Shown here: in pieces, positions 1 through 64,000 of the stretch
Layout: the number at the start of each line of letters is the position of its first letter
How positions within the stretch are numbered: the stretch's first letter is position 1
Assembly (NCBI RefSeq): GCF_964275005.1
Contig: NC_092697.1
Coordinates: 17,882,638-17,946,637, forward strand
Source: Diadema setosum
Lineage: Eukaryota > Echinodermata > Echinoidea > Diadematoida > Diadematidae
Direction of reading: 5' to 3'
DNA length: 64,000 bases
Notes under the pieces: generated by a model
Seen by the model: the letters and a program-made list of their open reading frames with translations, nothing else
The model's database searches: none
Told to the model about the DNA's origin: nothing
Position numbers and translations under genes: made by a program

Positions 1-270
1 CTAACCTGGATAAGTGAGCTATACCCTGTCATCCATCAAATTTCCAAGGCAGGTTCTTCGGCTTAAACTCTGTCCAAGGGTCCGCAAAGCCAAACTATAA
101 GTTCTTTTTACTAAAAAAAAAAAAAAAATCACCTATTTTCCGTACATGCACCCAATGAAATATAGTCCCTTCAAATTCCATGAGAAAAACGTTCATCTTC
201 AAACCAAAATGCAGTTTGTAGAGGAATTCACAATATCTGCAACCATTCAGATTTATGCCAAACTGCATTA

Positions 271-360
271 ATGATTTTTAATTACTTTTTTTCTTCATTT
301 ATTTTGGCATCTTTGGTACGAATTTGTGAAGGGGTCTGGGACATTCCATTTTATTTACAG
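271..360 (+). CDS. Possible signal-peptide exon (weak)
   Basis: An ATG opens 30 codons with a hydrophobic run (F-S-S-F-I-L-A-S-L-V) and ends exactly at CAG|GTGAGA, a good donor. It would end in phase 0 whereas the next certain exon (1977) starts in phase 1, so an unseen exon would be needed between them. The CAG could equally be an acceptor. Listed only because of its position upstream of the receptor exons. Confidence 0.15.
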
Positions 361-452
361 GTGAGAGCCCTAAACCACCGGGACCATGTGCCTTTAAACC
401 TTTCGATCTTTTGCCAGTCTGACCGCGCCTCATGGTTTATGTCTGTGAAATC

Positions 453-487
453 CAATGCCCAATGCCCAATGCCCAATGCCCAATGCC
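453..487 (+). repeat. Five-copy CCCAATG heptamer minisatellite
   Basis: Head-to-tail copies of a seven-base unit with no mismatch; 7 is not a multiple of 3 and no gene is seen here. Confidence 0.85.
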
Positions 488-774
488 GGAACCTGGGGAA
501 TGGCCCAAGTGATATGATATTACGCAGAAACTAATATCTAAACAATTATCCACATTGCGTTTCTCAAAATTACAATGTGTTTAGAAGAATAAAAATCACT
601 CCAGATATGATAGAAGAAGATACGACTTAAACGTAGACTGCAGAAATCAGATGTCTGCATGGATGTGAGGGTACACCACCGACTAGTTCGGTGGGGTGCG
701 CTCCCTCGATTTCGGACGCCTCATTTGTACTCACGCGTATTGCGACTGCTTACTCTATCAAAGATCCTACATAA

Positions 775-1150
775 AATATCTCTGATGAGGACTCAAAATA
801 GGTGAAACAAGTCAACCGAGTCAATCTTTAGTGTTTCATATTTCCTGAAAGAACAGTACTTCTTCTGTAGTATTCTAAAATTTGGGATCACAAAACGCAC
901 AGGAATTGTGTTTTAAACATTTTTCTTTTTTATAGAACAGCTTTTTCTGGAATCGTGTGGTTACGTGTGTCTTAGACTCTCATTTCCGGCGTTTCTTCTA
1001 AAACCCTTTCCACTCTCTTCACTTTGAACTCTAATAACTTTCGAAAGAATGGCGTTTATGCTTTGAACGTTGGAACGTAGTCATGGATAGAATGTTTTGA
1101 AAGAGCATGTTTGATTTCAGTTTTAATCTGATGATTGTTGTTTGTATGAA
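775..1150 (+). mobile_element. Truncated copy of dispersed repeat R (also at 22199 and 59623)
   Basis: Shares the order of blocks 'gaggactcaaaataggtgaa', 'tttcctgaaagaaca', 'tttgggatcacaaaacg' and 'aactctaataactttcgaaa' with the longer copies at 22199-22890 and 59623-60416. Both termini are missing here. Non-autonomous, no coding capacity; probably an old copy, given the divergence. Confidence 0.6.
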
Positions 1151-1326
1151 ATTTTATTTTATTTTTTGTTTAAGTACAAGGTTTGATGTGTATAATGTGG
1201 GAAAGAAATTATTGCAATTGTGTTTAATAATTATGTGTTATAATGGAAGATCATGTATGTTAAGACGTAATTTACATTTTGTAAGTATTAAGCGCTGACA
1301 AAAATGCAAAGCATTATTATCATTAT

Positions 1327-1440
1327 TACTACTACAAGTAGTAGTTCATATACTACTACTATTACTACTACTAATACTACTACTACTATGCTACTACCAC
1401 TACTACGACTACATTATGTACTGTATACTATACTACTATA
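1327..1440 (+). repeat. Degenerate TAC/CTA trinucleotide microsatellite
   Basis: Runs of ACT/TAC triplets with interruptions just upstream of the SINE copy. Confidence 0.8.
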
Positions 1441-1566
1441 CCATTCTTACTCTGGGTAAAATTTCAGGAATACAAATCACTACTATACAGAACATGAAGC
1501 CTTAGTTACTCATTGCCACAAGAACTCCGCAAAAACCCAGTTGTTATTCTTCCCTTGAATCAAGAA

Positions 1567-1810
1567 GGGGACGCTGTGGCACAGTGGATAAGACTCCAGA
1601 CTCCCAATCGGAGGACCCGAGTTCGATTCCCGCCCAGTGCTTACGTCCTTGGACAGAATGTTTTTACCCATCATGTCCCTGTGGATCCAGGTGTACGAAT
1701 GGGTACCTGACAACGCCAGGGTAATGATAATGGCAGGGCTGTCTGCTAGAGCAGTGGCAACATTGGAGAGGCTACCTTGCATAAAGAAGACCTTGATTAT
1801 CATTTTTTAT
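1567..1810 (+). mobile_element. tRNA-derived SINE, copy 1
   Basis: The head is tRNA-like. The A box TGGCACAGTGG lies at 1577-1587 and the B box GTTCGATTCC at 1621-1630, about 33 bases apart. This would be the internal RNA polymerase III promoter. The body continues through 'gggtacctgacaacgccagg' and the tail is a degraded ATT repeat. The same head and body occur inverted at 33020-33256. The pattern resembles tRNA-headed SINEs described from sea urchins; which subfamily was not determined. Confidence 0.85.
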
Positions 1811-1976
1811 AAGGAACCCTGGACGGGACACGATAGTCACGAAAGTTTATGAGATTGACTTAAAGAACTCTTGTTTAGCAAGTCTGTTATACACGTGCAG
1901 ACTGTAAATATGAGAACATACCATCTATTTTTTAATGCTGAAAAAAAAAATATGCTTGTCTTTGCATTCTTCGCAG

Positions 1977-2108
1977 AATGTCAAGAAGGGTTCTACGGCG
2001 AGAATTGTGCCCAAGTTTGTCATTGCCAGGGTGACGCGTGCGACGCAGTGACGGGGTCGTGTGCGGGCCAGTGTTTGATGAATTGGCTTGAACCAGATTG
2101 CCAAACAG
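1977..2108 (+). CDS. EGF-like domain exon of the Tie-like receptor
   Basis: A 44-codon exon, phase 1 at both ends. Cysteines are spaced as in laminin-type/Tie EGF repeats: C-Q-E-G-F-Y-G-E-N-C, then C-H-C, C-D-A-V-T-G-S-C, C and C. The G-F-Y-G-x-x-C motif is the hallmark. The acceptor is the pyrimidine tract ending TTCGCAG and the donor is CAG|GTGTGT. Confidence 0.85.
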
Positions 2109-2572
2109 GTGTGTTCTTTGTTAATTAAAATTGTTACGTCTTTACTATATTATTCCATTTGATAATTTTGACCATTATTGTCACTTGTAATGTGAATTCT
2201 GTGCGAGCAGATTACAGCAAACTAAGTCCAGATATGGCAATGACATTTTCAGTACCTTATCATGACGTCAGATGTCACAACTATCATGTGGAATGAACCT
2301 CTAGTTTGATAGAGAACAGAACAAGCGGCACCACCGAGACACATCAATCTGCTTTAAGTCTTAACAGGTTAAGTGGATATGTTTTAACACCCAAGAAGTG
2401 CACTGAGGTATAGCCGTTATAACCCCTGTGTGCCACATTATTCTGAGACTGCAACGCAGGCATGCTCGGTGAACACTTGAAAACATAAAATATAAGATTA
2501 CGAATCAGCGGATCTGTTGCCAAAAAGTCACACCTAAAATATAAAAAAAAAAATCAGAAGATCGCATCTGAA

Positions 2573-2648
<76 letters not shown>

Positions 2649-5600
2649 CAGTTGACATCACGTGTCTTAGAAAAATATATACTATAGTTTTCCTTCTGCT
2701 AAAACTCTTTACTTGCATATTGTTGATATTGGTTCCAAAAAGGAATGATACACAGCCGATGTTATTTTCTATGGGTTTTGTTTGTTCGTCTTTACAGGCG
2801 TTGTCGTGATTAGCAGGCACGTACAGGTCAATCCCATCTCCCAAGCTTTGCTCTTTTGTCGAGCTCGTGGCAATCCACTTCCTTCTGACACCGATGTCGG
2901 TCTCTACAGGTATTCGTACCGGGGCGACAGACATGACCAAACCGGAATATATAGGAATGGGTCTACAGTGGAGGGAGACGGTGATGAACGTGTTGTGATA
3001 TTCAGGGTTTCTTCTCTTCAAGAGGGAAATTACAGTTGTGGAGTCATCGGGACTAGTGGCTTTGCTTACGACATCTTTCTACTTAGTTTCCATGGTAAAC
3101 GTAGAGTGTGATTTTATCCTGATATCCAGTGTTGTAATGGCACAACAAGAAAATTGATGTAAAAGCTTCATCAAAGGTGGATAAATCTTATCCATTGTGA
3201 CGACGGTTTCTTTTATCAAAAACACTCCCTCCACATTAAATGCTGATCTGCAAAAGGTATCTGATGGTACTTACCCACAGTTTGGGCTGGTAACATTTTT
3301 TTTTTTCCCCTGGATGAAGGGAAACATTCTGGTTCAAGCATCTTTTCCAAGAAATTCGCACCGGACGGTATCTCTTGATTACTATTCCAGGGGCTGTCGT
3401 CATTTTAGTCATTCAAATTCAGTCATGATTTATTGTCCATAACAGGATATTTATTTTGTTTACACGCTTTCTAAAAAAAAAAAAAAAGTATACATTACAT
3501 AAACAACATTCAAATGACAGGTAAAACATCAGGAAGATATCAATTAAAACAAAGTGGTAAAAAAAGTGTAGAAAATATTTTTCAACGGAAATATCTCATA
3601 TCAGCATCAATAATTGAACATCACCAAAACTATAGTTACCATGGTACATGTGTATGTGTGTTTTACTCTTTCTTCTTTTCAATGAGACATTCCCGAGGAA
3701 TGTAATCAATGTTTGGGTGAAACCATGTGCTGTTAGATATGTGTACGCATGGTAGTTGCTTTAGTGTTGTGTGTCTTTGAAATTGACCCCATGTTTCAGA
3801 AATAGGCTCTTAATCTCCGTAAGCATTGGGTTGTCATAATTATTGTGAGTATCTAATGTGACCATAGGGCTGTGCACCATCTTTCAAGATGCACATAATT
3901 TTTTCTTTGATTTCAGTGCTACCAGTCCTTACACACCCCCCTCGTGTAATTAGTCTTAGCCAGACGACAGTAGAACTCGAATGGTTACCATGGACACCCG
4001 GGGTAGATACCGGAGATCCTCCACTGGTAGCCTACGCTATCTTCATCAGGAGAACGTCACAGGAGTGGTCGGAATCGGCTAGAGTCTCGAGTACATCAAC
4101 ATCAGTCACGATAAGCGGCCTGGAAGCGGACACGGACTACGAGTTTAGCGTTGCGCCGGTACGAGAGGGAACTGGAGGTACCGGAACAAGGTCGGCCCCT
4201 GTCTTCTCAGCCACGTTCTGCCCGAGTAAGTCTGACCATTCAGTGGTGTAGAGTACCGAAGCAAGTGGGATCAGTTCGCCAGGTTAAGTAAAGCAATCTC
4301 TATTCATTGTCCAATAGTCTCGAGCCATCTGTACCACTGGCGAACAAAGTATAAGTTAAGGGTTAAAAATGTCTAGGTTCTCTTTTACTGCAATTAGACG
4401 GAACATTCTAAGTTTATCTATCTTGAAGTTTAAAGGACATTTTTTTGTGCAAATCAGTTATTTCTGGTAAAAATGGAAATGCAGAAGATCTCATGACGAG
4501 GAAAAGTTAAGTAAGAAACAGACACAAATAATTTTCTAATAGCGCTCAAGATATAGGACAACAACTGAATAGGATGTGAAAAAAACACTTTGTGAGAAGG
4601 GGATAGAGGCGAAAATAGCGAGAAAGGGTGCTTAAACATTAAAAAGAAAGTCGACGAGAATATTATGACAACATTTATTATAACTAGGCCTTAGGATATT
4701 TTCAGCGGATTTTATTATACAAGATTTAAGGCTGCATGGGTTTGGTTTGTTTGTTTGTTTGTTTGTGTGTTTGTTTTTTTTTTATTTCATTTCCCCTCAT
4801 GAAAAAGGCATACAAATGAAATGACTTTGCAAATATACAGAGTTTACAGAAATGCAGTGTTATACAAATATATACAAATAAGAGAAAATTCATAAAAAGT
4901 AAGAGTATGAGTTTACAGACAGAAAACCTAAACAATAACTAGACTCGGAATTTGTCAACACTGACAAATTAGGTGATCCGATCTATTGGGAAATCAATGA
5001 TTTGAGTCCTGATCCCAATAGGCATGACCATACAGGTTTCATCTGTGTTGAGGGGACATTGGCCATGTGATGTTTGGAGTCTCATTTAGAAAAGGGAGTC
5101 AGACCTGCCATCTTTGGTACCGAATTCCGTATGCACTAACGAAGATACAGAATGAAGTATATTTGACCTTTGACCCCATTTTGCACACCAAAGATGGCAT
5201 CTGAGCAAAAAGTGGTTATTTTGTGAAATGATTCTTGTAACATGGTCTTTGCGTGTGCAAAATATGGGAAAGATAGAACAAGTATTCACCAAGATACAGG
5301 ATGAAACACTTATGACCTTTGACCCTAATTTACATACCCATATGATCAAGTAGTGGTTATTTTATGACATGATGTACGTGACATGAACTAAACATGTGCA
5401 AAATATGGGGGTGATAGAGGCTGTTTTTCTTGAGTTATTACAAAGAAAGTTGCAGAAAGAAAGAAATATCTCAATACATCGAGGATAAGCTTTAATTTCA
5501 ACCAAGTTTTTTGGCATGATCCAGACATCGTATGAAAAAACAAATGCACATTTCTGATAGCGCAAAGTCTCAGCTACAACATATTAAAATCTGGGAGAAA

Positions 5601-8600
5601 TTCACCGAAGGGTAAGTGAGCTAGTGCTCGATAAAGACAATCATGTCAACTTTTACATCTAGAAAAATTCCCTTCCATAGAGATAACACGTCATAACGAA
5701 GATACAGAAAAAAGGTACATATGACCTTTGACCCGACTTTGCACAGACAAGATGGCATCTGAGCAAAAAGTGATTATTTTGTGAAATGATCCTTGTAATA
5801 TGGTCTTTACGTGTGCAAAATATGGGAAAGATAGGGCAAGTATTCACCAAGATACAGGATGAAATATTTATGACCTTTGACCCTAATTTACATACCCAAG
5901 ATGGTGTCCGATCAAGTAGTTGTTATTTTATGAAATAATGTACGTAACATGAACTAAACATGTGCAAAATATGGGGGTGATAGGGGCTGTCTTTCTTGAG
6001 TTACTGCAAAGAAAGTTGCAGAAAGGAAGTAATATCTCAATACATCGAAGGTAAGCTTTAACTTTAACCAAATTTTTTGACGTGATGCCGACGTCGTATG
6101 AAAAAATGAAGGGCACATAGACGATAGCCCAAAGTCTCAGCTACAACATATTAAAATTTGGGAGAAATTCACCGAAGCATAAGTGAGCTAGTGCTCGATA
6201 AAGATAGTCATGTCAATTTTCATTTCCATAAAAAATGCACTCCCATAGAGATAACACGTAAACTGGTCAAATTTGACAAGATTACTTTGAATCCATTTTT
6301 ACGAGGTGATGCCGTCATCCAATCAAAATGCTGTTACTATATTAATGAAAGAGCATTTAGTAAGCTACAACATACTGAAATCTGGGTCAAAATGGGCAAA
6401 GAGTAAGTGAGATACGCTCGAGTGAACTTGTAATTTGATGACGTCATTTTGAAAATTTACTCTTTTTATTTTATTAAGAAATTTGATATCTTTTGATCAA
6501 TTATCCAGCATCGTCAACCCATGAAATGACATGTACAACTCATCAGCTTTCAGAATATGTAAAGAAAATGGGACGTCACCGTTCATCCTGACGAGTAAAA
6601 TCGGATTTAAAATTGGCTGTTTTTTGGCATTGTTGCACTGTATATCGCCATTGACGCGCGCGCGGAATTTCAACTTTGACGGGCCCGTATGACGTCATAT
6701 TGAGTCGGATTGACTTGAAACTTGGTAGACGTATTCCCTGACATTTCAGGCAGGCGATAAGTGTGAAAAAACGGGAAATTTCTATTGCATATGAGCTGTG
6801 CGTGCGTATATGCACGCGCGCGTACGCGTCCGTAAATTTTTTTCAATTTTTCAAAAAATGCTCTAAATGGTCTGAAACGTGTGCAAAAAAAAATGTGAGC
6901 TCGATTTGAGCATATAGATATTTCAACGCGCGCGTACGCGCACGTTTTAAGGTATAGATGAATTTTGAGAATATGAGTAGAATGCGCTTGACTTGAAATA
7001 TATGTGACGTAAATTTCATTGAAAAATTCTATTCCATTAATTAGATATGATTGAGAATGTGTTTTCATATAATGACGTCATAGTGACGTCACGGTCGACT
7101 GATCACTTTGATTTTAGTTCGATTGCCGTCTTTGGGAGACGATACATATATGGTATAAGTTTGAAATTGATAGGAAGAGGACTTTCTGAGCTAATCGATG
7201 CACAACTTTTGGGGAGAAATAAGAAGAAAACTAGAGATTGTAATTTGTCATTACTGACAAATTAAGGTGATCCGATTTTTTTTTTTATCAATGATTCGAG
7301 TCCTGATCGCAATACGCATGACCATACAGGTTTCATCTGTGTTTAGAGACATTGGCCGTGTGATGTTTGGATTCTCATTTAGAAAAGGGAGTCATATCTG
7401 CCATCCTTGGTACTAAATTCTGTATACACTAGATAACGAAGATACAGCAACAAATACATACGACCTTTGACCCACCTTTACACTCCCAAGATGGCACCTG
7501 AGGAAAAAGTGGTTAATTTGTGAAATTATTCTTGCGACATCGTCTATAAGTGTGCAAAATATGGGAAAGATAGGACAGGTATTCACCAAGATACAAGATG
7601 AAACAGTTATGACCTTTGACCCTTATTTACATACCCAAGATGGCGTCTGGTCAAGAAGTCGTTATTTTATGAAATAATGTAGGTGACATGAACTAAACGT
7701 GTGCAAAATATGGTGGTGATAGAGCATGTTTTTCTTGAGTTTTTGCAAAGAAAGTTGCGCAAAGAAAGAAATATTTCAATACATCGTTGATGAGCTTTAA
7801 TTTCAACCAGGTATTTTGACGTGATATCGACATCGTGTGAAAAAAACAAAGGGCACTTATATGATAGCACAAAGTTTCAGCTACAACATGTTAAAATCTA
7901 GGAGAAATTCACTGAAGCATGAGATAGTGCTTGATAAAGATAGTCATGTCAATTTTCACATCTAGAAAAACTCCCTCCCATAGAGATAACACGTAATAGC
8001 GAAGATTGAGAAAGAAGTACATATGACTTTTGACCCCATTTTGCACACCAAAGATGGCATCTGAGCAATTAGTGGTTATTTTGTGAAATGATCCTTGTAA
8101 CATGTTCTTTACGTGTGCAAAATATGAGAAAGATAGGACATATATTTACCAAGATACAGGATGAAACATTTATGACCTTTGACCCTAATTTACATATTCA
8201 AGATGGCGTCTGATCAAGTAGTTGTTATTTCGTGAAATAATGTTCGTGGCATGAACTAAACATATGCAAAATATGGTGGTGATAGGGTATGTTTTTCTTG
8301 AGTTATTGCACAGAAAGTTGGAGAAAGAAAGAAATATTTCAGTACATCGAAGATAAGCTTTAATTTCAACCAAGTTTTTTCACGTGATCCCGACAACGTA
8401 TGAAAAAACAAAGGGCACACTTACAATAGCCCTACGTCTCAGCTACAACATATTAAAATCTTAGAGAAATTCACCGAAGCATAAGTGAGCTAGTGCTCGA
8501 TAAAGATAGTCATGTCAATTTTCATTTCCATAAAAATTGCACTCCCATAGAGATTACACGTAAACTGGTCAATTTTGACAAGGTTACATTCAATCCATTT

Positions 8601-11600
8601 TTTTCGAGATGATGTCGTCATCTAATCAAAATTAGGTAATTACATTTATGAAAGAACAGTTCATAAGCTACAACATATTGAAATCTGGGTGAAAATTGGC
8701 AAAGGATAAGTGAGATACGCTCGAGTAAACTTGAAATTTGATGACGTCATTTTGAAAATTTACTTTTTTTACTTTTTTAAGAAATTTGATATCTTTTAAT
8801 CATTTTGTCAGCATAGCCAGCTCATGAAATGACATGTACAACTCATCAGCTTTCAGAATATGTAAAGAAAATGGGGGGTCACCGTCCATCCTGACGAGTA
8901 AAATCGGATTTAAAATTGGCGGTTTTTTTTGCATAGTTGCACTGTATATCGCCATTGACGCGCGCGCGGAATTTCAACTTTGACGGGCCCGTATGACGTC
9001 ATATTGAGTCGGATTGACTTGAAACTTGGTAGAAATATTCCTTGACATTTCAGGCATCTGATCCGTGTAAAAAAACGGGAAATGTCTATTGCATATGAGC
9101 TGTGCGTGCGTATATGTGCGCGCGCGTACGCGTCCGTCCGATTTTTTCAATTTTTCAAAAAATGCTCCAAATGGTCTGAAACGTGTGCAAAAAGATTTTG
9201 AGCTCGATTGGAACATACAAATATTTCAACGCGCGCGTACGCGCACGTTTTAATAATAAATATGAATTTTGATAATATGAGTAGAATGCGCTTGACTTGA
9301 AATATATGTGACGTGAATTTCATTGAAAATTTGCATTCCATTAATGAGATATGAATGAAAATGTGTTTTCCTATAATGACGTCATCGTGACGTCACGGTC
9401 GACTGATCACTATGATACATTAGATCTGTCATCTTTGTGACATGATACATACATGGTATGATTTTGAAATTGATAGGCAGAGGACTTTCTGAGCTAACCT
9501 CTGCACAACTTTTGAGGAGAAATAAAGAAACAAAGAAGAAAGAATCAGTACAGATACAGAAGGTGATCCGAGAGGATACTCGGATCACCTAAAGAAGAAG
9601 AAGAAGAAGAAAGAATCCGTACAAAAACAGAAGGTGATCCGAGAGGATACTCGGATCACCTAATAACAAAGACAGGGTAATAGATGAGATAGAGGAAAAC
9701 GGCTGGAAAACCCATATTTAGTGACACTATTGCAGAGTCACTGGTCTTCCATGGGGACCAGAAGAGAGAAAAAAACAAACAAACCACACAATAGAAAAGA
9801 GACGGATGAAGGGGGGTCGTATCGTCTTCTAATAATAATGATATTTTTCAACATTATCTTCTTATTCGAATTAAAGGTTCTTATACAAATCAAAATAATC
9901 ATTAATTATACAAACATCATACATAAAAATCTTTGAATTATTCACGGAAAAAGAAACACCCACCATGTCGGTTAATTTCCTATTTAATCAGGAAAATGTT
10001 ATCTGACATAATAAGTATAAACAACTTGCTAAAGTGTTAATCGGAGATTTTTTTATTTTTTTTTTTGATTAGACAGTGCACGTCTGCCATTATAAAAAGA
10101 GTTCATGAATACTAGGTCAGTGTAAGCCGTAGGTCGTTAAACGCTAAGCCCTGACATATTTGCAATGGATTCTTCACAAGGTATTTACAGAATGGATATT
10201 TACACGATAGACGATATTTGGCTTAGATACCATAAGAATGTAATTTTACCATGCAAAATATTCTTTATCTGCTTAATATCATACAGAGCCAGGTGGATTT
10301 CCTCGGGAAGTAAATGTGTCATCGAACGAAACTCTTCCACAGCAGTTGATCGTCACGTGGAAGGTACTATGTGAAGTAGAGATCTAAAGATCTTAATGTT
10401 TACATAAACCTAATCATAATTTAGGCGCGTAGGATGTTCAGTGCTCTATACAATACTCAAAATGCTTTACATTAAATTTACTGATGATTATTCGTCAGTG
10501 TCGATTTCCTTAAGTCTTCAGAATCTCCAACTATTTACATTCCAATTGTAAAGTGCTGATACAGGGGACATTATATGATTCATGACGTAAAATTACGTAC
10601 AATGTAGGAAGGGTAACTAATAATTATGGATGACAGAATTCATTTGTTGCGTGGTATATTTTATGTCATGACTACGCATTTCCGTTTGTGTGTTTACAAT
10701 AAACTGACCTGGGCCCCGTTGCAAGAAAGTTGCAATCAATTGCAAATAATTGCTAATTTTGAAACAACCATTCTGATTGGCTCAGGGTCTGCCCTATTAA
10801 GAAGACATGCATGCAACAATGATTTTGATTAGCCAGTGACAATCAGTTGCAAGTTGCGTTTAAACGCAAAGTTTCTAGCAACGGGGCCCTGGAATGTAAA
10901 TAGGCATACATAGAAAATTAGTAAATATTTTCGTACATGGATGTCAAAGTACTCGCAGTGCTTGGAAAAACAAAGTTAAAAGATCCTCTTGATTCGTAGT
11001 CTCGTCTAACACTGCAGGTATGTTATATGAGCAGGCAGAGGTTTGTATCAATCGAGTGACAAATTGTGCTCATCGATTCATTATTACGAATCATAAGCAT
11101 TGGTTTACTGTATAATTCTTATATCTTTTTAGTAGAAACTGTTCGGACTTTTTTCCTCTTTTTACGTGGATGCAGCTCCAATCTACTAAAACATTTTACT
11201 CTCTCTGTTCCCTCATTTCTTTTTTTTTTTCTCAATCCAAGATTCCCTTCTTTGTTCCTAGAAGTTTTTCCTCTTATATCAAATCCACATTTTGTTGTCC
11301 TCCAAGGCTAATACTGAACATAATTGGAAGTTAAAGTTTTTATCTGCTGATATGTGTTTTGTTCCTGCATTTATAAATAAGGGAGAATTACATATAAGAC
11401 ACCATGTTACCTAGAGGCTGATATTCCAGCCCAGCAAACTTCTCATCGATAATGGTCCCCGTCACCTCTATACCTGAAGATAGGATAAAAGGCATGACTG
11501 CATGATTTTATGTATACGATACTCCTATTTCTTTTGACTACTCTTGGTTATATCTTCATGTATTTTTTTTTTTGTCTCCAAGTGGAAAAATAAAACAGAA

Positions 11601-13930
11601 TGAAACTGAAACTGATCTTGAACGTTTTACAACAATATCAATTATCGTAGCCACCTGACAACACCGAGTCCAACTGCCGAAGTGGCTTTACCCATTACAT
11701 CATCTATTACGCCATTGAGCACTCTGATGACGTCATAGCTCGTCGCCTTGACGACATCTCAGTCACACGTCACACTCTTACCTGTCTTGGGATGGGGCTG
11801 GAATATCGCATCCACATGACGGCTGGGAACAAGGATAGTGAGAGCCGAGAGAGCAACGTTGTAGTGACAAGAACTCCAGGCAGTTTGCAGTGTGATGGTA
11901 TGAAGCCAAATCTCCAAGAAACTTGAAACGGCAGCTTTCAGATCAAGTAGTCAATTCATTGTAAATATATTTTCCCCGACTTATTATACCGGAAGAGTAA
12001 ACATGAAAGCAGATACGTAAGTAGAATACTTTGCCTTTTTCTGATTTGTAATTGAATTAACTTTTTGACAAGATCAATCATATTATATCGTCGGTGGCAT
12101 CCCGTATATCCCGATTTTCGATCAAATTTTCGATTTTGAGATTTTCAATCATTTCGATAGTTAACATTTCGTTATACATATTGTGAAAGTTTGTAACTTG
12201 ATGTAATTTTTTTGTGATTATCACTTTTATAGAACCATGTCATTCCATTTTATTCGTTCCCCCACAAGCGCGCGTGTTAAAACACAGCGATACGCAGTCC
12301 TCTCCTATATACGACGATTCGGATGACCGCAAACATAGTGCGCGCGAACCGTCGTAAATCGGGTGCATTGACTTAATTTCAGTGATGTACGACGGTTCGT
12401 TGACTGCAAGTACATGCACAGTGCGCACGGACAACAAAAGTGGAGTATACACGGTTACAATGGTCTTTGCAAACCGAAAAAAAAAAAATGTAGATCTCTT
12501 GCGATTTCTCGCATAATTCCTAACAATACAATTCGACGAATACGTTACACGTTAGAGTATAATAAGAATTTAAAAAAAATGTAGATCTCTTGCGATTTCT
12601 CGCATAATTCCTAACAATACAATTCGACGAATACGTTACACGTTAGAGTATAATAAGAATTAAATTCTTAGGTATTAAAAAAATCTAAGATTGCAAATGC
12701 CAGACAAAAAATATAGTGTAGCAATCTTGATCGAAAAAAAAAGGGTAAAATTTGAAGGCGATTATCTCGAAATGTCATTCTCACGCGAAAATTGCATGTA
12801 AAACGGTTCGGATGACCGCCGACGATATGATGCTTAGAAAAACTCCATGGCACAGAGATTTTTAACAAGTACACACTAAACTGTTCAGAGTGTATAAATT
12901 ATTTTCATGCAAAGAATCTACTGTTTTGACTTGATCCATGTAAGTCAAAAGTCTTGAGTCATAATCGAATTCATGATTTCATCGTTTGATTGCTGTCGTT
13001 GATATTTTTATAGCTATGCAACAATCTTGCTCACGGACCGGTTCCTATATTACGCTACATGAACTTCTGTTATTTTGATGACAACCTTTACAGCTTCGCC
13101 AGGAACTCCTACCTCCTCATTCCCGTCATTCATCCCGTGGGTACTCTTGGGCGTATCTTTACTTGTGAATGTTGCAGCTATGGTTTTCGCATGGTACGTA
13201 AACAAAGAATGACCAAAGGTGGCGTTTTTGTGAGTCAGTGTGGTATTTTCAGAACTTTTAAGAACAAGCTCAATAAAAATTATGATGTTTCTAGTAAATC
13301 CACTGCCATGTCTGTGTGGATTACCAATCTCTACCATTTATTCACAGAGACCTGTGTAAGCAAAGAAAGAAATTGTTAAGCGTAAAAACACAAAAGGATA
13401 TGTGTATATATTACATAACACTTATATCCTCTTGTGTGTGTTTTTTTTTTTCATTTTTCTTTTCACACAGGCATGTTCACATGCATGTTTTTTCATTTTC
13501 ATTTCCAATCAATATACATAGGTAATACACTTCAAATGATTACATATCTTGGAACATAAAATGTTTTAGTTGCTGGGTTCAGTTGAAATGCTAACAACTC
13601 ATTTTCCTTCTGTCCTGATATTGCCATGAAAATATGTCAATTACCTCACAGTGAAGGTATATAAAATGTGCTTCCTGTGATGATGTATTGATTTACAACT
13701 TTTCCTTTCGTTACAACAGTCTTAGAAGGAAATCTCCTCCATCCAGGACTTCTGAAAACACCAATGCAACACAGAAAGATGCGCAGACATACCGTAACGC
13801 GGGATTCTCTAACGATAACCAAATGGGCGCAGAGGATGAAGACTATACCACCCTGCGATCGCCGCAGCCAGAGTACAATCCTTACGCCACGGTCGTGGAG
13901 GGGCAAATCTACCTTACGCCTAATCAGTAG
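1977..13930 (+). CDS. Tie-like EGF/Ig/FN3 transmembrane receptor without kinase (3' part of gene)
   Basis: Seven exons join in phase: 1977-2108, 2798-3094, 3917-4225, 10287-10363, 11651-11897, 13094-13193, 13720-13930. All have AG acceptors and GT donors; the domain exons EGF, Ig and first FN3 are each phase 1-1. The order EGF, Ig, FN3, FN3, membrane helix matches the membrane-proximal half of Tie/angiopoietin receptors. The reading frame, however, stops 69 residues after the membrane, so there is no kinase domain. About 457 residues are encoded here. The first exon starts in phase 1, so the signal peptide and any further N-terminal domains lie upstream, probably outside the window. Expected at the plasma membrane as a type I protein. 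The tail has several tyrosines and may bind SH2 proteins. The largest intron (4226-10286) holds a 4.7 kb repeat array. Domain calls are firm; ligand and signalling are unknown. Confidence 0.85.
2109..2797 (+). other. Intron of the Tie-like receptor with A-run and TA microsatellite
   Basis: Between the EGF and Ig exons. A run of about 25 A at 2578-2602 leads into roughly 22 TA units ending near 2646. Nothing else recognised. Confidence 0.75.
2798..3094 (+). CDS. Immunoglobulin domain exon of the Tie-like receptor
   Basis: A 99-codon exon, phase 1-1. It has the B-strand cysteine (L-L-F-C), the F-strand motif E-G-N-Y-S-C, and N-glycosylation sequons N-G-S and N-Y-S. The canonical core Trp after the first Cys is not obvious; a Y-R-Y stretch takes its place, so it may be a divergent I/V-set fold. 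Confidence 0.8.
3095..3916 (+). other. Intron of the Tie-like receptor, no recognised element
   Basis: Non-coding DNA with short A and T runs between the Ig and first FN3 exons. No repeat shared with the rest of the window was noticed. Confidence 0.6.
3917..4225 (+). CDS. First fibronectin type III domain exon of the Tie-like receptor
   Basis: A single 103-codon, phase 1-1 exon carries a whole FN3 fold: the P-P-R-V-I-S-L start, V-E-L-E-W with the core Trp, V-A-Y-A-I-F in strand C, then G-L-E-A-D-T-D-Y-E-F-S-V with the core Leu and Tyr. The donor is CCCGA|GTAAGT. Confidence 0.88.
5164..8185 (+). promoter_or_regulatory. Eight DR1-type nuclear receptor motifs carried by the array
   Basis: TGACCTTTGACCC (reverse complement GGGTCAAAGGTCA, a DR1 site as bound by HNF4, RXR and COUP-TF) occurs at 5164, 5313, 5722, 5871, 7610 and 8173. 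One-mismatch forms lie near 7461 and 8024. The matches are seen directly; whether any receptor binds is inference. Confidence 0.35.
6439..9395 (+). promoter_or_regulatory. Eight CRE palindromes TGACGTCA carried by the array
   Basis: Exact TGACGTCA at 6439, 6690, 7073 and 7084 in unit 1 and at the matching places 8743, 8994, 9377 and 9388 in unit 2. This octamer is the CREB/ATF consensus. It may be an accident of repeat ancestry rather than working sites. Confidence 0.35.
9556..9662. repeat. Two perfect hairpins at the array end
   Basis: GGTGATCCGAG, a six-base loop (AGGATA) and CTCGGATCACC occur twice, separated by an AAG microsatellite, each followed by CTAA. Confidence 0.85.
9671..10286 (+). 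other. Intron remainder before the second FN3
   Basis: AT-rich DNA with no recognised element. Confidence 0.5.
10287..11897 (+). CDS. Second FN3 domain of the Tie-like receptor, split over two exons
   Basis: Exons 10287-10363 and 11651-11897 meet at a phase-0 intron directly after the core Trp (I-V-T-W-K), a usual place for an FN3 intron. The second half gives H-Y-I-I-Y-A-I and G-L-E-Y-R-I-H-M-T-A-G-N. The domain ends S-L-Q-C-D at a phase-1 donor GATG|GTATGA. A GC donor nearer the domain end was considered, but GT at 11898 keeps the phase to the membrane exon. Confidence 0.82.
10711..10889. mobile_element. Short MITE with GGGCCCCGTTGC terminal inverted repeats
   Basis: Begins GGGCCCCGTTGC and ends GCAACGGGGCCC, 179 bases long. 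Inner repeats of 'ttgcaa' type occur in both orientations. It has no coding capacity and lies in an intron of the Tie-like receptor. No target duplication could be fixed because the flanks extend the palindrome (CTGG). Confidence 0.8.
12480..12661 (+). repeat. Direct tandem duplication of ~91 bases
   Basis: Two nearly identical copies, each starting with an A-run then TGTAGATCTCTTGCGATTTC and ending TATAATAAGAATT. The near identity implies a recent event. Inside an intron. Confidence 0.9.
13094..13193 (+). CDS. Transmembrane exon of the Tie-like receptor
   Basis: A 100-base exon, phase 1 to phase 2. A short Ser/Pro/Thr stalk is followed by about 22 hydrophobic residues starting F-I-P-W-V-L-L-G-V-S-L-L-V. 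The acceptor is TTTACAG and the donor ATG|GTACGT. Too short to show as a long reading frame but fixed by phase on both sides. Confidence 0.8.
13720..13930 (+). CDS. Cytoplasmic tail and stop codon of the Tie-like receptor
   Basis: The exon starts at TACAACAG|T and opens with L-R-R-K, the basic stop-transfer patch after the membrane helix. The tail ends in a tyrosine cluster: E-D-Y-T-T-L, then E-Y-N-P-Y-A-T-V, then Q-I-Y-L-T-P-N-Q and TAG. YxxL and YxxV spacings resemble SH2-binding sites, but the residue two before Tyr does not fit a strict ITIM. No kinase follows. Confidence 0.85.
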
Positions 13931-14045
13931 ACGTCGTCGTCATCTTGTGTCATTCCACATCACAGTATGTAGGAAACCACAGCTAGATAGAGCAGACATC
14001 TGAGGATTGCTTATCCGGTGAAAAAGAATTTTGTAATCACACCTG

Positions 14046-14440
14046 TTACGATGATTCGTTATTCCAAAGGTTCGTTTTTTCGAAGATTTGTTATTCCTAA
14101 GGGTTGTTGTAGGAAGTTTCTTTATTTTTAAGATTGGTTACGCTGAATCTTCGTTTTTCATAGGTTCGTTTGCTTGTTTTTTTTTTTATTTGTTTTTTGT
14201 TCGAATGATCGTTATTTCGAAGGTTCGTATTGATCTAAAAATGATATGGGCCTTTAATCAGGGAATGATAATAATGTTCGCTATTCCAAATGTTTGTTAA
14301 AACGACGGTTCTGCATGGGTTCCTCGATGAGCACCTTTTTTCACTTTTCGGATTACTGAGCCTTTGTTGTTGTTGTTGTTGTTTTTCCAGATAAACGAAC
14401 CTTCGGAAAAACGAAACGCTGGAATAACTTTATAAAAGTC
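14046..14440. mobile_element. Palindromic element built from TTCGTTATTCC motifs, copy 1
   Basis: The left arm iterates forms of 'ggttcgttattccaaagg'. The right arm carries the complement (AACGAACCTTCGGAAAAACG, CTGGAATAAC). A cleaner copy lies at 52222-52390. Likely a hairpin-type non-autonomous element. Confidence 0.6.
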
Positions 14441-14790
14441 CGGACAAACATCTTGGTAAAGAAAACTAGTGAGTTTCCTAATAACAAATCTTTTGAAATG
14501 AAGAACATCGCTTATCACACCAGCCGTATTTCCTTTCAGGGCATATAGGTCCCTACATGTATTTTAGCTGGCTGTGCGGAGAGCACGTCATGAAAACATT
14601 GTCCGGATTATGTTACCTTGCTTTTCCTAAATCAAATACTAAAACACAGTAGAATGTTTGTATTGTGTAAATACTTCTGCGCCTTTAACATCTGCATCGA
14701 TATTAACTCTATTTTGCTCTAAGTACCGAGGAGCTGGCAATCATCCTACAGTGTAGGTGTGATTTGGTCGAACTTTACCATTCCGTGTTA

Positions 14791-15641
14791 GGGTGCGTTC
14801 GAGCGCTCTTCTAAAGCGAACCGTACAGTACCGTACCCACTCCAGGGGAGCGCTCGAACGCACCTAAAGACCAAGTGTACCGTACCGTACTTGTACAATA
14901 CCGAGCCAAAAGTGGAACACTTCCGGATGTGCTCCAACAGCGTACCAAAAGTTCGCTGTAAAGCATGCGCGTATCACGTGCATACGTCACAATGCAAAGA
15001 CGTCATTCTCTTTGTTCGGGACAGCTGTAAGTAGATCAAGGGCCAGGTGAATGACATTCTTGCTACAAAAATGCGTGACCTTTTCTACAAAAAAAAAAGA
15101 AAGAAAGAGGGAGGTTTAGAGTTGCAGCGCGGACACTTGAGACGACGCTTGAGCAGGACGTTCTCCTCTGCCCTGCGTCGTGTCGAAAAGTAGCTTCTTC
15201 TTCTTCTTCTTCTTCTTCTTCTGTTTCAGTCTGCCTCCTTCAATAGGCTGAAGATTCGTGCAGAGAAAACGTTATCTAAGTAGCTTAGATTATGCTGGGA
15301 CGCAACGTATAAAAAATAAAATGGCGCCCACATACAACATGATCGGTACATCGAGTAGCTCTCTACGACGCAAATTGTGCGGACGTAAAAATAGCCCAGA
15401 ACGCGTAGTGGAAAACTCAGACACAAGCTAAAAATTGATCGACTGCACATGCTCAGAACAGTTTTTTTTTTTTAATTCCTCTGAACGTCCCCGTCGCGAA
15501 AATCTAAAACTCCCTATTAACTCGTAATGTACGCTTTCTTTCAACACTTATTCGAACGCTTCAAATCTGGCACAGTTCGGTACGGTATACACGCTCTGGT
15601 TCACTTCGCTTTAGTTCGCTTTAGAGCACCCGAATGCACCC
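14791..15641. mobile_element. Non-autonomous DNA transposon with GGGTGCGTTCGAG termini
   Basis: The left end GGGTGCGTTCGAGCGCTC followed by TAAAGCGAACC is matched in inverse by GGTTCACTTCGC...CGCTTTAGAGCACCCGAATGCACCC at the right. The interior has CGTACCGTAC iterations and a TTC microsatellite (15191-15222). Termini of this kind occur in PIF/Harbinger-like elements; no clear 3-base target duplication was seen, so the class is tentative. Confidence 0.65.
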
Positions 15642-17809
15642 GTGCTCTGCCTATATCGAACTTTACTTGGTTGTGGTGTTTAAGGGTACCAAAAACCATA
15701 ACTGGTTGGATACAAAGATAATTTTTTGCTCATGTAGGACCATTGATTTTGTCGCCGCGTTCATAATTAGTATACAGGCCTCGAGTCCAAGTTTAGGTAA
15801 ATTTGATGCTTATTATAATAGTATAGGAGTTTGAGTCTTTTGGACGAGGCAGCTGTTGAAGATATGAAGTAAAAGGAGAGAGACGAAAAAACGCGCCCTC
15901 CTTAGTGTCCTAAAGTGCAAATTCACATCTTGTTTAGATGGCTTTGATAAATGAGTGTGAAGAAGCAGACAAACAGAATAGTAGCATTGCATTAGAATGT
16001 GTCGTTCGAGACATTTATGTCGAAGACGTCAAGATCGAAAGACGGCTCGTTGATACACATTTTCTTCCTGTCTCCTTTAGCAGTGTGAAGCCCTTTATTT
16101 TTTCAGTCGTAAACGTCCACTATGGTAATTTTAATTCACTCTTTCGAAAAGTATTCCACATGGCCTTTTGAAATGAACTTTTATTGAAACAAACATCGAA
16201 CAAAAATGAGCTGAGGAGGACCAACACCCATCTAGAGTGTACAATATACTTGCATATAACACGGTCGAATTAAAACTTTTATTTGAACAACTTCTATACA
16301 GGTATATGCTTATTCATGTAACGCCCGGATCATCTGTTGGCTGTATATCTGCATGTATATCGCATTTCCTAGGTCTGGGATACTCTCAAAAGACAACTCA
16401 CTCTCTATTATACTTAGGGTTGGCCATTTGCAGATGCCCAGCCCAGTTACATTTTCGATGTGGCCTTAATAATTAATTTTCTTTGTATAGATAACTTAAT
16501 AAGAGATATTTTGCGGTTGATATTGTTATACGACTTGTGTGTGTGTATGGGTGTTTGTCTGTCTGTCTGTTTATAATCCTTCAATGTAAACCTTGTCACA
16601 GGAGAACTTTGAGAGAGAAATATTGAATTTCTTGTAGATACTGATCATGCATACGTTGCTGTGCCACTATCTTCTGCATTGTAGTCCTCTTTTGTTGTTT
16701 GTAATGACTCTACATTATAATGAAATGGCTTAACTTTGAATTTTTTCCTGATAATTTTGAAATCTATTAGTGATGCATTTGTTGTGCAGATTTAAATATC
16801 TAAACAAGAAAAACGTAATTTCATTTCGCTCCGATGTTATACTTAAGTACTGTCATTATTGGTAATAGAAATGAAGCACGATGTACGTAAATCATGCAGA
16901 TGTTGGTTTGTTTTTACTTAATAGGTATGTACTTGTGCACTTAATTAGCACTACACTTGATTCCAGTGGAGTTACAATCATGTCTAGCTCTAGCTTTGTA
17001 CAAAAAAATAATAATAATAATAATTAAATAATTAAATAATTGAATAAACAGTCACTCATGGTTATCAATGTTATTGTAGAATACAGTATAGAAATCGATA
17101 TGTTTGACATTACGAAATTCACTTTAGAGGCGCAACTGTAGATTTTGCATCCACATATGTAGGATTTGTCGTGTCATTCACATTGTACGTGTGTTCTATT
17201 GATCATGTTAGAGATGGATTAAAGAAATACGGTTGAACTTGAACCTATAACAATTGACATATTGAATCATTTGTATACAATGATTGTATTTGGCAATGCG
17301 AAATTCACGTTGAAGGTGTAACTCTAACTTTCGCATTTACCAGCTGTTTCATACTTTAAATTTCCTTCAATACACATTGATACTTAATCCTATTGATAAT
17401 GTTGGAGATGGAGGAAAATGCAGTTGAGCTTGAGCCTATATGACTTCGTCAGACGCAGGTCTTCAAGCAACACTTATGATTATGCCTCAGTAGGAGAGAA
17501 ATTCCACTGCATGAACGTTCTGATGGTGTTATTAAATCAAATCCTGCTCATCATCAAAGTACATTCTCCGGTTTTCTTTTTCGTAGCGATTGTAGATAAA
17601 AGTGTTTTACTGACTGTTTTATTCTCATTTTCTAATTTTGCACACCTATTTGCTAACATGGTTTATTAAACTTGCAAAACAGACTCTTATTATTGTAAGA
17701 CCCCAACATTTCTCTTTGTTTTTGGTCATCCGACGTATGGTCCTATATAGTTGTATAATGCAATACATTTAAGAGAACCGAGGGAAGGGATTATGTCGGT
17801 ATTCGCGTT

Positions 17810-17934
17810 CCCTTTTTCATTCTCTTTCCCTCTTTCTCTCTCTCTTTCTTTCGTTCATTCTTTCCCTCGTTTTTTCTTTGTCCTTCTTTCTCTATCTCTC
17901 TCTCTCTCATCTCATGGCGACTTGCACACACACA

Positions 17935-17972
<38 letters not shown>

Positions 17973-17975
17973 CTT
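17810..17975 (+). repeat. Pyrimidine tract followed by CA microsatellite
   Basis: CTTT/TCTC-rich strand-asymmetric tract to about 17910, then about 20 CA units. Confidence 0.9.
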
Positions 17976-18662
17976 ACACCCCCACACCCACATAGAAACA
18001 CACTCAATATAAGCGATTCCAGGCATGTTATGTTTGAGATCGTAAAGAATAAAATTAATCCTCGTCGACACACTATGACATGGGTTTATTCATGTAAATA
18101 AATTGAATCGAATGCAGATGGTCAGTCGCAGGGACGTAAGAGTGTGACAGATGTAAGATAATTTTTTTTTTTTTCAGTTTTGCCCGAAACGTACTTTTAA
18201 GAGTTTTTGGCAATCCAAGCCGGTGAAATATTCACATAATTATTAATGCTCAATAGGGTCTATTTCATATGAATTGAATTTTTTTTCTGATTTTCTTCTT
18301 TTTTTTTTTTACATCTTTATGCTGTATATTTTTTCCCGAAAATTTCTTGATCATCTAACCAAAATTAATTTTGCCACATGTGGTAAAAGATCAACGAGGA
18401 GAAGGGCCTACTTTATTCGACAAATCATTTATGAGACATGACAGCTCTGTCTCAAAGCACTCTATAAATTTGTTGTCCCTTATCCCTCTATCCTCCTCTC
18501 TTCATCAGAGAACAGAACGAAATGGCGATTACTGTCAGCACTGTATGAACATTTTGGGGTGGTGCTTCAGAGGTTTTTGTTTCCTAAGGAGATAATCAGT
18601 TCCAAAGAGTAATCACTGCACCCTGGCACTTAAGGAAAAGTGCAGCCAGATGCAGTGTTCAA

Positions 18663-19145
18663 TAGTTTATTACCTCCGCCAAATGAGGAGGTTTTGTTTT
18701 CGTTACCGTTTGTTTGTTTGTTCGTTTGTTTGTTAGTTTGTCCGGATTTGGATGAAACTTGCATGAAAGGTTTAGAATGATACAAGTAACAGATGATTAA
18801 ATTTGGGTAGTGATCCAATAATTTAGGGTGAATTTATGAAGGATTTTTGATATTTTGGCAGGTAGGGTCAATGAACTTGGGAGTACAGGCTGCGCGTATT
18901 TGAGGTTTGCATGCGCGCACTGAAGTGCGTGCTCAAGTTTCTGCCGTTTCTGCCATCCAGGGCGAGGTGCGCCGTGCAGCTGAGGGTTTATGACGTAACA
19001 AAGGCTTCTATATTGGGAAATCGGACGACTTCCAGCACACAATGCTATTTAAGTACGTATGGGTGGAAATCACTAATCAGTGGTGGAAATAAGCTGCATG
19101 CTTGGCGAAGGTCTGCGCTCTCAGAGTGCTTTTCTAGTTATTTTG
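18663..19145 (+). mobile_element. Dispersed repeat D, copy 1 (uninterrupted)
   Basis: Starts TTTATTACCTCCGCCAAATG and ends GTCTGCGCTCTCAGAGTGC followed by TTTTCTAGTT. Shares 'ggatgaaacttgcatgaaagg' type, 'gatattttggcaggt' and 'ctgagggtttatgacgtaac' blocks with 36820-37624. It gives the empty-site order for the LINE insertion in copy 2. No coding capacity. Confidence 0.75.
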
Positions 19146-19191
19146 GTAATCATCAATTTCATTCATATGGCCGATAGGTATACGGGATTAA

Positions 19192-19619
19192 AGGGGATGG
19201 CTAGTAACCGATCAGTGGGAATCAGTGGGAATACTGGGGGATGGTTGTTCCAATCCTTGTGGGATTATTTAAGAGTAGGCCTACATTATATATCTATTGT
19301 TGTGTGAAAACTATTTGCTTCAGATTGGTCTCATGTTCAAGTAGGCCTAATGTGCAGTTCAATGTTTCCAGGTTAGCATGCCTGTACAGTGTTGGGGCGA
19401 TCGTTAACGGGCTGTCAACGATCGCCCCGTCACTGTACAGGCATGCTAATCTGGAAACACTAAACTGCACATTACTTGAATATGAGACCATTCTGAAGCA
19501 AATCATTTTTCACACAACAATAGATATATAATGTATTCTTAAATGAATCCCGCAAGGATTGGAACAATCATCCCCAGAATTCCCACTGATTCCCATTGAT
19601 CAGTTACTAGCCATCCCCT
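19192..19619. mobile_element. MITE family A, copy 1, TTAA target duplication
   Basis: A long palindrome: AGGGGATGGCTAGTAAC at the left, GTTACTAGCCATCCCCT at the right, flanked by TTAA at 19188-19191 and 19620-19623. TTAA duplication is typical of piggyBac-type insertion. Other copies are at 44441 and 57432. The right end is about 33 bases beyond the GH16 stop codon, so the element probably lies in that gene's 3' UTR or flank. Confidence 0.85.
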
Positions 19620-19655
19620 TTAAAACGTATCAGGACGCCAAATGCAATTTAGCAT

Positions 19656-22600
19656 CTAGCGCTCCCTAAAATGATACGTGGTTTCATCATGGGCGTAGAC
19701 ACGGATGTAGTTGACTTGCATCGCAGCATCCTCCCCGTTGTTGACGCCCTGATTCCACGTTGGCAACCAGCTATCCTTCGCCTCCCAGAAATCCGTGGCG
19801 GCAGTTGGCGACGTGTTCAGCCAGGGTTTGCTGTACGGTTGGTTCACCAAGGAGTCTCCGAAATAGTTGGTTCCCCCAACAGCGACATTCAGGATAAGGT
19901 AGAACTAAAGAAGAAGAACATAATGTATACTCTTCGTCAGGTGCTCGCAAAGGGTTAATTCTTATACTTCACACTTCTTGTAGAAGCAGAAATAACAAAC
20001 ATGATATCAGTAGACAAAAAAACAGGAAAATCGATATGTTTCTAAAGAGTGATGTGATACTATACAAACGAACAAAATGTTATAACAGAGCAAACTTTGC
20101 TACTGGATACAGTTCTGAGCAGGAAAAAAAAAAGTTCCCTCATCACTTCATCAGAACGGGAGAAATGAAAATTGGTGGCAAGCTGCCTTACCTCTTGGTC
20201 AAAAGGGGTCATTTTATTTCCCGAGTTGACCCAGGGGTTAGCGAGTCCCGGTGCGGCATTCTCGAAGTCAGCAAAGTCCCAGAATCCCTCAGTTCCCGGA
20301 TCGACCGTGAGAATAAGCTCTGAGTCAACGTAAAACCTAAAATGACACATCATACATATGACGTACCTTGTAGATCAGATGATCAAGAAAACTGGGAAAA
20401 GGTCGGCAGTTTCTCCTCATACGATATACACGCCCTCAGCGGCGGTACTTGCGTGAATTATGTACTTTGCTAAACTAGTACACACTATGAAGGCAGTTCA
20501 GGCCGAGGAATAATAGACAGGCTGCGTTCTCCTCTGTTAGGCTGATTTCTTCAGGGTTATTGAAACAGTTGAAGTTTATCTTGCGATCAGGTTATAGGAA
20601 AAAGCATGTCTAGTCTAGTATAAAGTCTATAGAATAGAGTAGATCCCTTTATCAACCTGTTGTCAAAAGGAGGGCTATACGTGAATGAAGCTCTTTGGAT
20701 ATAATGATAGCCATTATTCTACAAATCGTAGAAAGACAATGAGGGGTCAAAATTAATTTATCCACGTTCTCTTTCAGTAAAGGCTGTAGACATCTTGTTA
20801 CGGCGAGTTTATATTTGTTGGAACACGTATTCCTCTTGAAACGCTTTCTCTCTGACTGTAAAGGCCGCATTTCTCATGTAGGATTTGCATCTCTATGCCT
20901 CACATGGAAAATGTCTGTCGATGAATGATACAAGGAATGCGCATAACATTGATACGGGAAGGTCATTTTGATTATGTCAGTATGTGCTAAGATACTTGCT
21001 CATTTTTAATCATTTTCGTGGAACTTTTTGTGTAACTTTAATATTACTGATTCCTCTTTTATCTAATAATCAAAATTAACAACCGCCATGTTTAGAAAGT
21101 AATACATTGCAAATGAAATTCCAAGTCTTTTTTTTTAACTTTCTAAAACCCTGCATGCGTCTGTAAAGCCTTATGAAAATGGCTGACTTGGGTATCGATA
21201 CGTTTAGGCATTAACTCTGCTGGTTCAACCCTTAATACTATAATGAGGTGGCCTGAAAAATAAAAAGATTAAAAAAAAAGACTTTGAAGAAGACCGTAAA
21301 ACTGACGCCCTGTCTAACCTGATGTTTGTGGATGTCCAGTCGAGAGCGTAGGTATGAAAACCAGTTCCAAATGTATCTGATCCGTCCAGGGTTCTGCAAG
21401 ACGATGGAATTCCATTAAGTTTCCTATTTGAAACCACTTTTGATATCACGCGTGAATAGATTCATATGATAGGCTAACAGCTGATTTCACAGATCCGCTG
21501 GGGAATGTAAAATTTAAATCTAAATCATCTTTTATATTGCCAATTATCAACCATACCAGACATCTGAGCAATGAAATTTTCAAATAATATTGCCCCTCTT
21601 CCACAAGATTTAGGGCCAAAAATCAAGGGGCAGTTTTGTCTAGTCTTTTGAGCTACGTGCGCTCTGGATATAGGCGAATCTTCTTGCTATGCAAGCCCAA
21701 GCAGGAGTAGGTTGCCATATGGGCTGTAAGTTTTTTTTCCCCCTTGAAGTGTAATTTAAGATGTTCTTTATCAATTGCCAATATTTTCAGGTTTACGCTA
21801 GAGATGTCTGATTTGTTTATAATAATGATATCTGGACTATAGCATTAACTGCCCTCGTTTAGAATTCAATTCACTTCGGGAGATAAATGTTTAATCTCAA
21901 CTGATGGATAACTCGTTTTAGAATAAGTGAGATACAATTATGGTTGATAGATTACAGATTGCTTTTGTCCTCTCACTAATTCACAAAGTTACTGACCAGG
22001 ATAATTTTGACTCATTGTGACGTTTATCTCATGAAATGTACATGCTATAATAAACGCATTGCCCATTTACTATTGTTTAGCTATCGTAGTATCTACCATA
22101 TTGCTCAAGTCGGGTGTTTTTTTTTTTTTCAGCCGTGTCTTGAAAAGAAAAGTCACTTGCGGTTTCGAAACGTTCTGTTAGGTCATTGTAACATATTGTA
22201 ACACCACAAAACCAACAAAAAGTCTCACGCACTGATTTTGTGTGAGGACTGAAAATAGGTGAAATGAGTCAATGTAGCCAGCCTTGAGTTTTTCATATTT
22301 TCTGAAAGAGCAAGTCTTGTTCTGCATTATGCTAAAGTTCGGGATCATAAAACGAAAAGGATATTGTGTTTTAGCAGTTTTTCTCGAAGTTTTTTTTTTT
22401 TTTTCTTAAGAATAGTGCGAATAGGTTTGTATCAGAGAGTCCCCTTGCATTTCTTCAAAAAAAAAAAAACCTACACACTTTTTTTTTCAACTCTAATAAC
22501 TTTATAACAGATGATGCTATACTGCTTTGAAAGTTGACATTAATCACGGACAGAATGAGTTGATAAAACATCTTCAATTTCATCTAAATGTAAAAATCCC

Positions 22601-25600
22601 TGCATTGTTGTTGCTCCGGTGGTTTACATACTTTTCACTTTTTTTGTCCAATTCACCGCGGGCTAGCACAGATTGGTAATGATTGAGTGCTTGAATAGAC
22701 CCTGTACTTCAGAGCCTCTTCTCGGTTCACTCTTTTCTGGAGTGTGTGCTTTCTTTCCAAAATTTAGATAGGTTAGGCGAATTGAGTTATACATCATTCT
22801 AAATCTTAAAGTTTGCTTCTTTAGAATCTTTTCTTCACTAAAATTCCACGTCTGGCGATTTTGGGGTTGGTTTTGTGATGCAAAGTCACATTATCATCAG
22901 ACCATTACATCCCGTGTCAGTGTACTGTCATTCCAATACACCGAGGCGTTTTAATTATGACACCGTGATGTTGGAATAGACAATTGCACATCTTTATGCC
23001 CTATATATACACAACTGTTTTCTTTTCAATCGGTCAAACTGAATACGATTCTAAATAAACTGATTTCTCACTTGGTGCTGTGGGTGAGGGGGTAGGCATT
23101 GAACGACCATAGTGGTCCCCAGTGCATAGTGGATCCCATTTGGCTGACACCCACGGGAGAACCGCTGCTGTCAAATAACTGTCGGTTTCCTGCAAGGTGA
23201 AAATACTCTTTCTGTAATGTCTACAAATTTTTCGTAGAATGTGAAATCATGCTGCATCAGGAGGTCTATACGAGAATCAGATTTGTACGGCCTATATACT
23301 TGAGTGGATATTCTCATAGTTTCTTTCTGGGTCTAAAAGCTTTCGATGATAATAAGAAGTATGACAATGCGAGTAAAAATTTGACATTATACAGTCCTCT
23401 AAAGAGAGCTGTGTTCAAAAACGATTATTCCTTACACTTGTGTTGGTCTTAAAATAGCTTTAAGATGATATGAAAGCAAAAGGTCTTGACAGAATTTACC
23501 CAACGCCTTGTATCACGTATATAGTAGACGTTATCATAACTGTATGAAACGGACAACGGAATATGTTTTGAATATTTTCTTCGTGGAACGTGCTAATGGC
23601 ACACATCTGAGAGAAGACGTTTGTTGTTGTTTTTATTTGTTTGTTTGCTTATTTTTTTTTCTTTTATAGAGAAGATTACTACTGATTGTTAGATTTTTCT
23701 TCATCAAAATGTAGGCCTACATTTTTTAGTTTATAGATTAGCTGCTAGGGTTGAGGCTCGTTGACTCAAAAGCAGCATACTGCACTTGTCATTCAGGTGA
23801 AACCATTTATTCGAGATTGTGACTGCAATTGGGATGATCCGCTCGATTTGAGTATGAGAGATCAATTTGCAAACTCATTTTACACTGATTTCATCTTGAG
23901 AGCCTATTTATTTCGAACCATGGCTCCGCAGCACACATCACTTTTTGATGGGTGAAAAATATTAAGTGTAATTCCAAAAATATTCTGTATCAAAATGCTT
24001 TTATCATGGTGTCTATTGCATTGCGTTTCTGTTTGCATGACGTGTTCATGAAAGAAAATGCAGAAAAATGAAAGTGGAAAAAAAAAATAATAGAGTGATT
24101 TTGTTTTAATTCACCTCTGCACTCCACCAAATCAATTTCTCCCGATGCAGGCCAAGTTCCATAACCATTGTGTTTGGGAAGAAGCCAGATCGCTGATGAA
24201 GAAATAATAATCGCTTTCATTTGATTACCTTTTGCTGACATCTTAGAATGTAGTTGCTGAATGTGATTTGTGAGTGACCTCATATTATGTTTGCATCACT
24301 AATGGTTGTAGCTGAACGTTGTCTAAAGAACAATTACGTGCTGTGCTAATTACAACAGGAAAAGTTTGAAAACACAGATATTTTTTTTAAACCATACGTA
24401 CGTGTATGCCCTGCGACGTAAATGTATAGCAAAACACCGTTTTGTTAATGATATTCATTACTACATGTTTTACTAAAATCATGATCATTACTACAATATT
24501 CATCATAAGACATGTCACTTTCACAATCATTACAGGTAGATTGTCACTTTTGTTTCTGGTACCATATTATAAAGAAACTAATTACATCTTATATTTCAAC
24601 TATTGGCTATTAGCCTTCGTCTTGTTATCAACACAGGTGTGTGTTTACATGTTAATACACTGAATAGCAATATCCTGAATAAACTCAACAATCGGTGTTC
24701 AAAAGATATAGATGGCAATACTGCCTTAGGTCATGTCCGTGTGATACATTGACATTCACAGTGCTGCTTGGAACACTTAGTCGTTTTGAAAGAGAATAAA
24801 CTGGTTTAAGTCTAACAGTGGTGATGCCGAATACTAATAAAAAGTATAAAGAAAGACATGTGGAAGAAGAAAAAGGAGAAAGCTATGTATTACCTGGCCA
24901 TATCCAGTCTCCAGACGGCATCTTAGCCTCAACCTCCAGTCGTCCATACTTAAATGAAAACGTGTTCACGGTTCTGATTCTAGCCGACTGGATAGGATTG
25001 AGAATATTGCTATAACTTCCACTTCGCTCGCAACCCCACCAGGCGTTACCCGTGCAAAGGTTGGCTGGTGAGGAACCTGGGGAATGGATGGCATTGTTAT
25101 AATACGTGGCCTATATCTTATTACAGTAGTATAATAGAATAATATTTGTATATTTTACTTTTACAGTTTCGCATACTTAAAGATGTTTGTCACGATTTTT
25201 ATAAACATCACACAGGTAAATACAGTAGTATTCCCAATTATATACAGGCATGAAACACATTTAAGATTTACCACGCTTACTGGTGGCATGACAGTTGTAA
25301 AAGTACAAGCTTGTTTAAATGCAATGAATTATAGTTGGGAATGTGGGTTAGTGTAAACACAAATACATGATGATATTAGAGAAAAGCCCTTACGAAAACT
25401 TCCCGAACAACATCATTTTTTTTTTGTCAGTAAATTCGCTTTTTGAAGACATTGAGCTTCTGTTTGCATTATGACAAGAATGCAAACGAGAGATTGCAAC
25501 AAATCGACTTGATTAATTAGTAATACTAAAAGATTATGAAAAAATGCAATGAATCACCAAGATGAACAATTATGTAATGTACGAACAATGGAGGGACACG

Positions 25601-27872
25601 TCAATGGAATGACTATTCATGCGATTCCTGAGATGGGAAAAGGTATATTTAATAAATCTTACCCCACAGATTGAGGTTTCCATTGTACAGGAACTCTTCT
25701 CCGTATTTGTCAGAGGTAAGAGTCTGGTGAATATATACAAAATAATCACCACGTTTGATCAGCAGGGTGGTTCCTCTCAAAAAAAAAATGATAAATCTGC
25801 GCCTATACGGACAATTATTACGGATTATCATGAAAGAATGTAGTATCTCATATATACATGTTCAGCGTGGCAGTCGTGGCAGGATGGTCAGTGTAACAAC
25901 ATGATAACATTACTTCATAACTAATGATTATACTCTTTTGTGGGTGAACCCCTTTTTCACCATACTGAGATTTTATTTGGCAGTATTTTGACTTGGTCCA
26001 GTTTGCCTTGATAATGACCTGAAGGGGAACACAAAAGATGGTGTACAAAGTCAGTGAGGATTGTAGAAATCTTCGAGAACGGATTCAAAAGCAGCATAAT
26101 TCTTTTCACATCAAGGGTAGCCTCCTTAATACAGGACTTCTCGTCTGAAGGATCTTGCCGTTATTACCCCAGCTTTGTTAGGTACTATTTAAGGTGAATC
26201 TAGAGGGCTATCATAGATAGATAGATAGATTCCTGGTCTAAAGCCCCAACTATGACACTGTGATCCTTCATTTCCGCGCTTTGAGTAGATAGTTAAGATA
26301 GATAGCCGTAAGAAAATCTGTATGCAAAGGTAGTAATGTAATAAAATAGTGCATGATAGATGAAGATCCGTGTGAGGTATAATACCCCACCAACGAAAAC
26401 CTGTGTAGCAAAGAGCAGTAATAGGTTCTTACTGCACTTTTTCGACTTACTGGTTTGATGTACAGAATGCCATCACGAACGTAGCTGTTGGAACGGTTGT
26501 TGGTGTAATACTGGAACTCCCAGTTCTGAGGTAAGGGAAGGTTTAAGAGCAACACCAATGTGTATATATTTCCAAAAACGTACGTTCTTCCCTTTCGGAC
26601 CAAGAAACACAGCCATAGCAAGCTCTCGGCAATATCCTCAGATGATTTTGTAAATCCGTTTTCAACATCATGCAAACATGCATATTATGAGTATGGTCAT
26701 ACTTGTGGCAATTATGTGGCAATTATGACTGTATGTTAATACAGTCAATCACATCAACAGGTGTCTCTATGGCAAATTAGGACAACTTCTATTTACGAAA
26801 TATTTGTTTCGAATAATTGATCAAAAGCCAGAAATTAAAAAAGAACAACACACACAATAGTGTACAACGAAAAAAAAAAATGAGTGATTGAGTTTACTTA
26901 GTTCTTCACTTTACTATAAAACAAAGAAAAAAAAAGAAGACTATATACTGTATATCCCTGTCTGCTAGAGCAATAAAAACTGGGTGTGGATAGAGGATGA
27001 AGGAGCAGCAGGAGAAGAAGGAAGGGAGACACGTATAGAATGAATATGAAGAAGACGAAGAGGAAAACCACAAGATGAAGATTATTTCAGGATCCAGACA
27101 TTGTCGGGCTTGTGCTTTAACCACTTCAGTGCCAGGGACTTTGTACAGTGTAAAACGCTAAGGGGTTTCTGTCCCAATTAGCACAGAAAGGGTTAATGCT
27201 CACTCCTCCACCACCGGCGGTGATCTCGTGCTCCCAAATATGATGGTTGAAAGAATCGAATTCTTCCTGGAAGATGAGACCGTTGCATGGCGGCAGGTTC
27301 TGATCACATGAAGAGCTGCATGGGTAACTGCTGCATGTAGAGTCCTCAGCTGGAAGAATTATGACATACAATCATTATGACATGTGCTTTGTTTTGTTTT
27401 GTTTTTTTACATAAAATTATCGCTTAAAAAAAAAACAAACAGGAATTACAATTCCGCCTGCAAAGTGGAATCACACAAAAAGTAATGATTTACACGAGCG
27501 AATAACTTCAACACTAAAACAAAAACCAAAATGTCTGTGTGGATTGAGTAAATGCAGCTATACTTGTAGACCACATGGGTTATTTGATTAAAAGTGTGGC
27601 CATCGCTGTCACTGTGTCAAGGGTAATTATGTGACAATCATGAATATTACGACATTTATGACTTCTAACTTAATCATTACTCATATGTCTATGTTTGACT
27701 TTAAGAATTATGGGGAAAAACAAAGCAAAAAAAAGTGAAAGGCTTTTAAGAACTTCTTAATCGTATTCTAAGAAGTCTAAAAACATTATGCAAAAGCTTT
27801 TCTTCTTTTTTCCTCACCTGTAGCAGTTGCTAAGCAGCTGCAAAGTAAGAATATGCACAGGGGCCACCACAT
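19656..27872 (-). CDS. Secreted GH16 endo-1,3-beta-glucanase (laminarinase/GNBP family)
   Basis: Ten exons join in phase from ATG at 27872: 27818-27872, 27204-27349, 26451-26525, 25663-25723, 24894-25076, 24115-24192, 23072-23189, 21319-21393, 20192-20336, 19656-19904 (TAG). They give 394 residues, a normal length for animal GH16 laminarinases. A signal peptide (M-W-W-P-L-C-I-F-L-L-C) is followed by a Cys-rich start, then the jelly-roll GH16 domain with F-Q-E-E-F-D, W-E-F-Q-Y-Y and F-Y-L-I-L-N-V-A-V-G-G. The active site G-E-I-D-L-V-E is intact (E192, D194, E197), so it should hydrolyse beta-1,3-glucans. Insect glucan-recognition proteins often lack these glutamates. There is no CBM39-like N-terminal module. 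Likely role: digestion of algal or fungal glucan, or glucan-sensing defence. Only a weak TATA-like CTATAG is seen near 27950. Confidence 0.95.
22199..22890 (+). mobile_element. Dispersed repeat R, copy 2
   Basis: Nearly full-length relative of 59623-60416: 'caacaaaaagtctcacgcac' at the left and 'ggcgattttggggttggttt' with TGTGATGCAAAGTCACA at the right. The left terminus is shortened. Lies in a GH16 intron. Confidence 0.7.
24115..24192 (-). CDS. Catalytic-site exon of the GH16 glucanase
   Basis: A 78-base exon, phase 1-1, coding A-I-W-L-L-P then W-P-A-S-G-E-I-D-L-V-E-C-R. E192 is the expected nucleophile, D194 its helper and E197 the acid/base, as known for family GH16. Confidence 0.92.
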
Positions 27873-29123
27873 TGCGACTTTGGAAATGCGTCTTGAGCGT
27901 CCTCTCGGCAATGTCTTATCTATCGACTTAAGATGAAGACCAGAGCTTCTATAGCCTCTTCCCATATTGCTGTTATGAAACCTTGCATAAGTGGCCGTGC
28001 CTATCTCTAATGTTAGTTACATATTAATAAAGATGTACCATTAAATCCTGCCGCTATAGCCACGCCATGTGTTCATTTCTCTACACTTATCTGCGTAATG
28101 ATAAGTCACACGAATCATTTGACGGTCTATTATGCTCCACGGGCAGAAGATATCCTCTTTTACAGTTCCTTGAACCCATAGTCATAGAGAAGATACTTCT
28201 AATGATAATCATGAAGAAAAAATAGCGAAAGTGATTATCATGTTCCTCTTCTTCTTCTCCTTCTTCTTCGTGCGTTAGAGTGACTACAATCAACTTGTTG
28301 ATAATTCTATCACTTTCGGGGAGGTCTAAGTTGCACAAGTCTTCAAGGGTTCAAGTTTAATCTTCATATCAAGAACACTATGATTACCAAAATAAAGTCG
28401 TTTTATCAATAACTAGTAAATGATAATTACAATGGTATCGAAACGATAGCAATATGACCGAATCTTTCGGCAAATGTGAGGAATGCACAAAATGCACCAA
28501 AAAATGCATCACAAAAACGAATATCTGCCTTTACACTGCATTAAGGAACCTCACAAGCGCAATAGAAATAGGTCTGTGGAATGGAAACACTGAATGCTGA
28601 GGTACATGTGAAACAATACATAATTGGTAAATCGAATAACGATAGTAAAAGAATGCAGATTTAAGACAAACCGTTACACACCTCTCTCCCCCCCCCCCCC
28701 CCCTCCTCGGGAGGATCTCGTCTGTCTCAGATAAAAAAAAAAAAAAAAATGTCCCTGAGAAGCGAACATCTGGAGCAAACGATTCTGTTTACCCCATATC
28801 TAGTTGGCGAGTTGCCTAGACATTTACTGATAAGGCAAAACAAACGTATCATAGACAAAACTCATCAAAGACATCATAAACTTAGAACTTGACGATTAAA
28901 AACTGACAACCATGACAAGAACAGTATTGCAAGAAGAATTTTCGGAAATAATATCATACATTGCACATTTCATGTAACTAAACACAATCTGAAATACAAC
29001 ATCGGACAAAGTGTACACCATCCCCACAGCCGGAAATGGTCAAAGAACAATGGAGTTTAATTTCTTCTTCTTTCTTCAAGTTCTGTTGTCCTCTCTTCCA
29101 ATAATACAATATTCTTTCCGCAT

Positions 29124-29128
<5 letters not shown>

Positions 29129-29157
<29 letters not shown>

Positions 29158-29190
29158 TTTGTTTGTTTGTTTTTTGTTTTTTGTTTGTTT
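29129..29190 (+). repeat. GT microsatellite with GTTT extension
   Basis: About 13 GT units then several TTTG units. Confidence 0.9.
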
Positions 29191-29534
29191 GCGTTCCATG
29201 CCTCTTGAGACATTGCCTCGACATTACCCACATTGATCCAGTCAAAATAATTTATTGTCAAAACAAATAATTCTTAAGTATGCTCAGCCTCGGGGAAAAG
29301 GGGGGGGGGACATTCATATCGTGTTGAGAGGGTATTATCTTCTGTGGTACATGTACACCAAACTAGTGGATCCCCTAACATTCGTTGAAGATTATTTTGA
29401 ATGCATCTATAAAGACTATAGTACATCTAACACTTTCCGTGCCAATTATTTGATTTATACTTTGGACAGTATGGACAACGCTGTAATGGAGTTTGATGTG
29501 CCTATTGGCACTCAAAGCACAAAAGGGTTACGGC

Positions 29535-30817
29535 ATACATATAATATAGGTCAATTTCGCACTTTTTTTAGTCCAGTTCCTATTTGCTGCATTCAATTTA
29601 GCACAATTAGCCTAGATGACATGTTCGGTATTTCAATTTTATAATCTTTTCATTCAAATTCATTTTGGAGCATTCGAATTACCTTTAACATCATTCGAAT
29701 CAGCACTTTTTCAGTTCACATTCGTAAGACACGCACCATTTCGCAACTTGTTCATTCAATTTAGTATGATATAGTCACGTGATCACGTAAACCCTGCGCT
29801 CGTTCATTCGAATTCATTCTTGGGCATCCAATTTCGCATTTACTGCAGTCAATTTAGCAGATAAGTTAAATGCTTTTATTCTTTTTTTTTTCATTTTCAC
29901 TCATCATAGGTTTTGTTTGCAAACATCATAACATTTCATATTTTTGTATTCATTCCTTATTCTGATATCATCTTTGCAACAGTATTTTCAAAATATGTGT
30001 ATGTGTTTATGATGTTCGATAACATTATTTCATTCACAGATACATTAATCTTAAGTTTGTTTTGACATTAATTGGGAGAAGGAGGTTTCAATTTACATCG
30101 TGATTATTTCTTTCATCTGCATGTTTCATTATTTTCATTTGGTGGGTGCTATATTGCGTTAATCATCATTAGGAATAGAGTTCTTGTATCAGCTCTAGCC
30201 ATTAATTTGTCAAGATTACCCTCAAATGCTTCTATTATTCTTCCCCTGTCTTCTTGAGATATATTATATGCCTGTATCTAACTCGTGCTGCCATGACTGG
30301 ACATAAGAAAGTGAAGTGAATCTATGGTACTGGTGCATGTATAGTTCTGATAACATGTATGAATGAAGAGGGGCATTACAGAACAACAAACTTGAGTTAT
30401 TCAGGGTCAAAGATACTCTACTATATAGTTTGTGGATGAAACAAAAATTCACATTTAAATAGGTATAAATCACGGTTCTCACCTTTTCAAAATAGAAATA
30501 ACATAACGCCAATTTGAATGAACATGTTCGGAATTTGACTGCCCATACGCGAAATTGAATGACTGAAATACCATTTTCCGCCAGTGCTGGCGAATTTAAA
30601 TGACCGAAGGCACGTGCCAATTTGAATGCCCGTTTTACGAATTCGAAAGGCACATGTGCAAATTTCATTGATCGAAATGCTAAATTGAACGAACAAGTTG
30701 CAATTTTGAATGACAGAATGTGCAGTGGACGAGGTTTTTCGCTAAATTGAATGAACCTTTTATAAAAAGGAACTGACAAAAGTGCGAAATTGGCCGGGAA
30801 AACCTATAATATGTACG
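29535..30817. mobile_element. Large palindromic non-autonomous element with CATTCAATTTAGC motifs
   Basis: The left arm GGTCAATTTCGCACTTTTTT is answered by GTGCGAAATTGGCC at 30783-30795. CATACATATAATATAGG and CCTATAATATGTACG extend the inversion. Both arms iterate 'cattcaatttagc' and 'attcgaattc' motifs. An open frame across 30264-30779 is made of these motifs and is not a gene. Class unknown. Confidence 0.65.
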
Positions 30818-31961
30818 TTTTTGTTTTTTTTTAAAGACATAGTTTCCCATTTCCAGATGAAACAGAAACCCAACATTAGTTCTTCAAAATAGTTCTAAAA
30901 TGTGAGTTAGCAATAGAAAAACCCAATGTAGAAATGTTACTCAGTTTAACAGTCTACAGTTACGGTTTATTGAGAAAAATAGCGATAATTATCTCCTTAT
31001 ATGTTTTATTGCGAGATCTGCCCTTGCAATCTAAGGGCTGACAATGTTTGATTCTATTACAAGATTCTTAAATTGCAACTGATCGTCAAATTGCTCCTAC
31101 AAGCTAGGTAAGTATGAGTGAGCACATCTCGTGATAAATCTGTCATGTTTTTATGTTGTCTGTGATAGGTCTTGTATATTCCATTACCTTCATGTGGCGT
31201 CTTATATACATGTGTGTACGTATTATGTAAAATTTGTTTCGTACTTAGCAGACTACTGAATAACTAAATGAATACAAGCAGTGTCTGTATGACTCGATGG
31301 TTGTCTAATGCTAAATTGATCACCTATTTCCAATTTATTCTGAAAAAAAAAATGCCGCAAAAATAACAAACAAACCCTGAGCTGGGATCATTCATACTTA
31401 CACTTTAGTACCACATACATCAGTAAGGGTAAAGACCTATACAGCACTGGATACGCACTTGACGGCACTGTGAAATGAATGCAGCAGATTTCAATTAGGA
31501 ACTGAAAGAAGGACTAAGCCACGATCAGAAGACAGACCTGGCTAATTTGTCACGTTTCAATCTCTCCCTGCCTAAAGATATGGAATGAAACAGAACAGTG
31601 GAGAGTTTTGAAATCAACAGGCAGCGTGACGTAATAATTGAGAACTCATGATGACCCATGACATCTATGTTCCGGTTAGTAACTAAATAAGTCATAATTG
31701 TCCTTTCACTATTAGGCCCTACTATAAAGATGTCTGGTCACTAAAACGAATGCAAGGTTCCGCCTACTCACTGTTAGGTAGACATGGTATTAGAAACTTT
31801 GCAAGATAGGTAGGCATTGTATGTCTAACATATAAATAGATAAATAGAATAAGAAATCTTTTGAACCAGAGAGAGGAAATCGTGGGTCAAATGATATCTT
31901 TGTCAATAAGTTCATGGTTTCCATCGACGAAACTTCATCGGTTCTCATTGATTTTAACTAG

Positions 31962-32594
31962 TTAGATATTTAGCCAGCTGTGTTCAGCAAGAAACGATTG
32001 CTCTCCGTGATTTGTTTTTACGTCGTCAATCACACCGTACTTGTCTACTGTTAATTTGGCATATCTGAAGACGACTGGGCAATGATCAACTGACACTTCA
32101 CGTCTCCATTCCTTAGCTCGCGCGCTGCCGGGAAATGTCGTCGTGTAGGTGACGACGCACGAAATTTTCTTGGCAAAGAAAGTCTCGAGGACAATCTTTA
32201 TTGAAGAGCGCCCTCTAAGGTTTCTTCGTTTGTTGAGATTAATTTGGCAGCCCAGTAGTTTTCTTACATCGAACTGTTTGGCGTAAATATGCGACAGGAC
32301 AAACTGCAGTCTCCTCGTTTGTACGTTGCCCAGAGGAACATGGCTGTTCACAAAACGTTCGTTTGCACTTTCGTAGACACGATTGAGTTCGTTGAAGGGG
32401 TTTCGCTTCCTCGATGTCGACTGGTCGAAGACGATTTCTGAAACGACGTTCGGAGTGGTCACAATTTCGTCCAAATTCACGGTAGTGTAAGCTTTGTGGC
32501 TGTCATTGAAAGATACAAAAAAGTTATAGAGTGTAATGATCCTTGAGTTAAAGTCGTTGATTGGGGTTGAGTTGTGTTTGCGTGTGTGAGTGTT

Positions 32595-32629
<35 letters not shown>

Positions 32630-32942
32630 GTTCCTTTTCCCGCAAAGCAGCTGGAACATAGCCATCATAGCCATTTGGTTTTGTCTGCCATCATTATCAG
32701 AGCCAGAACACAATATTCCTTTTAAGAAGTAGCACGCCAATTCTGAAGTTATTTGACCTGAATATAGCAGTTTCTCCAGTGGAGGTAAATGAAAGTAACA
32801 TTATCACTTGTCAAATGCTGTGATCTTTAGAAATAGATTAATATGTGGATGGATTTTTTTTCCAAATATCTAAAAACATGTCAAAGAAATATTACTTGAT
32901 GATATAGATACTTACTTATAACCATTGCTGTATCAGAATAAA

Positions 32943-33021
<79 letters not shown>

Positions 33022-34687
33022 GGTCTTATTTACCCAGGGTAGCCTCTTCAGTGTTGCCACTGCTCTACCAGAGGGCCCTGCTATTATTATTACCCTAGCG
33101 TTGCCAGGTACCCATTTATACACCTGGGTCGAGAGGGACACAGTGGGTTAAATCATCTTGTCCAAGGACGTAATACTATAAGCACTGGGCGGGATTCGAA
33201 CTCGGGTCCTCCGATCGGGAGTCGGGAGTCTTGTCCACTATGCCACAGCGCCCCCACAATAGTAAGACTATTGTCCAAATTAAACACAGATTGAAAGTAA
33301 CGATACTTTTCGAATCCTGCACGAGTATGTACTCCGAATGCTCAAAATACCGTCATGAACTTCATTACGTCATATCTTTCACTGTTCAAGAAACAGAAAG
33401 TAATCATATTCAAGATTGCTTACGGTTTCAAACATGGTAATCGCCAGTCTTTGACATTAAACCATTGTCGCACAGTGGTTGCTCGAGGACGCTCGGTTCG
33501 ATGATACTTTTCTGAGGAAGTCCCTTGAAGAAATATCATATTCTGCCGTTTCTTCAACTTTGTAATCGTGGCGCCCGTCAGATCTTTCTCTTCGAAGAAA
33601 ACCTAAAGAATTATAAATCATTGAGTGTTACAAGAATAAACTCTTCTCTAGCAATTTAAGAAATATCAAAATTATTGGTTTTGTAGTTGCACTACTATGA
33701 TTGTACTACCAAGTGTGCATGGAGGAGCAAAACAATATACATGTATTGGGGATCTTCACTGTTTCTTTCTTTTAGGGAACAAAATGTGATACGTCATTAA
33801 TATCAACTTTCTCTGAGCGATGTAACTTGTATCCTGTATAATACGATACTGTATTTCCGTGTGAACGTATCTACTGTCTATGGGCAAGTAGTAACCTGAG
33901 AATAAGATTATTATGTTCACATGCATTTTAGATCTATGAAAAAAAAAATACGTGTTGTTGTTTTTTAAGAAAACAAAACCGACGCTATCCGTATTTCTAC
34001 AGACCACTGTGTTTTACTGAAGCAGGATATGGCACGTCTGAAACCCGCTCGTATATTGAATATTATGTGAATAGTCATTGGGGACTGCTCTGATCCCCTT
34101 CCTTCCGCCATTTCCTTATAAATGCACGTTTTTGATATGATGACCAGACATTATCATTGACTGCCTTGATGTCGGTAAAATGTATTTTGTCATGTCTGCA
34201 ACCTATAAGGCATATCATACACAGAGTATAATATCATAAACTGCAGCAAAAAGAAAAAAGTAAACACTTTTTCGAAATCATATTTTTAATACAAGATTTT
34301 GATGAAAATCAATGTATTATACTCCGTAATGAAGGTATATAATTCAATTGGCTATCAAACTAGTATGTTAATACAAAGGGAAGCTTTACGCACGAGTGAA
34401 CACATTCGTTTTTCTCTTCCAATGCACAAAAGTAAAAATTGCAAATATCGACATGTTGTCTTACATTTAGAAATTTGATTTGATTTGATTTAATTTCTGC
34501 TTAATTCCGTTACATCAGATATGATTGTGTACAAGTCATTTATGACAAACAGTATATCGACAGATGGTTTTTAGTACAAAACAAACAAGTACAAACAGCT
34601 TAGGGCACTTAAGCAGAAGGGTCTCCAAAATAAGCCGAGGCCTGACGGTATGGAGACCCTATACTTTAATAGCTACTCTGGATAGAA

Positions 34688-34727
<40 letters not shown>

Positions 34728-36520
34728 GGAAGGGTAGGGGGAAAAGGGAAAATTACACTGTATATGTACCACTCAAACTAGTTTACCATTGTTTACAGTA
34801 ATAGTAATGCTAATAAATGAATCTGCTACTACAGTTAACACGTTCAGGGGCCTTTGCCGTAGTAATGATCGCATAACGCACTATGAAAAATAGTAACAAA
34901 TGAATACAAAGCATTCTACATGTGGTTATCTGACATGAAATAACAAGATATATCGTAGTTATATGCCCTTCAAGATAACAATGAAAACGAAAGATCAATT
35001 TAACATAATGCGAATCATTGATAAAATAGCCAAAGTAAGTTTTCCGTTCTCTTTATCTCTTTTTAGCTTCAAACAAAATCAGAGTTGGGAACTAAAGAGG
35101 GAAAATAAGATTTTTTTTTGTCAACTTAAACTTCAAATGACATAAGGATAGTAAGTACACAAAGATGATTAAATGAACAAAATATCTTTATTTAATTCTT
35201 TTAATTTATTAATTTGATAATTCATGAGAAATTGAAGAATCAAACATTATTTACAATCATTTTTTTTATTTGAGAAATCACTTCAAATTCCTACCATTTT
35301 TGTATATATTGCTTCTTCTCTTATTTCTTTTCAATGTTAATTTCACAGAAGATCCTTCATTTTCCTCCATTATTTTAGCTTTTTTTTTAATTTGTCGGAC
35401 TTCAAAGATATTATAGAGGCCATTTTCAGCTTTATTTTTGCAACTTAATTCATGTTTGTTACTGTGTTAGATTTGTCTGTTTTCCTCATTGTTAAATGAA
35501 AAAGCACCTATGAAGAACACGCATGAATGACAACTAGCTAATTTTGCTTTTTTTTATAATTTTGTAATTATGAAGAGAAAAACGAAGTTGTTCACTTTTT
35601 ATTGACCCACCCGGTTGATAGCAAGTAAAACTATCATATTATGGCAGATGTAATACATTAACGTTTAGCCAAATATTCTATGAGAAATATGAACTTGAAA
35701 AGTGGTTTTTTTTTTTTTTTTTTTTTTTGCTGAGTGTATAATAACAATCATCATTTTCAATATTATTATTATTATTGTTATCATTATCATTATTATTATT
35801 ATTATCATTATACTTGAATAAAAGAATGGTCAAAGTCTTCACCTGCTTCAGATAAGAATTTTAAAGTGTTTCATCAATTTTGCATCCTGGTCGCTAACAA
35901 AATAAAAAAAATGAATGCCATTGCTTACCTGTTTTGTTTTTTGTTTCTCAAAAAAAGAAAAAAGAGAGAGAAAAAGAGCTTCCCCGGCAAGATTGAGATT
36001 TAATGCCAAGTAAAGTTTTTCGCCGCGTGCGCGTGCGTGTACGTGTGCTTGTGTGTAAAGCATTGTAAATACGTCGTGCGTGTGTGTAAAGCATTGTGAA
36101 TAGGAGATCAGGAGGTCGTAGATTCGAATCCTGCTCGAGTATGTACGCCCATGATTTTTTATCATGGCTACTACTAAAACACTGATCAATTCAGTGGTTA
36201 TTACGTCGATGTTATAGGGCAATTTGTCAATCAGTTGCATTGTGAATACCATTTGAATGTTGATGATTTCAGCAAAAAAGTACAAAAACCCAAAGTCTAG
36301 TGCTAAGCTGTGTCATGCCTAATTTTACCTGAAGTGGTCTAAATGCCTCCGAGTATTCTTCCAGGTGGGGGATAGGCACGAGGGAATCCGCAGATGTAGC
36401 TAGCCAGAGCTCTCTCGCCACACCCTGGGACAGGGATGGCCATATTTCTGGATGATTCAAGAACGCCTCTGCGCTCGCCCAGTCGGGCTCGTCCTGTGAA
36501 ATGCCTTGTAGAAACTCCAT
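31962..36520 (-). CDS. Protein of unknown family, three exons
   Basis: Exons 36329-36520 (from an in-frame ATG; the frame is open up to 36627), 33463-33602 and 31962-32499 join in phase to about 289 residues, ending in TAA. The splice signals are CAG|GTAAAA, TTTAG|GTTTTC, the weaker CAATG|GTTTAA and ATGACAG|CC. The protein is soluble-looking and rich in Arg/Lys, with E-I-W-P-S-L-S-Q-G-V in exon 1, L-K-K-R-Q-N in exon 2 and a basic patch N-K-R-R-N-L-R-G-R in exon 3. No signal peptide or membrane helix is seen. I do not recognise the family. The true start may use an upstream exon; an alternative ATG at 36632 in good context opens another frame. The 538-base last exon with balanced codon use is the strongest evidence. 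Confidence 0.6.
32583..32633 (+). repeat. GT microsatellite
   Basis: Interrupted GT/GTTT units in an intron of the unknown gene; responsible for false frames rich in His/Thr. Confidence 0.9.
32943..33256 (-). mobile_element. tRNA-derived SINE, copy 2, with long ATT tail
   Basis: Reverse-strand copy of the 1567 SINE. The B box GTTCGAATCC (reverse of 33192-33201) and an A-box-like TGGCATAGTGG near 33237-33248 mark the tRNA head. The body ends near 33020 and is followed by about 26 ATT units (TAA on the plus strand, 32943-33021). The tail length and box integrity suggest a younger copy than 1567. Confidence 0.88.
33603..36328 (-). other. Intron of the unknown gene
   Basis: Holds a GA microsatellite (34690-34720), long T-runs (35706-35729) and ATT/ATC-rich DNA (35755-35815). 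A G-rich 34590-34670 block may be an old repeat; not identified. Confidence 0.55.
34690..34721 (+). repeat. GA microsatellite
   Basis: About 14 GA units. Confidence 0.9.
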
Positions 36521-36691
36521 AAATCTCTGGTGGGAAGCTCTCACAGGATAAGTCCTCCCTGTTCCGGGCTTGGGTCTTTTTACTTTCCAAGTGAGTATCA
36601 ATGTTTTCTTGCTTATGCCTTTCACGACTCATTTTGAACTAATTGGTTAAGCGATGGGGATACAAGTTGTGGTGGTAACTACGAAGTAGAC

Positions 36692-36760
36692 TGACGTCAC
36701 AGTGCCCAACATCATGTGCGCCACGCGCAAGGATCAGAGGCGCTATGCGGTCTGACGTCA
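36692..36760 (-). promoter_or_regulatory. Paired CRE sites upstream of the unknown gene
   Basis: Exact TGACGTCA at 36692-36699 and 36753-36760 in a locally CG-richer stretch, 60-130 bases above the first ATG candidate at 36632. This is a plausible CREB/ATF-type promoter. Binding is inference. Confidence 0.4.
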
Positions 36761-36819
36761 TAACGGACAACGCACGCGTTCCCATTTCAATTTGTATACA
36801 TGTACAAGTATTTTTTTAC

Positions 36820-37624
36820 CTCCGCTAAGACAGGAGGTTATGTTTTCATTTGCCGTTGGTTTGTTTGTTTGTCTGTGTGCAAAATAACTCAATAGGTTGT
36901 GAACGGATTGGGATGAAACTTGAAACTTGCAGGAAAGGTTGAGAATGAATCAAGGAAAAGAGGATTAAATTTTGGTAGTGTCCGGAATTTTTTGTGGATT
37001 TTATGAAACGAGAGCCTCGCAACCACACTCCTATCAGGTACCATATTCGAGAACTGAATCGCATCGCCATTCGTTCTTCCCAAGAACTGTAAGGAACTGG
37101 AATTCCCTGTCGTCAGAAATTGTTTCAGCGCCATCTGTGGGATCATTTCGAAACCGTCTAACGGTTGATCACAGTGGCTAGTTTTTGTTTTTTGTTTTTT
37201 TTTTCGTCAAATTTTCTATGTGCTTGTAAATATCTGTAAATAAATTGTATTATAATGTAAATAGCACCAGTCTGCAAGAATCTTCAGTCTATTGAAGGAG
37301 GCGGATTTAATCGGAAGAAGAAGAAGAAGAAGAAGAAGAAGGATTTTCGATATTTTGGCAGGTGGGGTCTATGAACTTGGGTGTTCAAGCCGCGCATTAC
37401 AAGTTTTCATGCGCGCACTAATTTAAGCATCCGTGCTAAAGTTTCTGCTAGGGCGAGGCGCGCCGCGCAGCTGAGGGTTTATGACGTAACAAAGGCTTCT
37501 TATATTGGGAAACCGGGCGATTTTTCAGTGAGTGGAAATCGCCGATCTCTGTGGAAGAGCAAGATTATCGGTGGAAAGTAGTTACTTGGAGGAGGTCAAC
37601 GCTCTCAGAGCGCTTTTCTAGTTC
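36820..37624 (+). mobile_element. Dispersed repeat D, copy 2, interrupted by a LINE
   Basis: Same ends as copy 1 (TTACCTCCGCTAAG at the left, CGCTCTCAGAGCGC and TTTTCTAGTT at the right), but the block order is broken at about 37007 and resumes at about 37341 (GATTTTCGATATTTTGGCAG). Confidence 0.75.
37008..37341 (+). mobile_element. 5'-truncated non-LTR retrotransposon (LINE) 3' end
   Basis: The first ~170 bases code the familiar C-terminal end of a LINE reverse transcriptase: R-x-S-F-F-P-R-T-V-R-N-W-N-S-L and then S-V-G-S-F-R, stop at 37179-37181. A ~130-base 3' UTR and a GAA/AAG microsatellite tail (about 37311-37341) follow. Such S-F-F-P-R-T-x-x-x-W-N ends occur in Jockey, CR1 and RTE-like clades; the clade cannot be fixed from this fragment. 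Its short length reflects 5' truncation on insertion. Confidence 0.85.
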
Positions 37625-38926
37625 TTGTAATTTTGTAACAACAAGGACGGTAGAGTAGTTAGGAGACAGGACAGCTTGTTATATTTTCATTAAGTAGTTA
37701 TGACCACTGTGCGGACGTGGCTTGCTTGTTCGCGTGTTTTGTTAATCTCGTATATCTTTGGAATCGTGTTTGCATCTTGTTTAAACCTCAAATCATTATC
37801 TATTACATTGTATATTACATCAATCTACGCTTGGAAGTATACTGATTGAGAAAGTATAAATATTTAATTCCCCAAGTTAATAAGTGCAACCAACTGATGG
37901 ACCGGGAGTCCCAAAACACATGAGTCAGCGGCCTCGGCGGAGCATTTAGTTCTGTCCTCTCATGTTTGCGGCAGTAACTCCCAGCGTATTCTCCCACGGC
38001 CATCAACACCTTGAATATGTGAAATTGCTTATCGAAGAATTTGAACCTCAAAATATTTTGAACAGTTTGTTTTGGTTTTTGTTATGGTGTATTTTCCTCC
38101 TCTTCTTTTCTTTTTCTTTTTTTTTTCTTAACTACCGGGGACAGCGAAACTTGGTTGATATCTTCTCTATCATCACCTGAATTTAGTTTTTATTCTACTA
38201 ATGATCTGTCAGCGTATGTTATGGTCATCTATAGTTATCATTGAAATTTCCCGCCATACCGCCTCCACCATCTTGGATTTCTTTACTTTCATTTTGGCGT
38301 TGGGTGTTTTTAGCGTCGATACGTTTTACTGCTCCAGTTTTTATTTCTTCTTACATGTCAGTGCCGGCGAAATGAGGGTGGGGGTGGGAAGGGGGTGATG
38401 AAACCGGAAGTTGCAGCTGAAGTTGCAGTTGAAGACCTTTTTTTTTTTTTTGAGTTTATGATCTATTCAAGTGCAGTAATCTCACCAAGCTGAGCTGTGT
38501 GCAATCGATATGGTAACTGGAACAACAACAAAAAAAAAAAAGAATTGCCCTCTCAGAAAGTATACACAATTATGAAGTGACAGGGTAGACCCATTTCACC
38601 TATTTTGAAGCCTTATGTAATGTCGGGTGTGCTTTGTTTTTGTTTTGTTTTTTTCTTTGTTTGTTTGTGGGGGTTTTTATGCGCGGTCACATACTTCAGA
38701 AGATATCTCCTGTTGTCCTGTGCCATATCTGAAGTTATTCACATCCTTGTGTCTATCTGTGTCTATCAGTGCCTATTATATCCAGCTCATTAAGTTTTTC
38801 GACCTGGTTATTCAGTAAATAATTATGGAATCTTAATCTTCCATTATGAAATAAAAAAAAATGCTTTGCCGTCGGTTATCTTTCTAAATTTTCATCCATT
38901 TCATTTCTCACATCTATTTATCCTTT

Positions 38927-39009
<83 letters not shown>

Positions 39010-40587
39010 TATGTACACCTTGGGATACACCTGCAAGCAATTTATGAGGGAGAGTTTAAAGATACAAAGAAGAACGTCAACAATATCGTTAAATCTTGTG
39101 TCAGACACAGACTCCTCAAAAAAGTATTTGTAAATACACCAGAAAAGCGAAATACAAGTTTCCAAAATAACACATCATTCATGAAAAAATGACTCTATAT
39201 ATCCATACAATGTATGATTACTTGGTTTTAATATTCTTCATTCCTTTAAAAAAAAATACAGTGCTAAAAGAAAAGAGAAAACAGTGTTTATGAAAATTCG
39301 TGAGTTCCACGAATTCGTTATGTCAACACAAACCTGCGCCCCATTACTTCTGGAGCGCTTCAATTTCAAAGTGCTCTAGTATTTTTCTTCGACCTGTTTA
39401 TTTTGGCTCACTTTGAAAAGTTGGTCCCCATCGAAGCCAAAGGAGTTCTGTTGTGGGTGTGTGTTTGTGTGTCACGATGTAATGTAGGTGGAGTTCATAG
39501 ATAAACCACGGAGTACTCTCGCTATCTTTCTCCGGTGTTTGCAAGCTCAATTCTCTGATCTTATTCATTAAAAAAAAAATACATAAAATGAGCAACACAG
39601 TTCAGATGGCCGTGGTGATCGTTAATTGATTATGATGACTTGCTACTAGCTGTGTATACCCTTGCTGTTTATTAAATGTCGAATCAATCTAACTCATTCG
39701 GATGTGCATAAATCTCATGGACGCTTATCATCAATAGACAACAAGAACAGCATGATATCATCCATGACCCACTAAGAAATGACAATTACAACGTGAACAA
39801 ATCAGAACACAGTTTGAGTGGAAGCACTTTCTTTAGTTCCGAGGACTCTGTCATCTCTGTCATAATATGCATATTAGAAATGAAGCAGGCTTCCGTGTGT
39901 GAAAGAGTCGAAATCCACTCACGTCTACGACCTTTTGACTCTCTGCAAACAGCAGGGTGTAAACTTGGTGAAGTGGTCGGCCTCAAATACTGCATGCACG
40001 AAAACGGGCGGGGGACCAACTACTCGTGCTCCACCCGCTCCAGGTGGGTGCGATACGAGAAGAAGGTAACCTCTAACTCCAATGTCACTTCCTCCACAAC
40101 TTTTTGAAGGGTCATCGCCACTTATATCCAATAGCCTTGGCAATAGCGAAGCAGTGTGGGAAATCCGGATATAATGAATTCACTGAGATATTTTTCCCGA
40201 CCTGCGTATCTCAATATAACTACATGTATATCTTTACACTGAAATGACTTAAATAATCTATATTAAATACAATAGCCATTAAAAAAAAAACCATCGAATG
40301 ATATATTATTTACTCATTATTTATCTAGAGATCCACGTCCCACAAGCTTTGCTTTTTAGTGGATCACTATTTTCCATAATCAAATCTATTTTCCGCACGC
40401 CCACGAAGGATATGCATTGTTCCTCCTAATTATTGTATGTATATATAAATATATGTTATATAATTTATCTCGGATACTACATGAATCTTTTGCAAATGTT
40501 TGAACAATATTATTTCATGACATGTATACTTTGTACTATGTTTTGATTTTCGTTGATTGTAAATAAACTATGATTGATTGAGATATT
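37625..40587. other. Region between the unknown gene and the cytokine-receptor-like gene
   Basis: Includes a CT tract and TA microsatellite (38929-39005) and several T-runs. No gene recognised. The receptor 3' UTR should occupy the part just below 40588. Confidence 0.5.
38929..39005 (+). repeat. CT and TA microsatellites
   Basis: About 11 CT units followed by about 27 AT units with one interruption. Confidence 0.9.
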
Positions 40588-40836
40588 TTAGTCATTGCAA
40601 TATATGACTTTCCTAACATAATGTGAAGGGTTCTCAATCAAGTCATTATACTGGTATCCAACAGTATCTTGTTCGTCATACACCACTTCAAGATATTCCA
40701 CACTAATTTGGTTGTTGCTGTTGGTAGGACTCGAGCCCTCTGTCTCACCAGAATCGAGGGCAGATCGTGCTGCATCGCATCGGAGAGTATCAAACACCTC
40801 AGGTTCTCTTCTTGCCTTCGGAACGAGCCGACATTT
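40588..40836 (-). CDS. Cytoplasmic tail exon with tyrosine motifs
   Basis: 82 codons plus TAA after acceptor CTACCAG. Motifs: V-E-Y-L-E-V (Y639), a strict ITIM pattern; Y-D-E-Q (Y644), the YxxQ STAT3-docking pattern; Y-C-N (Y670), the pYxN pattern for GRB2-type SH2 domains; further Tyr at 652, 654 and 664. The Ser/Thr/Asn stretch before them looks disordered. Confidence 0.88.
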   Translation of the reverse strand, partial: KCRLVPKARREPEVFDTLRCDAARSALDSGETEGSSPTNSNNQISVEYLEVVYDEQDTVGYQYNDLIENPSHYVRKVIYCND

Positions 40837-43800
40837 CTGGTAGGGACAACAGCAAATAAATACCATTGTAAAATAATGATGACTTTTTGACGGTATAAGT
40901 GCTGGAGTTGAAACAGGGATTCTCTTTATAGAGGGAGCAACCGTCTCTTAGAAATTAAAAAATGGTTACAAACGGCTAGCTCTCTTTCTCCGTTTACACT
41001 GAAAAAAAAAAAAGATTTACCACTCTATTGTACTGTAACTACGGAGCATTAACTTTAGTGTGAATCTGATTAGACTGGGCCCTTTTTGTAGTTGTTTAAA
41101 GGAGGACCCCAGAGAGCTCAAAAATATATACAAAAGAAAAAGTGAATGGTGTCAATTCTCTATCCTCAGTCGGAGCCTATAGTTATTGTAAGATACATGT
41201 ACAGTGACTTTATTCGGTTAATTGCTTATAATGTCACATCATGAGCTGCAGACGCGAAGACAATGAAGTGTGTTTATAGATTCGACTCCTTGTGTATAAG
41301 GGTTTCCTTTTTAAACACGACATGAGCATGTGGATGGGTCACCACTCTTCAAAATCAAAAGGGAAAGGACCATTTACTAATTTCAAAGTTCAATTTCAAA
41401 TTTAATGCTATGAATTCATTTCATCACCATCACCTTCATCTTCATATCTTTTTATCACCCTTTCATCATAATCATAATTTACCATTTTTAGCATCTATGC
41501 GTTAGAATACGAAAACTGAATGCATTATGAATTTGTTCAGATTTTTTTCTCCATTCTGCTAAAATAAATGTGTATACAAATGTACGTATATAGGTTTCCT
41601 GGGCTGTAACGTGTTCAAGTATCCGCTTACAGAGGCAGTCCTTTTTCTGCATAATTTCTTAGGTAATTATTTGCAAATTTGGTAACACAATGTATTTTGG
41701 CGATGGAATCAATGTACACATTTATCTTTTCTTTTTTAAATCATGCAGATTGTAATCTATATGAAATTATTGATGTTTTCTAAGGTATTACTGAAACGAA
41801 TTCTGATGCATGTATTAAATTATGTGGAAGAAAACAAATAAAAAACAAAAATATTTTAACAGCTAATGAGAACATAACATTTCTCTCGGTGTACGTCACA
41901 ATTGATTTACTAATCACTGAATAATTTGTTTTCTGCATGCCGCGAAAAAAGCCTTTGATGCAAAGGAATCTTTATGAAACAGAATGAAAGCTCCTCTATG
42001 TAATTTAAATACATTTAATCGGTTGGGGTTTTTTTTCACAAAGCAGTACAAAACACTAGGAAGCGAATTTACGGTTGCGTGTGAATGCTTTGTAATTTTT
42101 ATTTCGCCGATGCCTCATCAACCAAAGTAAGATGTTGATATCACCTCCGACCAATGATGATATGTTTTTTTTTTCATGTTTATAGTCTGGTGGTTTATAT
42201 TCCCGCTTCATCCTAAACTTACCTGTGGAACACAAGGATCGGGAATGTGCTGAGAATTGTGTTCGAGACACTGTTTGATGGTACATGCGGTAAGGGCTAC
42301 AATGAAGAGCAGGCCTAATGGGATGACAACAGCACAAGCGATGGTCACGACTGGTGTATCAGTTTCTGCATCTGGAATACACAGAGAGTGGTACATGAAA
42401 GAAACAGTTGGGCATACACTGTACTTTCAAATACTGTATACCTTTATTTGGCTTCATACGGTTATTTTGATAATCATTTTATGCTAGAGTCACACACGAG
42501 CGGATTTCGTACCGGGTCCATAAGGAATTAAAATCGTATCGACCCGGTTCGAGCCGTAGAGACGCGCTTTGACCCGCATTGTAACCCGTGTCAATTCCTG
42601 ATGGATTCCAGGCGTTACGATACGGCGATGAAAATTTTTTGATCATGTTCAAAATTTTCTCACGAATTTCAATTCCGTATTGATATCCGCATTGACCCGG
42701 TTGGAACCGCATTGACTCGCATCGACCCGCTGCAACCCGCAACGTAAAACCGTATGGACCCTTGCAGTATGCCGCATTGCCTTCAATGCAACGGATGACG
42801 ACAAGGTTTACATCCGGGTCGAAGCGGGTTGACATGGGTTGATAGGGGTCGAAAAGGAGTCAGTTAAGGATTTAAAGAGCGGATTTTTATACGGTTCGAT
42901 ATGGGTCAATACGGGTCTCTACGGATCGAACCGGGTCGATACGGTTATAATTCCTTGTGGACCCGGTTTGAAATCCGGCCGTGTGTTACTATATATAGCA
43001 TACATTCCCCTTCATTCCGGGACTATTCCGGCTCATTTTCACCCGGATCAAATCCGTTTTGTGACCCGGCCGTGTGTGCATGACTCTAGCATAAAGGTGT
43101 TACTGTTCTGTGATATTACTTCTTTATTCCAAAACAGTTCATAATGAAAATTATTATCGAGTCATGCCCTAACATAAACCTTTGTACATTGCTTGATTGC
43201 AACTGCGAAAAAAAAAATGTTTAGACAATGAGTTTCAAATAGTAATGTCTTCACGTACGTGCTTCGTTCTTCACATGTGTTCTGGGAAACGCTCAAACAT
43301 CAACATAACTCAAAATAATATTAATTTTGTCAACTGGGTCGCATTTGATTCCAGTTGATTCCAGTTTACTGGAGACCAATTGAAATGTAACTGGTTTTGT
43401 ATACTGGTACGGTTGGAAGGTTACTGGTTTCGCAGAGACTCCAACCCCAAGCACCTTCTGATCTGGAGATTCTCCCGCCCGAAACCCCTAGCAAACGGGA
43501 GACTCCAAGTTGATGTGTGCGAAGCGCGAAGTTCCTAAGATTCTAGATGTTCTCTGGTGCTATCTAAGGCTTATTTTTTCAACATACGATAGAAATAAGT
43601 AAGAAATCCTTTCCACCGGGAGACACAGAGCCAGGGCGGGAGAAATCAAATCTCAAACGGGAGAACGGGAGATTGCGCAAAAATGGGCTTTCGGGGGGAG
43701 ATCTCCCGTCGAAACCGGGAGAGTTGGAGTCTCTGGTTTCGTAGCTGGTGGAGTTTGAATTCAACTGGCCTAATGGTCCATTAGTCAACTGGATCAGTTA

Positions 43801-46800
43801 GTCCATTACAATTCCCAGAGTTGCAACTTGACATGGTTGATTTGAACCAGTTGAACTGGTCCAGTTGTATTAAACTGGAATTTCTTTCTGGGAGACTGAA
43901 TCATTCGGACCACTGATGAATACCAACGCTACACGCGGTCATTAGCTGAACCTGAGAATTGAGCGTTAATCTTCGCTATCTGCTCTGCGCGGTGACCGAA
44001 GAGTTTTTGATTGTCATCACTGAGGCCTAAACTGTGTAGAAGGATTTTATTCACAATGTAACGACATGGATATAAATGGTCCTTAGGCAGTGAGGCTACA
44101 TACCCGTCACACCTGTTGGGGCCATAGGCACGATTTGAACTTGTTCTGGGTCGGTAGATCCAGCGGAGTTGAACGCTGATAAATATAACAGGTATGACTC
44201 TTCGGCCAGCAAGTCTGAAAAGAGCGAAATTTTCACTTGTAACATTATTACTTGGCTGTGCATCGGTAGCAAAGTCATTTTGCATTTCCACTTCAATTAA
44301 AGCCTCTGAAATTCATTATGGTTTTTTATCATATTGGAAGCTATGATATTAGATTTTTTCCAAAAAAAAAAAAAAATATTTTGTATACGAATAAAGTAAT
44401 TCATAGTTCCATGCAAATTAGAGCTCATCTTCAATCATAAAGGGGATGGCTAGTAACTGATCAGTGGGAATCAGTGGTAATGCTGGGGATGATTGTTCCA
44501 ATCCTTGTGGGATTTATTCAAGAGCACATTATATATCTATTGTTGTGTGAAAATTATTTGATTCAGAATGGTCTCATATTCAAGTAATGTGCAGTGTAAT
44601 GTTTCCAGGTTAGCACGCCTGTACAGTGACGGGGCATCAAACTGCACATTACTTGAATATGAGACCGCTCTGAATCAAATAATTTTCACACAACAATAGA
44701 TATATAATGTGCTCTTAAATGAATCCCACAAGAATTGGAACAATCATCCCCCAGCATTCCCACTGATTACCACTGATCAGTTACTAGCCATTCCCATTAA
44801 CGTGAACACAGTTATAACATATCGGATAAAAGCATTTGAATATCTTGTAGAAATGATATGATGATTTGCTGCATATGATCATTGTTTTTAATGAATGCCG
44901 ATGGCTAATAATAGCTGGTATTTCGTGAGAGCATTCGTTGAGGTGCATACATGATTGATGTTACCAACTCGTCGAAGTATTTTGCCATTCTGTTTGTAAG
45001 TTTACCTGATATTTTTCGCCTGAACGTCGTATTAAACAGATATTTTGGATTCGATTCTGTTAGGTTGTGAAGTATTGTTCGATCGTATTGCAGACCGTTG
45101 CCGTTGAGTCGGTTAATTGACAGATTGAATCCTTTCACGCCCTGAAATGGCTCAGGACCATCTTCCTCCCATGGTTGAACCTGTCAAGATGAATATTGGA
45201 ACACAGCATTAAAATGTGATAACAATATTGTACACATGTATTTTAAGCTGCTCATGAAGAACGAACAATTTTTATTCCTTGTTGCAGCAATAACTATTCA
45301 TCCGTAAATACAAGGAGCTGATATTCCTCATGAAAATAAATCACGTCGAAATGCTTTGTATCCACTCAATGTCTGACCATGTACCTATTATGGTCTGACG
45401 AAAGGTGAATATCGGTTAATATGCTAAAGAGCGTAGACTATTTTTTTTTTGTCTGTTTCAGATATCATGATTTCCCTTTCGTTTTAAAATCGCGAATGAT
45501 TTTCTTCAAAGAAACAGTGGTATCTACAGGTTTATTTTGTTAAACAGGATCAGAAACAACCATGACACCAACAGATCCGAATAATCCACCTGGTCCTATA
45601 CTTGACGTTCACAAACTGCAATTGCTACGACAACTTCGAAATCTTCGATGGCCATCCTAGCTTGCTCTGTAGAACTTTGTTTAATCGCCAGAAGTAGGTA
45701 TACGTTGCTTATAAATACAACGTACGTCTTTTACATTTTTTCAAAGAATCCATGTTACGTTGCGTATAAATACAATGTACGCCTTATACATTTTTTTTTT
45801 CAAAGAATCCACGTTAAGTTGCTTATAAATACAATGTACGTCTTTTACATTTTTTTTTCAAAGAATCCAATATGAGTAATCCTTTCGGTCATCATTGTGG
45901 ATAATGCCCTTATCTCGAGATCAATGAGTTCATTTCTATAACTACTTATTGCAGGATCCATCATCCATGGGAATTCAAGGCATATTTACAGGATATGTGC
46001 AAGATATATTTATATTGAACGATCACTTTTGTGCCCATTTTTTGTGGGGATCTTCAATAAGAAATATGAATATTCGGGAAATAAGTGTATCAAAGTCAAT
46101 GGAAGTGGAGGGGAAGAGGGGAAGTGTTATTCCCTTTCACATGACGGAGAATTTGGATGTTAGTATTGTAATCAAACGATGTGATGCACACTTTTGGCGC
46201 AATATTTGGAAATGTTTCAATCAAAACATGTAATAAATTTATGAAGGTGGATGATTGGCGGAGCAGGATGCAGTTAGCAGACCTAACTGCAGATACGATC
46301 GCTCTATTAAAAGCAGAAGCGAATACGTCTGAATATGTTGACATAATCTTGGGACGATTATGAAACATTATTTTTAGGTTTTGATAGTTTAATAAAACTA
46401 AACTGAATTTAGTGAAAATTATTCGCATGTTTTAGCAGTCTACGTGCATTCTTGTTACATTTTTTGCACGTCCAAGAACTTTGAGTTGAGGCATTAATGA
46501 GATATATATATTATGCGCCCTCCCCCTCCTGTGATATAACACAAAGCGTTTTAGAGCGTGTTTCTACTGAGAGCACCTCGCATTACCTCGCATCACCGCG
46601 AATTTTGTCTCTCGCATCACTTCGTATTTTACGACCATTTTCTTACCTTCCAGGAAATAGTTACAGATCTTCTGAAACTATTGTCTACGGGATGGTACTC
46701 GCAGCAGCAGTCTTCTGTCGTTGAAGATTCGCATGAATGTATCACCACTTTAACATCTGGCCCTTCAAAAAATAATAAAAAAACAACAACAAAACAAAGC

Positions 46801-49800
46801 AAAACAATTTTCACATGGTCGGTAACTTCACAAATTTGAAACGAAATATAGGCGTAACCTCCCCCCCCCCCAAAAAAAAAAAAAAAACCCAAAAACAAAC
46901 AAACAACAACAACAACAACAAACAAACAAACAAACAAACAAACAAAAAAGCTGTGGTTTGTATGGGGTTTTTTCTTTGTCAGTCCGTTTGTGCAGCGGGA
47001 ATTTCCATAAAACAGGTACATCGATTCATTCACTGAATGCACATAAATGTCAAACTCGTCTGGACAATCATTTCGTCAGTGAATAATGTACAGTTTTAGT
47101 TGATTTCAGTATGCCTTATGTGCTTGTGTCAAATAAAGATCTCTACAATAATCACTGATAATTTGCGATGACACAGAATTTCAAAGAATCACGCTATTCT
47201 ACTAGTGCTAACGAAAGCATGGAAAATTATCCCAGTGACCAGTAAAGGTAAGGTGCATTTTGAGCCAAAAAAAAAAATGTATTGTATTACCATTTACTTT
47301 CTCTCCCTCTCTCTCTCTCCCTCACTACTTACTACACACACTCCATGGATGTTTCATCAAGCATGTCGTCTTGACTATCCGACTTTTGTTGCCTTTTCTG
47401 CTTTTTCTTAACGTATTGCGTGCACATGGATAATTTATCACCTTGTAAAATGAGCAAACCGTGCAAATATTCGAAAGGAAAACTAAAATGGATGGAGATA
47501 CATTGACTTACTGTTTGGAGGAGCAGCAATGCACTGCTCGTCCGACCATGTTCCTAACCTGCTACTCATCACCGTCGGCTTAGTCATGATCCTAACACAG
47601 TACCAAACGTTGCCAACATCGAGATTGTATTGTATTGTTGATTGTATTGTTGTCTTAGAGGTGATATCCCCAAGGAAACTTTCCTGTACAGAATGAAATG
47701 TGTTTTAACAATGGTGGTCATGAAAACTATGTGCACTTGTGTTTTGCAAAGAACTGTGGGGTAGTATACTGCTGTATCTGTAACAAAACAGAAGGCCCTC
47801 AACGTCAAGTAGACAATTTTGAAAAGATATCGATACATTCTGAAGGCGGCTTAAAGGAGCTCTAGAATTATGATGTTGGTAACGTATGGAGTGATTGGGT
47901 CGTGCCCCACGATTCTATGGAATTGTGTGCCCATATACTTGAACTAGAAGGTTGTTGTTTTTTTTTTGTTTTTTTTTTCGTCTGCCAGTATCTCCTGCAC
48001 TTAACTGACTGCAGTGAGGATAACGATTTAAAAAAGCTAGTCTACAAAATGATGTAATTTCACCAGTAACGGGGATACGCTGAAACCATGATTATCTCCC
48101 CAACTTTTTACAGGTCTTCAAAGAAGGATGCTCTCTTCGCTACATGTTATGAACACATCGAAATTTCTAATTCATTGGATAGGCGCATCGTTCTTTGTTG
48201 CATATCAAGACTCCAGACACGTGAAGTGACGTCACCTGACACACACACACACACACACACAAATGACACCTATTTGTGTAAATTTAACATAAGATAATAC
48301 AATCAAAGTTAAACTTCCCAAGAGTTCTGCTACATTTCTATGGTTTCCTTCCTTTGATACCTGCCATGTCAACGTGAACAGCGACATTTTATTATCAACA
48401 TTGGTACAATCAGTTGATCTTCCCTGCTGTGTGTTTTCAAAAAATGCTGATAACCAAAATACAATCAGCTATTCCAAGGGAATGAAAAGAACTAGCAGTC
48501 CTTTAATAATTGTAAAAGTTGCTCTTTTTTATTATTAATTTTCTATCGTATAAAATCTACTCACGATCATGAGCGCTAGGTCGACATTATACCACTACCC
48601 ACTTTGCACTGTCCGTGTAATAATCGCGTGTATCTAACTCTTTCTCTCTTAAGCACATTTTTGTTTACAAACATTCTGAAACGTATTATTTCATTAGGGA
48701 AATTTGATATCTTGACTTTCGAGAAAAAAAAAAAATGCATGGGGCTGTATAGACCAAAGAAAAAAATGATTTGCTCTTCACGTTTGTATATAAGCATCAT
48801 TAGTACAAACCTCCTTCGACGTATTCACATACATGTCCACCAGCCATTGCAGCCATGTGGAGTGGGCAACATTTGTTTCTGGGAGGGAATAATTCCAGGA
48901 AATTTGAAGCTGTTGCTCTGTAGGAGATATTCTTGTGACATCAAGTTCGAACTGTTTCGGAGGATATGGTTCCGCTTTGAATGCAAAGAAATATGAAAGA
49001 CATTCACGTATTGAATAATGATAATAATAATAATAATACAAATAATAATAGCACTGATATTTCACAATAAATTGTATTCATAAACCATTAATCACATTCA
49101 TTATGTAAATAAATAAATAAAGGTTTGTCCTAACAAAAATATTCATAGTTTATCATAATTACAGTGGAACATGATTGTTGATGATAATTTCCATATTGCA
49201 TTAATTATTGATAGAACGCATTGTCATGTGTCATACAATATTCTCTGTTAGAAGTCTGGTCTACAGATCAGTAAAAAAAAATTGTGATTTGAGAAAAAAA
49301 AAATGTAGAAGGTCATTTACTTAAAATAAAGACACTTGAGATAAGACGTATTGATTGTATACGTTTTGTATCAACAGAGGCCTACCTTTTTTGTGGTTGT
49401 TGTTCAATTTCATTCCTGATTTATCGAGTCTAGGGAACTTATGCATTCTGATGGCTTTCTTAAAGATGTTTCATATTGATTTTAATTTTTCTTCAACCTC
49501 ACAAATTCTAAACAGAAAGATAATTGTTCCCAGCACAACTACTTCCTTTCCAACAATGAAAAATCAACTTGACTGTCAGAAAGATGCACAAAGATATGAG
49601 CAAATCTTACCTACGAACAACTCAATTCAACCAAAAGAACCTCGTATCATTTTCTATTCGTGTATGATTTAGAGTATTATCTCTTATATAATGTATGCCC
49701 TTTCAAGAATGTCATTCCCTAAAGGTCCTGTTTGCTTTTGGGAACAGTGATTTAAAGAAAAAAGTCAAGATATGGCATTTAATGCATATGTGTAGGTCTG

Positions 49801-52800
49801 TTGTAACACGAAAACATCCTATCATATAAAATTTTCGCGATAGAGCCTAAAATATAAGGAGATATCTGCTTTTTCCTCAATAGACCGTAAATGTAGACGG
49901 TTTAGTCTAAAATAATTTTTATTGATAACTCTTGTTCACATTTTGTATATTTAACAACACTTAACAGCGATATCAAAAATTTGGCAGTGGCTGTTTCTAT
50001 CCCTCACTCACATTTGAACTATTTTAAAGCACTAATGCCGGGTTTTTGTCTCGTCTGCATCCCATTATGCCTTTAAAAGGTAAAAGCATATGAAATATCT
50101 TTGTCTTTCCTGCTGTATTATAATCAATAATATTTTTAACATATTTCTCTTCACTTTTCATATTGACCAACCACTGGAATTTTCAACTCATGGGTTTTTA
50201 TTGGAATGAAAGACTGCAAGCTCAACACTGTTGGATGAATGAACAGAAAAAATAAACTAAACTAGATAAAAATAATAGCACAGGTCGTCTCGACTTCTTG
50301 GAGAATTTCAAGAAATCTATTTAGCTCCAAACTTTCGTCTTCACCAACCATTAATATGTCACATTGCTGGGAAGACTGAATTAGGCCTACTTGATCTTCT
50401 TTTCACGACATAGTGATGAGGAGCAGAATGATTAAATGCGAAAAAAAAAAAAAAAAAGATGTGAGGTGATGTATAAATGTTGGTGATTTTCAGGTATTTC
50501 AAATACATTCGGTCGATTCAAAACTTTGAGGGGCTACTTACATGATTGACACAAACAAATAGGTTCAAATCTCCCATTGTTCTAAGGAACATTCCAGAGT
50601 TTCAAAAGTATCAAACAACGACGGAACTAAGCAGCTGCTAAACGACAACTAAAACCATTATAAAGATAACAATAAAAACAGAGGAAAAACTCCAATTGAA
50701 ACAACAAATGTATGTTTTGAAATGAAAAAAAAAATGTATGCAATGTTTTGATACGTATACTATATATGTGTTACAAATGTGTATTTATATTAAAAAGTAG
50801 ATGGCAATATAAAACAGAATTAAAATTCAACTCACAATCCCTTGAAATCCAAAAGGTGAGATTTCCAGATGTTGGATCGGACATATGCCCTACAGCATTC
50901 CTTGTCAGGATTTTAATATAATACACTGTACCTCCCATGCGGTGCTCCGTCAAGTTGAAACGATACTCCCCACTGCTTGACTCGCATGACTGAAGTTCAC
51001 GATAGTTGCTGATGGAGAAAGAGAAAAAGTAATATACCTGAGTAAGTTTAGAACGTACATGAAGACAAAACAATAAGATAACTTTTCATTCGTTTAAAAT
51101 TGTTGTAACCAGTCACGTCCTTCACAGATATAAGAGCATACCTCAGTGCTAGATGTTGTCATGTCATGTCAGATTGATATTTGATGGGTGACACCTGTAC
51201 AAATGCTCATTCTATGCTTGGTGTTTACCCTTCATGTGGAGATGTTTATTGTTCTAGCGTACTTTGCCTTGGTTAGAAAGGTGTTCATGGCTATTATGTT
51301 CCCGACAGTTGGTGTGATTCAGTTCTCGACCACCACAGCTACACTCTTACCATTCAATGTAAAGATATGATAAGATATGATATCATTTTTAAATACTGCT
51401 TCTATGGCCGAGGCACACCATGGACTTACAACATTGTACATTAATGGATGGACACACATACACTAGACATACACTAGACATACGAACAGATGATTCGCGA
51501 TTTTTGTACGTCCTGTTTTTGTTTGTTGTGCCATTTTTATTTTTTGTATGTATGCATTTAGGTATGTATGTACTTATTGATTAAATGATTGATTGATTGA
51601 TCAATTGATTTATGATTTCATTCTTGTTCGTTTATTTATTCATTTATTTATTCATTTTAACTGATGGAGTGGTTTGCGTGGTAAACGATAGTGCTCCATG
51701 TTCGGACGTCTTCGCGTAACGTCTTGCTACGATTTGATTGATTTACACAGATCAATAAAGAACAAATGCAAGCAGCAGGTAAGTTATCATTGGTGAACAC
51801 TATGTTTCATGAGACTGATCTTGTACAATTTTTATTACATTGGGGCCTATTTCTGCGTAAAAATGAATTGATATTTTTTTTTTATAATACAAAAATATGT
51901 CAGCATACAAAACTATGCAGTGCAATGTGGTGACTAAATCACCTCACCGGGATAAAGTTAATTGCTGTGATTTTTTCACAAAAGGCTATAGTCGCCACTA
52001 GATATTAAACATTGTGAGGAAGGTCTACATCTTCAGCATTCAGTTACCTGGTTACAGTGACTTGTTATACACAATCTGCACGAAAACCTTGGCAATGATG
52101 CATAAAGAGTGGCGATGATGATGCTTTTCATTGTGCACAATATTTGATTTTCTTCACAGTTTGATAATCATACATACATTCCAGGTATTTGGAGCAACAA
52201 AAAAAAAAAAAAAAAAAAACGGTTGCAGCTCGTTATTCCGAAAGTTCGTTATTCCGAAGGCTCTTCACTCCGAAGATTCGTTATTCCGAAGGTTCCGAAT
52301 TTCATTTTCAGATGAACAAATCCACGGAATAACGAACCCTCGGAATAACGCCACAAATGTTCGGATTAACGAACCCTTTTTCATGTTCGGATTAAGGGTG
52401 GGATTTCACAGAGCACGCGAACGATTTGCGAAGGACGCGAATGACAAAATCCAACATTCGGAAAAGTTTTTCTCCGAATGTTTTCCGACAATGAAGCCGA
52501 AAACTATTCTTGCGCAATTTGTGCGAAGTTTCCACGACGTATGTGCGAATGTCGTGTGTATCATTGCTGAAGTACAGCATGTTACGTACACGAAGAATAC
52601 GCGACGGAAATGCGAACAACGAAAAATTTTCAATAATCATGGGAGAAAATGTACCCAAGGAGAGGTGGAAGCTGTCTTGAGTTGAAATTTTTTCTTTCCT
52701 CTATTTCTCCTTTCTTTTTCTCTCATTTCTCTATCGTGTGCTTGCCTACATTTTTTTCCTGGGACATATCTCCACTAGTAAAGCCTTTGATCTTTTTTTT

Positions 52801-54801
52801 TGCAGTTCCTCCAACACATAATCTCTATAGTTCAAATGAAAAAAAAAAAAAAAAAAGAAGTGTATTCTACGATTTTTTTTTTTGTATATCAAACATTTAT
52901 TTCTCCTTGCTTGTCTTTAATTTCTTTTGTTTGTATTAGTTGTTAATAATTGTTTGATGTTTAGATGTATGTTACGATTTTCATTTGTAGAAAACGTATA
53001 AGTCATACATCCCCCAAACGTGCGCTAAACGTTCGCAAGAATATCTCAAAAGGTACGCGAACAGTTTCTTGTATGTGTGTGAAATTTGTGCAAAGTTGAC
53101 TCATTTGCACTGAAAGGGTTAGATATAATGTCCCAGAATATTGTCAAGGCTGCTGAAATTCAGTTGAATTCATGCCATTTCTAACATTACAGCAATGCTT
53201 TTACACCCCTAAAAACACCCGGGTCAGAACTGACCCGGAAAAGGGTCCGTTGGGGTCACGCTCCGTTCCAGGTCAAAAATGACTTGGGATTTGATCATGA
53301 AGACCCGGAATGGGGTCACCCTGACCCAATTCATGACTCTGAATGGGGTCATATCTGACCCCATTCGTTGTCATTTCTGACCCGGAACGGAGTGCGGCCC
53401 CAACAGACACTTTTCCGGGTCAGACTGACCCGGATGTTTTTAGAGTGTAAAATTCATATTAACTGCTATGTTCTCATTGAGTGAATTAGCCGGGGTCAAC
53501 CCACGAGCTAGACACGCGGTAGTCATAAGGCCTATGAATGATAGACAAAGATGGCATTGAAAAATATCCAAGAGTCATATTTCCACCAGTCATATAACCC
53601 ATGAGCAAGACACTAACCAGCTTTACAAGTTCAAAAGCTAGAAAAGAAATGGAACAGGTTCACGATCTCGAAATAGGCAAATAAGGCCGACGAGCTCGAC
53701 AAAAGCTAAAACATAAGGTTCACGAGCTCAACACTATAAGCCCCGTGATGTAATGTCGAGCTAGTGGGAGTTTGGTTTTTGTATAGTGTCTATGTCAATG
53801 ATGAATAATATTAATAGTTACTAATATCAATTAGCGAATAATCTAATTCATTCATTGCATTATCAAAGCACACGAATTTGTTACAAGAACTATCGCACAA
53901 GACAGTTGTACCTTTGGAAATAGCCACATCTGGCATTTGTCGGTAGGTTTGTCTCAGGCACGGTCCATGTACAGATGAGAACTGTATAGTCATTACAGTG
54001 GCATTCCAATGAAGATCCTCGAGGTGGAACTGCAAAGATGAGGATTATTTATGTATGTCTTATAGTTGCATCATCTGTCACTGTATCCTAAGTTCTCTTC
54101 TATGATACACCCTATCACCATACATTCACCGCGAGAACACTAGCAACACCCAGTTTAGCCTACGCTTAAATGAGACACGTTGACACACGTTGATAATCAA
54201 CCTTAACAGTCATAGTGGGATTAATGCAAAATTTTGACAAACTGAAATCGTACTTTTAGAGGTAACATGATGTCCGTAGAGAATAATTAACATCGATTTC
54301 ACTAATTTCTGCGATGATCATTGTCCTCTCCTGTAGTCATTAGCTCTTCGATAATTTCATGAGAATCTACAGTATATTATGTATGTTCATGAAAACGGCA
54401 TGTCAAATATTTTCATCTATTTCAATTCTGTTCCTCTTAATTCATTGAATTCATGAATTTAATTTCATTTTTCTACAATAACATAATATGCACTTTACTA
54501 ATTCCTTTAGTGGCAGAAATCAAATGTAAAAAAAAACAACAATATGGATTGAACAGTGGTTAACAACAATAATTGAACACTTACAGAAACGATACAATAT
54601 AATGGGACTGAAGAAATAAAAATGCATGTATGTGTACACATTGTGCGATTGGACAGGGGTAAACAACAATAATTGAAAACTTACAGTAACGACACAACGT
54701 AATGAGACTGAAGCAATTAAATATGAAATATGAGTATACATTGTGCGAAAAAAGGATGGACCCACTAAAACAGACACACACACGCATTCACACATACACA
54801 C

Positions 54802-54832
<31 letters not shown>

Positions 54833-57091
54833 ATGATTGTAAAGTGTCAGCCCCACTTGGAAAAAAGAACGCCATTGAAACTATTGATCAAACCGCATCA
54901 AAACAACAAGAAGAAGTTTGGAACAAAAGACAAATTGGACAACAAAAATGTTGACATCCCACAAAGAGACGAAGAAAACAAATAAGATAGACAAAGAGAA
55001 CAAACAAACAAACATGAACAAATAATGGGACAGCAACAAGACAATTTACAGGGAAATACAACAAAATGACTCGACGATACGCCCCTACAGGAAACAAGAC
55101 TAACACATCAAGAGAGACTATGAGGTTCGACATGAATAAACAAGAGAAAACAAACAAACAAACAATCGTCATATTCTTCCTTACAGTATATCTAAAGCAT
55201 TGTTGTCATTTCGCAACGTTGCTATTTCGTTAAGACATGAACATTTCGTCGACGAAATGATTATTTCATGGGCTAAATCATCATTTTGTTACGAAATCCA
55301 CAGTCATTTCGTAAGGATACGAACATTTCGATTTCGTGGACGAAATGACTAATTTCGTAACGAAAGGGACTATGCGACACTTGGCGCCCCATAGAGCTAT
55401 GCCTTTCGCAGTCCTGCTCTGATAAGTTTGTTTCGTATATTTGTTTGTTTCACATGTACTTACTGCCTATACGCACACTGTACGACCTAATTGTCACGTT
55501 CGTTTCTGAATCACATGAGTAGCTTCCGGCATCTTTCCACGTGGTGTTTGGTATACGCAACACTGAGACGTTTCCCGAGTTATCGACTCCGTCATAAACC
55601 TCTGTGCCGTTGTGTCTCCAGATCACGCGGGATCCAGCTGAGAGATCCGAAGACTCATTCACACACTTCAGCTGCAACTCTTGGTTTCTCTCACAGGCAA
55701 CATACAGTTCTGTGAGATATGGATGCAATATTGACGTATGACAAAAGATCATACACATACTCTTAATCAATCAAGAGAACCAAAAAATGTAGTAAAATAA
55801 TATTTTGCTACTATACTTTGCTTTTTTTATGTTGGATATCATACATACATATATCAGTTCTATACCCCCAGAATACGCTTGATTTCGTACAGACATTATT
55901 TCATATCAGACATTTCAACATCAAAGTCATTTTTTTTTTTGTGCTAATGCCTATTAGAATTATGCATCACTACAACTAGAATACTAGAATTCGTAATGCA
56001 CAATATTCAACAAGACTCAATGTCCAAAACTCACAGCATCATAAGGCTCTTACGGCAAATTACAAACTTTGATTATGTCTAACCTCTCTTGCTGTAATTA
56101 ATTTAGTTACATAAAACCAATCCCGTCAAAAACTACCTAGGCTTTGTGATAAAACGCTCTCTCCGCAGATCACACAATATTTTATAATTGGTTGATCCAA
56201 ATTACTTTCCCAATAACTCCTAGTGACGGCGTGATCTGAAATGTTCGGTCACAAATGCCTATATGAACTGCTACTAACGCCGTAAGAACGATTGTTAGAG
56301 CATTTTGTAAGATCTTCTTAAGAAGGTCGTTCTTACGAACGTCTTATGAAGATTATGAGTCATTCGTATGAACGCCGTACGAATATCCGTTCTTACGGCT
56401 TTCTCACGAATGCTGTAAGAGATTTCTGTGAACAATTTACGGCGTTCTTACGATCATCTCAAGAATTTGAGGCTTCCAGAATCATCTCGCGACCCCACGA
56501 AATCTTCAAAAATCCTGCGGAGCTCTTTCATTGTTCTTACGTCGTTCGCACGACCGCCTTACGAAACGGGGGTTTCGTACGATATGTGGAAAGAAATCTT
56601 GGACAAGACCACCAACCAGGCTGCGAACGACGAACGGTTTAAGAAAAGTTTACGAACGCTGTTTTCGTACGACCGTCTTATGAAGATCTTACGAAATGGT
56701 TTCAAAATCGTTTTTACGGCGTTCGTAACGATTCGTAAAGGCATTTGTGCACGAGCCTTCAGGCTTTCGAGCCAAAACTTACCTTTGGGTGGATATAGAG
56801 TGCACACTTTTTGAGACCAGGTCTCCTTTCCCATGCAGGTCAATTTCACACAATGTTGCACATCTGGAAGATTTGTTGACATCAAAATGAAGGGCTGTGT
56901 TAAAGACCAGGCCATCTCTGTCTGTCAGATAAGAAGGAGTGACAGGGAGAAAGACGAGTGAAATCTGTTTTTTGGATGTTAACTAGTTGTGCATAAGACA
57001 TGGCAATGCTCGTCATACAACAATAAACAAGTGGTCTTGGTCCAATAAAGAAGTCTGCTGGAAAACACTTAAAAGGACAAATCACCGAATG

Positions 57092-57184
<93 letters not shown>

Positions 57185-60100
57185 TGAATGACTGCAACAT
57201 TATTAGAAGAACACGTCAGCGAGGAAAATCGGTTATGAATCTTTATAACAGTTTAGGTGCCGCCATCCCTGGATGGGAGGAATACAACAGTTTGTGACGT
57301 CACTGCAGGGCAACGACATAAAGAAAATGATAAGGAGAATTGAACATGTTTTCATACTTAGTATTTCCTGCAAAATCAAAGCACTCTTGACCGACCTCTT
57401 TCTAAAAGTGGAGAAATGATGTTGCCCTTAAAGGGGATGGCTAGTAACTGATCAGTGGGAATCAGTGGGAATGCTGGGGGATGATTGTTCCAATCATTGT
57501 GAGATTCATTTTAGAGTACATTATATCATATCTATTGTTGTGGTAAAAATATTTGCTTCAGAATGGTCTCATATTCAAGTAATGTGCAGTTTACTGTTTC
57601 CAGGCTAGCATGCCTGTACAGTGACGGGGCATTAAACTGCACATTACTTGAATATGAGACCGTTCTGAAGCAAACAATTTTCACACAACAGATATATGAT
57701 GTACTCTTAAAGGGAACGTAAACCCAAAGACCAATGTGGATTGAGTGAAAGCAGCAACATTAGTAGGACACATCAGTGAAAGTTTGAGGATAATCGGACA
57801 ATCGATGCAAAAGTTATGAATTCTTAAAATTTTGGTGTTGGAACCGCTGGATGAGGAGACTACTAGAGGTTGTGACGTATGAGTGGACAACAATACAAAG
57901 AAAATATAAAGAAAATTTAACAAAAATCCACTTTTCTAGCATTATGAAAGAGCACTTGACTAACCGCTTTCAGAAAGCAGGGGGAATAATTGCTACCCTT
58001 AACATATGTCAGTATCAAGTTGATGGAATTTGTAATTTTCATGAAAAATGAATATTTGTGGAATTTTCTTTATATTTTCTTTATATTGTTGTCCACTCGT
58101 ACGTCATAACTTTTAGTAGTCTCTTCATCCAGCGGTTCCAACACCAAAACTTTAAAAATTCATAACTTTTGCATCGATTGTCCGATTTTCCTCAAACTTT
58201 CACTGACATGTTCTACTAATGTTGTTGCTTTCACTCAATCCACATTGTTCTTTGGGTTTGCGTTCCCTTTAAATGAATCCACAAAGATTGGAACAATCAT
58301 CCCCCAGCATTCCCACTGATTCCCACTGATCAGTTACTAGCCATCGCCTTTAACATGCACCAGTAAAACGTCGACCGAGAATGTATTTTTCAGTCAAAAA
58401 AAAAAAAAATGTGGAATTCTCTTCGAATTTTCCTAATATCGTTGCACTGCAGTGATGTCACAATCTCTTGGAGTCTTTTTATTCGGTGGTGGCGGCACTG
58501 AAAATAATTTTTTTTAAAAAGGAAACAATATTTTTGAACCTATTATTCGATTTTCCTCAAACTTCAATGATGTATGGATGTGGTCTACGAATATTGTTGT
58601 ATTCATTTAATCTTCATAAGGTGACATTTTTCTTTACGAGTCAGAGAGAGGGAAAGGTAAGACTAATCACAAGAAGTGGAGAGAAAACGGACAATTACAT
58701 AGCATTTGGAAATAAACAAGGGTAACAGTACCACCCATAATCCAAATCTCGGATCGGCTCAATTTCTAAACTTCAGGAATTCGATGTAGCATATTGGTTG
58801 GTAAATTGAGTTTACAAATCATTAGTGAAATCAGCGAGACTATTTGAAGCGACACATTATAGTTTATCTCAACATCAAATTGTTGTATTCATAATTCGCA
58901 GCGTTGATAGTATTCGTCATTGTGATTGTAGCTGCCTTAGTTTACTTCAAATGTGTGTGTGGTATCAAGTCAAGTTCATTATGTGATAATGTACGCACCG
59001 TCGAATTTAATGTTTCTCCTGTTGTATGATTCACGTCATAGTGTGGAGTTTCGCAATTGTGATGGTTCCAAGACACATTGAGCAGCAATTCACCATGACA
59101 ATTTGCTGCAGTTTCAATCTTCAAATTCTGAAATTCTCTTCTTATATCTGAAAAAAAAAGAAACATAGATATACATAACATTTGCAAGAATTATTTTGTG
59201 TTTGTGTTTGATCAAATATAAAATGACAAACAAATGACACCAAATGATAAAGGATTTGAGATCGGGATTTTAAATGACGGTTTTGGAAATTACCTGCATA
59301 CCCTTTTCCCTCCCCCTCCTATTCCCCCTCATCGCCTACCCCCTTCAAATAAATAGGTGTTTTTGTGTAGTTTTTGTTTGTTTTTGTTTGTTTTTGTTTT
59401 TCCACATTGCATCGCTTTAAATACAAATTTGTCACAGAGCAGTGATAATAATGCATTACCAGTTTTACAAAGTAAAACATCTCTAAAGAAGCACTTCCAA
59501 CACAACACAAACAAGGGTTGCAACTTACAGATGGATAATGCTTATAATACTTTCAAAACTACTTGACTGCTCGTCAAAACTTTGACCACTTCAAACAGGG
59601 TTACATGCACTTGAGCTATATCTGTGACCGTGCATCACAAAACGAACAAAAAGTCGCATACACTGATTTTGTGTGAGGACTGAAAATATGTGAAATGGGT
59701 CAACCCAGCCGAACTTGACTTTGTCATATTTTCTGAAAGAGCAATTCTTCTTCTCCATTGTGCTATAATTTGGGATCATAAAACGGGTAGGAAAGTGTAT
59801 TTTTGAGCAGTTTATCCCGAACATTTTTTTTTTTGGTAGAATAGTGTGATTAGGTTTGTTTTTAGAATCCCCTTTTCATTTCTTAAAAACCTTGTACGCA
59901 CTCTTCACTTTCCACATCCCACCCTACATCCAACTGGACCCCATGGAAGACCAGCTTAGTGTAGCTGAATATATATGGGTTATCCAGCCATCTTCACAGA
60001 TGGAAATGAACAACAAAATAACTTTTGAAAGGATAATGCTACCCCTTTGAAAGTTGGTATTTGGTATGGACAAAATGTGTTAATAAGGCATGCCTAATTT

Positions 60101-62022
60101 CAGCTTAATCTGATAATCTCTTCATTGTTGATACTCCGGTGGTTTATATCCGGTTTATTGTCCCATCGCACAGCCAGCACGGCGTGGTAAAGATTTAGCG
60201 CTTGAATAGACACTGTACTTCAGAGCCTCTTTTCTCAGTTCGCAATTTTCCTGAGTGTGTGTTTTCTTTCCAGTATTCAGATAGATTAGAAGAGTCCATT
60301 TGATGTGAGTTATACATCATTTTAAAGCTTAAAGTCTGCTCTTTCAGAATATGCTCTTAACTAAAATTTCATCTCTGGCGACTTTCTGTTCGTTGTTTTT
60401 GTGATGAAGGGTCACATTTGATGCAGATATCGACTTTGAAATCGACCAAGTCATCCTTAACATGTAAAAATAATGCTAAAATCTACTAAATTTGATGCCG
60501 CTGCAGAAATCGAAATTGCACCAAAAACAACTACAGCTGCTTCGAAGAGCTTCGCTTTTTTCTTCTTTTTTTTTTTGTTGATAAAAATACACCAGTTATG
60601 AAAGTCGACATCTATACATCCGAAACATCTTCAAAGTGGGAAAGTGGCCAAAAGCGGTCAAAAAGTTTTGAGGAGTAGTCGATTATGTTTGAAAAGTATT
60701 TGAAACAGAGTGTATGTAAAGATGTAAGATATTGTAAACTCTGTAATGCTAAACCATCATCCTATAATATTGATATTTACACCCACATCCGAAGTATCTT
60801 ATGTGGAAAGTAGCCAAAAGTGGTCAAAATTTTTGAGAAGTCCAGTAATTTTTTTTTTAATTTGAAACATTTTAATCTATAGAATGAAACCCTGCTTATG
60901 TATCGCAAGAGGCTGTGTAAGATGTAAACTCTGTAATGTTTAACCACCATTTTATATTGATATCTAAACCCACACTCGAAGTGTCTTAAGTGGAAAGTGG
61001 CTAAAAGCGGTCAAAAGTTTTGTGGAGTAGCGGAGTAGTTCAGTATCTGAAACGGTTTATATCTATAAGATGAAACCCTGCTTATGTATCGCAAGCAGTT
61101 GTGTAAGATATTTCATTCATTTTATTTTATTTCCGACAAATATATGCATTACAACATAACATTTACAACAAAAAATAAAGTACAATGTTACTATTGCATA
61201 TTCTAGCGAGCTTAATGAAAATCATTTTTTTTTCACAATAAGGCAAAACATAGATAATTCCTAAAAAATTGATAAAAAATCGGTGGATACTGATAACATT
61301 ACCAAGAAAAAAAAAGTATAGCGGAAATTCCTGTAATCGCGTCGCGTTCCGGGTTAATTACTGCTGCCTAATGTTTTGTAACGGAATTGATGTTGTACCA
61401 TAGCTGTATCCATCTTGCAAGAGTGAAACCCCATTATCTACATGCAATTCATTACTGATTCTACCCACATTCTACCTACTCACAATTGCACGGTTGCTGA
61501 GTGCAGAGGGCGTTCCAGGAATAACAGTCGGGTACATCGTAGATGTGTATCATTACTCTTAAAGGGGAACACCGACTTTTATTTGGTCCCGAGTTTTGTA
61601 ATTTTTTTTTTTTCTAAATGAATTTTATCACCCTGTTTTTAATGGATTTTTTTTTTCCTGCAGCACTCCTACCAGTGCTGCATGTCTAGAGTGAGGACAT
61701 GCACCAGCGTTCCCTCTAAATGCGAAAGTCACTTCCACAAGGGTCATTCAAAGCCATAAACTAGAAACGCTGACAGTTTTTTTGCCTAATGAAATAAACA
61801 TTTCTAAAGTTCAACCATTAATTTCATCTTCCTTATTTTCGTGAATGGATTTTCTAACGGGTTTCCTTTCTCTGTTATTGTCTTTGCATGTGCGAGAGAC
61901 ATTGAAGCAAGGATATAAATCATTACTTTACATTACATACGGGATGATTTACCTGACGAGCTGTTACCTCCACAGCAGACTGTGTTGAGTAGGAGGAAAA
62001 AACAGGAAAACACAGCACGCAT
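40588..62022 (-). CDS. Cytokine-receptor-like type I membrane protein (gp130/LIFR-like layout)
   Basis: Thirteen exons close in phase from ATG to TAA: 61953-62022, 58999-59147, 56783-56921, 55464-55709, 53912-54029, 50836-51008, 48811-48974, 47512-47683, 46647-46762, 45006-45180, 44113-44214, 42223-42371, 40588-40836; 673 residues. Order: signal peptide (1-20), FN3-like domain ending T-W-S-Q-K-V-C (24-120), Ig (120-201), D1 with C-x-W (202-298), D2 ending T-W-S-D-E-Q-C (299-410), FN3 (411-541), membrane helix (549-573), 100-residue tail with box1-like I-P-D-P, ITIM-like and YxxQ motifs. This resembles gp130/LIFR but with one membrane-proximal FN3 instead of three. Expected to bind a secreted ligand and signal through JAK/STAT. 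The exon structure is very secure; family placement rests on motifs read by eye. Alternative: a generic Ig/FN3 adhesion receptor. Confidence 0.85.
40837..42222 (-). other. Intron before the tail exon
   Basis: AT-rich, CATC/ATC-rich near 41420-41480; no element recognised. Confidence 0.5.
42223..42371 (-). CDS. Transmembrane exon with box1-like motif
   Basis: Acceptor TTCCAG, phase 1; donor CAG|GTAAGT, phase 0. About 25 hydrophobic residues (549-573, V-V-T-I-A-C-A-V-V-I-P-L-G-L-L) then K-Q-C. The sequence H-I-P-D-P-C-V-P (583-590) lies about 11 residues inside the membrane. gp130-type box1 has V-P-D-P at a similar distance and binds JAK kinases; the parallel is inference. Confidence 0.85.
42482..43091. 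mobile_element. MITE with TGCTAGAGTCA termini and GGGTCGATACGG iterations
   Basis: Left TGCTAGAGTCACACAC, right GTGTGCATGACTCTAGCA, flanked by TA on both sides. The interior repeats 'cccggttcgagccg' and 'gggtcgatacgg'-type units in opposite orientations on the two halves. About 610 bases, non-coding. TA duplication suits Tc1/mariner-like or related insertion. Confidence 0.8.
43434..43734. mobile_element. hAT-like MITE with 8-base flanking duplication
   Basis: Left AGAGACTCCAAC, right GTTGGAGTCTCT. The flanks GGTTTCGC (43426-43433) and GGTTTCGT (43735-43742) differ at one base. An 8-base target duplication is the hAT signature. Interior has 'cgggagac' and 'gtctcccg'-type inverted pieces. It sits within a CCAGTT-rich stretch (43340-43880) that may be an older element. 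Confidence 0.8.
44113..46762 (-). CDS. Membrane-proximal FN3 domain (exons 9 to 11)
   Basis: Exons 46647-46762, 45006-45180 and 44113-44214. Begins P-D-V-K-V-V-I with an unusual C-C-C cluster, then V-T-I-S-W-K at a phase-0 intron. Ends Y-L-L-Y-L-S-A-F-N-S-A-G, typical FN3 F-G strands. The middle (about 60 residues, three sequons) is longer than usual. Confidence 0.75.
44441..44796. mobile_element. MITE family A, copy 2
   Basis: AGGGGATGGCTAGTAAC at the left and GTTACTAGCCATTCCC at the right, with flanks ATAA and TTAA (a decayed TTAA pair). It supplies the uninterrupted order CTCTTAAATGAATCCCAC used to define the B insertion in copy 3. In an intron of the cytokine-receptor-like gene. Confidence 0.85.
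45181..46646 (-). other. Intron with a 65-base tandem repeat
   Basis: Three imperfect copies of a ~65-base unit ('gttgcttataaatacaa', 'tttcaaagaatcca') at 45705-45868. Nothing else identified. Confidence 0.75.
46861..46947 (+). repeat. C-run, A-run, AAC and AAAC microsatellites
   Basis: C(10), A(15), then AAC and AAAC triplet/tetramer runs, just upstream of an exon acceptor on the other strand. Confidence 0.85.
47512..48974 (-). CDS. Cytokine-receptor D2 domain with WSxxxC motif (exons 7 and 8)
   Basis: Exons 48811-48974 and 47512-47683, phase 0 between. The start P-Y-P-P-K-Q-F-E-L matches the P-x-P-P-x-x-L hinge of D2 domains. The core is L-Q-I-S-W-N-Y-S-L-P, and the second half has V-G-N-V-W-Y-C-V-R-I (C382) and G-T-W-S-D-E-Q-C (W399-C404). 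W-S-D-E-Q stands where W-S-x-W-S is expected. The Y-C...C pair is the class II feature. Confidence 0.78.
48975..50835 (-). other. Intron, AT-rich, nothing recognised
   Basis: Short ATA/ATAA runs near 49020-49050 and an A-run at 50441-50457; no element shared with the rest of the window was noticed. Confidence 0.5.
50836..54029 (-). CDS. Cytokine-receptor D1 domain (exons 5 and 6)
   Basis: Exons 53912-54029 and 50836-51008, joined in phase 2. L-E-C-H-C is followed by V-L-I-C-T-W-T-V-P (C-x-W at C221-W223), then A-R-C-G-Y-F (C236) and Q-S-C (C249). This is the four-cysteine plus C-x-W pattern of class I cytokine receptor D1. The domain ends Y-Y-I-K-I-L-T-R-N-A-V-G, the usual F-G strand region. 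An overlapping frame in exon 5 that includes an ATG was rejected because it breaks phase. Confidence 0.78.
52222..52390. mobile_element. Palindromic element of TTCGTTATTCCGAAGG motifs, copy 2
   Basis: The left arm repeats CGTTATTCCGAA-type units four times; the right arm has GGAATAACGAACCCTCGG. Can fold into one long hairpin. Related to 14046-14440. Confidence 0.7.
53211..53450. mobile_element. 240-base near-perfect palindromic MITE
   Basis: Left TTACACCCCTAAAAACACCC, right GGATGTTTTTAGAGTGTAA. Inside, GGGTCA and TGACCC words repeat (GACCCGG, GGGTCAG) in both orientations. The termini TTACACTCTAAAAA are a recurrent MITE end in marine animals (from memory, family not checked). Confidence 0.85.
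54030..55463 (-). other. Intron between Ig and D1 exons
   Basis: Contains a diverged ~135-base duplication (around 54526-54620 and 54635-54750), a CA microsatellite (54776-54832) and an inverted ATTTCGT-rich block (55195-55385). Confidence 0.65.
55195..55385. repeat. Inverted block of CATTTCGT/ACGAAATG motifs
   Basis: At least eight 'atttcgt' or complementary words in both orientations, able to form a hairpin; likely a small MITE whose ends were not fixed. Confidence 0.6.
55464..55709 (-). CDS. Immunoglobulin domain exon of the cytokine-receptor-like gene
   Basis: A single phase 1-1 exon, 82 codons. L-K-C (C135), V-I-W-R-H-N-G with core W150, and W-K-D-A-G-S-Y-S-C (C185) give a textbook Ig fold. 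Four or more sequons suggest heavy glycosylation. In LIFR an Ig domain likewise sits between receptor-homology domains. Confidence 0.9.
56250..56750. mobile_element. Palindromic MITE close to an exon of the cytokine-receptor-like gene
   Basis: Left CACAAATGCC...AACGCCGTAAGAACGATT, right CGTTTTTACGGCGTTCGTAACG...GGCATTTGTG. 'cgttcttacg' words repeat through both arms. The right end is only about 32 bases from the donor of exon 3 (56783). Confidence 0.75.
56783..59147 (-). CDS. N-terminal FN3-like domain (exons 2 and 3)
   Basis: Exons 58999-59147 and 56783-56921 meet in phase 0 after N-S-T. The first half has L-L-L-N-V-S-W, the FN3 B-strand with core Trp. The second has L-P-D-V-Q-H-C-V-K-L-T-C and T-W-S-Q-K-V-C (107-113). 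The C...W-S-x-x-x-C ending is like the last strands of class II cytokine receptor domains. Several N-glycosylation sequons are present (N-V-S, N-H-T, N-S-T). Confidence 0.75.
57090..57181 (+). repeat. AT and GT microsatellites
   Basis: About 27 AT units then 16 GT units. Confidence 0.9.
57432..58349. mobile_element. MITE family A, copy 3, TTAA target duplication
   Basis: AGGGGATGGCTAGTAAC to GTTACTAGCCATCGCCT, flanked by TTAA at 57428-57431 and 58350-58353. Interrupted by a B copy. Confidence 0.85.
57711..58268. mobile_element. MITE family B, intact copy nested in A
   Basis: AGGGAACGTAAACCCAAAG to CTTTGGGTTTGCGTTCCCT, 558 bases with long inverted arms, flanked by TTAA at 57707-57710 and 58269-58272. 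The empty site in A copy 2 has a single TTAA, confirming target duplication. TTAA and an AGGG terminus link A and B to a piggyBac-like source. Confidence 0.88.
59623..60416. mobile_element. Dispersed repeat R, full-length copy 3
   Basis: Terminal inverted repeats TGTGACCGTGCATCACAAAACG and, at the right, TTTTTGTGATGAAGGGTCACA; the next bases (AAAAAGTCGC / GCGACTTTCTG) are inverted as well. About 790 bases, non-coding. Class unknown; no clear target duplication. Confidence 0.8.
60605..61110 (+). repeat. Three-copy ~180-base tandem repeat
   Basis: Each unit has a 'cacatccgaagtatctt' type start, 'gtggaaagtggccaaaagcg', 'gatgaaaccctgcttatgta' (units 2 and 3) and 'tgtaagatgtaaactctgta'. Starts lie near 60605, 60778 and 60965. 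Confidence 0.8.
61953..62022 (-). CDS. Signal-peptide exon of the cytokine-receptor-like gene
   Basis: M-R-A-V-F-S-C-F-F-L-L-L-N-T-V-C-C-G-G, then N-S-S-S at a phase-1 donor TCAG|GTAAAT. The ATG follows CCACCATC. Classic n/h/c regions of a secretory leader. Confidence 0.85.
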
Positions 62023-62094
62023 GATGGTGGAAGAAAATAGAAACTGTTCAGGGGCAATGGAGGTATGCCGTTGGCGCCTGACGATTTTAGTAGG

Positions 62095-62106
62095 TTTATA
62101 TAAATA
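62095..62106 (-). promoter_or_regulatory. TATA box of the cytokine-receptor-like gene
   Basis: TATTTATATAAA on the minus strand about 75 bases before the ATG, predicting transcription start near 62065-62075 and a 5' UTR of about 45 bases. The spacing is right for a focused promoter; not tested. Confidence 0.55.
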
Positions 62107-63163
62107 AGTCTGCTAAGAACAAGAGGAGAGAAAGAAACGTTTCACTGTGACGAAATAAGAAACTTTGAAAACATATTTCGGAGCTCTGTAGATACAGAAA
62201 AGAAAAGAGATAAAAACACTGTTAATCAGACGGAAATAAGAAGGAGAAGGATGGGGAAAAGGAGAAGAAGAAAAGATTTGCCGCTGTCGATCAGTAGCAA
62301 CACAGAAGACAAGGGAAATGGCGCGTCATGATCCTCTTAAAAACCATACTGTTATACAAGCATAAGAGAAAAACAATCGTTACCACTATTCACCAGGTTC
62401 AGTAGGTCACAGTAGTATGGCTCACGTTAGGGAGGCTTTTTTCTGACAATGAAACTTTTTTATTATTTTTTAATAAATCTTCGCTTCAGATATGGTTTTG
62501 CACCTGTGCAAATCGTTTCTTCGTTTGAAATTCCCCTGTCCCATACAGCAGAAGTTTGCGTGATCATGGTGACTGATGTGACATGCTCGTGGTGACACAT
62601 TCATTCTGTGAAATCAACGGACCATCCTTAGCCAGCCGTCACATCATTTCGTCTTTTGCGTACTTCATAACATAAATGGGGGGGGGGGGGGGGACCGGCA
62701 TGATGAATTATAAATAACACCCTAATAAAAACTACCGGTAATAGAGGACTAAATGAAGGGGTTAAATTCCTCTAAAACACCCGCACGTGCAAATACATTT
62801 TGAAAATCTACGTCATCCTTTCTTTGAATTGTAAAGGTGGCGCATACATGTTTCAGCATAGATTCATCAATTACGTGCAAATTTTATTGAAATGATGAAG
62901 CCGAAGTTCTTTTTAAGGACATCGGAGTAGAGGTTAGGAAACAATCCCCTTGCAAATGTTAGGACAGAGATGAAACAGAGTTGGTTTACTTGGATGTGGA
63001 ATGTGAATACTCTCGTATAGAAAAGGCTCGTCTCGTATGGCATAATAGGGTAAACTAAAAGAGGGGTGTTTCAGACGATTGGTTTTATTTCCACTGGGCA
63101 ATTGCCAGGTTATATTTTTATGTCATCATTTGGCAAATGCTTTACCGGTACAGTTTATTCTTG

Positions 63164-63170
63164 TTTGTTG

Positions 63171-63219
<49 letters not shown>
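63164..63219 (+). repeat. GT microsatellite
   Basis: About 25 GT units. Confidence 0.9.
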
Positions 63220-63222
<3 letters not shown>

Positions 63223-64000
63223 GTTTATTTTGTTTGTTCTTTTTTGTATGTGTTGGGTCTTTTTTTATATTACAGTACAGACACCAGCCAGGTTTGTGTG
63301 TACCCAACGTAGCTTCCTTGATTGTTTCTCATCTGATAGATTATATACAAGCTGTCTCCCGTGTTTTGTAGTGTATGTGTCATAATTGTGTTTGTGTGTA
63401 TCGTTTTTTTTTTCAAGGCATATGTATTCCTATGTACATGAAGTCCAGATGGAAAGTCAGTTTGAAAGTCCGCCAACTTCCGTACTAAGTGTTTCCTTTT
63501 GAACCAGGGATATAGTATCACTTTCGCTTTTAACTCTGGGGATAGTGATGTGTTTTATGATACAGTCAAACATACTCTTTTGACTCTGATCATCGAAACA
63601 AAAATGTAAGTCCCTATGGTGAAGTTTTATCGAGTAAATTAGAATATCTAGGCACTAGAATTCGAACATAAATTCGATTCAAATGATCCTTTGCAGAGTC
63701 CACCATGCGTCTACTTAACAGTAAACCAGCATAAACACGTATTCATAAAATTATGAATACTAACGATGAAACTTTTCTTTTTCTGTTAGCCAACTTGAAC
63801 ATACAAAGTATTAATAGAAGCTTGCTCGGTCACTTGTTCATAGGTCCTCAGAAAAACTCTTATATATCATTCACCGCTAACAACATTATAACCTTTTCTT
63901 CACTATTACCCTGACCCGAATGTTTTGACAAGAACAGTCAATAATGAATTATACAATTCTTAAAAAAAAAAAGACAGAAGTGGACTTACGCACATTGTTT

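Follow-up and report, generated by a model that had tools for sequence, protein, structure and literature searches.

Where IL-6-type receptors originated is disputed, and a multi-exon gene on the minus strand of the window (the whole stretch of 64,000 nucleotides analyzed here) raises the question of whether a gp130/LIFR-like cytokine receptor exists in a non-chordate deuterostome. According to passages of PMC3296744, no cytokine receptor signalling system is apparent in the purple sea urchin, while passages of PMC13203501 list IL6R there, tracing this receptor to Mollusca, naming Saccoglossus and Strongylocentrotus, and reporting the remaining IL-6-family receptors from vertebrates only. The first-pass annotation of the locus regarded such receptors as rarely documented outside chordates and arthropods, which is overstated, since those passages of PMC13203501 report IL6R-like genes from molluscs as well as from a sea urchin and an acorn worm. 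We propose that the window gene very probably encodes a functional single-pass class I-type cytokine receptor related to gp130, and that it is a member of an echinoderm gene family. With an intact gene bearing a box1-like motif, a paralogue, further relatives, and JAK and STAT exons at hand, the question of origin is now testable.

The host was placed by its mitochondrial contig (contig 102; 15,708 bp), on which COX1 is open when translated with table 9 (AAA as Asn, AGA/AGG as Ser, and TGA as Trp). The Asn positions in COX1 are conserved, and table 9 is common to echinoderms and flatworms. The gene order on the contig is cox1, tRNA-Arg, nad4L, cox2, and tRNA-Lys with the anticodon CTT (nad4L and cox2 were named from their frames), an order that we take to fit echinoderms. 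No long frame was found upstream of cox1 on this contig, which would presumably fit the gene order of a sea urchin or sea cucumber. Thus, the genetic code and the gene order together identify the host as an echinoderm, and the assignment to a non-chordate deuterostome stands.

The receptor gene comprises 13 exons, all of them where they had been annotated on the minus strand, from the start codon at 62022 to the stop codon at 40588. All 12 introns are bounded by GT-AG, the phases close, and the spliced model of 2022 bases including the stop codon encodes 673 residues; the gene is confirmed to be intact and correctly read. The protein is ordered as a signal peptide, an FN3-like domain, an Ig domain, the D1-D2 cytokine-receptor module, an FN3 domain, a membrane helix, and a tail. 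Exon 1 (61953..62022) carries the start codon and the signal peptide, residues 1-24, judged by eye from the hydrophobic N-terminus. The N-terminal FN3-like domain, a half module of the D2 type, is divided between exon 2 (58999..59147; gene model and alignment) and exon 3 (56783..56921), the latter reading HCV...TWSQKVC..PP and assigned by hhalign against the D2 exon profile. Exon 4 (55464..55709) encodes the Ig domain, residues 120-202 (Ig_3, E 2.3e-5, below the Pfam cut-off). Exon 5 (53912..54029) supplies the first half of D1 with C-x9-C-x-W, exon 6 (50836..51008) its second half, and exon 7 (48811..48974) the hinge EPYPP and the first half of D2, these three being supported by the gene model and by single-sequence and profile searches of PDB. 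The second half of D2, with WSDEQC at the place of WSXWS, lies in exon 8 (47512..47683; gene model and PDB profile search). The membrane-proximal FN3 domain begins in exon 9 (46647..46762; candidate search, gene model, and Pfam), continues through exon 10 (45006..45180; gene model and Pfam), and ends in exon 11 (44113..44214; fn3, E 0.0087 over residues 442-532, below the cut-off). Exon 12 (42223..42371; gene model, hydropathy, and motif count) encodes the transmembrane helix and the box1-like HIPDP, and exon 13 (40588..40836; gene model and motif count) the remaining tail with EVFDTLRC, YLEV, YDEQ, and the stop codon. Exon 9 was the sole exon that needed a search; the candidate ranked highest on splice score and frame brings the phase back into register, and the alternatives, which scored lower, were discarded.

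A codon-use model trained on 689 codons from two neighbouring genes ranked the true frame best in 10 of the 13 exons, the misses being exons 1, 3, and 11. Just three of the 13 exons scored, in absolute terms, above the 95% point set by 3895 intron stretches free of stops, and the gene would therefore not be proved by codon use on its own.

The HMM search that the first-pass annotation had proposed as a check matched models of class I and class II receptors and of FN3, but weakly. With the single sequence, no cytokine-receptor model of Pfam reached its cut-off, and the Ig_3 and fn3 matches given above also fell below the curated cut-offs. D1 alone matched LIFR_D4 (0.027), IL6Ra-bind (0.032), and LIFR_N (0.19), all below the cut-off, with an unrelated Nodulin model as the top weak match (0.0076); a weak match to Interfer-bind (0.043) was also found. 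In PDB, the single sequence was best matched by IL-11 receptor alpha (1.9e-4, spanning the Ig-D1 border), Ig proteins such as contactin 4 (0.031) coming next, and the module alone matched the prolactin receptor (6.3e-4) over D1, the hinge, and the start of D2. The reversed D1-D2 sequence had no match in PDB at E 10, and the resemblance of the real one to class I receptors is therefore beyond chance.

For searches in the reverse direction, we used 1641 sequences comprising the spliced protein and the six-frame stretches of the window of at least 25 aa. The matched fragments of the prolactin receptor and IL-11R-alpha found only the spliced protein, plus its exon-5 frame in the case of IL-11R-alpha, and gp130 D1-D3 found no match among the same 1641 sequences. 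Alignments were compared with 500 shuffles each. The Ig domain plus the module aligned with gp130 domains 1-3 at a z-score of 5.6, which none of the shuffles reached, and D1 aligned with gp130 D2 at 4.0, reached by one shuffle. The z-scores for the prolactin receptor and IL-11RA are inflated, as the fragments had been pre-picked as matches. D2 by itself was no more similar to gp130 D3 than its shuffled versions were (z about 0), and an ordinary FN3 domain of a neighbour gene scored 5.5 against the same gp130 domain with no shuffle reaching it; the assignment of D2 thus rests on the profile described below.

The profile was built from the aligned D1-D2 modules of the window gene and four relatives in the same genome (197 positions). 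Searched against PDB, it found gp130 first, with an E of 1e-13 for the whole chain and 2.8e-10 for the D1-D2 stretch alone (positions 6-188), then the prolactin receptor (1.3e-10), CRLF1 (1.9e-8), LIFR (2.6e-7), CNTFR (3.1e-7), and OSMR (8e-6), followed by IL-11RA and G-CSFR. At E <=0.001 there were 36 distinct sequences, representing 8 receptors and without exception of class I, and the 60 sequences at E <=10 consisted of 52 of class I, five of class II (IL-10RB, at 0.038 or weaker), and three unrelated ones (E at least 0.26). These matches show the predicted D1-D2 module to be homologous to those of class I receptors, in agreement with the first-pass annotation. We do not claim orthology with OSMR/LIFR, because gp130 and the prolactin receptor outscored LIFR and OSMR. 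In Pfam, LIFR_D4 matched three of the five members (best 2.6e-5), the window's own sequence being absent among the matches listed.

When the Ig domain was included in the profile, titin and contactins led the PDB matches through that domain, and CNTFR, IL-6R, and CRLF1 aligned over both Ig and the module (the best 60 of 2040 matches in both cases). A search led by nothing but ordinary adhesion FN3 proteins had been named beforehand as an outcome that would speak against a receptor; the D1-D2 profile gave no such outcome, whereas the Ig-containing profile did rank titin and contactins first. An ordinary Ig/FN3 adhesion protein that resembles cytokine receptors by chance would account for this ranking and for the weak, generic Ig and FN3 matches in Pfam, but it is very improbable in the face of the uniformly class I matches of the D1-D2 profile at E <=0.001 and of the three receptors that align over Ig plus module.

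The module exons of the window gene have the phases 1-2-1-0-1, a pattern that may also be that of human EPOR. The published value that was found is for class II genes: PMC8863823, in which such a gene was compared with other IFN receptors, gives phases of 1-2-1-0-1-0. A receptor of class II (interferon or IL-10 type) could draw on these common phases as well as on the matches to Interfer-bind and IL-10RB. We give this reading almost no credence, since gp130 stood about eleven orders ahead of IL-10RB in the profile search, and the protein's C-x-W in D1, its Ig domain ahead of the module, and its box1-like motif all point away from class II.

The module departs from the canonical class I motifs in two places. 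The D1 signature is given in passages of PMC1963337 as C-x(9-10)-C-x-W followed by W-x(26-32)-C-x(10-15)-C. C211, C221, and W223 of the window gene conform to its first part; in place of its second cysteine pair, C249 follows after 25 residues and no fourth cysteine lies 10-15 residues further on, and D1 has C213 and C236 in addition. Thus, the annotated C-x-W holds but the full four-cysteine spacing does not, as the canonical fourth cysteine is absent. The P-x-P-P hinge reported ahead of D2 is present in exon 7, and at the other end of D2, WSDEQC stands where WSXWS was looked for. These features recur in the family: all of the five aligned members carry C..C-x-W in D1 with the third cysteine after LPTxxxC or FPTxxxC, WS[DEK]xxC at the WSXWS place, and a D2 end of the form G-x-W-S-x-x-x-C..PP. 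With the second cysteine pair and WSXWS of the signature published in PMC1963337 replaced, we file the protein as a variant, namely a class I homologue with imperfect motifs.

A separate profile of exon 3, the later of the two exons that encode the N-terminal FN3-like domain, was made from five members and matched that built for the second D2 exon (hhalign probability 96.7, E 3.9e-10). Inside the window gene, this domain aligned with D2 at a z-score of 5.8 (reached by 1 of 500 shuffles), and the introns of the two domains are of equal phase and lie within about two residues of each other. The profile match, the alignment, and the intron place together give the order half module, Ig, full module, FN3, and helix; both the Ig domain and the extra FN3-like domain annotated before D1-D2 are in place, the latter as a half module of the D2 type. 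A search of the minus strand from exon 1 to exon 2 uncovered no further C-x(7-13)-C-x-W within a single open frame; it covers unsplit motifs, an intron-split one would escape it, and the N-terminal module is accordingly taken as half. The N-terminal FN3 alone had no PDB match at E 10. Its Pfam match to FAM167 was dismissed as chance.

One membrane-proximal FN3 domain, of 131 residues, was found, so that the combination of Ig, module, and three such domains by which the gp130 subfamily is recognized is incomplete; module domain(s) ahead of Ig, the mark of the OSMR/LIFR type, are present. OSMR has a half module in front of its Ig domain, and LIFR a full N-terminal module. The window gene shares with both the succession of module domain(s), Ig, and full module, and both were among the PDB matches of the profile, with LIFR_D4 in Pfam; it differs from both in having one membrane-proximal FN3 instead of three, and from LIFR in that its N-terminal module is half. 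With gp130 (IL6ST) it has in common Ig, D1-D2 with the P-x-P-P hinge, FN3, the helix, a box1-like [IV]P[DE]P, and YxxQ, while it differs in the extra half module before Ig, in WSDEQ for WSDWS, and in its tail, which is shorter and has a single YxxQ where gp130 has four. According to passages of PMC10746620, gp130 consists of Ig, the module, and three membrane-proximal FN3 domains, against one in the window gene. Altogether, the gp130/LIFR-type layout that had been annotated is right in kind but exactly that of neither, given the single membrane-proximal FN3 and the half N-terminal module.

Outside vertebrates, Drosophila Domeless is a JAK-STAT receptor with a cytokine module, which a single exon encodes according to passages of PMC1963337, in contrast to four exons in the window gene; a Ciona gp130-like gene is described there with a multi-exon module as in GP130. 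The IL6R-like receptors of molluscs, Strongylocentrotus, Saccoglossus, and Ciona, which were compared by description only, are of the same kind and occur in animals without IL-6; the passages of PMC13203501 and PMC1963337 that concern them describe neither a half-module layout nor an echinoderm gene family. The literature on echinoderm receptors (titles and the starts of abstracts, outside subscription journals and gene databases) contained no multi-gene family or half-module layout, which is not proof of absence. What the present analysis adds is the receptor gene family and the half module that precedes Ig.

A protein search of the assembly (912,680,840 bases in 102 contigs) detected an inverted paralogue, which lies on the opposite strand some 50 kb outside the window. 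For this paralogue, exons 2-13 were put together at C13:17997352-18019622, while exon 1 has no settled counterpart. The procedure demanded the phases of the window gene and yielded a frame for every one of these exons, so the equal phases are not independent evidence. Exons 2-12 pooled gave a dN of 0.30, a dS of 0.95, and a dN/dS of 0.31, with dS near saturation (exons 5, 6, and 12 are saturated individually), and the substitutions between the two genes look constrained, as judged from these ratios. The Ig exon is identical at 72 of 81 residues (89% at the protein level; 35-75% in the other exons) with a synonymous difference of 0.15 against 0.36-0.92 elsewhere, and this low value looks like recent gene conversion of the Ig exon.

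Weaker relatives were found on C13 at 13.2 and 13.29 Mb and on C15 at 33.92-33.93 Mb. With the window's phases required, three of them (c13a, c13b, and c15) yielded exon 3 and the Ig, D1, and D2 exons, and a fourth (c15b) yielded the Ig and first D1 exons; for c13a and c13b, no first exon of the half module was found. When one of the relatives served as the query, clusters were added on C13 at 12.84-12.86, 13.06-13.12, and 13.39 Mb. In total, nine places on the two contigs match the first D1 exon, namely the window gene, the paralogue, those near 12.857, 13.058, 13.203, 13.292, and 13.387 Mb on C13, and two on C15, one of them weak (E 0.049). Of these nine places, five were checked for the layout; stops occur in several of the matched stretches, and some of the loci may be incomplete. 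Among the matches listed, each of the clusters at C13:12.84-13.40 Mb and C15:33.91-33.93 Mb has one orientation.

A multi-copy family in which matched stretches of several relatives contain stops is a setting in which the window gene might be a decaying pseudogene. Every frame in the window gene is open, however, its splice sites are in place, and the dN/dS of 0.31, albeit with dS near saturation, is against decay, leaving only a slim chance for this reading.

The tail of the receptor bears on signalling. Hydropathy indicated a single membrane helix at residues 549-569. In gp130, box1 ([IV]P[DE]P) is located 13 residues after the helix. The window gene has IPDP 12 residues past the helix segment and the paralogue IPEP at 11, and fewer than 1% of shuffled juxtamembrane segments carry [IV]P[DE]P. 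These two are the members in which a box1-like motif was seen; in c13b, neither a membrane helix nor box1 was found within about 9 kb downstream. The tails of the window gene and the paralogue have the EVFDTLRC stretch in common and contain one YxxQ each (YDEQ and YSCQ, respectively). Elsewhere in the genome, a JAK exon matched Jak1_Phl at E 0.039, below the cut-off, and its open frame matched JAK2 at 8.7e-14; a STAT exon exceeded the cut-off for STAT_int (E 1.9e-8) with one TAA within the matched stretch. In gp130, JAK sits at box1 and STAT at YxxQ. Considering the box1-like motif, YxxQ, and the JAK and STAT exons, JAK-STAT signalling by the window receptor is likely, a prediction that follows from motifs and exon matches.

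Measured from the cysteine that follows the helix, the tail is 102 residues long in the window gene and 206 in the inverted paralogue. A tail of about half the length, with no proven box2, would suit a decoy or co-receptor that binds the ligand and lowers or tunes the signalling of longer-tailed paralogues; PMC2914635 deals with a short non-signalling receptor. We consider such a modulating role unlikely, given that the tail has the box1-like HIPDP, YDEQ, and the EVFDTLRC also present in the paralogue. For the signalling receptor that we prefer, and whose gene we infer to be expressed, a helical-bundle cytokine would bind the predicted D1-D2 elbow and Ig on a pair of receptor chains, either two copies of one receptor or two paralogues, and the membrane-proximal FN3 would draw the membrane helices together. 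JAK putatively held at HIPDP could then become activated, and the tail tyrosines would be phosphorylated, YDEQ serving for STAT and YLEV for a partner of the SHP2 or SOCS type. STAT, if recruited in this way, would be switched on.

At a broader level, the nine first-D1-exon places on two contigs may represent a diversified echinoderm family of class I receptors, in which the succession of half module, Ig, and module, until now ascribed to vertebrate OSMR/LIFR, either predates vertebrates or arose twice. The family would then form a multi-receptor helical-cytokine system with a WS-x-x-x-C signature of its own, contrary to the published statement on the purple sea urchin. We put this forward tentatively, with a little less than even confidence. 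An intact gene belonging to a family of similar genes suggests that, outside vertebrates, immune signalling of the IL-6 type may be more diverse than is commonly assumed.

Other features were observed in the window. At 19653-27371 on the minus strand there are fragments of a GH16 laminarinase-like gene that include the active-site-like motif GEIDLVE; joined by eye, they matched a PDB laminarinase at E 5.3e-23. On the plus strand, 1859-13930 contains the exons of a receptor-like gene with EGF-like domains seen by eye, a weak Ig match, and fn3 at E 9e-10, and a late frame of this gene bears the tyrosine motifs EDEDYTTL and PYATV. Similar frames of the form GR.SNSGPPIGS.ES.PLCHS are found in opposite orientation at 1510-1806 (minus) and 33043-33294 (plus), the latter overlapping a tRNA-Gly call at 33180-33252, and are perhaps a tRNA-derived SINE; BLAST of this tRNA-like repeat against plasmids gave no match. 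Within intron 11 of the receptor gene, at 42479-43144, frames on opposite strands encode the similar peptides PGRYDFNSLWTR and PGRYGYNSLWTR, and this segment is perhaps a fold-back or inverted repeat.
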